From positions 1 through 64,000 of the forward strand of contig CAMVGT010000001.1 in NCBI GenBank assembly GCA_947167125.1: a stretch of 64,000 nucleotides of DNA, given 5' to 3'. The DNA comes from an uncultured Erysipelotrichaceae bacterium. GTDB taxonomy: Bacteria; Bacillota_I; Bacilli_A; Erysipelotrichales; Erysipelotrichaceae. How positions within the stretch are numbered: position 1 is the stretch's first letter; every line of letters starts with the position of its first letter. Below, piece after piece: positions 1-64,000 of the stretch. The position numbers and the translations under genes are program-made. A model generated the notes under the pieces. That model was not told the origin of the DNA. It did not search any database and saw only the letters and a program-made list of their open reading frames with translations.

Positions 1-181
1 CCGGGATTTCTTCTTCAGCGGTTTCTTCTGTTTCACTGATTTCCGTCTCAGCGGCTTCTTCCGTTTCATTCACCGGTTCTTCCGGCAGAATGTCAAAATC
101 TTCCGCGTGAACGGAAGATGTTAAAAGCCCGCATAGGAAAACAGAACATACAGTGACTGCTGTTTTTCTGTACCAGTTCAT
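1..181 (-). CDS. Secreted protein, N-terminus only (runs off left edge); signal peptide plus Glu/Thr-rich linker
   Basis: Hand translation from ATG at 181: MNWYRKTAVTVCSVFLCGLLTSSVHAEDFDILPEEPVNETEEAAETEISETEETAEEEIP; open to window edge. Confidence 0.7.
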   Translation of the reverse strand, partial: MNWYRKTAVTVCSVFLCGLLTSSVHAEDFDILPEEPVNETEEAAETEISETEETAEEEIP

Positions 182-192
182 TTTAGTCCCCC

Positions 193-2022
193 TCAATCTG
201 CCATGAACAATGCAGGATCTGTGTAGAATACATTCTGATCAATCGGAATGCTTGTGTACTGATGGATGACGCATCTGTCTTTCAGATTCTTATTCCATTT
301 GCCGTCATTGGGTCCCCAGTTGGCAATCCATTTCGGATACGGCAGTGATTCATCAATGTAATCATCAAACCATATTTCCGATGCGTAGATGCCCGCTTTA
401 TAGCCTGCTTTCCCGACCCTGTCGCAGAACAGATCGCAGTAGCGGGTAATGATCTCTTTGTTCGGCCAGTTTTCAATCCTTGACTCTTTGTAATAGTCAT
501 ATTCGATATCAAACCAGACGCCGAGTGCCGGATTTCTCCCCTTGATGACATCCAGCACAAAGTCTGCTTCGCTGAGCAGCTGTTCTTCATCAACCGCATA
601 AGAATAGACATAGACGCCGTACGGAATCTGCAGCTGTTCGCATAAATCCATATTGTGCTGTGCCAGTGTATCCTCATTGGTTCCCCAGGAAGCACGGATG
701 ATCACAAAACCGTTCTGATAATCCGTCAGATCCATTTTTCCGTTATGGGAACTGACATCGATCCCTTCCCAGTAAATCTCATCGGTAAACAGTGGCTGCT
801 TGTGAATGATCTCTCCGGTTTCCGGATTGACCTGGTAGTAGGTCTGTTCGTATTTGAAATTGCGGCGGACGATTCTGCCGTTTTTGTAGAAGACCTGAAT
901 GGTCTTTCCGGTATTTCCTGTTAACAGCTTGAAGGTTCTGTCAATCATCGCGCCGGTCTTTGTGTCAAAGTGATAGACGCTGCCGTCAATAGTCACTTCG
1001 CCGGTTGCCATCTTTCCGGTTTTCGGATCCAGATAGATGGTCTTCTTGCTTTGGGGAATGTAGTGGAAGCCTTTGATCATATCCCCTGTTTCTTCATCAA
1101 AACAGTACCAGCTGTCTTTGTCATAGACCAGGCCGGTCAGTTTTTCACCGGTGTCCTCGCTGATGTAAAAGGTATGGTCCTTTTCTCTGGTGATGCCGGA
1201 GGAAATGGCTCCGGTGTCCTGATTGAAGTAATAGGTCTGATCTCCGACAGTCTGCTGTCCGGTTGCCATCTTTCCGGTGGCAGGATCGTAATAGACCGTC
1301 ATCTTCAGTTCTTCAATGTAGACAAAGCCGGTTTTCATCGTGCCGGTTGTTTCATCAAAGGCATACCAGTTATCATCGATGAACTGTTCGCCTTTGAGCA
1401 TATGTCCGTTTTCCGGATTGAGATAGATCTTTCCGGCACTTGTATCCGCAAAACCGAGCACCATGGCGCCGGTCTCCTCATTGAAGAAATAGGTATCTCC
1501 TTCAATTTCCGTTAAGCCTTTATGGAGGGTGCCGCTTTCCTGATCGAGATAATACGTACTGTCTGTTTCTTCTTCATAGAGGAAGCCTCTCATTCTTTCT
1601 CCGGTGACCGGATCAAAATAATAGGTTTCATCCTTGATCTTCTGCCAACCGAACAGCATCTTTCCGGTTTCTTCATCAAAATAGACAGTGATGTCATCTT
1701 CTGCCAGTTCATAGAAGCCCGTGACCGGTTCGCCGGTCTCTTCATCGAAGTAATAGAATTCGCCGTCGATGAACTGAAGTCCTCTGTTCTCTTCTGTTTC
1801 CGTTTCTTCTTCCGGTTCAGCCGGTTCTCCCGTCTTTTCCGGAACTTCCGGTTCAGTTTCAGGAATTTCCTCCTCTGTTCCGGGTTCTTCTGTTTCTTCT
1901 GTCATTTCCTCATCGGAAACATCAGAAGAATCTTCCGCATTCAATACATACGGATGCGCGCCGAAACACAATACGGCGGCCAGAATGAAGGATACTGCAG
2001 AACGTTTCTTTGTGATCTCCAT
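193..2022 (-). CDS. Secreted GH25 lysozyme (muramidase) with N-terminal tandem cell-wall/choline-binding-type repeats
   Basis: Signal peptide, E/P/T-rich linker, many ~20-aa repeats of type 'G..I.G.TYYFD..TG.M..G', C-terminal GH25 motifs 'YWEGIDVSSHNGKMDL...FVIIRASWGT...YGVYVYSYA...GVWFDIEYD'. Confidence 0.9.
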   Translation of the reverse strand: MEITKKRSAVSFILAAVLCFGAHPYVLNAEDSSDVSDEEMTEETEEPGTEEEIPETEPEVPEKTGEPAEPEEETETEENRGLQFIDGEFYYFDEETGEPVTGFYELAEDDITVYFDEETGKMLFGWQKIKDETYYFDPVTGERMRGFLYEEETDSTYYLDQESGTLHKGLTEIEGDTYFFNEETGAMVLGFADTSAGKIYLNPENGHMLKGEQFIDDNWYAFDETTGTMKTGFVYIEELKMTVYYDPATGKMATGQQTVGDQTYYFNQDTGAISSGITREKDHTFYISEDTGEKLTGLVYDKDSWYCFDEETGDMIKGFHYIPQSKKTIYLDPKTGKMATGEVTIDGSVYHFDTKTGAMIDRTFKLLTGNTGKTIQVFYKNGRIVRRNFKYEQTYYQVNPETGEIIHKQPLFTDEIYWEGIDVSSHNGKMDLTDYQNGFVIIRASWGTNEDTLAQHNMDLCEQLQIPYGVYVYSYAVDEEQLLSEADFVLDVIKGRNPALGVWFDIEYDYYKESRIENWPNKEIITRYCDLFCDRVGKAGYKAGIYASEIWFDDYIDESLPYPKWIANWGPNDGKWNKNLKDRCVIHQYTSIPIDQNVFYTDPALFMAD

Positions 2023-2046
2023 GAAGCCTCCCTCCCAAAGCCGGGT

Positions 2047-3666
2047 TTAACCGGCATATCTGTACATAAATGTGACGATGTGTTCTCTTAAGCAGTCAAG
2101 CTTCGGTCCGAAGCCCCCTGCATATTCTCCTTCGGAATAGCCTTTCGCGATTCCATTTGCGTTTGCCCATAAGGCCGCATTGTAATAGTAATCTTCCGCC
2201 GTGATGTCATTGAACGGATTCTCAACCGTATTGACTGACGGTTTATCCGCAAAGCGGTACAGGAATGTGACAACGTGCTCTCTTAAGCATGTTTCATCCG
2301 GACGGAATGTGCCGTCATCATATCCGTAGGTAATTCCGTTTTCCGTTGCCCAAAGCACTGCCTTGTAGTAATAGAGCGATGAATCCTGCAGATCTGTGAA
2401 TTCAGAAGAAGTCTTCTGAGGATTCGGCTTTCCCGCAAGTCTCCATAAGAAGGTGACCATCTGCGCTCTTGTGCAGCTTCTTTCCGGTCCGAAGCATCTG
2501 GCAAATCCGTCCTCATCCGTAAATCCTGATGTGATGCCCTGGTCTGCCGCCCAGTAGACAGGATTGCAGTAATAATAGCCGGATGCCGGCACATCGGTGA
2601 ACAGAACACGCAGTGTAGTGCTGGCGCTGTTTCCGGTCGGGGAAGAAGCCTTGATTGTTGTGACTCCTGCTCTGCGGCATGTGATATTTCCATACGCATC
2701 CACACTTGCGATATTCGATGCGGAAGATGTCCATTTCGAATAATTTTCCGTGGCGGAGCCGATTGTCAGGGAAAGGTTCAGCGAACCGCCGACCTCACCA
2801 TAGACCGCCTTGCCGGCTCCGAGCGAAAAACCGCCCTGTTCATATTTCTGTACAGCTGCCACTGCCTCTTCATAGGCTTTTTTCGCCGCATTGTAATCAT
2901 TCTTTGTGCTGACGATGTAATCATTCAGACGCTTTTTGTATTCCGCCACGGTATAGGTTTTCCCATAGCCTCCGGAAAGCCTCTGCATGCACCACTGGCC
3001 TCCGAATGTCTGAACATAATGCGTATAGTCTGTGGCTGAATTGATGCCGAAGCCTGTGACAATATAGCTTTCTCTTCTGATGTTTTCAAAATGCCCGGTT
3101 TCGCCGCTTCCGTTTTCCGCATTCTGCTTTTCTTCAACATACCAGAAATCATACGGATCGTCCCACCAATATGCATAATTTTCTCCTGCTGAATAAGTGG
3201 AAAGATGAGAAAACCAATGGGTATACATTTCTGTCGAATAGTTGGTATCCGCCTGGGCAAGTGCCATCATGCGGTCGGTTACCAATAAATCCGTACCGCC
3301 TTCCTTCCTGCGGTATGCATTTCCTTCCGCCAGGAAGTCCATGGATTTCACCATGTTGTCAAGGCTTGTCGCGTCTCCTGCGGCACCGATCTTTGTGACG
3401 CCATAGGTCAGTCCCTGGTTTTTCGCGTTTCTGATACTGTCGGTAATAATGGAAGCGGCTGTCGTATCGCCGGATGCTTTAAAGAATCCGACTGAGCCTT
3501 CATCCAGCTGCTTTTTCAAAGCCGTCATCTTTTCATACGATTCCTGAGCGGCTTTTACCGCCTGTTCATAACCGCTGTCTTCCGCTTTCACGCTGAATGC
3601 GTTTGAAAGCAGAGCCGACACGGCAAGAGCTGCGGCCAGCAGCGTTCGGTTCAGTCTGTTGTTCAT
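2047..3666 (-). CDS. Secreted CAP/SCP-domain protein with Big2 domain and three SLH-like repeats
   Basis: Signal peptide; CAP-like 'ADTNYSTEMYTHWFSH...SAGENYAYWW...GETGHFENI'; Big2 'IASVDAYGNITCRRAGVTTIKASS'; three '...CTRAQMVTFLWRLAGKP / CLREHVVTFLYRFADKP / CLREHIVTFMYRYAG' repeats. Confidence 0.85.
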   Translation of the reverse strand: MNNRLNRTLLAAALAVSALLSNAFSVKAEDSGYEQAVKAAQESYEKMTALKKQLDEGSVGFFKASGDTTAASIITDSIRNAKNQGLTYGVTKIGAAGDATSLDNMVKSMDFLAEGNAYRRKEGGTDLLVTDRMMALAQADTNYSTEMYTHWFSHLSTYSAGENYAYWWDDPYDFWYVEEKQNAENGSGETGHFENIRRESYIVTGFGINSATDYTHYVQTFGGQWCMQRLSGGYGKTYTVAEYKKRLNDYIVSTKNDYNAAKKAYEEAVAAVQKYEQGGFSLGAGKAVYGEVGGSLNLSLTIGSATENYSKWTSSASNIASVDAYGNITCRRAGVTTIKASSPTGNSASTTLRVLFTDVPASGYYYCNPVYWAADQGITSGFTDEDGFARCFGPERSCTRAQMVTFLWRLAGKPNPQKTSSEFTDLQDSSLYYYKAVLWATENGITYGYDDGTFRPDETCLREHVVTFLYRFADKPSVNTVENPFNDITAEDYYYNAALWANANGIAKGYSEGEYAGGFGPKLDCLREHIVTFMYRYAG

Positions 3667-3713
3667 TCATCTCCTCTTTCTTCCCCATGCGGGGACTGAA
3701 AGACAGACCGGGA

Positions 3714-5414
3714 TTAATATCTGTACATGAAAGTCACAATATGTTCTCTCAGACAGTTATTCTTCGGACGGAATGTCTTGTAGTTATCGTCGGAATAACC
3801 GTTGGTGATTCCGTTTTTCACAGCCCATAAAACTGCTTTGTAATAATAATCGGATGACTTGACATCAGTAAAGGTATTTTTAACACTTGCGTTCGGTTTG
3901 CCGGCATATCTCCATAAGAATGTCACTGCGTGTTCTCTTAAGCATGTGGCATCCGGACGGAATGTGCCGTCATCATAGCCGCTTGTAATGCCTTTTTCAG
4001 CAGCCCATAATACTGCCTTGTAATAATAGTCGGAAGTATTCTTCACATCTTTGAATTTGCTGGAGGAAGATTTCGGATTGGGTTTGCCTGCAAGTCTCCA
4101 TAAGAAAGTGACCATCTGCGCTCTGGTGCAGCTTCTTTCCGGTCCGAAGCATCTTGCAAGACCGTCCGCATCCGTAAAGCCATAGGTGATTCCCTTATCA
4201 ACTGCCCAGTAAACAGGCTTGGAATAATACGCGCCGCCTGCCGGTACATCGGCAAACAGAACACGCACATTCATTGTCGCGCTGAGTCCGTTGGAGCTCT
4301 TTGCGGTAATCGTTGCAGTGCCGACTTTTCTGCCGTAGAGACTTCCGTTTGCGTCAATCGTTGCCGCATTTCTGTTGGAGGAAGTCCATGTGATTTGCTT
4401 TTCCGTTGTGTTGGTCGGATTGAAGAGAATGCCGACCGGAATGGATGAGCCGACTTCCACATAGGAGGATCCGGCGATGGAAATGGATTCAGGCTGAATC
4501 ACAATCTGCTGATCGAAAACAATGTTGGCTTCTGTCAGTTCTTCATTGCCGGTCTGGATTTTAATCGCATCCCAGTCTTCAGCTGAACCTTCAAAATAGA
4601 CAGTCTGCAGATTTTCACATCCATGGAAAGCATATCTGCCGACACTGTTAATGCCTTCGCCCAGAGCGATTTCCTTTAATTCAGGGCAGTCAAAGAAGCT
4701 GTAATCGCCGAGCTTGACTGTGCTGTGGGGAATTGTGATCTGTTCCAGGCTTCTGCATCTCATGAATGCATAGTCGCCGATTTCCGCGACACTGTCGGGA
4801 ATGGAAACGCTTCTTAATGCATAGCAGTCGGAGAATGCGTATTCGCCGATCAGCGCAACGCCGTCAGGAATCTGGATATACTGCAGATTTTCGCATACGG
4901 AGAATGCGTAATCGCCGATTTTGACAAGTCCGCCCGGCAGGGAAATATTGCCGAGATTCGTGCATGCTGAGAAAGCGCCGTTTTCAATGACGGTGACACC
5001 GGTTGGAACATTGACGGATGCCAGCACATCGCAGAGTTCAAATGCGCCTTCGCCGATTCTTGTAACAGTGCTGGCGATGGAGATTCTGTTCAGATTCTGG
5101 CAGTCGCTGAATGCGTAATTGCCGATATTGGTCACACCGTCCGCAATCGTAACGGAACGGATGGTTCCTCTTTTTTCATACCATGGAGCTGTCGCTGTGC
5201 TTTCATGCGGGTCGCCGTAATCCGTCATGGCACCGCTGCCGCTGATCGTCATGGCGCCTTCATCGCTCAGCGTCCATTTGACGCTGCTGCCGCATGTGCC
5301 GCCGGCGGCATCTGCAGCCTTTGCCTGTACAAGCGATGTGCATGCGATCATCAGCGCAATCACAACTGTCATCAAAGCTCTGAAAGCTTTTTTCATCCTG
5401 TCCATTGTATTCAT
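3714..5414 (-). CDS. Secreted BspA-type leucine-rich repeat (LRR_5) protein with Big2 and three SLH-like repeats
   Basis: Repeats 'IGDYAFSVCENLQYIQIPDGVALIGEYAFSDCYALRSVSIPDSV'; Big2; three SLH-like repeats at C-terminus. Confidence 0.9.
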   Translation of the reverse strand: MNTMDRMKKAFRALMTVVIALMIACTSLVQAKAADAAGGTCGSSVKWTLSDEGAMTISGSGAMTDYGDPHESTATAPWYEKRGTIRSVTIADGVTNIGNYAFSDCQNLNRISIASTVTRIGEGAFELCDVLASVNVPTGVTVIENGAFSACTNLGNISLPGGLVKIGDYAFSVCENLQYIQIPDGVALIGEYAFSDCYALRSVSIPDSVAEIGDYAFMRCRSLEQITIPHSTVKLGDYSFFDCPELKEIALGEGINSVGRYAFHGCENLQTVYFEGSAEDWDAIKIQTGNEELTEANIVFDQQIVIQPESISIAGSSYVEVGSSIPVGILFNPTNTTEKQITWTSSNRNAATIDANGSLYGRKVGTATITAKSSNGLSATMNVRVLFADVPAGGAYYSKPVYWAVDKGITYGFTDADGLARCFGPERSCTRAQMVTFLWRLAGKPNPKSSSSKFKDVKNTSDYYYKAVLWAAEKGITSGYDDGTFRPDATCLREHAVTFLWRYAGKPNASVKNTFTDVKSSDYYYKAVLWAVKNGITNGYSDDNYKTFRPKNNCLREHIVTFMYRY

Positions 5415-5420
5415 TCCCCC

Positions 5421-7286
5421 TTATTCTTTTCCGGTCAGTTTTTTGAAATAATCCGGTGTTCCTCTTCTGCAGGCTGCGTAATCCGCTCCCCTTCTGATCA
5501 TGCGGATTACATGCGAATCCTTTTCAATATGGAATACGCACGCCTTCAGTTCCTGTGAAGCAATCAATGATGCGGCTGATTCTGTATAATGCCGCTCTCT
5601 GACTCTGAGATAGCGGACTTTGTTGGCGCGGCAGTATTTCACCGCGTCCTTGATCTGCTGTTCTGCCTTGCTGTCCTCGATTTTCGGGAAATAGAGAAGT
5701 TCATATCCCGCCTGGAACAGCAGTCCCTTTTTCGCGCTGATCGCGGCTTCGATATCCGCTCTTGTCTCAAAGCAGAGAACCACTTCCGAAAGCTTTACTT
5801 TGTTTCGCTTCAGAATCGTGATGATCTGTTTGAGAATCACCGGAAGCTCTTCCTGCTTCGGCTTGCCCGGAATGATGAACAGCTTTGTTTTCTTTCCGGC
5901 TGTTTCCCTGGAATATGCCGCGATCATCTGTTCAAATGAAGCGGTATGGAAACGGTTGTAATACATTGCCTTTGAGAACTGATCAAAAGACATTGCCGGC
6001 TGATATTCCTTTTCTTCATCGGGAATCGGAATATTCATCATGTGATAGGTTTCCCGGTGCCACCTGTCAACACATACAAGTTTCTGATCGCTTGTCAGGC
6101 GGACTGCCAGAGTGAAGTTTTCAAATCCGTGGGCAATCGACCATTTAAGCGCTTCGACACTGTTGGTCCTGGTATAGCGCAGATCCATGCCGCCCATGTT
6201 CAGTGCGGCCATGTGTCTGGAATAATCCAGTGTCCTGACAGGCTTGTCAGGTCTTTCCTTAATATATGTGTCCGCAAATTCCTTCATTGCCTCATAAACA
6301 GGCATCTTCTGCGAATCATCGGGTTCTTTTGGATCGTCGATGTATTTCAGCAGTCTGTCAACCGCGTTTTCAGCCGTCATCTCATCCACAGTCAGATAGC
6401 GTTCCAGGGTTCCTGTCTTCTTTCCCCAGAAAGTAAGCTTGCGGTTCCAGATGAAGCCGACGGATGTAATGCCTAATGCATAGGCAACGATGTTGGAATG
6501 CATACGGCCGGCAATCACGCCTTTGAATTCGGAAATCATTGAGACAAGATCACGGTCATCCATCGGTGTGCGCTCTTTCTTACCGTGTCCGATATAGGCA
6601 AGCACTTCTCTTGCGAAACGTTCATCGTAGGTATCGCCGTTGGTGAAGATCGTCCAGGAATATCCTTTTTCTTCCAGAAGCTCCGCTGTCTTCTTCCAGA
6701 AATCCAGCTGAAACTGTTTGGTGATCTGCGGATTGCCGTAGTCCTCAAACAGATTGGAACGGACAACGCCAAGTCCGATTGTTCTGTTTGTTTTTCTGTC
6801 TTTGGAGGAAATGCAGTCTTTATAGGTTTCCCTGCACCATACTGCAGGATCATAAACCGTAGTCAGACGGACATCCGGGTTTTCGATATAATCATTCTTC
6901 AGTGTTTCGATGTCATCGCGGCAGCTGATTCCTTTGACACAGGGCTGATTGACCGCGTTTTTCAGTGAAACGCTGTTTTCATCTTCAGGATGGAATGCTT
7001 CGCATCCGATCGCGCTGAAGAAAACGGGGATATCGTACTTCTGCGCTTCATTCACGATTTCCGGAATATAGAGCCAGAACTTTTCATTTGTGGATTTTAA
7101 AATACCGCCGCCGAAAACAACGGCATCGACATATTTGATCTGACCGATGTCGCGCATGGAAATGTTATATCTGAAGATTGTATGTTTTCTGCCTTCCAAA
7201 GATTTTTCAAGAAGCCAGTAATCGTTTTCCGCGAGGATCGAATCGCCGAGATTCATATTCGCTGTGTATACCATCAATACTTTCAT
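5421..7286 (-). CDS. Polysaccharide pyruvyl transferase family protein fused to a degenerate GDPD-like C-terminal domain
   Basis: N-terminal 'MKVLMVYTANMNLGDSILAENDYWLL...VDAVVFGGGILK...FFSAIGCEAF...GVIAGRMHSNIVAYALG' (PF04230-like); C-terminal 'TNSVEALKWSIAHGFENFTLAVRLTSDQKLVCVDRW' resembles GDPD core. Confidence 0.8.
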   Translation of the reverse strand: MKVLMVYTANMNLGDSILAENDYWLLEKSLEGRKHTIFRYNISMRDIGQIKYVDAVVFGGGILKSTNEKFWLYIPEIVNEAQKYDIPVFFSAIGCEAFHPEDENSVSLKNAVNQPCVKGISCRDDIETLKNDYIENPDVRLTTVYDPAVWCRETYKDCISSKDRKTNRTIGLGVVRSNLFEDYGNPQITKQFQLDFWKKTAELLEEKGYSWTIFTNGDTYDERFAREVLAYIGHGKKERTPMDDRDLVSMISEFKGVIAGRMHSNIVAYALGITSVGFIWNRKLTFWGKKTGTLERYLTVDEMTAENAVDRLLKYIDDPKEPDDSQKMPVYEAMKEFADTYIKERPDKPVRTLDYSRHMAALNMGGMDLRYTRTNSVEALKWSIAHGFENFTLAVRLTSDQKLVCVDRWHRETYHMMNIPIPDEEKEYQPAMSFDQFSKAMYYNRFHTASFEQMIAAYSRETAGKKTKLFIIPGKPKQEELPVILKQIITILKRNKVKLSEVVLCFETRADIEAAISAKKGLLFQAGYELLYFPKIEDSKAEQQIKDAVKYCRANKVRYLRVRERHYTESAASLIASQELKACVFHIEKDSHVIRMIRRGADYAACRRGTPDYFKKLTGKE

Positions 7287-7497
7287 AATGTCACCATCTT
7301 ACTTCTTATCATCATCCCGCTAAAGCACAGATCTACTTATAAATAATAGTGTACCCGTTTTTTTGCAATGAATACAAGTTTTTGGCAAGATTCATTCAAC
7401 TTGAAACCCTGAACTGAACATTAAGACAGTCCTGTTCTCCGGTGTGATTGTCAGATTCCGAAAAACGTGTCATGATTCTACAAACAGGAGATTGCAT

Positions 7498-9561
7498 ATG
7501 AAAAAACACCATTCATTTCTCTGCACGGCTCTGGCTGTGCTTGTAAGTATCCCCATGAATCATGCCGTGACTGTAAAAGCGGAAGATCCTTCATCCCTGA
7601 AGGAAAGCATTGTTTATGAACCGGAAACGCAGACTGATGAAATAGAGAAGAGTATTGATTCCTCTGCATTGCTGGAAGGATATATCGCTGAACAGTTCGG
7701 TGAAGAGACAGGTGAACTGTACGGGATGGATTCCCTTCCCGGAACCGCCCTTCCTTCCTATATCCGCAATGTCGGTGCTTCCCTGACCGGCACAGACGCG
7801 GCAGTTTATAAAACCCTGAAAGGCTATATCGCGGAAGTTGCGGCCGGCAAACGCACTTCGACAGCCTTTACCCTCACACCTGCCCAGGCAGGAATCAAAA
7901 AAACGGAATATACCGCAAAAGAACTCGGGGTTGACGATGTCTTCTCCACTGAAGCATTTGATAAAGTAAGAGCGCTGACATCTTTCAGCCTTTCCCTGGT
8001 TGATGACTGTCTTCTCCTTGACTGTCCGTATGAACTGTACTGGTTTGATAAAACCTACGGTGTGTCCTCCCGGGGATTCTCCACCGGCGTAAACTATAAC
8101 AGCTCACTCGGGGAATATACACTGACTGTGAGCGGTGAAATGCAGATCAGCTTCACTGTCGCCGCAGAATACGCAAAGGATCGCTATACCGTTGATACAT
8201 CCACCGGAGCACTTGTCACCAAGTCAGTCACAAACGCAAAAAACATTGTGAAGAAACACGCGGGTGAAAGAGACTATGACAAGCTGGTTTCCTATAAAAA
8301 GGAAATCTGCGATCTGACATCATATAACTATGATGCCGCATACGGATATGCGGACTACGGAAACCCATGGCAGCTGATCTGGATCTTTGACGGAGATGCG
8401 TCCACGACTGTTGTCTGCGAAGGCTATTCCAAAGGATTCCAGTATTTATGCGATCTGACATCCTTTGACACAGGCATCACAGCCTACAGTGTCACCGGCG
8501 ATATGGACGGCGGCGGCCATATGTGGAATGTTGTAAAAATGCCGGATGGTCAGAATTATCTGGTCGATGTCACAAACTGTGACGGCGACGGCGTTGGGGC
8601 CGATGACCTTCTCTTCTTAAAAGGCTATGCGTCCGGTTCCGTTGATACAAGCTATACATTCAATACAAAATACGGTTCATCCGTAACATATAAATATGAT
8701 GCCGACACAAAGACCGCATTCCCCAAATCCGATCTTGTCCTTTCCAAAACAGATTACGATCCTTCCGTTTCGATGAGAATCGCAATGGGCCTTCCTTCTG
8801 AAATCACTGTCGGAGAAAGTGTTCAGGCTGAAATCACATATACCCCGGAAGATACAGTTTATAAAGATATCGCATTCTCTTCTTCCAAAACAGGCGTCGC
8901 GTCCATTGATGAAGCCGGTCTTGTGAAGGGATTGAAGACAGGCAAAACAACCATCACCGCCAAGGCAAAATACGGCAATACCGTAAAGAAAGACATCCGT
9001 GTTCTCTTTACAGATGTGCCTTCTTCCGGTTTCTATTACTGCACACCTGTCTATTGGGCAGTGGACAAAGGCATCACAGCAGGATTCAAGGATGAAGACG
9101 GTCTGTCCAGATGTTTCGGTCCGGAAAGAAACTGCACCAGAGCGCAGATGGTTACCTTCTTATGGAGACTGGCAGGAAAGCCCAATCCGAAGAGTACGGT
9201 TTCTTCATTCAGTGACGTCACAGACAGCTCCCTCTATTACTACAAAGCCGTTCTGTGGGCTGCGGAAAAGAAAATCACCGGCGGCTATGATGACGGAACC
9301 TTCCGTCCGGATGACACATGCTTAAGAGAACATGCGGTTACCTTCCTGTGGAGATATGCAGGAAAGCCGGCGCCTAAAACAAGTACCAACCCGTTCAATG
9401 ATGTATATTCGTCCGACTATTATTACAGAGCATCCCTGTGGGCAAATGAAAAAGGAATTGCCAAAGGATATTCCGAAGGTGAATATGCCGGCGGATTCGG
9501 TCCCAAGCTTGACTGCTTAAGGGAGCACATCGTTACATTCATGTACAGATACGCAAAATAA
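7498..9561 (+). CDS. Secreted transglutaminase-like (Cys-His-Asp) protein with Big2 and three SLH-like repeats
   Basis: Start moved from 7444 to ATG 7498 (MKKHHSFLCTALAVLVSIPMNHAVTVKAED signal peptide). TGc-like 'TTVVCEGYSKGFQYLCDL...GGHMWNVVKMPDGQNYLVDVTN'; Big2; SLH-like x3. Confidence 0.88.
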   Translation: MKKHHSFLCTALAVLVSIPMNHAVTVKAEDPSSLKESIVYEPETQTDEIEKSIDSSALLEGYIAEQFGEETGELYGMDSLPGTALPSYIRNVGASLTGTDAAVYKTLKGYIAEVAAGKRTSTAFTLTPAQAGIKKTEYTAKELGVDDVFSTEAFDKVRALTSFSLSLVDDCLLLDCPYELYWFDKTYGVSSRGFSTGVNYNSSLGEYTLTVSGEMQISFTVAAEYAKDRYTVDTSTGALVTKSVTNAKNIVKKHAGERDYDKLVSYKKEICDLTSYNYDAAYGYADYGNPWQLIWIFDGDASTTVVCEGYSKGFQYLCDLTSFDTGITAYSVTGDMDGGGHMWNVVKMPDGQNYLVDVTNCDGDGVGADDLLFLKGYASGSVDTSYTFNTKYGSSVTYKYDADTKTAFPKSDLVLSKTDYDPSVSMRIAMGLPSEITVGESVQAEITYTPEDTVYKDIAFSSSKTGVASIDEAGLVKGLKTGKTTITAKAKYGNTVKKDIRVLFTDVPSSGFYYCTPVYWAVDKGITAGFKDEDGLSRCFGPERNCTRAQMVTFLWRLAGKPNPKSTVSSFSDVTDSSLYYYKAVLWAAEKKITGGYDDGTFRPDDTCLREHAVTFLWRYAGKPAPKTSTNPFNDVYSSDYYYRASLWANEKGIAKGYSEGEYAGGFGPKLDCLREHIVTFMYRYAK

Positions 9562-9568
9562 TATAAGC

Positions 9569-9600
9569 ACCAGGGGTACAGCACGAGCTGTACCCCTGGT
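9569..9600 (+). terminator. Rho-independent terminator after the transglutaminase-SLH gene
   Basis: Perfect 14-bp stem ACCAGGGGTACAGC-ACGA-GCTGTACCCCTGGT followed by TTATTTTG. Confidence 0.85.
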
Positions 9601-9814
9601 TTATTTTGTTCAATGGCTGCTTAAGAGAAAGGCAAACGGTCTGTCTGCCGTTCTTTTTCTGTACCGGCAGACCCGATCCGGCAAATGCCGCTTCAGTTCT
9701 GTTATATAAGTCAAAAGGCGCAGATCTGCCTGTACAGAAGAGAAAGAATCAGAAAAAGCTGCAGATCCGGATTTCTCCTTCATCTGCAGCTTTGGTTCTG
9801 TATTCTGAATCAGC

Positions 9815-11146
9815 TCAGCGTACAAAGATTCCGCTGATCATGTAGTTGTACTTGACCGCGTAGTTGTAGTCTTCAATCAGGGTGACAACCGAATCCTTGG
9901 CAAGTTCTCTTGCCTTCATGGAAAGGGAGCCGTCTCTGACTTTGATATACTGCAGCGGCATGTACTGCTTTAACATGCTCATGGGGATATCGAGGGAATC
10001 GATATTTTCGAAAAGCTTTCTTCTCGCATTCTCTACAACCGGCAGAGACATGTAGTATCTGCTGCGGTCGGAGAAGGAATAGCTTCTCTTGATCTTCTTT
10101 TCAAGATCATTTCCGGTATAGTAGTTTTCCCAGTGCTTCGGATTGGAAAGCATTTCGTTTTCCAGGACTTCACGGAAATGGGAACGGTCCTTCGGATCTG
10201 TGATCAGTTCATCTTCAATGAAGCTGAGGGCATAGAGGCCTTCTCTTAACGCGAATGTCAGTGCGGGACCGACCTTGATGATCGCAATGCCGTCCTCAAC
10301 CATCTGCTTTAACATCGCTGCCGGCTGGTAGTCGGTGGAATGTCCTTCAAATACAATATCCGGATATTTCTTCAGCGCTCTGCAGAGTCCTTTTGCGGCA
10401 TCATGATCATAGAGATGGATTGTGTCATCGCCGAATTCGACACCGGGCTGTACGACAACGGCAATAATATAATCCCACGCATGATCAAGACCATGTCTGT
10501 GGAAGACTTCTTTATAAGCCATTAATGTGTGCTCAAAGTCTTTCGGATCGGTGATTTCCATTCCGGCGTCATCTTCATTGATTCCGCCCGGAACCGGTAC
10601 TTCCGAACCGATGACAAAGATCGGATGCATTTCATCCGGATTCTTTGCGAGCATTTCCTGATAGGCTTCCTCGCATGCTTCATAGAGGACTGCGCCTCTT
10701 TCCGCAACCACCATATCGGAAAGCTTTTCGGTTCTTGAATCATCGCCTAAGCGCATGGAAGTATCCAGATGGATCTTCTTATAGCCTGCTTTGACACACT
10801 GCTTTACCAGCACCTTGGCATTTTCCATCGCTTCCGCGGCGGGTCTGTCAACCCAGGGCAGAGGACCCATATGGTCGCCGCCGAGATAAATCTTGTCGCG
10901 GGAAATACCGAGCTTGTCGGCAATCTTATAAACATATTCGGTGAAATCCATCGGTGTCATATCCATGTATCCGCCGTTCTGGTTAACCTGGTTGGAGGTT
11001 GCCTCGATTAACGGCGCATCACCGAATCGCTGTGCCTGATCAAGAATTGCCTCAATTACAATCTTGTTTGCGCAGCAGAAGGAAGGAATACCGCAATGGA
11101 TGCCATGCTGGCGTTTGACAACCATCTCCTTCAAAGGATTATCCAT
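9815..11146 (-). CDS. GatZ/KbaZ-family protein (annotated class II D-tagatose-bisphosphate aldolase non-catalytic subunit; possible ketose-6-phosphate 4-epimerase)
   Basis: 'GIPSFCCANKIVIEAILDQAQRFGDAPLIEATSNQVNQNGGYMDMTPMDF...IYLGGDHMGPLPW...KIHLDTSMRLGDD' typical of the GatZ family. Confidence 0.85.
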   Translation of the reverse strand: MDNPLKEMVVKRQHGIHCGIPSFCCANKIVIEAILDQAQRFGDAPLIEATSNQVNQNGGYMDMTPMDFTEYVYKIADKLGISRDKIYLGGDHMGPLPWVDRPAAEAMENAKVLVKQCVKAGYKKIHLDTSMRLGDDSRTEKLSDMVVAERGAVLYEACEEAYQEMLAKNPDEMHPIFVIGSEVPVPGGINEDDAGMEITDPKDFEHTLMAYKEVFHRHGLDHAWDYIIAVVVQPGVEFGDDTIHLYDHDAAKGLCRALKKYPDIVFEGHSTDYQPAAMLKQMVEDGIAIIKVGPALTFALREGLYALSFIEDELITDPKDRSHFREVLENEMLSNPKHWENYYTGNDLEKKIKRSYSFSDRSRYYMSLPVVENARRKLFENIDSLDIPMSMLKQYMPLQYIKVRDGSLSMKARELAKDSVVTLIEDYNYAVKYNYMISGIFVR

Positions 11147-11148
11147 AT

Positions 11149-11874
11149 TCAGTTGTTCTCCTTTTCCATATCATCCGGGAAGAAATAATTGTCCGCCAGT
11201 GCCAGGAAGAGCTCCATATCATTGTGATATGTGATCTTCAGATTCAGCACACCTGCGTCAATTGCCTTCATCGGAATGCTGTGTGCAAGCGCAATCGCGC
11301 CTGCAGATGTCATCGTGCTTAATTCTTCATCCGAAGAATCGTGATAGATTGCATAGATGTCGCCGAAGCGGAATGCTTCGGGGGAAGCTCCTGCCACGAT
11401 GAACTGTCTGGGTTCCACGTTGGCAAGGAAGCCGTTTTCATCAATGCGGTAGACGGTATCGTAATTTCTTGCAGCTAAAGTCGCTCCTCCGAACTCTTTC
11501 ACTGCTTCTATAATACCATCCATTCCTTTTTCATCGACATAAGGATGTGTTGCGTCATGAATCATGACCACATCCTGATCACCGGCATATTCCTTTAATT
11601 TGTTCAGGCCGTTGCGCACTGACTGCGAGCGGTTTTCGCCGCCGCATACAACATGGAATTTCACATGTTTCAATGCCTTTGCGGACCATTCTTCGGCATA
11701 TTCGAACCAGTCCGCATGGGTGACAATGACGATGGAATCGACCTTGTCATAGCGGTCGAGTCTTTTCAGAATATAGGAGAAAAGAGGACGGTCATGGATC
11801 AGTGTATACTGTTTCGGTCTGTCTGCTCCGAACCGGGTTCCGGTTCCTCCCATCATAAGAAGAATATGATTCAT
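11149..11874 (-). CDS. IspD/TarI-like cytidylyltransferase (polyol-phosphate cytidylyltransferase candidate)
   Basis: 'MNHILLMMGGTGTRFGADRPKQYTLIHDRPLFSYIL' nucleotide-binding motif; 'VMIHDATHPYVDEKGMDGIIEAV'. Confidence 0.85.
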   Translation of the reverse strand: MNHILLMMGGTGTRFGADRPKQYTLIHDRPLFSYILKRLDRYDKVDSIVIVTHADWFEYAEEWSAKALKHVKFHVVCGGENRSQSVRNGLNKLKEYAGDQDVVMIHDATHPYVDEKGMDGIIEAVKEFGGATLAARNYDTVYRIDENGFLANVEPRQFIVAGASPEAFRFGDIYAIYHDSSDEELSTMTSAGAIALAHSIPMKAIDAGVLNLKITYHNDMELFLALADNYFFPDDMEKENN

Positions 11875-11880
11875 ATACTT

Positions 11881-12951
11881 TTATTCCTTTTCTTCCGACG
11901 CTTCATGCATCAGAACAATTCTGCCGTTAACCGGCTCACCGCTTTTCAGGATTTCCGTCACTTCTTCCGGATGTGTGACCGGAACTTTTTTATAAAGCAT
12001 TTCCGGATCAAAGATCAGTCTTCCGTCCGCGAAGCATTCGGAAGTCATCTGCCATTCATCGCCCGGGAACGGCGCGCAGCCGCTCATCCAGGAACCTGTG
12101 ATGAAGCATTCCTTGCGGTTGATATATTCCCATTCCCTCTGTGTGAGCGTGACTTCGCCTTTCGGCGTTCCGATCATGCAGATGGTTCCATGGTTTGCGA
12201 CAAGCTTGAGTGCCTGAACGATTGTCGGCTGGGCACCGACACATTCATAGACAAAATCAAAGCCTCTGCCTTCTGTCAGTTCATATGCCTTTTCGACAAA
12301 GAATTCATCCTTTGTTGTGACGGTTTCATCCGCTCCTGTTCTCTTGGCCAGCTCAAGACGCTTTTCATTGCGGTTGAACACAACGACCTTGCTTGCGCCG
12401 AGGATTCTTGCCCATTGCGCAGTGAGAATGCCGATGATGCCGCAGCCGATGACAGCTGCTGTCTTTCCTTTGATGTCGCCTGCCTGGCGGATGCCGTGGA
12501 TGGCAACGGAAGACGGCTCAAACAGCGCGCCGACTTCCCAGGGAATTGAGTCATCGATCTTTACCGCGTTTTTTTCCGGCAGAACAACATATTCGCCATA
12601 GCCGCCCTGTTCTCTTGAACCGATGAAGCTGTAATGCTTGCAGAGGGAATAATATCCCTTTTTGCAGTCTTCGCATTCCAGGCACGGGACAAGCGGAACC
12701 GCGGCGGTATGATCGCCCGGCTTCAGAGATGTCACGCCTTCACCGACCTCTGTGATATAGCCGGAGAATTCATGGCCGAGGACAATCGGATAATAATGGG
12801 CGCCGTTGGATGTGATACGCGGCATATCGGAACCGCATACGCCGCAGGCGCATACCTTCATTTTGACATAGCCCGGCTTTACCTGAGGCTCAGGCCATTC
12901 TTCATATCGCAGATCATAATTGCCGTGCAGTACTGCTGCTTTCATATACAA
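11881..12951 (-). CDS. Zn-dependent medium-chain dehydrogenase, GatD (galactitol-1-phosphate 5-dehydrogenase)/TarJ-like
   Basis: 'CGVCGSDMPRITSNGAHYYPIVLGHEFSGYITEVGEGV...PCLECEDCKKGYYSLCKHYSFIGSREQGGYGEYV'; Zn-binding Cys cluster; Rossmann 'AAVIGCGIIGIL'. Confidence 0.87.
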   Translation of the reverse strand: MYMKAAVLHGNYDLRYEEWPEPQVKPGYVKMKVCACGVCGSDMPRITSNGAHYYPIVLGHEFSGYITEVGEGVTSLKPGDHTAAVPLVPCLECEDCKKGYYSLCKHYSFIGSREQGGYGEYVVLPEKNAVKIDDSIPWEVGALFEPSSVAIHGIRQAGDIKGKTAAVIGCGIIGILTAQWARILGASKVVVFNRNEKRLELAKRTGADETVTTKDEFFVEKAYELTEGRGFDFVYECVGAQPTIVQALKLVANHGTICMIGTPKGEVTLTQREWEYINRKECFITGSWMSGCAPFPGDEWQMTSECFADGRLIFDPEMLYKKVPVTHPEEVTEILKSGEPVNGRIVLMHEASEEKE

Positions 12952-12967
12952 CCCTCCCTGCGCCTGT

Positions 12968-13870
12968 TTACTTCTTCAGCTTTACAGGCGGATAGAAAAT
13001 ATGACGTTCCCGCTTTTCAACCGGCGGGATTTCCATGTAGTTTCCGTACAGTGCCTTCATATAGGTTTCAAAATCCTTCGGGATCTGCGCGACTCTCTGT
13101 GCAAACGGATGGTCAATCAGTTCGCAGAATCCGCTTCTTTCATAGATCTCGCCGAAGAAATTCTTTCTTCCGGTCGGCACTGCCACATATTTCGACGCAT
13201 GATTCTTGCAGCGGGAATTCCATTCGTCCGCCTTCTTCACCCATTTGTCGAGACTTCTGAAGCTGAGAAGCGTTCCGATGGCAATCTTTGTTTTTGTCAT
13301 CTTTTCCAGCTTCGCATTTCCCTGCGCAATCCACAGGAACCAGTCTTTATACTGTCTGAACTTGCGGCAGGAAACCGCAAATCCGAAATACATGCATACA
13401 GTTCCGTGAATCATTCTCATGACTTTACTGTCATATGTATTTTCAATCGGGAAAATATCGACACAGACACCGGTCTCATCCGTCCACATGTCATCCCTGG
13501 ATTTCAGGCATGTGTCCTTGAGACGGATATGCGCCATCAGCAGAGAATAGCCCCTTGTCTTTCCCGGAATATGGATCCAGTACTTATCAGAAAATTCCTT
13601 TTCAAAAGCCGGAAGGAATTTTTCATAATTCTCTCTGGTGAAGTTGATGTCCATATCATCATCCCAGGGAATAAAGCCGTTATGACGCACTGCGCCGAGC
13701 ACGCTTCCTCCCCCGAGGAATACCGGGATGCTGTATTTTTCACAGACATAAGCGATGTCGTCATAGATGGAAAGCAGAACATCCTGCAGTTCCCTGATTT
13801 CTTCATCGCTCAGTTTGATGATATTTTCATTTTCAAGTGTTTTATAAGCATCAAATGTCGAAAGCTTCAT
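12968..13870 (-). CDS. LicD-family phosphotransferase
   Basis: 'FLGGGSVLGAVRHNGFIPWDDDMDINFTRENYEKFLPAFEKEF' LicD signature. Confidence 0.88.
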   Translation of the reverse strand: MKLSTFDAYKTLENENIIKLSDEEIRELQDVLLSIYDDIAYVCEKYSIPVFLGGGSVLGAVRHNGFIPWDDDMDINFTRENYEKFLPAFEKEFSDKYWIHIPGKTRGYSLLMAHIRLKDTCLKSRDDMWTDETGVCVDIFPIENTYDSKVMRMIHGTVCMYFGFAVSCRKFRQYKDWFLWIAQGNAKLEKMTKTKIAIGTLLSFRSLDKWVKKADEWNSRCKNHASKYVAVPTGRKNFFGEIYERSGFCELIDHPFAQRVAQIPKDFETYMKALYGNYMEIPPVEKRERHIFYPPVKLKK

Positions 13871-14829
13871 GATGCGTCTCCCTGTGAACGGTAAGGTTCA
13901 TCGAGCATTTCCGGGCAGTTTTTGAGGATGATATTCATCGCCGCCTGAATGGCGGAATCCTTTGTGCCCTTTTCCAGAATGCTTTCCAGCTTCTGTGCTT
14001 CCGTTTTCATCTTCTCTTCTTTTTCCAGCTGTTGGCGGATTTTAAAGCGCTCAGCCAGTTCATGAATATCCTGTTCATTTTTCGGAAGCTTTTTGGTGAT
14101 CAGGAATTCTTCATAAGCATCGCATGCAGTTTCCGGATCGTCAGTAAAGAGAATCTGATTGCCATGGTCCAGCCAAAGAATCTTATTGCACAGTTCACGG
14201 ACCTGGCTGACCGAGTGGGAAACCAGAATGCCGGTTACACCGCCGGAAAGAATTTCCTTCATGCGGGCACCGGACTTTTTGCGGAAAGCACCGTCACCGA
14301 CACTTAATACTTCATCAAGAATCAGAATATCCGGATTGACCAGGCAGGCAATCGAAAAAGCCAGTCTGCTTTTCATACCGGAAGAAAGCTGCTTGAACAG
14401 ATATTCTTCGAAGTTTTCCAGTTCTGCAAAATGGATGATCTCCTCATATTTGGAATCCATGAATTCTCTTGTATATCCGAGCATCGCACCGCGCAGATAT
14501 GCATTTTCCTTAACGGTCATGTCATTATCAAAACCGCTTGCCAGTTCCAGCAGAGCAGCGATATTGCCATCCGTTTTAATCGATCCCTTTCCCGGCAACA
14601 TGATCCCGGTAATTGCCTTTAAAAGTGTGCTTTTTCCGGCACCGTTGGAACCGACAATGCCGAGCATATCTCCCTTTTCCAAAGAGAAGGTAATATCCTT
14701 GTCGGCATAGAATTCCTTGACATTGTAGGTACCTGTCAGCCTGCGCATGACATATTCCTTTAAACCGATCGCTTTTAAATCACCGGTAATATATTTGATT
14801 GTGACATCCTTACATTCAATGACTGCCAT
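13867..14829 (-). CDS. Polysaccharide/teichoic-acid ABC exporter ATPase (TagH/Wzt-like)
   Basis: Walker A 'GIVGSNGAGKSTLLKAI', signature 'LSSGMKSRLAFSIA', Walker B 'PDILILDEVLSVGD'; ATGA overlap with licD. Confidence 0.92.
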   Translation of the reverse strand: MAVIECKDVTIKYITGDLKAIGLKEYVMRRLTGTYNVKEFYADKDITFSLEKGDMLGIVGSNGAGKSTLLKAITGIMLPGKGSIKTDGNIAALLELASGFDNDMTVKENAYLRGAMLGYTREFMDSKYEEIIHFAELENFEEYLFKQLSSGMKSRLAFSIACLVNPDILILDEVLSVGDGAFRKKSGARMKEILSGGVTGILVSHSVSQVRELCNKILWLDHGNQILFTDDPETACDAYEEFLITKKLPKNEQDIHELAERFKIRQQLEKEEKMKTEAQKLESILEKGTKDSAIQAAMNIILKNCPEMLDEPYRSQGDAS

Positions 14830-14838
14830 GATTTCACC

Positions 14839-15639
14839 TCAGATGTAATAGATAAACTGATGATTGTATTTCTTATACATATGCAGTCCGAATAAGAGGA
14901 AGAATAACGCATAGAAAATCATCAATGCATGATACTGAAGGGACGGAATAATACCGTCGATGGTAATCATGCGGAAATATTTGATAATGACATAAACCGG
15001 ATTGAGCAGGAAAATGCTCTGCATTTTTGCGCCGAAGCGGTCAACTGTATAGAAGATTGCCGACACATAGTTCAGCAATGTCAGAAATACATCATATAAA
15101 TATTCCGTATCGCGGAAGAAGATGTTCCAGACGGAAAGAATCATGCCGATGCCGATGTTCATGACCAGCTCACAGGCAATCGGGAAGATTAAAAGCAGGA
15201 AATGCCATCCGAACTGGATATGATCAAAGATGCAGAAAATCAGAAACAGGCCGATTGTCAGAAGGAAATTGACAAAGGCCGAAACATTTCTGCTCAGAAT
15301 AAACATATATTTGGGCAGGTTGATCTTTGTGATGATTGAGGCATTGGCAAGAAGTGAAGTCATTCCCTTCTTGGTGGCCTCTTTATAAAAGGACATCACA
15401 ATAACGCCGGCAAACATATAGATTGTAAAATGCGGGGTGTTTCTGCCGAAGATCTGGGTGAATACCACCTTCAGGATCAGAAGCGTTAACAGCGGTGAAA
15501 GAACACTCCATGCCATACCGAGTGTTGTCCGCTTATATCTCTGCCGGAAATCGCGTTTGACCAGTTCTTCAAACAGGAACTGATTCTTCGCAAAGCGGCG
15601 GATTGACTGTTTGGTTTCTCTTAATACTGTCATATACAA
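14839..15639 (-). CDS. Polysaccharide/teichoic-acid ABC exporter permease (TagG/Wzm-like)
   Basis: 'ELVKRDFRQRYKRTTLGMAWSVLSPLLTLLILKVVF...' ABC-2 type permease signature, multiple TM segments. Confidence 0.9.
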   Translation of the reverse strand: MYMTVLRETKQSIRRFAKNQFLFEELVKRDFRQRYKRTTLGMAWSVLSPLLTLLILKVVFTQIFGRNTPHFTIYMFAGVIVMSFYKEATKKGMTSLLANASIITKINLPKYMFILSRNVSAFVNFLLTIGLFLIFCIFDHIQFGWHFLLLIFPIACELVMNIGIGMILSVWNIFFRDTEYLYDVFLTLLNYVSAIFYTVDRFGAKMQSIFLLNPVYVIIKYFRMITIDGIIPSLQYHALMIFYALFFLLFGLHMYKKYNHQFIYYI

Positions 15640-15940
15640 AGCTCACGGATGTCATTATTATACCATCCGTACTGTCTCCTTCGCTTGAAAGCACACATTA
15701 TTATAGCTTTCCTGTGTGCCATTTCAAAGAGTTTGTCATTTTCATCCTGTGCCGCATGATCCGTTCATCGTCATAAAGCAGAGAATCTCTGCAGAAACTG
15801 TGTTTTATGATCAGATGCGGCTAAAACAGAAATCGGCCGAAACTTTGAAATATCTGAAGTTTAGAATCATAAAAAACCGGCTTTCGGGAACCATGGCACC
15901 TGCTGCCTGATTCATCCGTACGGCCGGGTTTTCTCTTTGT

Positions 15941-16711
15941 TTATTGTTTGGATACGTAATCAATATAATATCTGTATTTGAGATAGCGCATGATTTCAAC
16001 AAACGCTGTATTGGATGCTTCATCATCCCCGGCAAATGGAAGATGGAAAATCATATGCTGATCAGTACCGGCGGGGAAGGAATCTCTTCCGGTCATGACA
16101 ACCGTTCTGGAAAAGCGGTCCTGCAGTTCATCAAATTCATTGCGGCAGTAGTCAATCAGTCTTCCGGTAAAGGAAATCATGACAATCATCGCACTGCTGT
16201 CTTCATTGGGCAGCTCCAGCCTCCTGACTACCGGTGCGGTATAGAAACATTTTCCCAGCTCAATCATATCTTCCTGGTAATGCAGGGTGATCGCTTCCGG
16301 GAAAACTGCACCGATGATGACAATGCGCGGTGCTTCATCTATCATCCGGTTCAGCTTTTCACACTCTTCGATAAATTCATCCCGGTCAAAAGAAGGACCG
16401 ATCAGATATGCGATATTGGCGAGAAGCTTCTCTTCATCAACAATCTCCATATGGTGTGAGATCTGCGCCCTGCGGATATCGTGATTGGTGGAAAGATAGG
16501 TTTTGAGCTCATTGAAAGAACGGAATCCGAGATTCTTGCAATATCTGTTGATGGTTGATGTATTGCAGAAGCTGTACTCCGCAAGTTCCTGTGCCTTTAA
16601 TGCCGGGAAATCCCGGTAGTGAATCAGGATCTGTCTGGTAATTTCCCGGGAAGTGTTATCCGTTACCGGATTATTGAGAATTGCCAGCAGAATGGAAATC
16701 AATGTGTTCAT
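15941..16711 (-). CDS. RpiR/MurR-family transcriptional regulator (HTH + degenerate SIS)
   Basis: 'KAQELAEYSFCNTSTINRYCKNLGFRSFNELKTYL' RpiR HTH; C-terminal SIS-like fold. Confidence 0.8.
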   Translation of the reverse strand: MNTLISILLAILNNPVTDNTSREITRQILIHYRDFPALKAQELAEYSFCNTSTINRYCKNLGFRSFNELKTYLSTNHDIRRAQISHHMEIVDEEKLLANIAYLIGPSFDRDEFIEECEKLNRMIDEAPRIVIIGAVFPEAITLHYQEDMIELGKCFYTAPVVRRLELPNEDSSAMIVMISFTGRLIDYCRNEFDELQDRFSRTVVMTGRDSFPAGTDQHMIFHLPFAGDDEASNTAFVEIMRYLKYRYYIDYVSKQ

Positions 16712-16738
16712 TCAAACCCCCTCTTTGTTGGGAAAGAC

Positions 16739-16772
16739 CAGGAGAATCCGGCATGATATGCAGATTCTCCTG
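16739..16772 (-). terminator. Hairpin downstream of the small lipoprotein gene
   Basis: 10-bp inverted repeat CAGGAGAATC...GATTCTCCTG; only a weak U-tract on the minus strand. Confidence 0.5.
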
Positions 16773-16780
16773 TTTTCATA

Positions 16781-17149
16781 TTATTGATTCTTTGTAAAAA
16801 CATAGATAACAGCGCCGTCTGCAGAAAATTCAATGACTCCGCTATCATATGTGAAAGTACAGTCCGTACCGTCCATACTGATTATCATCGCTTCTGAATC
16901 ATAAGTAAAGCTGTTTTGGTTTCCGTTTGCGGTCATCGTGCCGGTTCCGTCTTCATTCAGTACCAGTTCCCCTGTAAGGCCAAGGGATGACGGATCCTGC
17001 TGTGTTCCTTCTTCACCGGCATCCTTCAAAGCGGTCAGAGTGTATGTACCGCTGAGATCTGCCGCAGTTTTACTGCCGCATGCACAGAGGCTGACAGTCA
17101 GAAAAAGAACCAGCGAAACAGAAAATATCATTCGGATCAGATGCTTCAT
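16781..17149 (-). CDS. Small lipoprotein, lipocalin-like beta-rich domain
   Basis: Lipobox 'LTVSLCACGSK'; 'LSGTYTLTALKDAG...GELVLNEDGTGTMT'. Confidence 0.75.
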   Translation of the reverse strand: MKHLIRMIFSVSLVLFLTVSLCACGSKTAADLSGTYTLTALKDAGEEGTQQDPSSLGLTGELVLNEDGTGTMTANGNQNSFTYDSEAMIISMDGTDCTFTYDSGVIEFSADGAVIYVFTKNQ

Positions 17150-17440
17150 TTTTGTGCTCCCCTTTTTCGCATACGTATTCTAGCATGGAAAAGATCCCAT
17201 TAAAATGAAATCGCTTACGTGAAACGTTTTACATATGCTTTTCCTTATAAAAAAAGCGTCCGGTGATCCGCAGTTCAGGTTCCGCTCATCCCTGCTGAAA
17301 TTCCGGACATGTCTCCAAGACTTATCAATTATATGCATGCAGAAATATTTTTTTCAACGTACGTGCCTGATGCGTCATGCGCAAACATTGAAACGTGTAC
17401 AGAATTTCTGCACATCCCGGATGTATCCGGCAAACAGTAA

Positions 17441-17483
17441 AAAAGGCAATGCCTCTGGATTTCTCCATTGTACATTGCCTTTT
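17441..17483 (-). terminator. Terminator of the S8 protease gene
   Basis: Stem AAAAGGCAATG/CATTGCCTTTT; minus strand continues in TTTTTT. Confidence 0.75.
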
Positions 17484-17505
17484 AATCCGTTCAGTTCAGT
17501 ACCGA

Positions 17506-20500
17506 TTACTTAGCGTATCTGTACATGAATGTAACGATGTGTTCTCTTAAGCAGTCGAGCTTCGGTCCGAATCCGCCGGCATGCTCACCTTCGGAGTATC
17601 CCTTGGCGATTCCGTTTTCGTTAGCCCAGAGAGCTGCAGTGTAGTAGTAGTCACTGACAGATACATCGTTGAACGCATTTGTCTTTGTCTTGGCAGCCGG
17701 CTTGCCTGCGACTCTCCAGAGGAATGTCACTGCATGTTCTCTCAAGCATGTGTCATCCGGTCTGAATGTGCCGTCGTCATAACCCTTAGTGATACCCTTC
17801 TCAGCTGCCCAGAGGACTGCCTTGTAGTAGTATGCACTGCTGTCGACATCAGAGAATGCGGAAGCTGTGCTCTTAGGCTCAGGCTTGCCGGACAGTCTCC
17901 AGAGGAATGTAACCATCTGAGCTCTTGTCGCAACTTCGCCCGGTCTGAATTCTCTTGCCAGTCCGTCAGCATCTGTGAAGCCGTTTGTGATGCCCTTTTC
18001 AACTGCCCAGTATACAGGAGCGCTGTAGTACTTGCCTTCTGCAGGTACGTCTGTGAACAGAACTCTTACGCTTGCTGTAGCCTTGAGACCGTTTGTTGTT
18101 GTTCCGGTGATTTCAGTTGTACCAACCTTGACACCGAAGACGTTGCCGTTCTTATCGACAGTCGCGATCTTTTCGTCAGCGCTTGTCCATGTGATCTGCT
18201 TGCTGTTGCAGTTTTCAGGTTCGATTGTCGCTGTCAGAGCTGCTGTCTCACCGACTGCAACTGTCAGATCTTCAGCATCGAGAGTGATCGCTGTCGGATC
18301 GATCGGATCCGGAGTGATTCCGCCGTGATCGCCGAATGTGACAGTCTCGCTTGTGCCAGGCTTTTCATCATTCTCTTCATCAGTTGTGATGACGATCTCA
18401 GTAACACTGTCGTCGAGCTTCTTGAATGTCAGATCTGCAACATTGCTTCCTTCAGGCAGAGCTTCTGCGCTGATGAAGCCGATCTTAACGATTCCGTCTT
18501 CTGCTGTGTTGATTGCACTGTACTTGTCAATGCCTTCAGCCTTAACCAGTTCAACTGCTTCCGGATCATATTCGACTGTGAAGAGTCCGTTTGTATCAGC
18601 GGTATTTGTTGTAACTGTGATTGTAGCTTCGGAAATGCCTGCATTTGTGGAATTGGTTCCTGCAGATTCCTTCTTCAGGTTGATGACTTCATCATCGCCC
18701 TTGACTGTTTCGACTGTGTTGAGTCCGCCCTTTGCGGCTTTCTTTGTCGGAGCGAGCTTTGTAACAGACTTGGTAGCTGCTGCTTCGATAGCCGCATTTG
18801 TCTTTGCAGGTGAAGAAGCGGCGGACTGACCTACTGTGTAGTTGCCTGCTTCATACAGACCGCCTACAGGCCATACGCCGTCAGCGAAGTAACCGACAGA
18901 CCAGATGTTGCCGATGTTGTAGAGGTCTTCAACCATAACGAGTTCAACCTTGTTGTCTGCTTCATTGAATCTGGAGTAGAACAGGTTTGTTCCGTCATAG
19001 TACAGAGACTGGAAGTAAGGCAGATCTACAGGATCAGCGATTGTGCCGACTGCAGAAACGTTGAATCTGGAGAAGCTTCCGTTATAAGGCAGGAAGCCTG
19101 TGTTATAGACTGTGCCTGCTTCATCAATGAAGAATACCCAGTCAGTGTTGCCATATGTAGGATGAGCATACTGCTCTTCATATGCGATACCTACGATGTA
19201 GTTGCCGCCTGTGAAGCTTGCCATATCGAAGACACCTTCATACTGACCAGTTGTCTTGTTGATGATCAGAACATATGTTCCGTAAGCTGCGAGCATCTTA
19301 TCTGAACCAAGGCTCGGTGCCTTGCAGATGTCCATGTAGCCGATTTCGGATTCCGGACCGACTGCTGTAGCTGTATATGTGGATTCATCAATTGTGTACA
19401 GGGTGGTAGCCCATGTATCAGAATCGAAGGAAGCCGCATACAATGTGCCGTTTTCATCATAAGCTGCAGATGCGAGCGCGAGTCTCATGGAACCGGAGAG
19501 CTTGTCATAGTTCGGCAGGTTGTTTGTGTTGAAACCGCTGAACCATACTTCGCCGTTTTCATCCCAGACAATACCATTCAGCGGAATGTCGAATGTCTTG
19601 ACGATGACTGCTGCGGAAGCGGAAGCCTCAGGATCTGCGACAGCTGTTGCTGTAACAGTTGTTGTGCCTTCCTTGAGACCTGTGATAATGCCGTCTTCAT
19701 CAACAGTTGCGATTGTTTCATCTTCAATGGACCACTTGACGGAATCATCGATTCCCCAAGGACCTACAGTAGCTGTAACCTTTGCTGTGGAGTTGAGAAG
19801 AACGTTAACTTCATCAGTGTCGAGTTCGACTGTTACATCGTTTGCGAATTCTTCAGCACCGTTGAGGTTGACCTTATAAATTGTTTCATTTGCAGCATAG
19901 TCATAAACCGCTACATAGATGTGTGCAGGTGTTTCATCATCTACAGGGAAGTCGTAAACATTTGTTTCACCCTTGGCAGCATCCTCCTTGGCACCATATG
20001 CGCCGAGCAGGTTGTCGTCTTCATCGAACAGGCCGACTGCAGCGATATATTCGTTATCCTGGATTGTAACAACGAGGTCTGTGAACTTCTGTGTCTTGTA
20101 GTCATAGATCAGAGCAACTGCTTCGTCACCGACGAATTCAGGAGCTGTGTTATCTACAACAACCGGCAGAGTCATAGCGTTCTTTTCAGATACGCCTTCC
20201 CAGTCGATATTGCCATACGGATCGGAATAGTATTCAGGAGCTGTGAAGTACTTCAGTGTGAGAGCTGTTCCTTCTTCAACATTCTTTGCCTGCCAGCCGA
20301 GGTTAGCGGAAGCAGTTGTGGAACGCCATTCAGCGCCGTTCGGATAGTAGTATGTCGCATAGGAGCTGCCGAATGTCTTTTCGTCAATGACTTCACCGTC
20401 TTCATCTTCTACCACGAACTTCGCACCGGAAGCGTTGCGGATCAGTGTGTAGTTCAGAGATGCGACTGTATCCTTTGCGTTGATTGCATTTCTTTCAGGA

Positions 20501-23500
20501 TGATATGTTTCATCATTGAGCATCGGGTTGCCGCCCATGTAGTAAGCATTGGAGTCGCCTGCATATCTGATAATGAAGGACTCATTTGTCAGAGATTTTT
20601 CGCCGAGTGCAGTGCTTGCATACATGTAAGGAGGACGTTCTTCGAGTTCATACTGGTATTCCAGACGGTTACCTACATCGTTGGAAGCAGCGTCGGACCA
20701 GTTTCCGAAGAAGCCGAGAACAGGAATGGAGTGTTCAACACCTTCAACACCCTCTTCAGTTGTGGATTCCTTAACGAAGAGATAGCCTTCAACATAGTTA
20801 CCATTGACTTCTTCGCTTCCCAGTTCATCGAGGGAACCGTTGAGGTCGATGTCAGCTGTAACTGTGATTGTCTGGCCCGGCTCTGCTTCTGTTGTGGAAG
20901 CACTCAGCTGGTCGAGAGCGAGATAAGCATCATAAGTTGTGATTGTGCCGTCAGCGTCGAGATCTGCATTTTCTTCATATGCGATCGCTTCGCGTGTGCC
21001 GACTACATACTGCAGCAGTGCAACTGCGTCATAAGCGTTGACTGTGCCGTTGTCATCGAAGTCATATCCGTCAACATCACCGGCTGCTTCAAGAGCTTCG
21101 CCGTCAACTGTGTATGTAACAATTGCATCGAGCGGAGTTGTCCATGTGTCACGGAAGGACATACCGGATTCAGTCCACATATCCTGTGTGAAGAAGTCTG
21201 CGCCGAAGTCATAAGCGATCGGAGCATCGGAGAAGTTTGTAACTTCGAATGTTACGGAATACTTGCCTGTACGTTCAGCATCTTCACCGAACATAGCCTT
21301 GACTTTGCCGTCTGCATAGCCCTGCAGATATTCTTCTCTTTCAACAGCTTCGCCGTTGACTGCTGTTCCCTTCATTGTGATGAAGGACTTAGCCTGTGTC
21401 AGGGCAGCGATATTTGCAAGACCTGCACCCTGCTTGATTACAGGATAGTAGCTCATCGCATCTTCTTCGATGACCGGCTTCGCTGTGGACATCAGCAGGC
21501 TGACTGTCAGCTGTCTTTCTGTCAGACCTGTCTTGGCAACGAGATCGTTTTCTTCGATATACTGGTGAGCCAGAGCTGTCAGACCGGAGATCTGAGGAGC
21601 AGCCATGGATGTACCGGACATCAGTTCATACTTGTCTGTGCCGCCTGCGATTGCGCCGGCTGTTGTTTTGTTTGTACCGAATACGGAATAGATATTTCCG
21701 CCAGGTGCAGTGATCTCAGGCTTGAGATCGAGGTTGCCTGTAGAGCCCCAGGAGGAGAAGTCAGACATGGTCAGATATTCGGAGTTGAATTCTGAAACTT
21801 CAACATCGGACGCAACAGTCATTGTGCCTTCATAGTATTCAGCACCAGCTTCTGTTGTCTTCTTTTCACCCTTTTCCTTGAGGAATGCACCATCTGCAGC
21901 AGTAATGGAAACTGCCGGTTCTGTGTACAGGTAGCCTGTCAGGTTCATGTTGATTGTACCCGGCTGGTTGTTATAAATAATTGTTGCGACTGCGCCGTTT
22001 TCAACAGCTGCATTTGCCTTTTCAAAGAAGCTTGTGGAGCCTCTGGAGACAACAGCGATCTTGCCGTCGAGAACTTCTGCGAGTGCAGCCATTTCTTCAT
22101 CTGTACCGAAACCGTCGATTGCGATATAGCTGTATTCACCGCCGATGGAAGCCATCGGAGCATTGGCAGCACTGGAACCTTCGCTGTAGAAAATGCCTGT
22201 GCCGTCAACCTTGAGCGGTGTGCCTGTGGAACCGTCGTTGTCAATGGAAGCGACTGTGAAGACATTTGTGAAGGAACCGGGGGATCCGCCTGTAGCATAG
22301 TTGACATCTTCGCCATAGAGGTAACCGTATGTTGAATTTTCTGCCCAGTAGCTGTTATTGCCTGCGGACATAACTACAACAGTATCGCTCTCTGTCATCT
22401 TATTGAGGATGTCAGCGTATGTTGTGTTATACGGCATGCCGGCATTTCCGGAACCGAGTGACAGGTTAACGGAGTCAGCGCCGAGAACGATTGCGTCTTC
22501 AATTGCTGCGAAATAGTCAGAATCGTAAGCGCCGCCACCTTTGCCGAAGACCTTCATTGTGAAGATCTGAGCATCCGGTGCCTGGCCCTGTGTCTTGACT
22601 GAATCAAGAGCCTTAACGAATTCGCCGTCTGCGTTCTTGACATATCTGTTCGCTGCAGCGATACCGGAAACATGGGAGCCATGCTCGCCCTGTGTATCGT
22701 TGACATGGATGATGTCGAGATCGCTGTCAACATAGTTGAATCCGAACGGGATCTTGGAGTTTACATAAACATCTGCAGCCTTGAGGTTGCCGCGCATTCT
22801 CTGAGAAGCATTCAGTTCATCAAGAACAGCCGCAACATCTCTCTTATCAACAGTATCTACAGCTTCATCAAGTGTGGAAATCGCATAGTCATATGCTTCG
22901 GAATCGAAAGACTGATGATCTTTATCGATACCTGTGTCAACGATTGCGACTGTCTGACCTGCACCTGTGTAGTCAGAGAAGATAAGAGTTGTTCCGGTCA
23001 TGCCTGTTGCGACAGCCATGTTCGGATCATCAGACTGAACCGGCTCTGCCGCTTCATACTGATTTTCGATGATGACGTCCTTTACGCCTTCAATTCTCTT
23101 GATTCTTTCGAGCTTGGCATACGGCACGTTGGCGGAAATCATGTTTCCGGCAAGTGTAATATTCCAGACGACATCAAGAGGCTGACCGCCGAGAGCTTCC
23201 TTGGAGATCTTTGCAGCAAGTGCCTGCTGCTGACTCAGGAGGCCTGCACGGTACGCCTTAGCGCCGGCATTTGTTCCGATTCCCATTGTGGAATATCCGG
23301 CATCGATTGTCGAATTTCCGTCAACGAGGATAGAAACACGGACTGTTCCGTCTTTGATCAGGCCTGCTTCTTCAAGATCTTCTTCAGTGACATTCTGAGG
23401 TTTGAGACCCTTGATTTCACTGCTGTCGACCTTTTCCCAGGTGATTCCGTCTGTAACGCGTACAGTGGAGTCATCGGTTTCTTCAGCACGTACCTGAAGG

Positions 23501-23583
23501 ACGTTGGCACTCAGACTTCCAAGGAACATGAAAGCCGATACGATGAGTACCATGAGCTTTTTGACAAATAAACTCATTTTCAT
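17506..23583 (-). CDS. Giant cell-envelope subtilisin-like (S8) protease with PA-like insert, dockerin-like and cohesin-like segments, Big2 domains and three SLH-like repeats
   Basis: Catalytic motifs 'VAIVDTGIDKDHQSF', 'GEHGSHVSGIAA', 'MSGTSMAAPQISGL'; dockerin-type Ca loops 'DFDDNGTVNAYD' and 'DLDADGTITTYD'; cohesin-like 'FTVEYDPEAVELVKAEG...VKIGFISAEALPEGSNVADLTFK'; three C-terminal SLH-like repeats. Confidence 0.9.
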   Translation of the reverse strand: MKMSLFVKKLMVLIVSAFMFLGSLSANVLQVRAEETDDSTVRVTDGITWEKVDSSEIKGLKPQNVTEEDLEEAGLIKDGTVRVSILVDGNSTIDAGYSTMGIGTNAGAKAYRAGLLSQQQALAAKISKEALGGQPLDVVWNITLAGNMISANVPYAKLERIKRIEGVKDVIIENQYEAAEPVQSDDPNMAVATGMTGTTLIFSDYTGAGQTVAIVDTGIDKDHQSFDSEAYDYAISTLDEAVDTVDKRDVAAVLDELNASQRMRGNLKAADVYVNSKIPFGFNYVDSDLDIIHVNDTQGEHGSHVSGIAAANRYVKNADGEFVKALDSVKTQGQAPDAQIFTMKVFGKGGGAYDSDYFAAIEDAIVLGADSVNLSLGSGNAGMPYNTTYADILNKMTESDTVVVMSAGNNSYWAENSTYGYLYGEDVNYATGGSPGSFTNVFTVASIDNDGSTGTPLKVDGTGIFYSEGSSAANAPMASIGGEYSYIAIDGFGTDEEMAALAEVLDGKIAVVSRGSTSFFEKANAAVENGAVATIIYNNQPGTINMNLTGYLYTEPAVSITAADGAFLKEKGEKKTTEAGAEYYEGTMTVASDVEVSEFNSEYLTMSDFSSWGSTGNLDLKPEITAPGGNIYSVFGTNKTTAGAIAGGTDKYELMSGTSMAAPQISGLTALAHQYIEENDLVAKTGLTERQLTVSLLMSTAKPVIEEDAMSYYPVIKQGAGLANIAALTQAKSFITMKGTAVNGEAVEREEYLQGYADGKVKAMFGEDAERTGKYSVTFEVTNFSDAPIAYDFGADFFTQDMWTESGMSFRDTWTTPLDAIVTYTVDGEALEAAGDVDGYDFDDNGTVNAYDAVALLQYVVGTREAIAYEENADLDADGTITTYDAYLALDQLSASTTEAEPGQTITVTADIDLNGSLDELGSEEVNGNYVEGYLFVKESTTEEGVEGVEHSIPVLGFFGNWSDAASNDVGNRLEYQYELEERPPYMYASTALGEKSLTNESFIIRYAGDSNAYYMGGNPMLNDETYHPERNAINAKDTVASLNYTLIRNASGAKFVVEDEDGEVIDEKTFGSSYATYYYPNGAEWRSTTASANLGWQAKNVEEGTALTLKYFTAPEYYSDPYGNIDWEGVSEKNAMTLPVVVDNTAPEFVGDEAVALIYDYKTQKFTDLVVTIQDNEYIAAVGLFDEDDNLLGAYGAKEDAAKGETNVYDFPVDDETPAHIYVAVYDYAANETIYKVNLNGAEEFANDVTVELDTDEVNVLLNSTAKVTATVGPWGIDDSVKWSIEDETIATVDEDGIITGLKEGTTTVTATAVADPEASASAAVIVKTFDIPLNGIVWDENGEVWFSGFNTNNLPNYDKLSGSMRLALASAAYDENGTLYAASFDSDTWATTLYTIDESTYTATAVGPESEIGYMDICKAPSLGSDKMLAAYGTYVLIINKTTGQYEGVFDMASFTGGNYIVGIAYEEQYAHPTYGNTDWVFFIDEAGTVYNTGFLPYNGSFSRFNVSAVGTIADPVDLPYFQSLYYDGTNLFYSRFNEADNKVELVMVEDLYNIGNIWSVGYFADGVWPVGGLYEAGNYTVGQSAASSPAKTNAAIEAAATKSVTKLAPTKKAAKGGLNTVETVKGDDEVINLKKESAGTNSTNAGISEATITVTTNTADTNGLFTVEYDPEAVELVKAEGIDKYSAINTAEDGIVKIGFISAEALPEGSNVADLTFKKLDDSVTEIVITTDEENDEKPGTSETVTFGDHGGITPDPIDPTAITLDAEDLTVAVGETAALTATIEPENCNSKQITWTSADEKIATVDKNGNVFGVKVGTTEITGTTTNGLKATASVRVLFTDVPAEGKYYSAPVYWAVEKGITNGFTDADGLAREFRPGEVATRAQMVTFLWRLSGKPEPKSTASAFSDVDSSAYYYKAVLWAAEKGITKGYDDGTFRPDDTCLREHAVTFLWRVAGKPAAKTKTNAFNDVSVSDYYYTAALWANENGIAKGYSEGEHAGGFGPKLDCLREHIVTFMYRYAK
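18350..18663 (-). other. Cohesin-like segment within the S8 protease
   Basis: 'TNSTNAGISEATITVTTNTADTNGLFTVEYDPEAVELVKAEGIDKYSAINTAEDGIVKIGFISAEALPEGSNVADLTFKKLDDSVTEIVITTDEENDE'. Confidence 0.6.
20906..21078 (-). other. Type-I dockerin-like segment within the S8 protease
   Basis: Two D-x-D-x-D/N-G-x-V/I-x-x-x-D loops: DFDDNGTVNAYDAVALLQYVVG and DLDADGTITTYDAYLALDQL. Confidence 0.75.
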
Positions 23584-23602
23584 AACCTACCCCTTCTATG
23601 AA

Positions 23603-23620
23603 GGTATTTAAATAAATACC
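23603..23620. promoter_or_regulatory. Perfect inverted repeat in the leader of the S8 protease gene
   Basis: GGTATTTA-AA-TAAATACC, 20 nt from the start codon. Confidence 0.5.
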
Positions 23621-23760
23621 AATTGAAATTTTATCAAAAATGAAACGCTTTCACAATTACGCTGCACGGGTTGAATGACACTTTTCATAAAAACAGTAAA
23701 TAATTTCCAGTTGTTTTCAAAAAATGTTTCATTGTCCATTCACGCATGTAAAAAACCATA

Positions 23761-23788
23761 AAAAAAAGCAGGAACACAAAGTCCCTGC
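23761..23788 (-). terminator. Hairpin terminator after the HprK-like/S26 fusion gene
   Basis: Minus strand GCAGGGAC..GTTCCTGC followed by TTTTTTTT. Confidence 0.65.
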
Positions 23789-23789
23789 G

Positions 23790-24977
23790 TTAACGGCGGA
23801 TCAGCTTATGTGCAGCCTTTCTCACTGCAGCATTGGCATGAAGAATTCCCATGCGCAGCGGCCAGGCACCGCACCATAAACGGACATATGTTTTATATTT
23901 GGGATCATCTTCCTTTATTTCTTTTCCATCCCTGACAATCGATGTCAGGATGCCGATGATCTCATTTCTTTTTACATCTTTTTCAAACCACCAGTTGTGA
24001 TCGCCGGCCGTGTCATAGCCGTCTTTCTTCACTTTGATGATTCTGTGAAGAATATACTTCCCGTTTCTTTTGAACAGGACCACATCATTTTTCTTCAGCG
24101 GCTTTTCGATCTTTGAAATGATCACAAGATCCCTGTGCTGCCGCAGCAGCGGCATCATGGAATATCCCTTGCATGTATAGACAAGATATCCGTCTTTCTC
24201 AATGATTTCTTCGAATGTTTTCGGCCTGTCCGTTTCCTTTGCCTGCGGATTCATGCCGTAAAAGGAAACTTCAGCAGCTTCAGGATCCATATTGCACTGC
24301 AGTCTGTAAAACGAAACCGTGCGCATCATTTCAATCAGCAGTCCGATGGAATGCTTCACCCGCTCGGGAATTTCGGAATGATAGCTGTAGCGGATCAGCT
24401 GCGGCAGTGCTTCATCAGCAGAAATCTCTTCGATATGATTTGTCTCTCCTCTTTCCAGGAAACAGACAGCTTTCAGCGGCACATCCGTATTGGTTTCCAG
24501 ATGATGCTTGCCGGACCAGGGAGTGCCGAATACACGGACTTCATCTTTGATCTGGATCAAAGGCTTGTCATCATTGACCATGAAGATTTCATGATTGGTG
24601 AGATGTTCTCTCCATAAGCGGGTATGGGTGCTTTTTCCGGTACCGCTTTCCGCGCAGAACATATAGCCCTGCCCATCCGCACAGATTGCGGAGCCATGAA
24701 ACAGCAGGGTGTCACAATCGATCATCCGCTCGGCGATTTTCCGGTATGCCGCAAGGGATTCATATACCGCTTCCCTGCCTGGCGTATCGGTTCCGTTGCG
24801 TTCAATATGTTTCTGGCGCTCGAATTCCAGATCTTCTTCGGTGATATTCACCGTGAAGTCAGGTTCATCAAATTCCGATACATAGGAAAGACACTGTTTC
24901 TGCAGATATCCGGAATCTGTCACAATTTCAATATTCTGATCGGCCAGTCTGATTTTCAGGTTGCTTTGGATAGTCAT
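23790..24977 (-). CDS. HPr-kinase-like ATPase domain fused to an S24/S26 signal-peptidase-like domain
   Basis: Walker A 'CAESGTGKSTHTRLWREHL' with 'VNDDKPLI' and 'GTPWSGKHH'; C-terminal 'CKGYSMMPLLRQHRDLVII...KKNDVVLFKRNGKYILHRIIKVKKDGYDTAGDHN'. Start moved to ATG 24977, preceded by GGAG; ATG 25019 has no RBS. Confidence 0.75.
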   Translation of the reverse strand: MTIQSNLKIRLADQNIEIVTDSGYLQKQCLSYVSEFDEPDFTVNITEEDLEFERQKHIERNGTDTPGREAVYESLAAYRKIAERMIDCDTLLFHGSAICADGQGYMFCAESGTGKSTHTRLWREHLTNHEIFMVNDDKPLIQIKDEVRVFGTPWSGKHHLETNTDVPLKAVCFLERGETNHIEEISADEALPQLIRYSYHSEIPERVKHSIGLLIEMMRTVSFYRLQCNMDPEAAEVSFYGMNPQAKETDRPKTFEEIIEKDGYLVYTCKGYSMMPLLRQHRDLVIISKIEKPLKKNDVVLFKRNGKYILHRIIKVKKDGYDTAGDHNWWFEKDVKRNEIIGILTSIVRDGKEIKEDDPKYKTYVRLWCGAWPLRMGILHANAAVRKAAHKLIRR

Positions 24978-25038
24978 TTTTCTGTCTCCGGCTTTCCTAT
25001 TATATATGGAGATCGTCATTTCAGAAGGAGTTTTTCTT

Positions 25039-26337
25039 TTACTCTTTATATGTCACCCAGCTTCCGTCGCTTGCGATCCACATGTTTTCGCCGATTTCAT
25101 ACCAGGTATAGCCTTCCGCTTCTTGCACGGATGTCACTGTGAATGTCTGTCCCTTTAAAACAGAACCGGATTCAGCTGCCTTTTCAGCTTCGGCGGAAGG
25201 TTCCTTGCGGACATTGAGACCGTCCACATTGACCTTGACAATACCGATCGGCTGACCCTCACTGTCTTTGGGTGTCACCGCATCACCTGTGCATGTTTCT
25301 TCATTGACCGGTACTGATTGAGCAAGGGTTGTCTTAAGATCCAGGATTCCGTAGGAGCCATGGAAGGAAACATATGTTTTTCCTTCATACAGCGTCGAAG
25401 CATCATCGAAGATAAAGTCTGTCACTTCTGTTCCGCTTTCATCAACGAATCCCCATTTTCCGTTTTTCTTAACCGGCGCATAGCCGTTTTCAAAATATTT
25501 CACATCATCATAGATGTAGCCGGAAAGAATCGTGCCGTTCGAAGCGGACTGGAATGTCCACATGCCGGATTCTGAAACAGGAAGCCAGCCGTTGATGATT
25601 TTCCGGTATTCATCTCCTTCAATATCAAAGATTTTTCCATCCTTTGAAACCATCTTCATGCCGATCTTTTCTCCCTGGCTGCTGTATTCATACATCAGGC
25701 ATGCGGAATCCTCGTTATATGCGACAGGACTCAGCTCGGATGTCGCAAAATCAAGAAGATAGATTTCATTGTCAATGACCTGCCGCAGGGAAACAACCGC
25801 CCCGCCAAGACCTGACGCCGGCATTTCCTCTGTGCTTCTGAAATCCGAAGCGAATACATTCATACTGCCGACGGACGCATCCTCAATATAGTTGTAGTAA
25901 TTGGCAAACGATCCGATGTCCTCTTCAATCACAGCCGGATAAATCACATTGCCGCTGTAATCATAGATTCCTTTTCTGCCGTTCACCGTCACTTCAATGG
26001 CATCGCATGTATAGCTGCCGAACGGAAATTCATTTCCTGTTTCAAGATATACATTCTTTGCCCACTCCGGTGCATATCCTCTCATTTCCTTCTGCACATC
26101 AAGAAGAATATACGGCTCAAATTCAAGATCCCTGATGCCATCCAGCTTCATGGAAGGCGCAAGAGCCCATGTCACCTTCTGTACTGTTTCGGGTTCTTCC
26201 GTATTTTCACGCACTTCCGCAGATTCTGTATTCTCAGGCTGCGGTGTACCTTCTGCAGCAGGAGTTTCCTGCGGCTGACAGCCGCACAGTACGGCCGCAC
26301 ACAGCAATGACAAAGCGGTTTTCATTTTATAATTCAT
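25039..26337 (-). CDS. Lipoprotein with WG-like repeats and C-terminal SH3b domain
   Basis: Lipobox 'AAVLCGCQPQ'; 'NGYAPVKKNGKWGFVDESGTEVTDFIFDDAS'; SH3b 'GLNVRKEPSAEAEKAAESGSVLKGQTFTVTSV'. Confidence 0.75.
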   Translation of the reverse strand: MNYKMKTALSLLCAAVLCGCQPQETPAAEGTPQPENTESAEVRENTEEPETVQKVTWALAPSMKLDGIRDLEFEPYILLDVQKEMRGYAPEWAKNVYLETGNEFPFGSYTCDAIEVTVNGRKGIYDYSGNVIYPAVIEEDIGSFANYYNYIEDASVGSMNVFASDFRSTEEMPASGLGGAVVSLRQVIDNEIYLLDFATSELSPVAYNEDSACLMYEYSSQGEKIGMKMVSKDGKIFDIEGDEYRKIINGWLPVSESGMWTFQSASNGTILSGYIYDDVKYFENGYAPVKKNGKWGFVDESGTEVTDFIFDDASTLYEGKTYVSFHGSYGILDLKTTLAQSVPVNEETCTGDAVTPKDSEGQPIGIVKVNVDGLNVRKEPSAEAEKAAESGSVLKGQTFTVTSVQEAEGYTWYEIGENMWIASDGSWVTYKE

Positions 26338-26537
26338 GATCTGCCTCCGTTATTTCATTCCGGTCTGCCTTATGAATCTTCTGTCTGACTGTTCAGGCAG
26401 ATCCGGTTTCTTTCTTACTGATTTAATCTTAACAAAAGATATGCCTGCCGGCATTGAAACTGTCGCAGCAGGAATTTAAGATGCCACTAAAAAAACGGTC
26501 TGCTGATCTTCTGCAGGCCGTTATTGATGCATATAAT

Positions 26538-27686
26538 TCAGTTCATCCGTGCTTCCAGCTTTTCAATGAGCTTGGTTGTCTCCATGCACATTTCGGTATT
26601 CTTCTTTCCTTTGAATTCGGGAAGATATTCTGCATAGGCATGGTAGTATTTCAGACAGGTATCCCATTCCTCTTTTACATGTTCCGGATGATCCGGTGCT
26701 TTAAGCGGAAGAAGCTTCTGCTCTTCAATCGTTTTCCACAGCCAGTCTGTGAATTTCACCTGGCCGGGATAATTGAGATGTCCGTTGTTATAGAAATCCA
26801 CTTCCATATCAAGGCCGATCTCATCCTTTAACAACTCGGTATTCAGGAACGGATAGCCTCTTTCCTCAATGATTTCCTGGGCTGCGAGAGACCTTTTGAA
26901 TGTGGTAAAGAGTTTGGATGATTCTCCCGGTATTCTGTGGGGTGTCTGGATGAATACAACATTCAGATGATGTTCATCCGCAAAATCAAGATAATCATTC
27001 AGAACCTTCTCATATCTCGCACTGAGAGGCTGTTTTTCCATATGTTCCTTTAAATTCAGAACCTTTCCGGGTTTTTCAGCCGCGTATGTCTGCGCATCGC
27101 CTTTGAAATAGGTATATCCTCTTTTTTCAAGCGTGCGGATTTCATGGAGCTGATCCGGTACATCCGCCCAGTTTGCCGGGAAGCCGACATGGTATTCCTG
27201 AATCGGAAGCAGATAGCTCAGCCATCTGTCGCTTCCTGTTTTCTTCGCGTCCATCGCAATTGAGAAACGATGGGTGTCATAGGGCATATCGTCGGTCATC
27301 TGCTGATCGAAGGGTCTGTGCAGATCAGTATCCTCTCCATAGCAGACATTGTTTACATCGATGATGAAATAATCCGGATTCTGATACTGCATCGCCGACT
27401 CTGTCAGCGGCTTCCACATGGCTGCGGTAATGCCGTCGCAGGCCAGAACATAGCTTGTATAGCCTGTATTTTCATATGCCTTCAAGGGCGAATAGGCACG
27501 TACGATATCGCTCTGTCCGAGCAGCACCATATCGATTGAATCCTTCGGTTCCATATAGAAACCTTTGGTGCGGATGTGGTTGAAATCCCACGGTCTCATG
27601 ATGTAGCTCTGCATATACAGGAGCACAGCGCCCACTGCCGCAAAGAGGCTCAGAATTTTCAGAATTCTTTTGACTGTTCTGTTCAT
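26538..27686 (-). CDS. SGNH/AlgJ-like membrane-anchored partner of MBOAT (DltD-position protein)
   Basis: N-terminal TM; 'DSIDMVLLGQSDIVRAYSPLKAYENTG..SYVLACDG'; directly downstream of the MBOAT gene. Confidence 0.65.
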   Translation of the reverse strand: MNRTVKRILKILSLFAAVGAVLLYMQSYIMRPWDFNHIRTKGFYMEPKDSIDMVLLGQSDIVRAYSPLKAYENTGYTSYVLACDGITAAMWKPLTESAMQYQNPDYFIIDVNNVCYGEDTDLHRPFDQQMTDDMPYDTHRFSIAMDAKKTGSDRWLSYLLPIQEYHVGFPANWADVPDQLHEIRTLEKRGYTYFKGDAQTYAAEKPGKVLNLKEHMEKQPLSARYEKVLNDYLDFADEHHLNVVFIQTPHRIPGESSKLFTTFKRSLAAQEIIEERGYPFLNTELLKDEIGLDMEVDFYNNGHLNYPGQVKFTDWLWKTIEEQKLLPLKAPDHPEHVKEEWDTCLKYYHAYAEYLPEFKGKKNTEMCMETTKLIEKLEARMN

Positions 27687-27694
27687 GGGGCCTC

Positions 27695-29296
27695 CTAAAA
27701 CTGCATATAGACAAACGCCGCGGCGTCATATCCCGGACCGTAGATGCCAAAGCAGAGAACGATGACCATGCCGGCAAACAGCACTGCCCATTCCAGCGGC
27801 CATGGCTTTTCATCAATCATGTCACGGATCTGTTTTCCGGTGGATTCCTGCACAAGGCTGACAACGAACAGAATGATGACCGCAATGCAGAGAATGACAG
27901 CACCGTCCTTATTGATCGGACTGATGTCTGCGATCGTTTTGACTGTTTCGGCAGTCCATACCTGATCAAAGAATACCCTGCGGATCATATCGACTGAAGA
28001 TGATAAACCCGGTGCGATGTCAAAGACATAGCCGACAATGACAATGAACAGGGTTCTGATAATGCGGAACAGTTTGAATCCGAAGGAAGCGGTTTTAATA
28101 TGAAGCGCCTGTGTCATCTGTTCGAAGACCGGCTTCAGCAGTTCCGAGAACATGATGATCAGACCGTTCCATAAACCGAATCCGGCATATTTCCAGTTTG
28201 CGCCATGCCAGAATCCGACAACCATGAAGACGACCAGGGAAGACAGTGAGATCGGGAATACTTTAGCCACATGCTTGCCGTATTCCGTTTTTCCGAAAGA
28301 AGAGTTTTTGATCTTCTTTCCGATATTCATAACCGGCTTTAAAACCGCAAACGGATAGAAGATATATTTCTTCATCCAGGCACCGAGCGAAATGTGCCAT
28401 CTTCTCCAGAAGTCATTGATTGTTTCCGCAAAGTAAGGTCTTCTGAAGTTTTCGACCATATCGATGCCGATGATTTCACAGATGCCTCTGGAAATATCGA
28501 TGCCGGCGGAGAAGTCGGCATACAGCTGCACGGTATAGACCAGCAGAGCCAGCAGGATGACTGTTCCGTTATAGGCAGTATAATCAGCTGTCACAACATT
28601 GAGAAACATGACTGCCCTGTCCGCAATCACCATCTTTTTGAAATAGCCCCATAACATCAGTTCGCATCCGCGCTTCAGATTGTGATAATCATAATCATGC
28701 GGTTCGTAAAGCTGATGCGCCAATTGATCATACATGGAGATCGGTCCCTGGATGATCTGCGGGAAGAAGGAGACAAACAGCAGGAATTTAAAGAAATTCT
28801 TCTCCGCCTCCAGCTTGCCGTTATAGATATCGATCACATAGCCCATCGACTGGAAGGTATAGAACGAAATGCCGAGCGGAATCAGCAGGTTCAGCATCGG
28901 ATAGCGTTCGAATCCGGAGAGGGCATTGACCGTATCGATCATGAAGTTGAGATACTTCAGGAAGATCAGAATACCGAAATTGAGAATCAGACAGGCAAGC
29001 AGAATGTGCCATCTCTTCTTTTTGAGGATTTCCTTCTGCTTTTTCTTTTCTTCCCTGTCCTTGATTGCTTTGACGGTTTCCTTATCTTTCTGATTGCGCG
29101 CTGAAAGAATCCGGCCGGCAAAGTATGTTGAAAGCGAAGTCACAGCCAGATAAATGAAACCTTTTAACGAAGCGCGCGCATAAAAGAACAGACTGGCCCC
29201 CAAGAGGACAGTCCATCTGTATTTCTTCGGAAAGAGGAAATACAGCAATATGGATCCTGTTAAAAACAGTAGGAATGAAGGACTTGTGTAACCCAT
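27695..29296 (-). CDS. MBOAT-family O-acyltransferase (DltB-like)
   Basis: 'LLIPLGISFYTFQSMGYVIDIYNGK', 'FFPQIIQGPISMYDQL', 'NDFWRRWHISLGAWMKKYIFYPF', 'VVGFWHGANWKYAGFGLWNG'. Confidence 0.93.
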   Translation of the reverse strand: MGYTSPSFLLFLTGSILLYFLFPKKYRWTVLLGASLFFYARASLKGFIYLAVTSLSTYFAGRILSARNQKDKETVKAIKDREEKKKQKEILKKKRWHILLACLILNFGILIFLKYLNFMIDTVNALSGFERYPMLNLLIPLGISFYTFQSMGYVIDIYNGKLEAEKNFFKFLLFVSFFPQIIQGPISMYDQLAHQLYEPHDYDYHNLKRGCELMLWGYFKKMVIADRAVMFLNVVTADYTAYNGTVILLALLVYTVQLYADFSAGIDISRGICEIIGIDMVENFRRPYFAETINDFWRRWHISLGAWMKKYIFYPFAVLKPVMNIGKKIKNSSFGKTEYGKHVAKVFPISLSSLVVFMVVGFWHGANWKYAGFGLWNGLIIMFSELLKPVFEQMTQALHIKTASFGFKLFRIIRTLFIVIVGYVFDIAPGLSSSVDMIRRVFFDQVWTAETVKTIADISPINKDGAVILCIAVIILFVVSLVQESTGKQIRDMIDEKPWPLEWAVLFAGMVIVLCFGIYGPGYDAAAFVYMQF

Positions 29297-29313
29297 GACA
29301 AAGGTGCCTCAGG

Positions 29314-29547
29314 TTACTCGTTCTGCAGTCTTTCAACCATCTTTAACAAAGAAGCCGCGCTGTTGAAGTTTTCCGGAACGATTTCCGCAGCCGGAATTGC
29401 GATGTCGTAGTTGTCGTTGAGCGCCGCAATGATCTGCAGAATGGCAAATGAATCGAGAATGCCGTCATCGATCAGTGTGTCGCAGTTTTCAAAATCAACG
29501 TCGTCTTTGATGTCTCTTAAGATGTCAAGAAGTTCTTCCATTTTCAT
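29314..29547 (-). CDS. Acyl/aminoacyl carrier protein (DltC-like)
   Basis: 77 aa with phosphopantetheine site 'LIDDGILDSFAILQII'. Confidence 0.88.
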   Translation of the reverse strand: MKMEELLDILRDIKDDVDFENCDTLIDDGILDSFAILQIIAALNDNYDIAIPAAEIVPENFNSAASLLKMVERLQNE

Positions 29548-29558
29548 TTCCTCCCTTT

Positions 29559-30740
29559 TCAGTCCTGCTTCATCGTATTCAGGACACTTGTTTCTGTATA
29601 ATCTCTTGCCAGGCGGTAATCTCCTTCCGCATTGCGGAGAACAACAGCCGGCATGGTTCTGCTCAGGAACAGATAGATGCCTTCCGTAATGGAGTAGGCT
29701 CCGATATTCTTAAATACAAGAATATCGCCGGCGGACAGTCCTTCAAACGGAATCTTCCTGACCAGAATGTCATTGGTCGTACAGAGACTTCCGCAGAGGC
29801 ACCAGTCCTTCGTCTCATCTTTTTCCGTATTCTTCAGATGTTCAATGACAGGATGCTTCATGCCCATCATTGCGCCGAGATAGCTGACATGATTGATGCC
29901 GCCGTCAAGGATTGCATAATTCGTGTCAAAGCTTGTCTTGGTATCCATCACCTTTGTCAGATAATAACCGCATTCAGTCGCGATGAATCTGCCCATTTCC
30001 ACAGTTAATTCAGACCATTCCGCTGTTTCCTTCAGTGCGTCCGCGATCTCTTTCATCGGATGCAGGGTGTCAGAGAAATCTTCCCCTTCAAACAGCGGCA
30101 CGCCGAGGCCGGGTCCGTATTCAAGCTTTTCCAGAGGAATGGCATACTTCACTCTTAATTCCGCAATCCATTCCTTTAACATCTGCAGCTCTTTCTTCTG
30201 CTGCTCGATCTTCTTTCTCTGTGTTCCGACAAAGTAATGAATGCCTTTGATTTCCGTGTTGGCATAGAGTTCCGGATGGGAAAGGATATATTCAATATCC
30301 TCCTTCGACATGCCGAACTGGCTGCCTGCAGTCAGTCTGAGCAGAACCGGAACTGTGACATCTTTCTTTTCAGCTGTTTCCTGAATCAGTTCCAGCTGAT
30401 GAATGGATTCAGCTGTAAAGATGCCTGCTTTATAATCAATCGCTTCCGCGATGTCCTTCGGTGTTTTGGAAACACCGGAATAGACAATCTTTTCTCCCGG
30501 CACATGGAGTGCTTCGCAGATTGCCAGCTCACCCGGACTGCATACTTCCAGATGATCGAGCTCTTCGCAGAGTGTCGGAATCAGGAACGGATTGGCCTTG
30601 ATGGAATAGCAGAGGGAATACTTTCCTTCTGTCAGTTCTCTCATTGCCCGCACTCTGTTTCTCAGCTTTTCAAGATCGAAGACATAGCACGGCGTACCGA
30701 ATTTACTTTCAATATTTCTGTATTCCTGAATATCCATCAT
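29559..30740 (-). CDS. Fold-type III PLP-dependent amino-acid decarboxylase (DAP/BtrK-like)
   Basis: 'YSLCYSIKANPFLIPTLCEEL' (PLP Lys), 'HYFVGTQ', 'YGPGLGVPLF', 'LCGSLCTTNDILVRKIPF..AGDILVFKNIGAYSITEG'. Confidence 0.85.
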   Translation of the reverse strand: MMDIQEYRNIESKFGTPCYVFDLEKLRNRVRAMRELTEGKYSLCYSIKANPFLIPTLCEELDHLEVCSPGELAICEALHVPGEKIVYSGVSKTPKDIAEAIDYKAGIFTAESIHQLELIQETAEKKDVTVPVLLRLTAGSQFGMSKEDIEYILSHPELYANTEIKGIHYFVGTQRKKIEQQKKELQMLKEWIAELRVKYAIPLEKLEYGPGLGVPLFEGEDFSDTLHPMKEIADALKETAEWSELTVEMGRFIATECGYYLTKVMDTKTSFDTNYAILDGGINHVSYLGAMMGMKHPVIEHLKNTEKDETKDWCLCGSLCTTNDILVRKIPFEGLSAGDILVFKNIGAYSITEGIYLFLSRTMPAVVLRNAEGDYRLARDYTETSVLNTMKQD

Positions 30741-32251
30741 TGAATGCCTCCGGTTTCCTTTAATGCATTGCGGTCAATCTTTCCGTTTTTGTTCAGCGGC
30801 ATTTCATCCAGTTCAAATGCCTTGTTGGGAATCATGAAGACAGGAAGGGATTCTTTCATTTCTTCCAGAAGTTCCTTCTTATCCCTGTCTCCAGTATAGA
30901 ACAGAACGATCTTCTTTTTCTTTGCGTCATACAGACAGCAGGCTCTCGTTACTCCATCGCATCCCATCGCGGCTGTTTCGATTTCACCAAGTTCAATCCT
31001 GTGGCCGAGATGCTTGATCTGGAAATCCTTGCGGGAAAGATAGACGAGATTGCCGTCCTCACGGTATGTGCAGAGATCTCCTGTCCGGTATACCGGCTCG
31101 AGCCAGTACGGATTGAGCGGATTCTGCACAAAGGCTTCCGCTGTCTTTTCCGGATTTCCATAATATCCAAGGGAAAGACACGAGCCGGATACACAGAGCT
31201 CACCGGGTTCATCCGGTTCTGTAACCTCATGATCGTTTTCATCCAGCAGGAAAACCTTTTCGTTCCGGAATGCTTTTCCCATCGGGATCTTCTCATCATT
31301 TTCATAGAGTCTGTCTTCCAGAACATAATATGTGCAGTTGCATGTGATTTCTGTCGGACCGTAAAGATTGACAAACGTCACGGCAGGCTGGTATTTCTTC
31401 CAGATATTCAGCTGCTTGATCGGCATCACTTCGCCGGAGAACATCACAAGACGCAGTGTTTCCGGATTGCGGTAGCCGAAGCCGTTCATAATCGACACAA
31501 AGCACATTGCGGAAACCGCCCATACCAGAACGGTTGCCTTCTGATCGCATAAGTAATCCATGAGCTTTGTCGGATTCGAGAAATAGGAACGGGGAATCAG
31601 TGCGACGGAAGCACCGGTATATAATCCGCTGTAGATATCTTTGACCGAAACATCAAAATCAAACGGTGCCTGGTTGGCCAGAACGTCATCCTTCTCAATG
31701 CCGAATGTTTCCGTGAACACCGGAATGAAATCAATGACGGATCTGTGGCAGACGGTGACGCCCTTGGGAACGCCGGTGCTGCCGCTTGTGAAATTGACAT
31801 AAAGCGGATCGATATCCAGGGATTCTTCCCTTGCCTGCTTCAGAAGCTCTTCATCAATCTCTGCGGAAGTAAGGATTTCTTCAATCTTTTCCACCCGGAT
31901 TTCAAAAAGCTGACAGGCTTTTTCATAATTTTCCTCATCGGTAATGATGATGCCGGGCTTCAGTGTGTCCAGAATGGAATGGATTCTGGATTCCGGCTGT
32001 CTTAAATCAATAAATGAATAAAAGCACCCTGCATAGACTGCGCCGAACATGCCGCAGACCGCATCCGCGCTTTTTTCCATATAGAAAGAAACCGGACAGT
32101 GAGCAATCCGATTCTTTAAAAAGAAGGTCCCTGCTTTCTTAGCGCCATCCATTGTCTCTCTGAATGTCATGGAATGAGCAGGATCCGTAAATGCTGTTTT
32201 TTCAGGATATTTCAATGCGGAATTCTCCAGCATTTCAAGTATGTTTTTCAT
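30737..32251 (-). CDS. AMP-forming amino-acid adenylation enzyme (DltA-like)
   Basis: 'YVNFTSGSTGVPKGVTVCHRS', 'NQAPFDFDVSVKDIYSGL', 'NLYGPTEITCNCTYYVL', 'YRTGDLCTYREDGNLVYLSRKDFQIKHLGHRIELGEIE', 'PLNKNGKIDR'. Confidence 0.9.
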   Translation of the reverse strand: MKNILEMLENSALKYPEKTAFTDPAHSMTFRETMDGAKKAGTFFLKNRIAHCPVSFYMEKSADAVCGMFGAVYAGCFYSFIDLRQPESRIHSILDTLKPGIIITDEENYEKACQLFEIRVEKIEEILTSAEIDEELLKQAREESLDIDPLYVNFTSGSTGVPKGVTVCHRSVIDFIPVFTETFGIEKDDVLANQAPFDFDVSVKDIYSGLYTGASVALIPRSYFSNPTKLMDYLCDQKATVLVWAVSAMCFVSIMNGFGYRNPETLRLVMFSGEVMPIKQLNIWKKYQPAVTFVNLYGPTEITCNCTYYVLEDRLYENDEKIPMGKAFRNEKVFLLDENDHEVTEPDEPGELCVSGSCLSLGYYGNPEKTAEAFVQNPLNPYWLEPVYRTGDLCTYREDGNLVYLSRKDFQIKHLGHRIELGEIETAAMGCDGVTRACCLYDAKKKKIVLFYTGDRDKKELLEEMKESLPVFMIPNKAFELDEMPLNKNGKIDRNALKETGGIQ

Positions 32252-32401
32252 ATTCCCCCATGCACATTAAAAGTGGAGAAGTATTACCATCTCCAGTGCA
32301 CTATTATACACTTAAGTAACGCAAAAAGCGTCATTTTGAAACTTTCTTAATCATTTCTTTCATATTATGCCTGGCATGCATGCAAAAAAGTCAAAATAAA
32401 A

Positions 32402-32430
32402 CACGGCGGTCAGATACGGAAACCGCCGTG
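32402..32430 (-). terminator. Terminator downstream of the GH36 gene
   Basis: Perfect 9-bp stem CACGGCGGT...ACCGCCGTG, then TTTTATTTT on the minus strand. Confidence 0.75.
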
Positions 32431-32436
32431 CGCATT

Positions 32437-34443
32437 TCAATACGTGATGATGACTGATGTTTTTCCTTCTGCTTCAGGCAGATCGAGCTCATAAAGACTG
32501 CCGTTCTTTACAAGCTGATCCGTCACATCATTGCCATTGACACTGACAGAAGCGATAGGCTTCTTTGAGACAAATGCGGTCCTTCCGCTTTCATGAAGAA
32601 TGAATTCTGCTTTTCCTTCTTCATAAACTGCTTTTTCAGCAGACATGAAGCCCGCATACTTATTGATTAAGCCAAGGCATGCAGTTTCCTTTTCCGGAAG
32701 CAGGACGAACCATGCATATTCACCGGGCTGCAGAATTCCTTTGCAGGATTCTTCTTTTGTCAGATCACAGACTTTCCGGTTCAGCCAGTCATAGACAATG
32801 CATGTTTCTTCCTGTTTCATTTCCGGAATATCGGAAATACGGAAGCTGTATTCCTGCTTTTCTTCCGTCAGGTTGAACAGAGCGATTCCGCCTGCTGTCT
32901 GATTTCCGCAGTTGCCTGTGTTGTACAGTTTCAGCACACCGTTTTTAAACGGATCTTCAAAGACACAGTCTGCTGTAGGTCTTGCCGAGCGGTCCATCAT
33001 CAGCAGCCTGCCGTCTTTATAGCAGAGCGGCTTCAGCACCTGAGCGTCTGTTTCGCCGACACGGTCGCTGAAATAGACAGGTCCGCCGCTGATGGCGCGG
33101 ATCAGTGCGTGCTGTGACGCATGGCTGTGTCTGGTCCAGAACATATCCCAGTCGCATGTATAAAGCTCATTGTGATAGATCGAATTGAATGCATTCTGCA
33201 GCAGATGTTCGCGGAAGCTGTTTTCCACCTTCGGCACAAAGTCATCGCTGTTGCGGGAAATGGCGGAAGTGGGTCTTGCCAGAATGCTTTCCATCGCCAT
33301 GCCCATGCAGTTGATCACAGATCCGTCAAAGACGGAAGCTGCTTTTTCAAGTGCGACATTTAAGCCTCTGGCCGCCTGCGGAATCGGAACAGTGTCCTTG
33401 AACTGTTCCGTGACAGAGCTCTGGTTATCCACTTTCGTAAAGCTGATGCCGTCTTTTTTCAGCATCTCATACCATGTCCGGAAGAAGCCTTCCGCATCTT
33501 TCGGATCGGGAAGGATCTTCCCGTCCGCTGTCTTCATCAGATGCTTTCCGCCGTTTTTCCAGAGCGTGCTTTCTTCATCCATGCCATCCCAATAGCCGGT
33601 GAGTGTATGCCAGACGCCGAACCAGCGTACACCTGTTTTCTCTTTGATGTCTTCTGTCATCTTCAGGAAGCCATCCGGGAATTTTTCTTCATCGGGTTCA
33701 TACTGCAGAAGAACGCGGTCATTGACCTTCTGCCATCCGTCATCAATCAGAATCCATTTTACAGGGATGTCCTTTTCATTAAGCTCATCCGCTTTGGCAC
33801 GGATGCCTTCTTCATTGACATCCCGGTAGAATGCGTCCCAGCTGCACCAGCCAAGATATTTAAGCATTTCAGGAATTGTTCTTTCATCTCTTGAAAGAAG
33901 TCCGAGCTTTTTCTTCACCCATGCGAATACACATTCCACTGCTTCTTCCAGTGTTTCCTTTTCAGCATAGACATACAGGCATTCTTCCATATCAGCAGGA
34001 TGAGCCACCGACGCAGTCATTTCAAAACAATATGAATCCTGTGTTCCCTTTGTTAACATGGTCATGAATTCACTGCCGATCATCGGCAGCAGACATCCAT
34101 AACTGTCTTCATATTTCAAAAATGCGATCCTTGTCTTTTCCGGCATCTCTTCAAACGAAGAAATGAATGCCGGTCTTGTCCACCACGGGTTCAGCATATA
34201 CATCGCGGTAAGAGCCTTCGGCTTCTTTTCTGCCGGAACGCAGATACGTACCGGGTTTTCCGCTTTCAGAATCTGTCCGTCTGCTTTCAGAGTGACCGCT
34301 GCGATCTGACATCCATCTTCTTCTGTTTCACTGAAATCAAATGAAAGATTATCTTCATTCACGCAATTGCCTGTCAGGCATACAGCTTTCTCACTGTTTT
34401 CAAACAGCAGCTGACAATTGACCTGTCCGGTTGGTTTCATCAT
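32437..34443 (-). CDS. GH36-type alpha-galactosidase / raffinose-synthase-family protein
   Basis: 'EMLKYLGWCSWDAFYRDVNEEGIRAKADELNEKDIPVKWILIDDGWQ...GVRWFGVWHTLTGYWDG'. Confidence 0.85.
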   Translation of the reverse strand: MMKPTGQVNCQLLFENSEKAVCLTGNCVNEDNLSFDFSETEEDGCQIAAVTLKADGQILKAENPVRICVPAEKKPKALTAMYMLNPWWTRPAFISSFEEMPEKTRIAFLKYEDSYGCLLPMIGSEFMTMLTKGTQDSYCFEMTASVAHPADMEECLYVYAEKETLEEAVECVFAWVKKKLGLLSRDERTIPEMLKYLGWCSWDAFYRDVNEEGIRAKADELNEKDIPVKWILIDDGWQKVNDRVLLQYEPDEEKFPDGFLKMTEDIKEKTGVRWFGVWHTLTGYWDGMDEESTLWKNGGKHLMKTADGKILPDPKDAEGFFRTWYEMLKKDGISFTKVDNQSSVTEQFKDTVPIPQAARGLNVALEKAASVFDGSVINCMGMAMESILARPTSAISRNSDDFVPKVENSFREHLLQNAFNSIYHNELYTCDWDMFWTRHSHASQHALIRAISGGPVYFSDRVGETDAQVLKPLCYKDGRLLMMDRSARPTADCVFEDPFKNGVLKLYNTGNCGNQTAGGIALFNLTEEKQEYSFRISDIPEMKQEETCIVYDWLNRKVCDLTKEESCKGILQPGEYAWFVLLPEKETACLGLINKYAGFMSAEKAVYEEGKAEFILHESGRTAFVSKKPIASVSVNGNDVTDQLVKNGSLYELDLPEAEGKTSVIITY

Positions 34444-34675
34444 GGCTTATTTCCTTCTTTTCTTCATCATCCCATTTGGCAAACAGCGAGCATACGCCGC
34501 TTCGGTGATAATATTCAATCAGTTTTTCCAGATCTTCTCTTGTGACATTGAGGTACTTTGCCTGACAATCCAGGCAGGAATAGCTTTGTGCGCCGCGGTA
34601 AATCAGCTTGCGGTACAGCGCGATTTCATCCGATTTCAGACGGACGCCGCATTTCATGCATCGGTTGTCAAACAT
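34400..34675 (-). CDS. Small Zn-ribbon-like protein translationally coupled between GH27 and GH36
   Basis: 'MFDNRCMKCGVRLKSDEIALYRKLIYRGAQSYSCLDCQAKYLNVTREDLEKLIEYYHRSGVCSLF'; start overlaps GH27 stop as TGATG; 3' end overlaps GH36 start by 44 nt. Confidence 0.75.
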   Translation of the reverse strand: MFDNRCMKCGVRLKSDEIALYRKLIYRGAQSYSCLDCQAKYLNVTREDLEKLIEYYHRSGVCSLFAKWDDEEKKEISHDETNRTGQLSAAV

Positions 34676-35826
34676 CAGATCTTTTTCAGACTGCATCTGT
34701 AGAGTCTGCAGGCATGGGCGCCGACGGTTTCCGTGATCATTTCTCTCTTTGTGCCGCACGGTTTTTCATTGATGCAGTCAAAGAATTCGAGTTCAAATCC
34801 GGAACGGTAAGGAAGTCCGAGATCAAAGAAGTCAACCGCGACCGGTGCCGGTACATCGCCCATATTGAACATGCCGAGGGCGATATCCCCGTTTGTCAGG
34901 AAACGTGCCATCACGATCGATTCCGGACCGTTTGATGTGCAGTTCACTGTAAACGGCGCGCTGCAGTCAGGATCCTGGTTGATCGCGATCAGTGACTGAT
35001 TCGTCAGAATCTTCTTTGTGGAATCCGACATATTGCGCACATCGCAGCCGATCATCAGCGGCGAGCGCATCAATGCCCACATGGCAAAATGTGTCATATA
35101 TTCATCATCGGTGCATCCGCCTGCTGAAATGTATTCATTTCCGCCGTGTCCGTGCATGCCGACCACCAGCATATCCATGTCATTGTGGCATCCCGGTCCG
35201 GAATAGATCTGCTTGTCCAGCTGGGAAACCGCGATGTCCCGGATGGAATTCCAGGAGTCATTGATATCGACTGTGGAGCGGAACAGATGCGCGCCGGTGG
35301 TGCGGATCCAGTCATAGACATTTTCTGTTCCCCATTGGCATGCGGAGAAGACGATGTCCCTTCCCGACGCACATAATGCCAGATGCATTCTGCGGTAGAG
35401 TGTTTCATCCTCCATATGATGGGGCTTGAAGCAGTTGTCATATTTCAGATAGTCAACGCCCCATTCCGCAAACTGCTGCGCATCTTCAAATTCATGTTCA
35501 AAAGAGCCCGGATAATCTGCACATGTGCGGGTTCCGCAGCAGCTGTACATTCCGAATTTGAAGCCTTTTTCATGCAGGGCATCGGAAAGAGCTCTGATGC
35601 CGTGCGGGAATTTTTCAGGATCGGCGACCAGTCTTCCGTTTTCATCTCTCTGCTTTAAGCTCCAGCAGTCATCAATGACGATATATTCATAGCCGGCTTC
35701 CAGAAGGCCTTCCTTCTTCATCGCGTCCGCTGTTTCCAGAATCAGGGTTTCATTGATTTTATCCGTGAATGTATTCCATGAGTTCCATCCCATGGGAGGC
35801 AGTACACATAATGATTTTTCAGACAT
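34675..35826 (-). CDS. GH27 alpha-galactosidase
   Basis: 'LPPMGWNSWNTFTDKINE...GYEYIVIDDCW...FKFGMYSCCGTRTCADYPGSFEHEFEDAQQFAEWGVDYLKYDNC'. Confidence 0.95.
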   Translation of the reverse strand: MSEKSLCVLPPMGWNSWNTFTDKINETLILETADAMKKEGLLEAGYEYIVIDDCWSLKQRDENGRLVADPEKFPHGIRALSDALHEKGFKFGMYSCCGTRTCADYPGSFEHEFEDAQQFAEWGVDYLKYDNCFKPHHMEDETLYRRMHLALCASGRDIVFSACQWGTENVYDWIRTTGAHLFRSTVDINDSWNSIRDIAVSQLDKQIYSGPGCHNDMDMLVVGMHGHGGNEYISAGGCTDDEYMTHFAMWALMRSPLMIGCDVRNMSDSTKKILTNQSLIAINQDPDCSAPFTVNCTSNGPESIVMARFLTNGDIALGMFNMGDVPAPVAVDFFDLGLPYRSGFELEFFDCINEKPCGTKREMITETVGAHACRLYRCSLKKI

Positions 35827-35962
35827 AAATTCTCCTTGCAGGGCATGTTTAACCCTTGTTTGTACCTATTATTAATATAGCTGAGGGAAAAATCTTATAT
35901 ATGGCAAAATCTTCTCTCCATATGTCATATGGTAATATGTTAAGTACTTTACAAAAAACAGA

Positions 35963-36892
35963 TCAGTCAAACAGGCTGATCTGCCTCTGTACCCATGATT
36001 TCTGAACGGCATCATGGATCACATCATTCTCTTCATAATTGCCGATCAGAAACGGCGAGGAAGGATCATGAAGACGCATCTGTTCCCTGACCGTTTCCGC
36101 TTCCGCATTGGCATAGCAGTAGCGGCAGAGATGCCCGCATGTATTGTAGGCTCCGATATCTCCTGAAAGCCAGCAGGCACAGCCTTCCCGGATATTTTTC
36201 TTCGCCGGCACAAAAAGCTTCTGTCCGATTGCCTTTTCATAATCGCTGACTTTCATACATCCCGAACAATCCGCACCATAAACCGCAAGTTCATTTCCTT
36301 CCGCGCACGGTCTGACTGTCATGCCATGAGTGGCGGCGATTTCAATCAGCTGTTTTCCCATCGCAATCCGCATGTCATATTCCACTTCCTTTGCCTGCGG
36401 AAAATTCTTTCTGACTTTGGGATACAGATCGATAAAGCTGATGACTGCAGTCTCTGTATATCCTTCCAGTGCGGAAGCGATCTGTTCAAATGCATGAAGA
36501 TGATATTCATATGTATATTTTTCAGAAAGAAAGATCGGATCATAGCGCCACGTGCAGCACCGCATCCCGACTGTTTGTGACAGTCTTTTAAAATCTTCAA
36601 TCACCTTGTGCTTGTCAGGCACATTCGGTTCGATATCTCTTCCATAAGGCGTAATTGTCACATGCCAGAACTGACTATAGTCTTTCAATAAATCCATATA
36701 CGGAAACATCGGTGCCGGGTTTTTGGTGCAGAAGCCGATCACATCCACAACCGACGGATCCAGGCGGTATCTGCTTACCTGCGCATGATTGAAAGGATTT
36801 CTGACACATACATATCCTTCAGTCAGTCTGTTTGCGAACCATCGCGAATAAAATGCAGGAATGTCTGTCCTCTGTCCGGTATTGATGATCAT
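35963..36892 (-). CDS. DUF1848-family protein with C-terminal Cys cluster
   Basis: 'MIINTGQRTDIPAFYSRWFANRLTEGYVCVRNPFNHAQVSRYRL...DVIGFCTKNPAPM'; 'CACWLSGDIGAYNTCGHLCRYCYAN'. Start refined to ATG 36892. Confidence 0.8.
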   Translation of the reverse strand: MIINTGQRTDIPAFYSRWFANRLTEGYVCVRNPFNHAQVSRYRLDPSVVDVIGFCTKNPAPMFPYMDLLKDYSQFWHVTITPYGRDIEPNVPDKHKVIEDFKRLSQTVGMRCCTWRYDPIFLSEKYTYEYHLHAFEQIASALEGYTETAVISFIDLYPKVRKNFPQAKEVEYDMRIAMGKQLIEIAATHGMTVRPCAEGNELAVYGADCSGCMKVSDYEKAIGQKLFVPAKKNIREGCACWLSGDIGAYNTCGHLCRYCYANAEAETVREQMRLHDPSSPFLIGNYEENDVIHDAVQKSWVQRQISLFD

Positions 36893-37017
36893 GCATTTCA
36901 CCGCCTTTCCTTCTTCATTGTACAGAAACATATCCTTCCGGCAAGAAGACCGCTTTGGATACAATGCGGAAAAATACCGCCTCTGCATTTTTCAGAGGCG
37001 GCATCTGTCTGTATACA

Positions 37018-37923
37018 TCATATCTTGTCTGCTTTTTCCATTGTTTTATGACGGTAATCCTTCGGTGTGAGTCCGAACTGCTTTTTGAACCTGCTTGTGA
37101 AATATGCCGGAGATTCAAAGCCGCATTCGGAGCCGATCTCCTGCACTTCCTTCTCCGGAGAAGAAACAAGCAGTTTTGAAGCAACCTGAAGACGGTAATA
37201 ATTCAGATATTCAATCGGCGACCAGCCGATCTTTTCGCGGAAGATTTCACAGCAGCGGTGCGTGCTGAGATATGCCGAACCGGCGATATCGCTTAAGGTG
37301 ATCTTCTCGCTGTAATTCCGGTAGATATATCCCAGCATGATCTTTTCCTGATCCGCTGTGCGGGTTCTCTGATAAACTGCCGGAGCGATATTGACCGCAT
37401 TGCGGCAGACACATGCCATCAGGCCATGGATCCCTGCGAGAACTTCCAGTTCATACGCAGGCTTTTTTTCTTTTCTCGACGCATAGATTATATCCATCCA
37501 GTGCGCGCACATGGATGCTTCTTCTGTATTGCCCGGGAAAAACAGATAGTCAAAAGCTGCTGTACTGACCACCGGTTCGACATATCTCTGCATAATCACA
37601 GGATTTCCGGTCAGTACCGATGTCTGAAACAGGAGACATCTTGCGCTCATCCGTTCGCAGTCCCCGCGTGTGCTGACATGCATCACACGGGAATTGACAA
37701 AAAGAAAATCATCCTTTTTCAGCACAATCACATCATCATTGACTTTGTACAGACACTGTCCTTCCATAATCTGCACCATTTCAAAATCCTCATGCCAATG
37801 CGGGATGTTTCTGCCTTTCGAAGGGGCTGTTATTGTATATTCCTTGATCCGCATCGGAAGTGCGCGGTCTTCATAATGGACAATGCCGGCCGCCATTTCC
37901 CTTTCAATATCCATCTCTGACAT
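37018..37923 (-). CDS. AraC-family transcriptional regulator with N-terminal cupin
   Basis: 'IPHWHEDFEMVQIMEG' cupin; C-terminal double HTH 'ITLSDIAGSAYLSTHRCCEIFREKIGWSPIEYLNYYRLQVA...GFESPAYFTSRFKKQFGLTPKDYR'. Confidence 0.92.
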   Translation of the reverse strand: MSEMDIEREMAAGIVHYEDRALPMRIKEYTITAPSKGRNIPHWHEDFEMVQIMEGQCLYKVNDDVIVLKKDDFLFVNSRVMHVSTRGDCERMSARCLLFQTSVLTGNPVIMQRYVEPVVSTAAFDYLFFPGNTEEASMCAHWMDIIYASRKEKKPAYELEVLAGIHGLMACVCRNAVNIAPAVYQRTRTADQEKIMLGYIYRNYSEKITLSDIAGSAYLSTHRCCEIFREKIGWSPIEYLNYYRLQVASKLLVSSPEKEVQEIGSECGFESPAYFTSRFKKQFGLTPKDYRHKTMEKADKI

Positions 37924-38252
37924 AATTTTTATATTTTCCTGTCAATATCATTATAGTATATCCTGCATGCATGAAATATATTGATATTATAAGAAATTAT
38001 CCAGGGCGCTTTTTATGTGCACATTCATAAAAAGAACGTCCTGATACGGAATTACTGAAAATACAGAAAGGAAGCAGGCTTTCATTTTTGGCTTTTTAAA
38101 AGAAGCGGCAGAATTCTTTACAGAGCTGAAGAAATGAAAGCAGAATGGCCCCGCTGCTGATGATGGAGGCCATCCAATACAGTCGCGCCCTGGCGACACT
38201 GAACTCAGGGAGGAAAGGAAAAGGTATACAGGCTCGTATACCGGGAAAAACA

Positions 38253-38549
38253 ATGAAGAAAATCACACTGTTCTGCTGTGCCGGAATGTCCACCAGCATG
38301 CTCGTCAGCAAAATGAAGGAAATCGCCACCAAGGACGGAAAGGATTATGACATTTCCGCATATTCCCTTGACGAACTCGCCAAGGGTGAAGGATCCGATG
38401 TCATTCTCATCGGCCCGCAGGTCCGCTATGCTCTGAAAAAAGTCAGGGATGCTTTCCCGAACACACCGGTAAGTGACATTGACATGCGCACATACGGCCT
38501 GATGGACGGCGCCGGCGTTATCAAAATCGCTGAAAAACTCATGCAGTAA
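38253..38549 (+). CDS. PTS lactose/cellobiose-type EIIB component
   Basis: 'MKKITLFCCAGMSTSMLVSKMKEIATKDGKDYDISAYSLDEL...DVILIGPQVRYALKKVR'; start refined from 38145 to 38253. Confidence 0.92.
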   Translation: MKKITLFCCAGMSTSMLVSKMKEIATKDGKDYDISAYSLDELAKGEGSDVILIGPQVRYALKKVRDAFPNTPVSDIDMRTYGLMDGAGVIKIAEKLMQ

Positions 38550-38564
38550 ATAACAGGAGGGCCT

Positions 38565-39914
38565 ATGGAACAGCTGCAGCAGAATTTCCGTCAGCAGATT
38601 CTGAAAAGCACTTCCGATCAGTATACTGTCACAGATGCAGGTGACAGAATCTTCCTGACAGCCGGATATGCTGAAGCGTGCATCCGGTTTCACGAGATGA
38701 ATATCATCGAGTTTCAGATTACCCGGAAAGCGGATGACGCGGTGGTCTTTTATCTCCATTTTCAGCTGAATGACGAAAGCCATGCGTTATACCTTCTTGA
38801 TCAGCTGAAAGAGAGTCTCGTTCACATCGGTCCGGTTTCGGTCAGAAAAATTCTGATGAGCTGTTCCAGTGCCCTTACCACCAGCTTTTTTGCACAGAAG
38901 CTCAACCAGACTGCGCAGCTGCTGAATCTGCCGTTCACATTCAGCGCGGTTTCTTTCGACCTGATCCCGGAAGCGGGAAAAAACTGCGACATGATTCTTC
39001 TCGCTCCGCAGATAGCATTCAGAAAAAAAGAATTCAGCTCGCTGTTTCCGGAAAAAACCATTCTGGAAATACCCGGAAATATGTTCGGCAGCTATGATGT
39101 GCAGGGAATCCTTGATCTCATCAGCAGGAATCTTGCGGATTTTTCCCCGTCATCCTCAGCTGAGTCCGCTCATATTCTGAACAGCAGCAGGAAGATCATG
39201 GCAATCACGACACGGATTGACAGCCAGTTCGAAATTTCGTGGCGCATCTTTCACCACGGTCAGATTATCCGCTCGGAAACAGTTGTCAAAAACCGGATTG
39301 ATTATCATGATTTCGAAGATATCCTCGACACCGTATCAGTCCTGGAGAACCATCTTGACGCCGTTGTCATTTCAGTTCCCGGCGTGGTCCATGACGGAAC
39401 CGTCATCCTTGACCGCAGCGGATTCCGCGAATATGACATGAAAACAAGGCTGTCCAGGAAATATCCGTACCGCTTCATCATCACCAATAACGCAAATGCC
39501 ACTGCACTCGGACTGTATCATCTGCAGAATGATTACCAGACCGTGATTTATCATTCGCAGCTGCGTGAAGCGGACCGGGCAGGACAGGGAATTGTCATTG
39601 ACGGACATATTGTCACAGGAAAAAAAGGAATCGCGGGCGAAGTCAATTATCTGCCCGGCAGAAGCGATCCTGCGCTTTCACCTCTTTCGCGGGCGGAACG
39701 GGCAATCGCGAAAGCAATTCTTTCCGATATCGCAATCGTCGGACCGGATGCGGTATATATCCGCTGTGAACTGATCCATGACACCGGAAGAATCCGCGAT
39801 CTCATCCGTGAAACTGTCAGTGATGAATATATTCCCGATCTCTTTATCATTGATCACGCTACGGAATATATGTATTACGGTGCTCAGATGCTCGCATCTG
39901 CCAGGGAAATCTGA
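38565..39914 (+). CDS. PTS EIIB-like domain fused to a ROK-like (ASKHA) domain
   Basis: 'VRKILMSCSSALTTSFFAQKLNQTAQLLNLPFTFSAVSFDLIPEAGKNCDMILLAPQIAFRKK' (IIB-like, Cys retained) then 'DAVVISVPGVVHDGTVILDRSGFREYDMKTRLSRKYPYRFIITNNANATALGLY' (ROK-like). Confidence 0.75.
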   Translation: MEQLQQNFRQQILKSTSDQYTVTDAGDRIFLTAGYAEACIRFHEMNIIEFQITRKADDAVVFYLHFQLNDESHALYLLDQLKESLVHIGPVSVRKILMSCSSALTTSFFAQKLNQTAQLLNLPFTFSAVSFDLIPEAGKNCDMILLAPQIAFRKKEFSSLFPEKTILEIPGNMFGSYDVQGILDLISRNLADFSPSSSAESAHILNSSRKIMAITTRIDSQFEISWRIFHHGQIIRSETVVKNRIDYHDFEDILDTVSVLENHLDAVVISVPGVVHDGTVILDRSGFREYDMKTRLSRKYPYRFIITNNANATALGLYHLQNDYQTVIYHSQLREADRAGQGIVIDGHIVTGKKGIAGEVNYLPGRSDPALSPLSRAERAIAKAILSDIAIVGPDAVYIRCELIHDTGRIRDLIRETVSDEYIPDLFIIDHATEYMYYGAQMLASAREI

Positions 39915-39927
39915 CTGTGTTTAAGAC

Positions 39928-39958
39928 AGCAGGGAGGCAGCAGTCCTCCTGCTTTTTT
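39928..39958 (+). terminator. Terminator after the IIB-ROK gene
   Basis: AGCAGGGAGG..TCCTCCTGCT stem followed by TTTTTT. Confidence 0.6.
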
Positions 39959-39975
39959 CTGTGCACTGAAAGGAA

Positions 39976-40005
39976 AAGACCCTGCTGTTCCTTCAGCGGG
40001 GTCTT
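39976..40005 (-). terminator. Terminator of the CotH-SLH gene
   Basis: 12-bp stem AAGACCCTGCTG/CAGCGGGGTCTT (one G-U), then TTTT on the minus strand. Confidence 0.65.
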
Positions 40006-40056
40006 CATCCTTTCATCTGGTTTTAAATCAGAAATTATCGAATACTGTACTGCCGT

Positions 40057-43047
40057 TTATTTTTCCGCATTGAATCTGTACAGGAATGTCACGACATGTT
40101 CTCTTAAGCAGTCAAGCTTCGGTCCGAATCCGCCTTTGTGCTCACCGCTGGAATATCCTTTGGCAATTCCCTTTTCATTTGCCCAGAGTGCAGCTCTGTA
40201 ATAATAATCTGAAGCTTTGACATCATTGAACGGACTTTTTGTCACACCGGGTTCAGGTTTTTCCGCATATCTCCATAAGAAGGTAACCACATGTTCTCTT
40301 AAGCATGTTTCATCCGGTCTGAATGTGCCGTCACTGTATCCCTTGGTGATGCCGTTTTCCGCTGCCCATAAGACTGCTTTGTAATAATATTTGGAGATTG
40401 AAACATCGCTGAACGGATTTCTGGTGCTCTTTGGTTCCGGCTTGCCGGCAAGTCTCCATAAGAAGATGACTGCGGCTTCTCTGGTGCAGCTGTTCTGCGG
40501 TTTGAATGTACGGATGATTCCGTCCGCATCCGTATAGCCGTTTGTAATTCCGTTTCCCGCAGCCCAGTATACCGGATCGCTGTAATATTTGCCCGTTTCC
40601 GGCACATCCGTGAACAGGACTTTGATTTCGCAGCTGGCACTGACGCCGTTTTCAGCGGTCGCTGTCATGGTGACCGTACCCGGCTTTCTGCCTGTCAGCA
40701 GATTTCCTTCATTGGAGACAATCGAAGGATCAGAACTGACAAAGGTGATCTTTGTATCAATATCTTCCGGTTCTGTATGAGGAATCAGTACAAAGTTATT
40801 TCCCGCCGTGATGGTATAGGAATCAGCTGTGAACCAGATTCTTTCCGGTCCTTCCGTTTTTTCCGAAACAATGACTGTCACATCTGTTTCCAGTTCAATG
40901 CCATCCGGATCCCCATATGTGTGCGTACTGATATGAATCACTGTTTTTCCCGGACTGTTTGCGGTAATCACGCCATAGCCGTCCGCATCCGCAATGCCTG
41001 CATCTTCCGATTTATAGTAATAATTGTGAATCTTTGCGGGATCCGGTTCTGTGGTGATGTAAACCGCCTTCTGTTCGCCGACTGTCATATAAACCGTTTC
41101 CTCTTCCGGACTGATGGATTCAGGTACCGGAACAGGATCGCGGGTAACAGTCAGTATGAATTTTCTTTCCGCGCCTTTTCTGAGTTTTGCGGTGATTGTC
41201 ACTGTGCCTGCATCATGATAGGAAATGATTCCTTCTTCATCAACAGTCGCAAAGCTTTCATCCGAGGAGCTCCATTCGATCACCTGATCCTGCGCGTCAG
41301 CCGGAACCACACTGTAGTCGATCTGATAGCGTGTGAAATTCGGATTGTACGCAACAACATCGCTGCTCTTGCGGAAGGCGATATCCACTGCATGGGTGGC
41401 TTCTTCATCGCTGAGATACTTCGCATTCAGAACTGTATCCTTCACAGGCTTGATTTCAGCCGGAACGATCTCTCCGTTTTCATCTTCCCATCCCAGGAAA
41501 ATATATCCTTCTTTTTCCGGTGCTTTGATATCAACCGCTGCAGGGGAACCGTCATTTGCATATACGACATGATATTCTTCGCCATCCACCATGAATGTGA
41601 TGATATGGGTTACATTGTCCAGTTCATCAAGATGCGCATCGATCCAGGCAAGGCGGTCCGTAATCCACTGCTTCAGTTCATCCACTTCAGTTTTGTAATT
41701 GAAATCCGTCAGATCAGGATGCCAGATCTGACGGTCCAGGGCAGCTGATGTTTTTGTCTCTTCATAATACTGATCAATCAGTCCGCCTTCCTCAATCAGC
41801 TTGACGGCATTTTCCCTGACAAGCGGCCACTGGTTTTTGACTTCTTCAAGGAATCCGCCTTCTTCGCGGTCGCAGAACATCGGTGTAAGCCATTCATGGC
41901 GCACTTCAAATCCTTCGGTTTCATCATGGTTGTCCCACGCAAAGTCAAAGTCCCACAAAGGTCCTGTAAACAGCTTGCCGAGTTCGCCGTTTACATCGCG
42001 CTTTTTGTATACATAGTAGCTGCCGGTTCCGTATCCGTCCGAATTCAGACAGAGTGTCTGTACCCACCAGTAAAGAGCGGCGGATCTCAGATCAAAGAGA
42101 TCTCTGTATGCATTGCCGCTTTCAAACAGTGTGTCCTCCACCATCTGCATGTAATTCTGGATATATGTCTGCTGGGCAGGATTTTCATATGCGTCGCCAA
42201 GTTCCGCGCCGGAATAGTTTTCTTCCAGAACCGGTTCATTCTCATCCTCTCCGCCGGTCAGGTTATCCCCTTCGACATCAAAGGAAGGCGTATGAGTTGC
42301 CCAGTTGACGCCGCGTTCGGTGAAGAATCTGTCCGGTGACCAGGGGGCGACCTGCAGACCGTGCTGCAGAAGATAGCCGCCGGTGATTGTCGGCTCTTCC
42401 GTATCATCTTCAGTCAGTTCATCGATTTCAAGACGGTTGGTATCAACACGGACGTTTTCGGAAAGATAATAGCTGCCGATATAATGTTCGCCATATTCTT
42501 CGCCTTTGATCACCACATCGACAGGAACGCCCATCGGTGTGAATTCAAAGTCCAGCTTGTCACCGAGCCATGCGGTGATACGGTCTCTCAGCAGAGTATC
42601 ATCCAGAGCATTGGCAAGCAGCACCCAGTGCTTGTTTTTGCCGAAGCCGAAGATGTCTGTTTTCTTGTCCAGTTTGATCTTGAATGCCTTTTTCGCAGAT
42701 CTCTGCCATGTGGAGTTGCCGCGGCCGCGGATACTCATATCCATTCCCTGCAGATCTTCGCAGACCGTATCGGGGAAATCGGTATAATGGAAACCTTCAG
42801 GAACATCGATACTGATCTTTCCATAGCAGTATGCGCTGTGATCAGAACTGTGAATCATGTCATCAATGGTACCCTGCGATTCATCAATATTCAGATAAAC
42901 CACAGGAAGGCTGCCGTCGGGACGCAGTTCTGTTTCTTCTTCCGCATGTGCCGCAAATGATCTGCTCAGCATCGATACAGCCATGCATACAAGAAGAAAA
43001 ACCGCGATGAAGCGCTTGGGAGTGTACGGCTTTCTCATATCTGCCAC
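40057..43047 (-). CDS. Secreted CotH-kinase-family protein with Big2-like domains and three SLH-like repeats
   Basis: 'MSIRGRGNSTWQRSAKKAFKIKLDKKTDIFGFGKNKHWVLLANALDDTLLRDRITAWLGDKL...YIGSYYLSENVRVDTNRLEID', 'LFTGPLWDFDFAWDNHD'; signal peptide; SLH-like x3. Confidence 0.9.
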   Translation of the reverse strand: MADMRKPYTPKRFIAVFLLVCMAVSMLSRSFAAHAEEETELRPDGSLPVVYLNIDESQGTIDDMIHSSDHSAYCYGKISIDVPEGFHYTDFPDTVCEDLQGMDMSIRGRGNSTWQRSAKKAFKIKLDKKTDIFGFGKNKHWVLLANALDDTLLRDRITAWLGDKLDFEFTPMGVPVDVVIKGEEYGEHYIGSYYLSENVRVDTNRLEIDELTEDDTEEPTITGGYLLQHGLQVAPWSPDRFFTERGVNWATHTPSFDVEGDNLTGGEDENEPVLEENYSGAELGDAYENPAQQTYIQNYMQMVEDTLFESGNAYRDLFDLRSAALYWWVQTLCLNSDGYGTGSYYVYKKRDVNGELGKLFTGPLWDFDFAWDNHDETEGFEVRHEWLTPMFCDREEGGFLEEVKNQWPLVRENAVKLIEEGGLIDQYYEETKTSAALDRQIWHPDLTDFNYKTEVDELKQWITDRLAWIDAHLDELDNVTHIITFMVDGEEYHVVYANDGSPAAVDIKAPEKEGYIFLGWEDENGEIVPAEIKPVKDTVLNAKYLSDEEATHAVDIAFRKSSDVVAYNPNFTRYQIDYSVVPADAQDQVIEWSSSDESFATVDEEGIISYHDAGTVTITAKLRKGAERKFILTVTRDPVPVPESISPEEETVYMTVGEQKAVYITTEPDPAKIHNYYYKSEDAGIADADGYGVITANSPGKTVIHISTHTYGDPDGIELETDVTVIVSEKTEGPERIWFTADSYTITAGNNFVLIPHTEPEDIDTKITFVSSDPSIVSNEGNLLTGRKPGTVTMTATAENGVSASCEIKVLFTDVPETGKYYSDPVYWAAGNGITNGYTDADGIIRTFKPQNSCTREAAVIFLWRLAGKPEPKSTRNPFSDVSISKYYYKAVLWAAENGITKGYSDGTFRPDETCLREHVVTFLWRYAEKPEPGVTKSPFNDVKASDYYYRAALWANEKGIAKGYSSGEHKGGFGPKLDCLREHVVTFLYRFNAEK

Positions 43048-43225
43048 CTTTCCTTTTCTGAAACATCATTGAATTGTATGAAGATTTCTGTTTTTTACAT
43101 ATTACCATTGCAGAGGATGTGTTTTTCTCCTGATCGTTCATGTTTTATTAAAATCAGAAAAGATCATCAATACGGTCTGTCTTTGACCGTTATGATCAGC
43201 ATTTTTATCCTTTATGGATGAAAAA

Positions 43226-43250
43226 ATGACCCCGCATCATGCAGGGTCAT
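43226..43250 (-). terminator. Terminator of the ArsB/NhaD-type permease gene
   Basis: Minus strand ATGACCC..GGGTCAT followed by TTTTTT. Confidence 0.7.
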
Positions 43251-43289
43251 GGAGTTTACATTCATGTATGTCCGGATTATTGCGTATGA

Positions 43290-44558
43290 TTATGCCCAGA
43301 TAAACCAGAAGTATAAATATCCGGTCATTACCGCGACCAGAGTGTAAGGAAGACCGATTCTCATAAACTCTGCAAACGATACCTGATAGCCTTCTTTTCT
43401 GAGCATTCCGACAGCGGCAATATTGGCAGATGCACCGATCGGAGTAATGTTGCCGCCAAGGGTGGCACCTGACAGCAGACCGAAGTAAAGAAGATACGGT
43501 TCAATGCCAAGCGTGGCTGTTACAGCCGTCAGAACCGGCAGCATGGTCGCCACATAAGGGATATTGTCTACAAAAGCCGAAATCAGCACTGATCCCCAGA
43601 CCACGATCGTGTACAGCAGGAATATATTGTTCCCGCCGAATTTAACGATCAGGCCTGCAAAGTCATCAATGACACCGACTTTTGTCAATCCGCCGATTAC
43701 GATAAACAGACCCGTTAACAGTCCCAGGGTTTCAAAGTCCAGATTCTTCAAAGCAGCGATGGCTTTATCCGCTTTTTTCTCCTGAAAGATATTAATCAGG
43801 ATTGTGGCAGCTGCCAGCACGCAGCAGATGATGCCGTTGATCATATCCGGTGTATCCGGGATGAATGAGGCAGTAATCAGAGCCGCAACCATCATCATCA
43901 GCATAACGGTCGGAAGATAGTCGTTTACGTGGGTTCTTTCTGCTGAAGAAACCGGAGCCTTGTCTTTGCGGAACAGATACATCATGACAGGAACTGTGGC
44001 AAGGGCTCCAAGTTCTACTGCGAAAAAGATACCGGGTTTGCCGTTCATCCAGAAGAAATCCATGAAATTCATCTTTGCAAAGTCCCCCAGCATGATTGAT
44101 GTGGTATCGCCTACCAGTGTCGCCGCACCCTGAAGATTGGAAGATACCGCAATGGAGAGAATCATCCCCACAGGGCTCATATTCAGCTTTTTACAGATCG
44201 CCATTCCTACAGGAGCGACCATCAGTACTGTGGCAACATTGTCGATGAATGCCGAGATCACACCGGCAAAAAGAGACATCAGTATGGTTACCCACATGAC
44301 GTTCCTGGCTTTTTCCAAAAGGATATCTGCCAGAAGGTTCGGCATATGGGATTCAATGAAATAATAAACAATGATCATTGTTCCGGAGATCATCAGCAGA
44401 ACATTCCAGTTGATCGTTGACATCAGATCACTCAGCGGCAGGATGCCTGAGATCAAAAAGATCGCCGCCGCAGTCAGGGCGTAAAACGGCCTGTATGCAG
44501 GCTTGGTGATCATCAGAACATACATTAAAACAAACAGAGCCAAAGCAAAAATTTTCAT
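43290..44558 (-). CDS. ArsB/NhaD/SLC13-superfamily ion permease
   Basis: Start refined to ATG 44558 (MKIFALALFVLMYVLMITKPAYRPF). Repeated 'FAGVISAFIDNVATVLMVAPVGMAI' / 'LISAFVDNIPYVATMLPVLTAV'; hydrophobic throughout. Confidence 0.85.
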   Translation of the reverse strand: MKIFALALFVLMYVLMITKPAYRPFYALTAAAIFLISGILPLSDLMSTINWNVLLMISGTMIIVYYFIESHMPNLLADILLEKARNVMWVTILMSLFAGVISAFIDNVATVLMVAPVGMAICKKLNMSPVGMILSIAVSSNLQGAATLVGDTTSIMLGDFAKMNFMDFFWMNGKPGIFFAVELGALATVPVMMYLFRKDKAPVSSAERTHVNDYLPTVMLMMMVAALITASFIPDTPDMINGIICCVLAAATILINIFQEKKADKAIAALKNLDFETLGLLTGLFIVIGGLTKVGVIDDFAGLIVKFGGNNIFLLYTIVVWGSVLISAFVDNIPYVATMLPVLTAVTATLGIEPYLLYFGLLSGATLGGNITPIGASANIAAVGMLRKEGYQVSFAEFMRIGLPYTLVAVMTGYLYFWFIWA

Positions 44559-44624
44559 AGTCTTTCCTCCAGTATGACGCAGCGGTATCAGACAGCAGGA
44601 CTGTCTTTCATAACTGATTCCGCT

Positions 44625-44760
44625 CAAAAAAACAAAAAGACTTCCACCACAGCTGCTGCTGCGGTAAAAGTCTTGCTGCTTCGAACAGATTCCGGGGATA
44701 AGACCCGTACTGACGGAATATGTTGCGCATCTGCGCCAGCTACTCCCTGATACCGCAGTT
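44625..44760 (-). ncRNA. yybP-ykoY-family (Mn2+) riboswitch with intrinsic terminator upstream of the permease
   Basis: Minus strand: CTGCGGTATCAGGGAGTAGC-GGCGCAGATGCGC-AACATA...AGCAAGACTTTTACCGCAGC..GCTGTGGTGGAAGTCTTTTTGTTTTTTT. P1 CTGCGGTA/TACCGCAG is mutually exclusive with the terminator stem AAGACTTTTACCGCAGC/GCTGTGGTGGAAGTCTT. Confidence 0.78.
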
Positions 44761-44867
44761 TTTATAGCACAGAACTGCCGGTTTATCAAGGCAGCACAGA
44801 AAATCGGGTTTTTTCCATGTCCTGCGAAATCCGCTTCTGATTCCCTGCTGAAGGAACTGATTCCTGA

Positions 44868-45746
44868 TCAGCTGTGCCGGCGGTAATAGTTTGCCAGTGC
44901 CCCGCAGAGATTGGCATCGTTCCCCTGTCCGGAAGCTGTAATTTCCGCATGTCTTACCTTAAACGGGAAAACTGAGAATAACCGTTCAAAATGCTTTTGT
45001 ATTCCCTCAATAAACAGCGGGTTCGCGCTGATGCCTCCGCCGATCACGATTTTTCCGGGATCATATGCAAACTGCAGTGTAAACAGGACTCCCGCAAATT
45101 TCATGCAATAGGATTCAAACAAAGCCGAAGCCTCCTCATGTCCGGATTCCACCATAGCCATAAAGCTTTCTCCTGTCAGTGACTGATCTGACAGTCTGTT
45201 TCTGAATATCTGTGTAAATCCTTCCATTCCGCACTGATTGCCGAACAGAATATTGAAACCGAAATCCTGTGCATCTCCGCAAAGCGCCATGGAGAGTTCA
45301 CCTGCATAATTGTGTGAACCGCGAAGAATTTCACCTTTGTGTACCAGCGCGGAACCGATTCCCGTTCCCACTACGATCACGAGGCCGTACTCTTCGTTTT
45401 TCAAGGCGCCGTTTTCCGCTTCCGCAAGGGCAGCGCATCTTGCGTCATTTTCAATACTTACCGGGACATGATACCTGCTTTCCAGAAGTTCAATCATGTT
45501 GACATTGTTGTTGTACTGCAAGGCTCCGCCCTGCACAATCAGCCCTGACTCAGGATCGAGTGTGCCGGGAAGACTGATTGCGATGCCTTCGTATTTTCCG
45601 GCATGAAACAGCTCATCAATGCATTCGGTTAAGTCGCTGAGGCTTTTGCGCGGTGTTGGTACTTTCCCCTTTTCACACAGCTGATATTTCTCTGCGGAAG
45701 CCCATTTAATGAATGTTCCGCCAATATCCAGCGCCAATATACTCAT
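44868..45746 (-). CDS. ROK-family sugar kinase
   Basis: 'MSILALDIGGTFIKWASAEK', 'VSIENDARCAALAEAENG', 'LVIVVGTGIGSALVHKGEILRGSHNYAGELS'; start refined to 45746 (GGAGG, ATGA overlap with GH78). Confidence 0.88.
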   Translation of the reverse strand: MSILALDIGGTFIKWASAEKYQLCEKGKVPTPRKSLSDLTECIDELFHAGKYEGIAISLPGTLDPESGLIVQGGALQYNNNVNMIELLESRYHVPVSIENDARCAALAEAENGALKNEEYGLVIVVGTGIGSALVHKGEILRGSHNYAGELSMALCGDAQDFGFNILFGNQCGMEGFTQIFRNRLSDQSLTGESFMAMVESGHEEASALFESYCMKFAGVLFTLQFAYDPGKIVIGGGISANPLFIEGIQKHFERLFSVFPFKVRHAEITASGQGNDANLCGALANYYRRHS

Positions 45747-48112
45747 ACACATACCTCCGTCTTTGTCATATGCGGCTCCTTATTCCGCAGATTGAATTGA
45801 AAATGATATGTTCCGCCGGTAAGAGTGTATTCCCGATTGTCCTGCAGAATCAGATGTGCCGCTGTTCCGGATGGAACCTGACACGTATACCTGATATGAT
45901 CGCCATCGCGCTGCCAGCGGGAGAGGATCATTCCGAATTGTGTCTTATAGCTGCCCTCAGCCCATGACAGACTTCCTCCGATCACGGGTTTCAGTTCGAA
46001 TTCCTTAAATCCCGGTTTTACAGGTCTGATACCTGCGACGTACTCAAACAGGAACTGACATACCGCGCCTAAGGAATAGTGGTTGAAACTGTCTCTGAAG
46101 ACATCCATGCCGTTCCAGTTTTCCAGCATTGTTTTCGCACCGAGTGTGACGGGATGAAGCCAGGATGGAGCAGATGTCTGTTCCAGCAGTTTAAAGGCTT
46201 CCTCTTTTAATCCGTTTTCACACAGCACAGGCAGTAAGATTCCCGTGGATAGAAAGCCGGTATTCAGATGATAATCCGCTGCTTCGATTTCTTTTTTCAG
46301 CTGTCCGATCACCAGCGGCTTTTTTTCTTCGCTGACCATGTCATAGGCAAGGGCCCTGACACAGGCGGCCTGATGGCCTTTCTGGATGGTACCGTCTTCG
46401 GCGATCAGATAGCGGCTATAGGCATATTTCAGCCTGTCTGCTTTCTGTTTATAGAATTCCGCGTCTTCTTTTTTTCCAAGCACTTCCGCCATATACGCCA
46501 GCAGATCGCAGCTGTGTTTGGTGCAGGCGGTCGCTGTTTCAGGTTTTCCATACTTTGCCATGTGGCGCACAAAATCTTCGGGTTTACCGCCGTTCGCAAA
46601 TAACTCAATGACTTCTTTTGAAGGCGGTAAGGGTTCATTCCATTCACCATAATGAAATCTGGTGTCATAGATCAGATCCCCTTCACCGTTTCTGTACCAC
46701 TCCTCCTCTTGATAGAGTGGATTGGCTTCCTTCATGCAGTTCAGGGAGAAGTTCACCCATCTCTTTGCGGTTTCATAGTGGTCTGCCAGTATTTTTTTAT
46801 CTCCGTACATCTGATAGAGCTGGTACGGAATCACGACTGAACTGTCACCCCAGCCCACCGAGTCTTCACCGATATTGCCCTCTCCTTCCGGACCGGCAAG
46901 AGCCATATCCGGCCTTGTTTTACGTACTTCGATCAGTTCATCCGGATTGTGAACACTTGAAGTGGACGGAAAAGTGATTCCGAGCTTCCCGGAGTCATAC
47001 TGTTCTATGGCCTGATCCTTCAGCCACTTTTCATAGAAGGACTTTACATTCATGAAATATGCGGAAGTACGGCAATAGATTGCTGCGTCTCCTGTCCATG
47101 CATTCTTTTCCCTGGTCGGGCAGTCTGTCGCGACATCGAGGAAATTTCCTTTCTGCGACCATCTGGCATTTTCAACGAGTCTGTTGATCAGATCATTGGA
47201 ACATCTGAAATCACCGGTTTCCTCCAGATCGGAATAGACAGCGATAGCATTGAACTCTGCATCTTCAATTCCTTCCACAAGAGCATAGCGGAAGCCGAAC
47301 CATGTGAAATGCGGTTTGTATTCTTCCGCATCTGCGCCTTTGCAGATATAGGTGACTTCCTGAAAACGATCCAGACCGCCGTCACAGTTGGCAGTTGAAA
47401 AGTTTCCGTTCAGATCCAGGCCTTCACCATGTTTCAGGTGAACCGTCTGGCCGGGCTTTGTATTGAACAGTTTCATGGACACATAGCCGGCAATATTCTG
47501 ACCGAAGTCGATCACCAGATTTCCCGATGCATCCCTGAATGGTTTTCCTTCGAATACTTCATGTTCAGTGACCGGCACACCTTCTGTTTCAATGAGTGTT
47601 CCTTCTGTATGTTCATGGCACACAACAGCTTTGACCCAGCTGTTCAGTTCTCTTCGGTGATCGAAGACTTCACCTTTGAGATAATCGGAAGAAATCACTT
47701 TCCCTTCAGTGACATCAAACGATGTATCTGTCGGAATGGTGACTGTTTCGCTTTCATAGCGAAGTGTGATCTCGCCTTTTAAGGCAAGTGTATAGCCGAA
47801 ATTGTTATGCCATCTCCACCAGCCGTCGCCGACTGTTGTCTGCCAGACATTTGTCCCTTCGTTTACAAGACCGGTAATGTCATATGTCTGATACTGAATC
47901 CGGTGATAATAACTGGTAAATCCAGGTGTAAACCGGTAATCTGTCACTTCCAGGCCATTGATCTTTGTCTGGTAGATGCCATGGGAAGTCACTTCCAGAG
48001 TGGCTGAAAGCAGCCCCTTTCTGACTTCAAATGACTTCCGGAATACCGGAATCAGCGGATTCTGTTTTGTGTCCTGCGGATGTGAGATCCACAGCGCATT
48101 AGTACTGATCAT
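45743..48112 (-). CDS. GH78 alpha-L-rhamnosidase (no signal peptide)
   Basis: 'SFEVRKGLLSATLEVTSHGIYQTKINGLEVTDYRFTPGFTSYYHRIQYQTYDIT', 'TVGDGWWRW', 'DCPTREKNAWTGDAAIYCRTSAYFMNVKSFYEKWLKD'; start refined to 48112. Confidence 0.92.
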   Translation of the reverse strand: MISTNALWISHPQDTKQNPLIPVFRKSFEVRKGLLSATLEVTSHGIYQTKINGLEVTDYRFTPGFTSYYHRIQYQTYDITGLVNEGTNVWQTTVGDGWWRWHNNFGYTLALKGEITLRYESETVTIPTDTSFDVTEGKVISSDYLKGEVFDHRRELNSWVKAVVCHEHTEGTLIETEGVPVTEHEVFEGKPFRDASGNLVIDFGQNIAGYVSMKLFNTKPGQTVHLKHGEGLDLNGNFSTANCDGGLDRFQEVTYICKGADAEEYKPHFTWFGFRYALVEGIEDAEFNAIAVYSDLEETGDFRCSNDLINRLVENARWSQKGNFLDVATDCPTREKNAWTGDAAIYCRTSAYFMNVKSFYEKWLKDQAIEQYDSGKLGITFPSTSSVHNPDELIEVRKTRPDMALAGPEGEGNIGEDSVGWGDSSVVIPYQLYQMYGDKKILADHYETAKRWVNFSLNCMKEANPLYQEEEWYRNGEGDLIYDTRFHYGEWNEPLPPSKEVIELFANGGKPEDFVRHMAKYGKPETATACTKHSCDLLAYMAEVLGKKEDAEFYKQKADRLKYAYSRYLIAEDGTIQKGHQAACVRALAYDMVSEEKKPLVIGQLKKEIEAADYHLNTGFLSTGILLPVLCENGLKEEAFKLLEQTSAPSWLHPVTLGAKTMLENWNGMDVFRDSFNHYSLGAVCQFLFEYVAGIRPVKPGFKEFELKPVIGGSLSWAEGSYKTQFGMILSRWQRDGDHIRYTCQVPSGTAAHLILQDNREYTLTGGTYHFQFNLRNKEPHMTKTEVCV

Positions 48113-50544
48113 GATAACTCCCTGCTGAGTGCCAGAATTCTGGCGGCGCATGTTTCAAGATCCTCTCTTGAGATTTCTTTGTTTTCCAGTGCCTGTGCGA
48201 TCCTGTCACAGTCGGGCTGTGATCCCGGCATAATCCAGTCATTGCCGTTTTTGATACACAATGCGGCATCACTTGCGCCATAGGTTCCAAGATTCAGACG
48301 GTCACTGGTCGTTCCCCAGTCGGTCATAACGACACCGCCGAATCCCCATTCTTTTCTCAGAACGGTTGTCAGAAGATCATAATGGTTTGCGGTATGAGTT
48401 CCGTTAAGAAGATTGTAGGAAGACATAATGCATTTGGGTGCTGACTGCCTGATGCAGAGTTCAAATCCTTTTAAATAGATTTCTCTCAAAGCTCTTTCAG
48501 AAACGACACTGTTGGAGCCGAAGCGGTTGTATTCCTGATTGTTGCAGGCAAAGTGCTTGATTGTCACGGAACAGTTCTCATGTTTCTGAACGCCTCTGAC
48601 GAGTGCTGCAGCAGTAATTCCCGAGACCACCGGATCTTCGGAGCAGTATTCAAAATTGCGGCCGCATAACGGCATTCTCTGAATATTCAGAGCCGGCGCC
48701 AGCCAGATATTGATTCCGTAGATCCCCATTTCCTCACCGACGATGTCACCGCACATTTCAGGAACTTCCGGATTGTACGCCTGGGCCAGGGCAGTGCCGA
48801 TCGGAATTGCCGCGGTGAACTGATAATACTTCTGTTCAGATTCACTGATCTTTCTGATTGTGTCGATCTTTGCCTGTACGGCAGATTTGAGAGGTTCATC
48901 CAGGAACTGCACAATGTTTTCCATCGCCGCAAATTCATTGCCGAAAGCAGCACCGTCTTTGAGGATGTAGCTGGTTGCCAGACGCAGACCGGCCGGGCCG
49001 TCCGCAAGGATCAGTTTACCGAAGCCTTTTTCACTGAAGAAATCCGGGCTTTCCGCAGCCGCGCCTGCCACTGTGCTGCCGGCGTTGCCGATAATGGAAG
49101 TGCTGCTGTTTTCGTCATATCTTCCGACACACGTGCGGATCAGTTCATCATCAGTAAAATCTGAAAGATCGATCATTTCTATTTCCGGATAAGATACTCC
49201 GTTTCTGCCATAGTGGCCAATGCCTTTAAGTCCCTGTACATCTGCCTCAAAGATTTTCAATCCTTCTGTATCTGCCTGAGGCAGAGAAACTGATCTGTCT
49301 TCAAAACCGGTATTGATATGCAGATCTGTTGATTCAAGGACGGTGACTGTCTCATTAAGCCTGACCGCACAGACATTTATGCTGTCAGCCATGATCCGAT
49401 AATCTCCCTTTTCAAGAATCCAGCCAGACTGTTCCTCACTGTAGGAGGCCATATTCTCTAACGGCAGACGGAGTGTGATCTCCTCGCTTTCACCGGGCTG
49501 CAGTTCACGGGTCTTGCCATAGGTTCCAAGTTCCTTGAACGGCTTGTCAAGTGTTCCTTCAGGAGCTCTGTAATAAAGAAGAACTGTTTCCTTACCCGGG
49601 TAACTGCCTGTATTTGTGACTTTGACCGTAACGGAAAGTTCATTGTCTTTCAGTTCTGTATGAATGATCTCTTTGCCGAATTCCGTATAGCTGATTCCAT
49701 AGCCGAACGGGAACAGGGGCTTGTGATCAGTCGTGTCATAATAGCGGTAGCCGACGTAGATCCCTTCTTTGTAGCAGGTATCGTTGAGATCATAATTCTG
49801 AATCACATCACAGTCTTCCGCCTTTACCCAGGTGGCAGTGAGTTTTCCGGAAGGATAGCTTTTGCCAAGAATAATATCAGCCAGCACATCGCCGGTTACC
49901 GTACCCAGCTGTCCCAGCAGCAGAATGTTTTCCACGCTGTCTGCAACCGGTGAAAGATCAACCGGCCCGCCCACATTCAATACAAGCATGAACTTTGCAT
50001 ATTTCTCAGCGCAGCGGTGAATGTCTCTGACTTCATCATCCGTCAGAAGATAATCACCTTTCTTGATCTGCCGGTCGGATCCTTCGCCGCTGTTTCTTGC
50101 CAGGACGTAGACACAGACATCCGCATCTGAATCGATCGGAAAATCATATTCCGGCTCATCCGGTGTTTTGCCAAGCGCCGCTGCAATCACCGGAATCTTT
50201 TTCTTTTCCGCTTCTTCCCTGATCTGTCTGTAGAACTGAACAGTATTATCTGCTTTGCATGCGTCGTACCTCTCCATCCAGTCTTTTGTGACAACCGCAA
50301 AGCCTGCTTTTTCCATGCCTTCTTCGCAGGTTGTAAAATGACGGACATTCACATCGCCGGATCCGGTTCCGCCTTTAATTGTCTGCCTGGCGCCGCTGCC
50401 GTATAAAGCCAGACGGCACGTCTGTTCCAGCGGAAAGTCACCGTTTTTCTTTAAAAAGACTGTGCACTCCGGAGCGATCTTTCTGAGTGCTTCATTATGC
50501 TTTATTTCAAATTCTCTGACTGTTTTATCTGTAAATCTCTGCAT
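48109..50544 (-). CDS. GH3 beta-glucosidase with swapped domain order (GH3_C + FnIII-like first, catalytic barrel last)
   Basis: GH3_C-like N-terminal half ('LLGQLGTVTGDVLADIILGKSYPSGKLTATW'), FnIII-like 'LSVTVKVTNTGSYPGKETVLLYYRAP', then 'LADGPAGLRLATS...APALNIQRMPLCGRNFEYCSEDPVVSG...TIKHFACNNQEYNR...GVVMTDWGTTS'. Confidence 0.92.
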   Translation of the reverse strand: MQRFTDKTVREFEIKHNEALRKIAPECTVFLKKNGDFPLEQTCRLALYGSGARQTIKGGTGSGDVNVRHFTTCEEGMEKAGFAVVTKDWMERYDACKADNTVQFYRQIREEAEKKKIPVIAAALGKTPDEPEYDFPIDSDADVCVYVLARNSGEGSDRQIKKGDYLLTDDEVRDIHRCAEKYAKFMLVLNVGGPVDLSPVADSVENILLLGQLGTVTGDVLADIILGKSYPSGKLTATWVKAEDCDVIQNYDLNDTCYKEGIYVGYRYYDTTDHKPLFPFGYGISYTEFGKEIIHTELKDNELSVTVKVTNTGSYPGKETVLLYYRAPEGTLDKPFKELGTYGKTRELQPGESEEITLRLPLENMASYSEEQSGWILEKGDYRIMADSINVCAVRLNETVTVLESTDLHINTGFEDRSVSLPQADTEGLKIFEADVQGLKGIGHYGRNGVSYPEIEMIDLSDFTDDELIRTCVGRYDENSSTSIIGNAGSTVAGAAAESPDFFSEKGFGKLILADGPAGLRLATSYILKDGAAFGNEFAAMENIVQFLDEPLKSAVQAKIDTIRKISESEQKYYQFTAAIPIGTALAQAYNPEVPEMCGDIVGEEMGIYGINIWLAPALNIQRMPLCGRNFEYCSEDPVVSGITAAALVRGVQKHENCSVTIKHFACNNQEYNRFGSNSVVSERALREIYLKGFELCIRQSAPKCIMSSYNLLNGTHTANHYDLLTTVLRKEWGFGGVVMTDWGTTSDRLNLGTYGASDAALCIKNGNDWIMPGSQPDCDRIAQALENKEISREDLETCAARILALSRELS

Positions 50545-50553
50545 GCTTTTTCC

Positions 50554-51585
50554 TCACTCCAGTTCATTGACAATACCATGAAGAACGGTATCGATCTCTT
50601 TGATTTCCTTCGGTGCCATCTGCAGCATTTCCATGATCTCGCTGACCGTGTTTTTGCTTAAGACAAGCTGCAGTCCTTCCAGCTGGTAGCCTCTTGCTTT
50701 GGCGACAAGCGCCATGCCGTCGTACATCGGTCTGAGCAAAGACTGAACTTCCTCATTCTGTTTTTTCATATGGCCAAGTGAACATGCGATGCTCAGGACC
50801 GGCGCATAGTCCGCATTCAGCGACACTCTCTGTTCCGGCTCTTCAAAACCGTGATACGTCAGTTTGCCAAGTGTCTCCTTCAGCCAGCCGATACTGTCTT
50901 TTGTCCAGTCGGGAACTCTTTCCGAGACGCCGTTGGTGATGACCCAGTCTTCACCGGTCGAGAAACCATGGCCGCCGAAAGAATAAATATGGCTTTCAAA
51001 CGGAATATCCTTTTCGGCAAGCGCAAGTTCCATGCGCAGGGTGTTTGTGATATCCACTGTCTTGTCATCACGGCAGGCAGCGAAGAAGCACGGACATGTT
51101 TCCCTTGTGACATTCTGATACGGATACGGCATGCCGGGCTGGCACATATCCACGATATCTTCAAGAATCGCCGGATAGACCAGAACCGCTGCGGCAGGTC
51201 TGTGCTTTGCCTGGGTGGCAGCGACAGCCGCCAGATGGCCGCCGGCGGAGAAACCGGAAATGACGATCTTATCAGCATCGATATGCCATTCCTCACTTCT
51301 GCTCTGAATGATTTCCATCGCTTCTTCATAATCTTCCAGAGGCATCGGCCACTTTCCCTTTTTGTTAGTTGTATATCTCAGGATAAAAGCCTGATAGCCG
51401 GCCTGAAGATAAGTCAAAGCTGCCGGATCCGCTTCTCTGTCAGAACACATGGCATAGCCGCCGCCCGGCATTATCAGCATGGCCGGACGTTTTTCAAAGC
51501 CGAATTCTCCGCCTGCTTCCTGAATATATGCGGTCAGTGTGACATTTCTTTCTTCGTTCATTACGATCACTTCGCTTTTCATCAT
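50554..51585 (-). CDS. Alpha/beta-hydrolase esterase with extra C-terminal segment
   Basis: 'MLIMPGGGYAMCSDREADPAALTYLQAGYQAFILRY', nucleophile 'VISGFSAGGHLAA'. Confidence 0.85.
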   Translation of the reverse strand: MMKSEVIVMNEERNVTLTAYIQEAGGEFGFEKRPAMLIMPGGGYAMCSDREADPAALTYLQAGYQAFILRYTTNKKGKWPMPLEDYEEAMEIIQSRSEEWHIDADKIVISGFSAGGHLAAVAATQAKHRPAAAVLVYPAILEDIVDMCQPGMPYPYQNVTRETCPCFFAACRDDKTVDITNTLRMELALAEKDIPFESHIYSFGGHGFSTGEDWVITNGVSERVPDWTKDSIGWLKETLGKLTYHGFEEPEQRVSLNADYAPVLSIACSLGHMKKQNEEVQSLLRPMYDGMALVAKARGYQLEGLQLVLSKNTVSEIMEMLQMAPKEIKEIDTVLHGIVNELE

Positions 51586-52463
51586 GCTTTCCTCCAGATC
51601 TTTTTCAATTCTTCGGCAATATAGTTTTCCGCTTCTTTTGCATAAGCTTCCTGTCCGGGATTTTTCGCATCCTGATCAGGATATTCTTTATGGTTGACTT
51701 CCAGGAAGCCATGCAGGGCTTTTTCATACAGTCTGAATTCCGTACTGACACCGGCTTCTTTCAGAAGTTCGTTGTATTTTTTCGAATGTTCAGTAAGCGG
51801 ATCCGGCCCGCAGCACACAAAAACAGCAGGCGCGATTCCCGTTAACTTCTCTTTCGAAGCTGCAGCAGGAGAGATATACGGATCATTTACCGATACTCCT
51901 TCCGGGAAGAAGATCTCTTTCATGACATCCATTGTTTGCTCATCGAGCAGTCCATTGAATCTCAAAAAATCAAGGAACGGGTAGCACAGCACCTGGGCCG
52001 AGAGATCAATGCCCTGATCATGCAGGATCAAAGTGGAAGCCGCAGCCAGATGGCCGCCTGCCGAAAATCCCATCACGGCAAATTTATCTCTGTCCAGCTG
52101 GTATTCTTCACTGTGTTCCAGGAAGTATTTCACTGTATCCGCGATTTCATTCTGGGGATACGGAAACGGATGGATATCCAGTTTGGTGTAATTGATGTTG
52201 ACAATAAAGGCGCCGCACTTTTCCGCCATATCAAGGCAATAGGAATCAAGTTCACTTGCATCGCAGCCGACCCAGGCACCGCCATGGATGCAGAAGATCA
52301 CCGGGTAAGGTGCTTCTGTATTGTGCGGACGGTACAGGAAAACATTCACAGGATCAGTGTCTTCTCTTTTCACCTGAAACGCTTCCCCTTTTGTGTCTTT
52401 CCAGACTTCCTGTTTTCTTTTGAGGCGGATCATCTTTTTCATCATTTCAGTTTTCAGACTCAA
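51582..52463 (-). CDS. Alpha/beta-hydrolase (Aes/HSL-like esterase)
   Basis: 'PVIFCIHGGAWVGCDASELDSYC', 'VMGFSAGGHLAAAS', 'LHGFLE'. Confidence 0.88.
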   Translation of the reverse strand: MSLKTEMMKKMIRLKRKQEVWKDTKGEAFQVKREDTDPVNVFLYRPHNTEAPYPVIFCIHGGAWVGCDASELDSYCLDMAEKCGAFIVNINYTKLDIHPFPYPQNEIADTVKYFLEHSEEYQLDRDKFAVMGFSAGGHLAAASTLILHDQGIDLSAQVLCYPFLDFLRFNGLLDEQTMDVMKEIFFPEGVSVNDPYISPAAASKEKLTGIAPAVFVCCGPDPLTEHSKKYNELLKEAGVSTEFRLYEKALHGFLEVNHKEYPDQDAKNPGQEAYAKEAENYIAEELKKIWRKA

Positions 52464-52466
52464 TGT

Positions 52467-53366
52467 TTACACCATGTCCTTCCTGTATTCACACATTCCG
52501 TACAGACGGCGGGCCATATCCGCCTTGTAGCGGAAACAGTCTTCCCTGAGCTTGTTCTGCAAAGGCATTTCTTCCGCTTTGTCTGTACCGAAACCGTGAT
52601 AGCCTTCTTCGTATTTTCTCAGATCGACAAGTTTTCCATGTTCTCTGAGCAGCTGTGCATAGCGTTCCCCCTGTGGATGCAAAGGGTCTTTTCCGCAGAC
52701 GATGACAACTGCCGGGGAAAGCTTTTCCAGGGTTTCTTCTGTGATCTTCGCTGCCGGGGAAAGCACTTCGCTGTCCAGAGGAATCTCCGGCGGATAGAGG
52801 GAAAACATCATGTCATACAGTTTGTTTCCTTCCGGGAAATCAATCGGGATACTTCCTGTAAAATCCAGAAAAGGCACTTCCATGATCTGTCCGGCAATCG
52901 GAATATCTTCCTTCGCCAGCAGGATCGCTGATCCGGCTGTCAGATGTCCTCCGGCGCTGCCGCCGGACAGCACGATTCTGTCAGGATCAATGCCGAGCTG
53001 TTCCGCGTTTTTCTTCAGCCACTTCACAGTATCGACAACTTCTTCCTGCGGATACGGGAAACTCTTGTCATACAGTCTTTTGTAATTGACATTGACCACA
53101 AAGGCGCCAAGCTCTTCGCTTAATCTCTGGCAGTAGCGGTCATCGTCGACGGCATCCATGCCGACCCAGGCACCGCCGTGGATCTGCACGAAGACCGGAG
53201 CGTTTTTCTGTTCCTTCGGAAAGTAAAGAATCACTTCCACAGGGTCCTTGCCTTCCCGTTGTATTTTTGCCCTCTGGCCGATGACAGGATCCGTCGCGTA
53301 ATGCTTATTGATCCTGTGAAAGCGGGCGTTGAATATTGCTTTTTTAATCATGTTCAGCGGTTTCAT
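52467..53366 (-). CDS. Alpha/beta-hydrolase (Aes/HSL-like esterase)
   Basis: 'VFVQIHGGAWVGMDAVDDDRYC', 'VLSGGSAGGHLTAGS', 'YHGFG'. Confidence 0.88.
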   Translation of the reverse strand: MKPLNMIKKAIFNARFHRINKHYATDPVIGQRAKIQREGKDPVEVILYFPKEQKNAPVFVQIHGGAWVGMDAVDDDRYCQRLSEELGAFVVNVNYKRLYDKSFPYPQEEVVDTVKWLKKNAEQLGIDPDRIVLSGGSAGGHLTAGSAILLAKEDIPIAGQIMEVPFLDFTGSIPIDFPEGNKLYDMMFSLYPPEIPLDSEVLSPAAKITEETLEKLSPAVVIVCGKDPLHPQGERYAQLLREHGKLVDLRKYEEGYHGFGTDKAEEMPLQNKLREDCFRYKADMARRLYGMCEYRKDMV

Positions 53367-55662
53367 ATGTCACCTCGATGTTTAGTTCACCTGTACCGCG
53401 GATAACGGCCATTGCCCGTCCCTGCCAGGTTTTTACGGTTCTTTCGAAATAGTTCTCTTCGCTTTTCGGATCAGCTGATCCCAGACCCAGAAGCTCAGGA
53501 TTGTGTTCTTCCCTGACTGTCAAAGTCATAATCACATCCGGATTCGGAATGCCTTTCTCATCCGTGACTGTGAATTCAATAATTCCTTCTGCTGTTTCTT
53601 TCTGTTCCACATGCACATCGTAAGAAGCGGAAACCAGTTCGTCTGTCTCTGCTGCCTGTCCGTTACGGATGTTAACAGCTTTGATGGTTCCCGGTTCAAA
53701 CACGGCTCTAAAGAAAGCTTTGTCACAAACGGTCTTTTCTTTCCCGATCAGTCTTTCATTGATATAGAGTTCCACTTCATCCGCGTCGGAATAGACTTCC
53801 ACAATAATGGGATTTCCTTCCTGTCCGCGGTAATTCCAGCGTCTTTCGGCGTCGCTCCATCCCCATTTTGTCGGTGCCTGTTTCTCACCGTAATGTGCGG
53901 GATCCTGCACGGCGATATAAGGTTCTTTTCTGAGTCCCCAGACAATCTCCCGCCAATAGGAGACGGGTCTGCGGTTTCCAATCAAATCAAAATCTCCGCA
54001 GCCGGCTGAGCGCCAGGGATATTTTCCGTAAAGATCATTGCTGTCTGCCTCGCCATAGCGGTGCTGGCCGACGCCGGCTTCCCCCAGATAATCCCAGGCT
54101 GCCCAGCCGAAGTCGCCGATGATCTGCGGATATTTCATGCACAGCTGCCAGTTTTCATACAGAGAAGCGGGATAGCATTCCGTTCCCAGAATGATCCGCT
54201 GAGGATACTTTCTGATATCCGTTTCATAACGGAATTCAGCATAGTTGTAGCCGGCAATGTCTGTCTGGCTGAAAGCCTCTTCCAATGGTTTTCCCATTTC
54301 ATCTGACATCAGTATTTTGTAAAGTTCCTCCATATTGCCGTTGAGAATGGAATTGATATCCACCCCTGCTTTTACGGCAAGTTCGGGAATTTTATCCAGC
54401 ATGGCAAGAATCATATTGATAGAGTTGACTGTATATCTTGTCTGATCCAGGCTGCGGATCAGATCTGTGATCTTTCTGCCGTACTGCACTTCATGGGGAT
54501 GGCTGACTTCCAGGATTTCATTGCCGATGGAATAGATGATCACAGAAGGATGATTGTACGCAAGTTTCACCATTGCTTCTGTATCCTGCTTCCAGTCATT
54601 GCGGAATTCACATGAGCAATCCCCTTCAACCTTCGGCACAGTCCATGCGTCGCATAACTCCAGCATCACCAGCATGCCGGTCTCATCGCAGGCTTCCAGC
54701 ACGGTGCGGCTCGTGGGGAAATGAGCACAGCGGATGGCGTTGTATCCGGCTTCTTTGAGTTTTCTGATCCGCCGGTAAGTCATCGCTTCATGTTCGGTTC
54801 CACCGATGATTCCATGATCCTGATGAATGCAGCCGCCGCGGAGTTTTGTTTCTTCACCATTGATCCGCAATCCTCTGAACGGATCCAAAGAAAGGGTACG
54901 GATTCCGAAACGGACTGTTTCGGTGTCATATCCGCACAGTTCTGTCTGACATTCATACAGCGATGGGCTTTCAGTACTCCACAGGCGGGGATTCTTTATA
55001 TGGAAACGAAGTATTACTGTCTTTGTTTCACCCGGTTCCATTGTGACTGTCGTTCTGATTTCTTCGTTTTCGATCCTGTGTGCAAGCTGTAAAGATGCGC
55101 GGGATCTCAGACGGTTAGCGATTTCCGTGCTGATGGACAGTTCGGCCGCTTCCTGATCCGCGTGCAGGACTGTCACTTTGACACCATTGGGCACAATGTA
55201 TATGTCTTTCCCCCGGTACAGCCACACATCCCGATAGATGCCGGTTCCCGGATACCAGCGTGAGGAAGTAACACTGTTTCTGACAATTACTTTCAAGGAG
55301 TTTGAACCCTGTCTGACATATTGAGACAGATCTGTCAGCAGCGGGGTATATCCGTTTGCATGCTGTGCGATCAGACTTCCGTTGAGATAAACAGAAGCGT
55401 TTTTATAGATTCCTTCAAATTCCAGATAAAGTGTTTCAGATACATCATCCACGGTGAATGTCTTTGTATAGCAGGCCGATGTATACGGATAGTATCCGGA
55501 CGCATTGCCGGCGGGTGCGTGTTCATCCCGCCTCTGATGAATCATGGCGTCATGAGGAAGTGTTACTTTCTCTGCCGCTGTTTCTCCCCGGATCGTTTTT
55601 TCAAGTGCTGTCCCGATGCCTGTCTGATACTGCCATTCCTCATTGAAACATTCCTTTTTCAT
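53344..55662 (-). CDS. GH2-family glycosidase (beta-galactosidase-like)
   Basis: Start refined to ATG 55662 (GGGAGG). 'SGYYPYTSACYTKTFTVDD', 'YLEFEGIYKNASVYLNGSLIAQHANGYTPL', 'LRGGCIHQDHGIIG', 'GYNAIRCAHFPTS', 'IIYSIGNEILE'. Confidence 0.9.
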   Translation of the reverse strand: MKKECFNEEWQYQTGIGTALEKTIRGETAAEKVTLPHDAMIHQRRDEHAPAGNASGYYPYTSACYTKTFTVDDVSETLYLEFEGIYKNASVYLNGSLIAQHANGYTPLLTDLSQYVRQGSNSLKVIVRNSVTSSRWYPGTGIYRDVWLYRGKDIYIVPNGVKVTVLHADQEAAELSISTEIANRLRSRASLQLAHRIENEEIRTTVTMEPGETKTVILRFHIKNPRLWSTESPSLYECQTELCGYDTETVRFGIRTLSLDPFRGLRINGEETKLRGGCIHQDHGIIGGTEHEAMTYRRIRKLKEAGYNAIRCAHFPTSRTVLEACDETGMLVMLELCDAWTVPKVEGDCSCEFRNDWKQDTEAMVKLAYNHPSVIIYSIGNEILEVSHPHEVQYGRKITDLIRSLDQTRYTVNSINMILAMLDKIPELAVKAGVDINSILNGNMEELYKILMSDEMGKPLEEAFSQTDIAGYNYAEFRYETDIRKYPQRIILGTECYPASLYENWQLCMKYPQIIGDFGWAAWDYLGEAGVGQHRYGEADSNDLYGKYPWRSAGCGDFDLIGNRRPVSYWREIVWGLRKEPYIAVQDPAHYGEKQAPTKWGWSDAERRWNYRGQEGNPIIVEVYSDADEVELYINERLIGKEKTVCDKAFFRAVFEPGTIKAVNIRNGQAAETDELVSASYDVHVEQKETAEGIIEFTVTDEKGIPNPDVIMTLTVREEHNPELLGLGSADPKSEENYFERTVKTWQGRAMAVIRGTGELNIEVTYETAEHD

Positions 55663-55687
55663 AAGTCCGTCCCTCCCGGCTTTTGTC

Positions 55688-55732
55688 TGATACAAATGTA
55701 TCATAGTGGCATCTTGTGAGACAATTGTTTCA
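55688..55732. promoter_or_regulatory. Tandem operator-like palindromes upstream of GH2
   Basis: TGATACAAATGTATCA (55688-55703) and TGAGACAATTGTTTCA (55717-55732), 29-nt spacing; same arrangement at 62994-63038. Confidence 0.7.
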
Positions 55733-55758
55733 TAGAAAATGAGACACCGGAAAGGTGT

Positions 55759-55890
55759 TTGTATCAGATGCATCCAAAGAAATCATGTCAGGGAACCGAC
55801 ATAAAAAAGATATGTACCAAGGCAGGCCAAAGCCGGCAAGAGGATACATATCATACGCGTTATTCTGATTGGTTTTTTCTTACAGACAGA
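55759..55890 (+). pseudogene. Decayed tetR-type regulator remnant divergent from GH2
   Basis: 'TTG TAT CAG ATG CAT CCA' matches the intact tetR start 'TTG TAT CAG ATG AAT CCA'; translation 'TDIKKICTKAGQSRQEDTYHTRYSDW' resembles a TetR HTH, cf. intact 'TDISISEICDKAQVGRASFYRNYDSK'; reading frame then degenerates. Confidence 0.65.
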
Positions 55891-55951
55891 TGCCGGAAAG
55901 AGCGTTCAGCTTTGACTTCACGGGCTCAATCCGGCTTTATGACACGTTTTT

Positions 55952-57079
55952 TCACAGCAGATGCGCAAGGCCGATCTTCAGCATTTCACCATTGACACCT
56001 TTTTCCATCCATTCAGCTGCTGTGATGCCTTCTTCACGGACAGTGAAGGCAGCGGAACCCGCCAGGATGCAGTGTGATGTGAGATCCGCCTCCTTATAAG
56101 CGGGCTCCGGTTTGTAAAAGTAAAACAGTCCAATTTCAGGAATTGCGGCCATAAGGGCATCTGCCATATCCGCAAGATGTTTCTGAAAACGGTCCCCCGT
56201 TTCCTTTGTCGGATTCCAGTTTCTGTCTTCCTCCAGATAGCCGACATACTGTGTCAAAGCCCAGTCACGGCTGGAGCAGCAGTACATGATTTTAACTTCC
56301 GGGCGTTTATCATGCAGGGCAGTGAGACTGTCGGTGACGATTTCCGTACCGGTCAGTCTTGCGCAGATTTCTTCCGGAGCGTCCCAGACTTCGCGCGCAA
56401 TGGTCTGCCAGTTATTGTGCATCATGGCGCTGTCGCATATGACTGTAACATCATGACAGGCCGGAAATTCACCGATGATATCATCTGCCAGCAGTGCCGT
56501 TCCGAATGCCCCGGCAGAAAAGCCGGTGATAATCAGCTTTTCAGGATTCGGAACCAGTTCCCTGACTTTTTCAAGCAGCAGTCTGTAATTGATGTATCCG
56601 TGATGCCTGAGAATCTGAGGGTTTCCATTCAGGTCCGTATAGGGATAATCACTGCGGCCGCAATGGAAGTCGCCCGTCGTATACGGCAATACAGCAACCG
56701 TCCAGTCACAAAACGGATTCTTTTTTGAACGCCCGTTGGTTCCGGTGCGCAGCAGAATGTCGGCAGTTTCCGCCTCAACGGCATAGAAGTTCTGCTTATC
56801 TCTGTTTCCCGGTTTATTCGGTCTGGCAGCTGTATACTCATCGAAAGAGACACCTCCGCCGCAGAATGACAGCATCAGTTTATTTTCTTTTCCCAGACGG
56901 ATGCAGCCGTAAACAGGCTTGTTTTCAGCTGTAACAGCTCCTTGCGGCCAGTACTCATAGCCTTTGCCAACAGCTGGTTTTTCAGGCAGTTCGCCATAAC
57001 GGAAAGCCGTAATCAGACGATAAGCCAGTCTGTCTCTGAAAGTCCAGCCGGTTTTGTCAGGGTTGATCTTATGTTTTTT
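55952..57079 (-). CDS. Pectinacetylesterase-family hydrolase (paralogue 1)
   Basis: 'LMLSFCGGGVSFDEYTAARP', 'PYTTGDFHCGRSDYPY', 'HHGYINYRLLLEKV', 'IITGFSAGAFGTALLADD'; start refined to 57079. Confidence 0.8.
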   Translation of the reverse strand, partial: KKHKINPDKTGWTFRDRLAYRLITAFRYGELPEKPAVGKGYEYWPQGAVTAENKPVYGCIRLGKENKLMLSFCGGGVSFDEYTAARPNKPGNRDKQNFYAVEAETADILLRTGTNGRSKKNPFCDWTVAVLPYTTGDFHCGRSDYPYTDLNGNPQILRHHGYINYRLLLEKVRELVPNPEKLIITGFSAGAFGTALLADDIIGEFPACHDVTVICDSAMMHNNWQTIAREVWDAPEEICARLTGTEIVTDSLTALHDKRPEVKIMYCCSSRDWALTQYVGYLEEDRNWNPTKETGDRFQKHLADMADALMAAIPEIGLFYFYKPEPAYKEADLTSHCILAGSAAFTVREEGITAAEWMEKGVNGEMLKIGLAHLL

Positions 57080-57083
57080 CATA

Positions 57084-58508
57084 TCAGCCTTCCGTATCAT
57101 CTGATTGATATGGCGTTACCGTACGCTCCCACGCCATTCCGTTTTCTTTGAAAGCGGCCAGCGGCGGGAACTTTTTAAAGGCAGCCGGACAGATTTCATC
57201 CGGCGCTTTTCCTTCTTCCACCCAGGCTTTTAAGGTTAATAACCCCAGGTGCTTTTCATCCTTCGGTGTGGCCGGCATTCCGTAGACATAGTCCTGAACA
57301 CCCGGGCCGCCGGTGATATGTGCCATGCCCGGCAGCAAAAACAGGCGGAAGAAACCGGATGGGTCCCCCATTGTCTTCTGAACATCTTCGTAATAACGGA
57401 TGGAACTTGTCATCGGAATGATCGGATCTGCTGTGCCGTGTACAAGCAGAAGTTTTCCGCCATGGTTTTTAAAGGCTGTTAAGTCGGTATTGACTGCATC
57501 AAGATGAGAAGACAGTGCTTCACGTACCAGTGTTCCATCTCTGTTCAGATCAAAGTCCATGAAATTGAAGTCTTCACCGAGCACCCAGCGGAACAGATAG
57601 AAATAACTCTTTTCAAAATTGGTCTTTTCACATCGATGAACCAGTGCCATCCCGCTGCCTTCGCTCCCCGGTGTCAGTGTTCCTTCATATACACCCGGCA
57701 GGCCTTTATATACCGCCATCAATGCATCAAGCTGTGTCTTATCCACGCCGGCATCTTTCAGCAGTTCACGGGTAACCGTGATCCTGTCAGGCCTGTAAAA
57801 GAATTTGTCTTTATTCAGGCGCTGCCCTTGTGCCGCGCATTTCTTCAGAAAGGTTCTGACAAGCTTCTTTTCCTGTCTTTTCGTAAAAGGACGGACGCCT
57901 TCTGCATTCAGACGCTGCCAGTCCCTGAGAAATGCCAGATGCAGATTAACGCGGTCATAAGCCGGAGCGCATGCCAGAATTCCGTCATAATCTTCGGGAT
58001 AGCGCTGAGCTTCACTGAACGCCTGCTGTCCGCCTGTTGAGCCGCCGATAAAGTAGGAATGACGGACCTGTTCACCATAATATCCTGCTGTAAGAGCCTG
58101 GCCCACAGCAGTCATGATATGAGTAGCGCGGTGGCCGAAGTCATCCCAGACCGCCTTGTTGCCAATACCGCAGTCAGGACCTGCCGAAGTTCCCAGATCC
58201 GTTGTAACTGAGGCAAATCCCAGCTTCAGCGGACCCGCCAGCATCATCGGCAGGATCATTCCGGCAGCGCCGCCATTGCCGACACCGGCCAGATCGCCGT
58301 TCCATCCGGAAACAGGGAGCCAGAGTTCAATTCTGATATTGCTTTCCGGCACAGGTCTTGCCGTCACGCATACAGCAACGTGTTCCGGAATATTTTTCAG
58401 CGGCATCATCGGAAGACTTTTATCGTCACCGGCAGGAACCGTTTCTGCCCGGGTGATTTCACAGTTCTCCGGCAGGAAGTGCATCAGTTTTTCTTTCAGG
58501 TCGCTCAT
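57084..58508 (-). CDS. Tannase/feruloyl-esterase-family protein
   Basis: 'GWNGDLAGVGNGGAAGMI', 'GFASVTTDLGTSAG', 'SYFIGGSTGGQQAFSEAQRYPEDYDGILACAPAYD', 'LLVHGTADPIIPMTSSIRYYE'. Confidence 0.88.
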   Translation of the reverse strand: MSDLKEKLMHFLPENCEITRAETVPAGDDKSLPMMPLKNIPEHVAVCVTARPVPESNIRIELWLPVSGWNGDLAGVGNGGAAGMILPMMLAGPLKLGFASVTTDLGTSAGPDCGIGNKAVWDDFGHRATHIMTAVGQALTAGYYGEQVRHSYFIGGSTGGQQAFSEAQRYPEDYDGILACAPAYDRVNLHLAFLRDWQRLNAEGVRPFTKRQEKKLVRTFLKKCAAQGQRLNKDKFFYRPDRITVTRELLKDAGVDKTQLDALMAVYKGLPGVYEGTLTPGSEGSGMALVHRCEKTNFEKSYFYLFRWVLGEDFNFMDFDLNRDGTLVREALSSHLDAVNTDLTAFKNHGGKLLLVHGTADPIIPMTSSIRYYEDVQKTMGDPSGFFRLFLLPGMAHITGGPGVQDYVYGMPATPKDEKHLGLLTLKAWVEEGKAPDEICPAAFKKFPPLAAFKENGMAWERTVTPYQSDDTEG

Positions 58509-58524
58509 GATTGCTCACCTGCAT

Positions 58525-60000
58525 TCAGTATTTTCTGCTCAGCTGAGCCTCACACTCTTCACGTGTGATCTGACCGGCATTGCATTTGGACATCAGTTCA
58601 GCGTCTTTGTCCTTCAGGTTATAGAACAGATAGAGCAGAACTGCTGAAATTCCGAATCCGGCCGCAGGGATGAGATAGCCAAGATTCCAGAGAGTATTGA
58701 GCGCAGCCGCCGACTGGGTCACGCCCTGAGCAGCCAGGTCAGCGAAGCTGTCCCCGACGACTTCCTTCCAGCCGGAGGCCGCAAGAATGTACAGGGCAAC
58801 AGAGCCGACCAGACCTGTTAACGCTTTGTTCAGGAATGACTGCAGTGAATAGAAGATTCCCGAACAGTCTTTGCCGGTTTTATACCGTGTATATTCGATT
58901 GTATCCGGTGCAATGTATGTTCTGACCACACTGATCAAAGCATTGGGGATTGCACACAGGCCGCCGAGAACAATGAACAGCATTTTGTTGTCACGGCAGA
59001 AGAAGTAAATAATCAGAGTCGCAGCCGCCAGCAGAACGAAGATGAATGCCAGAAGGTTTCTCTTGCCGAACTTATCTGCCAGTCTGCCGCAGAAGGCGCT
59101 GAGAATAATACCCGGCACAAACCCGATCAGCATAACGTAAGTCAATATCATGGAATCGTGGAAAATATAGAAACCGATAAAGCCTTCCACGGCAGTACGC
59201 GTGCAGAGCAGTGTTGAAATGATGACGGCCAGGAAATAAACCATGATGTATTTGTTTGTGAATACACAGTTGATCATGTCTTTGAAAGTATACTTTTCCT
59301 GAGAACCCTCGTTTTCAACATTTTTAAGTTCTGTATTATGTTCCTGCACCTTGAATACCATGGGAATCATGAAGACAAGGAAGATCAGCGAACCGCCGAT
59401 ACCGATGTTTTTCAGGGGAACACCGAATCTTTCGCTTAAGAGTGCGGAAACGATCACTGACATTCCGATTGCCGAAACAACTGTGATCACGCCCTTCACT
59501 GTCAGAATGCTGTTTCTCTCGGATGGACTGTCCGTGAGTGTTGTGATCATGGACTGCATCGGAACTTCGGTCAGTGTACATGTAAAGTCATAGAGCAGAT
59601 ATGTCACAAAGAACCAGATGATTTTCACTGAATCCGGTGCGTTCTTCGGCATCATGAAGAACAAAATTGTCGCAGCAGGGAAAGTCCAGAAGAACAGACG
59701 ATACCATGGCATGTACTTGCCTCTGCCCGCAAACCGCTGGACCAGTTTCCATTTCTTTATGTCAATTTTGTCAATAATGAATCCAAACAGCACATCATCC
59801 ACTGAGTCAATGATTTTGACAAGCAGGATCGAAGTGGCCAGTGATACGGTACTGATTCCCTGGAACATAAGGAACATAGTCATGTATGATCCGACCAGTG
59901 AAGTGCAGAACAGACGCGCTGTGTCGCCGACATAATACCAGTTCTTCTCCGAGCGGCTGAGCTGCCAGTCCGGATGCTTGTTGATTTTTTCCTTTGCCAT
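58525..60000 (-). CDS. GPH-family (MelB-like) MFS sugar/glycoside symporter
   Basis: 'DSVDDVLFGFIIDKIDIKKWKLVQRFAGRGKYMPWYRLFFW' GPH motif; ~12 TM pattern. Confidence 0.9.
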   Translation of the reverse strand: MAKEKINKHPDWQLSRSEKNWYYVGDTARLFCTSLVGSYMTMFLMFQGISTVSLATSILLVKIIDSVDDVLFGFIIDKIDIKKWKLVQRFAGRGKYMPWYRLFFWTFPAATILFFMMPKNAPDSVKIIWFFVTYLLYDFTCTLTEVPMQSMITTLTDSPSERNSILTVKGVITVVSAIGMSVIVSALLSERFGVPLKNIGIGGSLIFLVFMIPMVFKVQEHNTELKNVENEGSQEKYTFKDMINCVFTNKYIMVYFLAVIISTLLCTRTAVEGFIGFYIFHDSMILTYVMLIGFVPGIILSAFCGRLADKFGKRNLLAFIFVLLAAATLIIYFFCRDNKMLFIVLGGLCAIPNALISVVRTYIAPDTIEYTRYKTGKDCSGIFYSLQSFLNKALTGLVGSVALYILAASGWKEVVGDSFADLAAQGVTQSAAALNTLWNLGYLIPAAGFGISAVLLYLFYNLKDKDAELMSKCNAGQITREECEAQLSRKY

Positions 60001-60011
60001 TGTCTTTCTCC

Positions 60012-60974
60012 CTAAATGTATTTTTCAATAAATGACATCATTCTGTTAAATGCTTCGTCTGCGTGAGGTTCTTTTCCGACGTTGTCCATATATCCGTGGG
60101 GAAGGTTCTCTTCCGGGAAATACACCAGATCATTCGGTACTCCGATATGATCCAGGACCTTCTTCAGATCTCTTCCCTCTTTGATGAAGAAGCCGTTTTC
60201 CCCTCCCTCATTGGAGGCGTTGATCCAGCTTGGGACATAGGAATCTTTGAGATAGTTCTTTGCGTTGATCATCGCCGTGTCTTCCGGCGTGTTCCTTTTC
60301 GCCCCGGTCCAGCAGCCCAGCATTGCATACATCTTTGAATCGAATACGGATGAATCAAGAGCTGCTTCGTCAATTGCCAGAACCCTGAGGTTTTCTTTTG
60401 TCATGACCGGTGTCACATTCAGCTGCTCCGCGTATTCCGGACTGCAGACACATGCCCCGTAAATTTCTGTCATAATCGCTCCGGCACTGCCGCCCGACAG
60501 GCATACATGGTTCATATCAAGCCTGTATTCTTCCTGATGATCCAGAAGGAAACGGAACAGCTCATCCAGCTGGCGGATCTGGGATGGGAAGCGGTACTGC
60601 GGTGCAAGTGCGTAGTCCGCGTTGACCAGCGCGTATCCCTGTTCAATGATCTTCATCAGTTTGCCGGTCTTCTCTTCCCCTGCCGAAAGCGGATCACCCG
60701 AAGATTTATTTCCGAAGATGAAGCCGCCGCCATGGCAGTACACAACAACCGGATATTTTTGATCTGTGTTGTCAGGCAGCCAGATGTCCGCGAAGCTGTT
60801 GGGATAATTCCCGCCGTAGCAGACATCGTTATGCAGGATCACCCCGTTGTTCATCTGAACAGTACCCGGCTCTTTCCAGGGCTTCCATTCATTCGGTTTA
60901 TGCCCTTTATATACTTTTGAATAAATGATCTTCTGCAGTCCCCTGCAGATCATGTCGTTAATCCATCTGCTCAT
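60012..60974 (-). CDS. Alpha/beta-hydrolase (HSL-like esterase)
   Basis: 'PVVVYCHGGGFIFGNKSSGDPLS', 'VCLSGGSAGAIMTE', 'PHGYMDN'. Confidence 0.88.
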   Translation of the reverse strand: MSRWINDMICRGLQKIIYSKVYKGHKPNEWKPWKEPGTVQMNNGVILHNDVCYGGNYPNSFADIWLPDNTDQKYPVVVYCHGGGFIFGNKSSGDPLSAGEEKTGKLMKIIEQGYALVNADYALAPQYRFPSQIRQLDELFRFLLDHQEEYRLDMNHVCLSGGSAGAIMTEIYGACVCSPEYAEQLNVTPVMTKENLRVLAIDEAALDSSVFDSKMYAMLGCWTGAKRNTPEDTAMINAKNYLKDSYVPSWINASNEGGENGFFIKEGRDLKKVLDHIGVPNDLVYFPEENLPHGYMDNVGKEPHADEAFNRMMSFIEKYI

Positions 60975-62106
60975 CTGTGTCCTCCAGCAGTTTCATTCCG
61001 ATGTTTTCCTGTTTTCCTAAGATTGCCTCTTTGATCCACTGCGCACAGCTGACATTTTCAATCCGGTAATCATAGAAGACCTGATCCTGCAGAAGACAGT
61101 GTTTTGTAAGGCCTGTTTTCTTCTGCTTTTTCTCAGGACAGTCAGTGATATAAAACTGTGCCTGCGGAATTGTTTCTTTCATTTCCTTCACAGTTCCGGT
61201 AAACCATTCCTGAAATCTTTCACCGCTTTCTTCTGTGAAGGTAAATGTACAGTTTTCGATATAGTTGATCATCCTGGACAGTCCTTCATCGCGTATTGAG
61301 CAGGTCACCAGGATTTTCACTCTGTCCTGTCTCTCTCTGCTTAAAGCCTGCAGGGCGTCGAGTGTGATGTTGTCGGAATGAATTCTTTCTGTGATCTCTG
61401 GCGGTGACTTCCAGACATTCTCTGCGATGTCATGCCAGCCTTGAAGCGGGAAGAAGCCGCTGTCAATCACGCTGATGATGTTTTCACATGCCGGATAAAG
61501 CTCCATGACATCGTCTGTTAACAGCGCCGCTCCGAAAGCTCCTCCCGAGCAGCCGGTCACAGCGATGCACTCTGGATCAGGCACATATTTCATGACTGTT
61601 TCCATTGCCTTGCGGTAATTGGTATAGCCATGGTGATGACAGATCCTCTTTGAGCCATCCTGAGCTGTGTATGGGAAATCGTTTGTTCCGGCATGGAAAT
61701 CACCGGTATCGTAGATCAGAATCAGTTTTGACCAGTCCCAAAACGGATTCTCTTTTCTTTCCGCGAAGATTCCGCTGTCCAGCCTGAGATCGCTGAACAG
61801 ATCCATGTGAATGGTATAGAATCCAAGGCTTGTGTCTTTTGAATAAAGGGAAGCGGGATGCGCGGCTGTATATTCATTCCAGCTGACGCCTCCTCCCATG
61901 AAGAAGATGAGAAGTTTGTTTTCACTGCCTTTTTTAAAATCGGCGTAGGTCTTTTCACCATTGGCTGCCAGACAGCCATCCAGCGGAATCCGCACCCATT
62001 TACCTGTTTCCGGCTCCCCCTTCAGTTGGGGTAAACGTTTCTTTTTCAGATACGGCGTCAGAACTTTCAGCCATAACGGCTCCTTTTCCCATTGATCCAG
62101 TTTCAT
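60958..62106 (-). CDS. Pectinacetylesterase-family hydrolase (paralogue 2)
   Basis: 'LLIFFMGGGVSWNEYTAAHP', 'YDTGDFHAGTNDFPY', 'HHGYTNYRKAMETV', 'AVTGCSGGAFGAALLTDD'. Confidence 0.8.
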   Translation of the reverse strand: MKLDQWEKEPLWLKVLTPYLKKKRLPQLKGEPETGKWVRIPLDGCLAANGEKTYADFKKGSENKLLIFFMGGGVSWNEYTAAHPASLYSKDTSLGFYTIHMDLFSDLRLDSGIFAERKENPFWDWSKLILIYDTGDFHAGTNDFPYTAQDGSKRICHHHGYTNYRKAMETVMKYVPDPECIAVTGCSGGAFGAALLTDDVMELYPACENIISVIDSGFFPLQGWHDIAENVWKSPPEITERIHSDNITLDALQALSRERQDRVKILVTCSIRDEGLSRMINYIENCTFTFTEESGERFQEWFTGTVKEMKETIPQAQFYITDCPEKKQKKTGLTKHCLLQDQVFYDYRIENVSCAQWIKEAILGKQENIGMKLLEDTDEQMD

Positions 62107-62114
62107 CTTTCACC

Positions 62115-62966
62115 TCAGCTAATCCGGTCAGGATCGATTACAATCGAAGGTCCCTTATGCTTTGTGTCTTCTTCAGCCCACACCTGCAGCGGTGTAACGC
62201 CTGGAGCGAATGCGCCGCCCTTCTGTTTTTTCCCGTGTGAGAGGCCGGGATGTTCTGCCACATTGATCCAGTCTTTGAGATCTTTGCGGCCGAACAGTTT
62301 CAGGCTGTGTCCGGTCAGAATCGTATCGAAGTCATATTTCTCCAGTTTGTGAAGGCTGGCAGCGTATGCCCTGATATCCGTGGATTCCGGCAGATATAGC
62401 CATGTGGCAGGATTTGCGCCATCGGATGTAATCATCAGTTTCTTCTCTTTGAAGTAAACCGCGATACTGCCCTGTGTGTGACCGGGTATCTCAATAACCT
62501 GAGCGCTCAGGCCGCCCAGATCAAACGTGTCCCCTTCTTTGACAAACTGCCAGTCAGAGAAGTTTACTCTTCCTTCATCTGTGTCTTCCGGATGCTTCGG
62601 CACCAGAATCCGCCAGAAGAAGATTTTATTGAACACTTTCAGCGTTTTCTCCATGTAGCGGTGGAATGAAGGCTCATTGTGCTGCTTATAAATCTCCGCG
62701 TCTTTTTCATGAATGTGTACCGGTGTATTGAAGTAAAAGTTTCCGCCGGTATGATCGATGTGACCGTGTGTGTTGAATACGGTCAGCGGCAGATCCGTGA
62801 ATTCCCTGATATATGCTTTCAGATCCGCGAATCCATATGCCGTATCAATCACGCAGGCTTTTTCTTTTCCGATGATCAGAAAACAGGCAACGCCGGAAGA
62901 TGTGATTCCATAGACGCCATCCATCAGTTTTTTGCACTTATATGTCTTTTTAAGTTCTTTCTCCAT
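62115..62966 (-). CDS. Metallo-beta-lactamase-fold hydrolase
   Basis: 'TVFNTHGHIDHTGGNFYF', 'IEIPGHTQGSIAVYF', 'ILTGHS'. Confidence 0.92.
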   Translation of the reverse strand: MEKELKKTYKCKKLMDGVYGITSSGVACFLIIGKEKACVIDTAYGFADLKAYIREFTDLPLTVFNTHGHIDHTGGNFYFNTPVHIHEKDAEIYKQHNEPSFHRYMEKTLKVFNKIFFWRILVPKHPEDTDEGRVNFSDWQFVKEGDTFDLGGLSAQVIEIPGHTQGSIAVYFKEKKLMITSDGANPATWLYLPESTDIRAYAASLHKLEKYDFDTILTGHSLKLFGRKDLKDWINVAEHPGLSHGKKQKGGAFAPGVTPLQVWAEEDTKHKGPSIVIDPDRIS

Positions 62967-62993
62967 GACCCTTTCCTCCGCTTGACTTTCATC

Positions 62994-63038
62994 TGATACA
63001 TTTGTATCATAACAGTGCGATGTGAGACAATTGTTTCA
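62994..63038. promoter_or_regulatory. Tandem operator-like palindromes between the MBL-hydrolase and tetR genes
   Basis: TGATACATTTGTATCA (62994-63009) and TGAGACAATTGTTTCA (63023-63038), near-identical to 55688-55732. Confidence 0.75.
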
Positions 63039-63073
63039 TAGAAAATGAGACACACAAAAGGAGTTTGTATCAG

Positions 63074-63613
63074 ATGAATCCACAGGAAAAAAACACTTAT
63101 GTAAAACAGCAGATTACAAAGGCGCTGATCAGCCTGATGAAAAAGAAAAAAATCACCGACATCTCAATCAGTGAAATCTGTGACAAAGCCCAGGTAGGCA
63201 GAGCATCCTTTTACCGCAATTATGATTCAAAAGAAGAAGTCATCGAAAAACACGCAGAATACCTCATCCATTCATGGGCTGACCAGGTGGATGTGGATCC
63301 TGGCGCGAATATTTACAACTTTTTTGCAAGCATGTTCAAACACTTTCAGGACAACAGCGGTTTTTACAAAGTTCTCTATAAGCAGAACATGTCGCCGATG
63401 ATTCTGAACGCCATACGTAAAAGACTGAATGTCAGTCCCAATACAGATCCGGCCGCTTTATACAGCAGCGCTTATATCGCTTACGGAATATTCGGATGGA
63501 TCGACATCTGGTTCAGCAACGGCATGAAAGAAACGCCGGAAGAACTCAACCGCATTATTGTAAACAACATCAACACCATGATCAAAGGAGCCAAAGAACT
63601 CGAAGAACTCTGA
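63074..63613 (+). CDS. TetR/AcrR-family regulator
   Basis: 'VKQQITKALISLMKKKKITDISISEICDKAQVGRASFYRNYDSKEEVIEKH' HTH; RBS AAAGGAG 10 nt before ATG 63074. Confidence 0.9.
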   Translation: MNPQEKNTYVKQQITKALISLMKKKKITDISISEICDKAQVGRASFYRNYDSKEEVIEKHAEYLIHSWADQVDVDPGANIYNFFASMFKHFQDNSGFYKVLYKQNMSPMILNAIRKRLNVSPNTDPAALYSSAYIAYGIFGWIDIWFSNGMKETPEELNRIIVNNINTMIKGAKELEEL

Positions 63614-63616
63614 AAT

Positions 63617-63654
63617 AAAAGCGAAGCCGGATCATAAACCGGTTTCGCTTTTTT
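63617..63654. terminator. Bidirectional terminator between convergent genes
   Basis: AAAAGCGAAGCCGG..CCGGTTTCGCTTTTTT. Confidence 0.75.
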
Positions 63655-64000
63655 CATCTGTTCTTCTCTATATCCTGCCAGTTGGAATTATGCAGGATCT
63701 CAGCGTCTTCCCCAAGGAAAGCTTTTCCTGCTTCTTCGTTCCCCTGCAGCTGATACAGCATCCAGGCGGTCATATAGCCGTCTGTTCTCATCAGCATCTC
63801 TTCATGTTCCGCGCCTGCCGCCCTGGCTCTGATCTTCATCACATCCTCCGGAACCTGCTCATAGTTTTCAATCAGCGCAGACAGCGGTGATACGCCTCCG
63901 TATTCTTTTGTCGGGTCCTTCACTCCCTTGTCATCGGACTTTCCGGTTCCGGCGGTCATGAAATACGGGATGCGGATTTTTGTCACATCATAATGCCAGC
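63654..64000 (-). CDS. Alpha/beta-hydrolase C-terminal part, runs off right edge
   Basis: Reading frame stays open upstream of the listed GTG: '...WHYDVTKIRIPYFMTAGTGKSDD', an alpha/beta-hydrolase acid-residue region. Confidence 0.6.
   Translation of the reverse strand, partial: WHYDVTKIRIPYFMTAGTGKSDDKGVKDPTKEYGGVSPLSALIENYEQVPEDVMKIRARAAGAEHEEMLMRTDGYMTAWMLYQLQGNEEAGKAFLGEDAEILHNSNWQDIEKNR

Follow-up and report, generated by a model that had tools for sequence, protein, structure and literature searches.

An intact TetR-family regulator encoded within the 64,000-nt stretch of Erysipelotrichaceae DNA analyzed here (the window) probably governs three-element operators at three adjacent promoters, one of which (OP1) appears to be a copied tetR promoter that has kept its operators in front of a dead tetR start (estimated probability about 0.78). 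An earlier note on the window had proposed that one TetR was wired to two promoters by duplication of a regulator-promoter module and loss of one of the regulators. Both of these promoters, OP1 at 55.7 kb and OP2 at 63.0 kb, were found to carry the shared module, but the count was incomplete, as a third module (OP3) is located just beyond the window.

Three copies of one operator module

The segments 55680–55785 (OP1) and 62986–63088 (OP2) showed 82% identity over 106 nt (E = 4e-26), which bears out the near-identity and the positions reported in the earlier note. Both segments contain TGATACA-N2-TGTATCA (O1) at 55688–55703 and 62994–63009, a perfect palindrome at OP1 (TGATACAAATGTATCA; TGATACATTTGTATCA at OP2), followed by TGAGACAATTGTTTCA (O2) at 55717–55732 and 63023–63038, with the equal start-to-start spacing of 29 nt noticed before; O1 and O2 of OP2 were assigned by pattern search and comparison of copies. 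Searching the 2.87-Mb genome with TGANACANNTGTNTCA gave five strict matches, every one inside a single stretch of approximately 10 kb (two at OP1, two at OP2 and one at OP3, C1:65.8 kb), and the reversed pattern gave none; the pair is therefore not a chance occurrence. With one mismatch allowed, 18 places were found in the genome, a total near the chance expectation from base counts, and one of them was part of OP3.

A third element, TGAKACA-N13-TGTWTCA, was present in OP1, OP2, and OP3 (55740–55766, 63046–63072, and 65819–65845), reading TGAGACA-N13-TGTATCA at OP1 and OP2. At OP2 it overlaps the Shine-Dalgarno sequence of tetR (GGAG, 63060–63063) and stops just short of the tetR ATG. The pattern had four matches in the genome, three of them at the operator modules; the sole other match was found at C3:92768–92794. 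Successive elements were centered 29 and then 28.5 bp apart at OP1 and OP2; at OP3 the two distances were 28 and 28.5 bp.

OP3 (C1:65768–65845; L029:2869–2946), which lies 1.8 kb beyond the window and had not been seen in the earlier note, was also matched (C1:65769–65826) by a 100-nt query from 55.7 kb. It contains CGAAACAAATGTATCA and TGATACATTTGTTTCA at 28-nt spacing and has the same three elements, without a tetR gene behind them. Directly downstream is a leftward operon of PAE3 and an alpha/beta hydrolase, the latter on the reverse strand from 63654 to 64000 and beyond the window.

The literature look-up gave no report that matched TGATACA-N2-TGTATCA as a TetR operator. The half-sites of the third element lie one helical turn further apart than those of O1 and O2, a gap at odds with a simple TetR dimer site. 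Tentatively, and with rather more doubt than confidence, the array with its period of about 29 bp, the last element of which is placed on the ribosome-binding site and start codon of the regulator, might be an unusual TetR-array architecture that was copied as a unit to enlarge a local regulon.

Genes behind the modules

Downstream of OP2, tetR (63074–63613, forward strand) was intact as the earlier note had described, encoding 179 amino acids with an N-terminal helix-turn-helix domain (TetR_N, PF00440; 30.1 bits, cut-off 24) and a ligand-binding domain (TetR_C_8, PF14278; 44.5 bits, cut-off 26.1). The best domain and structure matches were to the DhaS/TetR_C_8 group (PF14278, TIGR02366; structures 3kkc, 4mk6, and 2iu5), with a score of 32.2 bits for the DhaS equivalog TIGR02366, far below its cut-off of 129. 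This was the sole close copy of the regulator in the genome, the runner-up being 29% identical. Orthologs with 71–91% identity were found in Erysipelotrichaceae MAGs, several of them from the gut of ruminants (named Solobacterium by NCBI).

According to domain searches, the first gene behind OP1 encodes a beta-galactosidase-like glycoside hydrolase of family 2 (GH2; 53344–55662, reverse strand), and the rest of this operon (45743–53366, reverse strand) encodes three alpha/beta-hydrolase esterases, a GH3 enzyme and an alpha-L-rhamnosidase. The leftward operon of OP2 (55952–62966, reverse strand) was predicted by the same means to encode an MBL-fold hydrolase, a pectinacetylesterase-like protein (PAE1), a BD-FAE esterase, an MFS_2 sugar transporter, a tannase/feruloyl esterase and PAE2; read-through from this operon into GH2 may occur. 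The predicted target enzymes suggest a plant phenolic ester or a decorated sugar as the inducer. PAE2 was also considered as a recent copy of PAE3, implying duplication of the whole tetR-PAE segment, which was rejected as a recent event since the PAE1, PAE2, and PAE3 groups are more than one change per site apart.

A tetR relic behind OP1

The earlier note had read a remnant of the TetR helix-turn-helix (TDIKKIC...YHTRYSDW) in the broken frame behind OP1. This reading did not hold, as the similarity was not significant in the window and in the wrong register: the 78-aa ORF had no match in Pfam, the TDIKKICTKAGQSRQ stretch gave p values of 0.19–0.30 against tetR in DNA shuffles, and the TetR profile scored 1.3 bits on the relic frame of the window (E = 0.3). 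A relic was nevertheless detected in relatives of the window genome. At the same spot in sister genome G040, ATGAATTCGCAG-AAAAAAACACGTATG aligned to ATGAATCCACAGGAAAAAAACACTTATG of tetR (z 5–7) and, one frame over after a frameshift, EKNTYAKEPIKK aligned to EKNTYVKQQITK at the N-terminus of tetR; a weaker resemblance to the tetR start was also found at OP1 in G044 and G017. The 55.8-kb region of these relatives does align to the start of tetR, and alignment through G040 placed ACCGACATAAAA of the window at about codons 10–16 of tetR rather than in the helix-turn-helix. On these alignments we take the relic to be real and best seen in the sister genome, with a dead tetR 5′ end at 55768–55860 (forward strand) that consists of the start codon (55768–55770) and diverged sequence equivalent to about 30 codons, itself without coding signal in the window. 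In-frame stops were found in the relic frame of G066, G041, G040, G044, and G017.

Two further observations concern this region. The sequence AGAGGATACATATC within the relic (55836–55855), which resembles an operator half-site, was kept in all six genomes with OP1 despite diverged flanks. Approximately 70 nt (55875–55949), flanked by a repeated TTTTTTC run, were absent from G066 and G041, which looks like a repeat-mediated deletion in these genomes.

Duplication of the module followed by loss of the regulator is in agreement with a second copy that has a dead tetR start and with one intact tetR of its type in the genome, but only about the first 30 codons are recognizable. The comparison of relatives proposed in the earlier note showed no second intact tetR in the genomes searched. 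A serious alternative, to which we give somewhat less than even odds, is that only the bidirectional promoter and the first tetR codons were copied, and that a full second regulator never existed to be lost. Similarity to tetR past about codon 30 was not recognizable in any of the six genomes, and less than 250 nt separate the relic start from the PAE2 stop, whereas tetR measures 540 nt. However, a full copy that was partly deleted and then decayed would give the same picture, and both the MFS2-tannase-PAE2 block directly behind the relic and the convergent order of tetR and hydrolase at OP2-OP3 fit a longer imported module.

Distribution in related genomes and probable origin of OP1

Of 273 genomes of the family, 10 carried tandem operators. 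OP1 and OP2 were both present in six of them (the window genome, G066, G041, G040, G044, and G017), 7.2–7.4 kb apart and with the same intervening genes. In G291, the TetR of which is 74% identical, GH2 adjoins the transporter gene without OP1, tannase and PAE2 in between, and the transporter of the window (58525–60000) was only 47% identical to its counterpart there, compared to 67–86% for neighboring genes. The transporter was thus probably replaced together with the insertion of tannase and PAE2, and OP1 probably entered within an insertion MFS2-tannase-PAE2-[tetR relic-OP1] located between GH2 and the older part from MBL to BD-FAE. In G291, two genes reading like an IS21-type istB/istA pair were located between PAE3 and the operator module (L060:12794–15366) and would sever that operon from the module.

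Most of the middle operon was missing from G013 and G279, in which OP2-tetR was kept. We infer a loss, since the TetRs of these genomes group with those of OP1-bearing genomes (86/98) in a TetR tree that is poorly resolved. A truncated MBL gene was found beside OP2 in both (G279, L056:9381–9893; G013, L053:9483–9851), with tetR intact. The OP1-bearing genomes did not form one clade in the TetR tree, and three changes are needed. Loci L037–L043 of the same genus encode TetRs of about 40% identity, divergent from a hydrolase 64–67% identical to that of the OP3 operon and followed by a BD-FAE-like gene, an arrangement that is possibly an older form of the regulon.

Conservation of the OP1 operators

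A multiple comparison of the six OP1 copies showed all 46 predicted operator bases to be invariant, compared to 22 of 41 other columns (Fisher p = 3.5e-8). This agrees with the claim of the earlier note that the operator was retained at the second site. At fourfold-degenerate sites of the adjacent GH2 gene, 96 of 254 (38%) were invariant in the same genomes; given this rate and independence, 46 invariant neutral columns are expected with a probability of about 4e-20.

A leftward promoter of the GH2 operon may be drawn within the OP1 palindromes (55695–55724, reverse strand), with a putative −35 TTGTCT (55724–55719) in O2 and, after a spacer of 18 bp, an extended −10 TGA-TACATT (55700–55695) in O1. 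The same layout can be drawn at OP2 (TTGTCT in O2, 18-bp spacer, TGA-TACAAA in O1), and both candidates scored below the cut-off of the sigma-70 consensus scanner. If these promoters are right, their geometry explains the 29-bp distance, and one TetR on O1 and O2 would block both directions.

The position of the putative −10 and −35 inside O1 and O2 could also mean that RNA polymerase is the only reason why the duplicated promoter was conserved, with OP1 palindromes that are no longer regulatory. This is improbable: invariance extends to all 46 element bases, among them half-sites that fall outside the promoter hexamers and the third element, which lies upstream of the leftward −35 and would be superfluous in a plain promoter.

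The probable regulator of the operator sites

At OP2, the predicted palindromes overlap the promoter of tetR itself. Palindromes beside a regulator gene are no proof of which protein binds them, and the assignment of TetR 63074–63613 to OP1, OP2, and OP3 is made from sequence comparison. Upstream of the genes for TetRs that are only 35–40% identical, from the same genus and order, and that have kept the GRxSFYRNY recognition stretch, the same or nearly the same palindromes were found; most of these TetRs were also encoded near esterase genes.

Reading of the sites by a different regulator, e.g., a repressor of the BlaI/CopY type, was considered because the core TACANNTGTA resembles, and is contained in, O1, and because four genes of the Penicillinase_R family are present in the genome. 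We regard it as improbable: the refined cop operator RNYKACANNTGTMRNY (PMC7253601) matched none of the OP1, OP2, and OP3 sites, O2 (GACAATTGTT) is without the core, the nearest of the four genes is 127 kb away, and the motif tracks the tetR subfamily even at 35–40% identity. A CopY/BlaI regulator as reader of the sites was thus not supported.

Loss of tetR signals at OP1 and proposed mechanism

The tetR promoter at OP2 (62982–63010, forward strand) consists of TTGACT (62982–62987), a 17-bp spacer and TATCAT (63005–63010), and overlaps O1. Its −35 and the Shine-Dalgarno GGAG were each invariant in all 10 tetR-linked copies and missing from all six OP1 copies: CCGGCT is found at the −35 position of OP1 in the window, and GGTG, GCCG or GACG at the Shine-Dalgarno position of the OP1 copies. 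At OP1, the operator is therefore under strong constraint while the signals for tetR expression are gone: a retained operator stands beside a dead regulator unit. OP1 has also kept an ATG, but this triplet is part of the extended half-site TGTATCAGATG, which is reverse-complementary to CATCTGATACA at O1 of OP2, and its survival is thus no evidence of translation. That the frame 55759–55995, open in the window, encodes a small functional protein instead of being a relic is hardly credible, as it is broken by stops in the five genomes named above and the 78-aa ORF has neither a family match nor a good Shine-Dalgarno sequence or −35.

The copied operators have remained unchanged while the copied tetR decayed, so that one regulator probably controls three side-by-side promoters. 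In the mechanism that we infer, TetR 63074–63613 would bind its own divergent promoter (OP2) and the promoters of the GH2-esterase-GH3-rhamnosidase (OP1) and PAE3-hydrolase (OP3) operons. It would repress its own gene, since O1 covers the tetR −10 at OP2, and the same binding would silence the catabolic operons through the putative leftward −10 and −35 inside O1 and O2 at OP1 and OP2. The repression would be relieved by an effector that is probably a phenolic or sugar freed from plant material. OP1 would have arisen when the tetR promoter and at least the first 30 or so tetR codons were copied or imported upstream of GH2 with the tannase-PAE2 block; its tetR would afterwards have lost the −35, the Shine-Dalgarno sequence and the reading frame, while selection kept every operator half-site unchanged.

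Comparison with known systems

Autoregulated divergons are a known kind of TetR system. The present locus shares with such local divergent autorepressors a divergent tetR, palindromes over the promoter and an adjoining catabolic operon, but differs from them in having one module at three promoters within approximately 10 kb, one of them with a dead copy of the start of the regulator. Compared to the DhaS/TetR_C_8 group, the regulator reached 32 of 129 bits, and no dihydroxyacetone kinase genes were seen near it. FarR/FarE of Staphylococcus aureus (PMC12671165) is similar in arrangement, with a TetR-type regulator, a divergent target and several operator sites per intergenic region, but serves efflux, whereas the locus described here is predicted to serve catabolism. 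Our results predict a small regulon for the breakdown of plant esters and glycosides in poorly studied ruminant-gut Erysipelotrichaceae.

Regulons of LacI-family regulators have been reported to grow through duplication of the regulator together with the regulated gene or operon (PMC4052901). Duplication of both regulator and site and gain of regulated genes would be common to those cases and the present one; here, however, the second regulator is dead, and the two sites would end up under one shared regulator rather than diverge. The locus may represent an intermediate of regulatory network growth, and the occurrence of live, dead and no-regulator states in several related species makes the order and selective value of the steps testable. 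What the locus adds to these systems is a live, a dead and an absent regulator behind one conserved three-element module.
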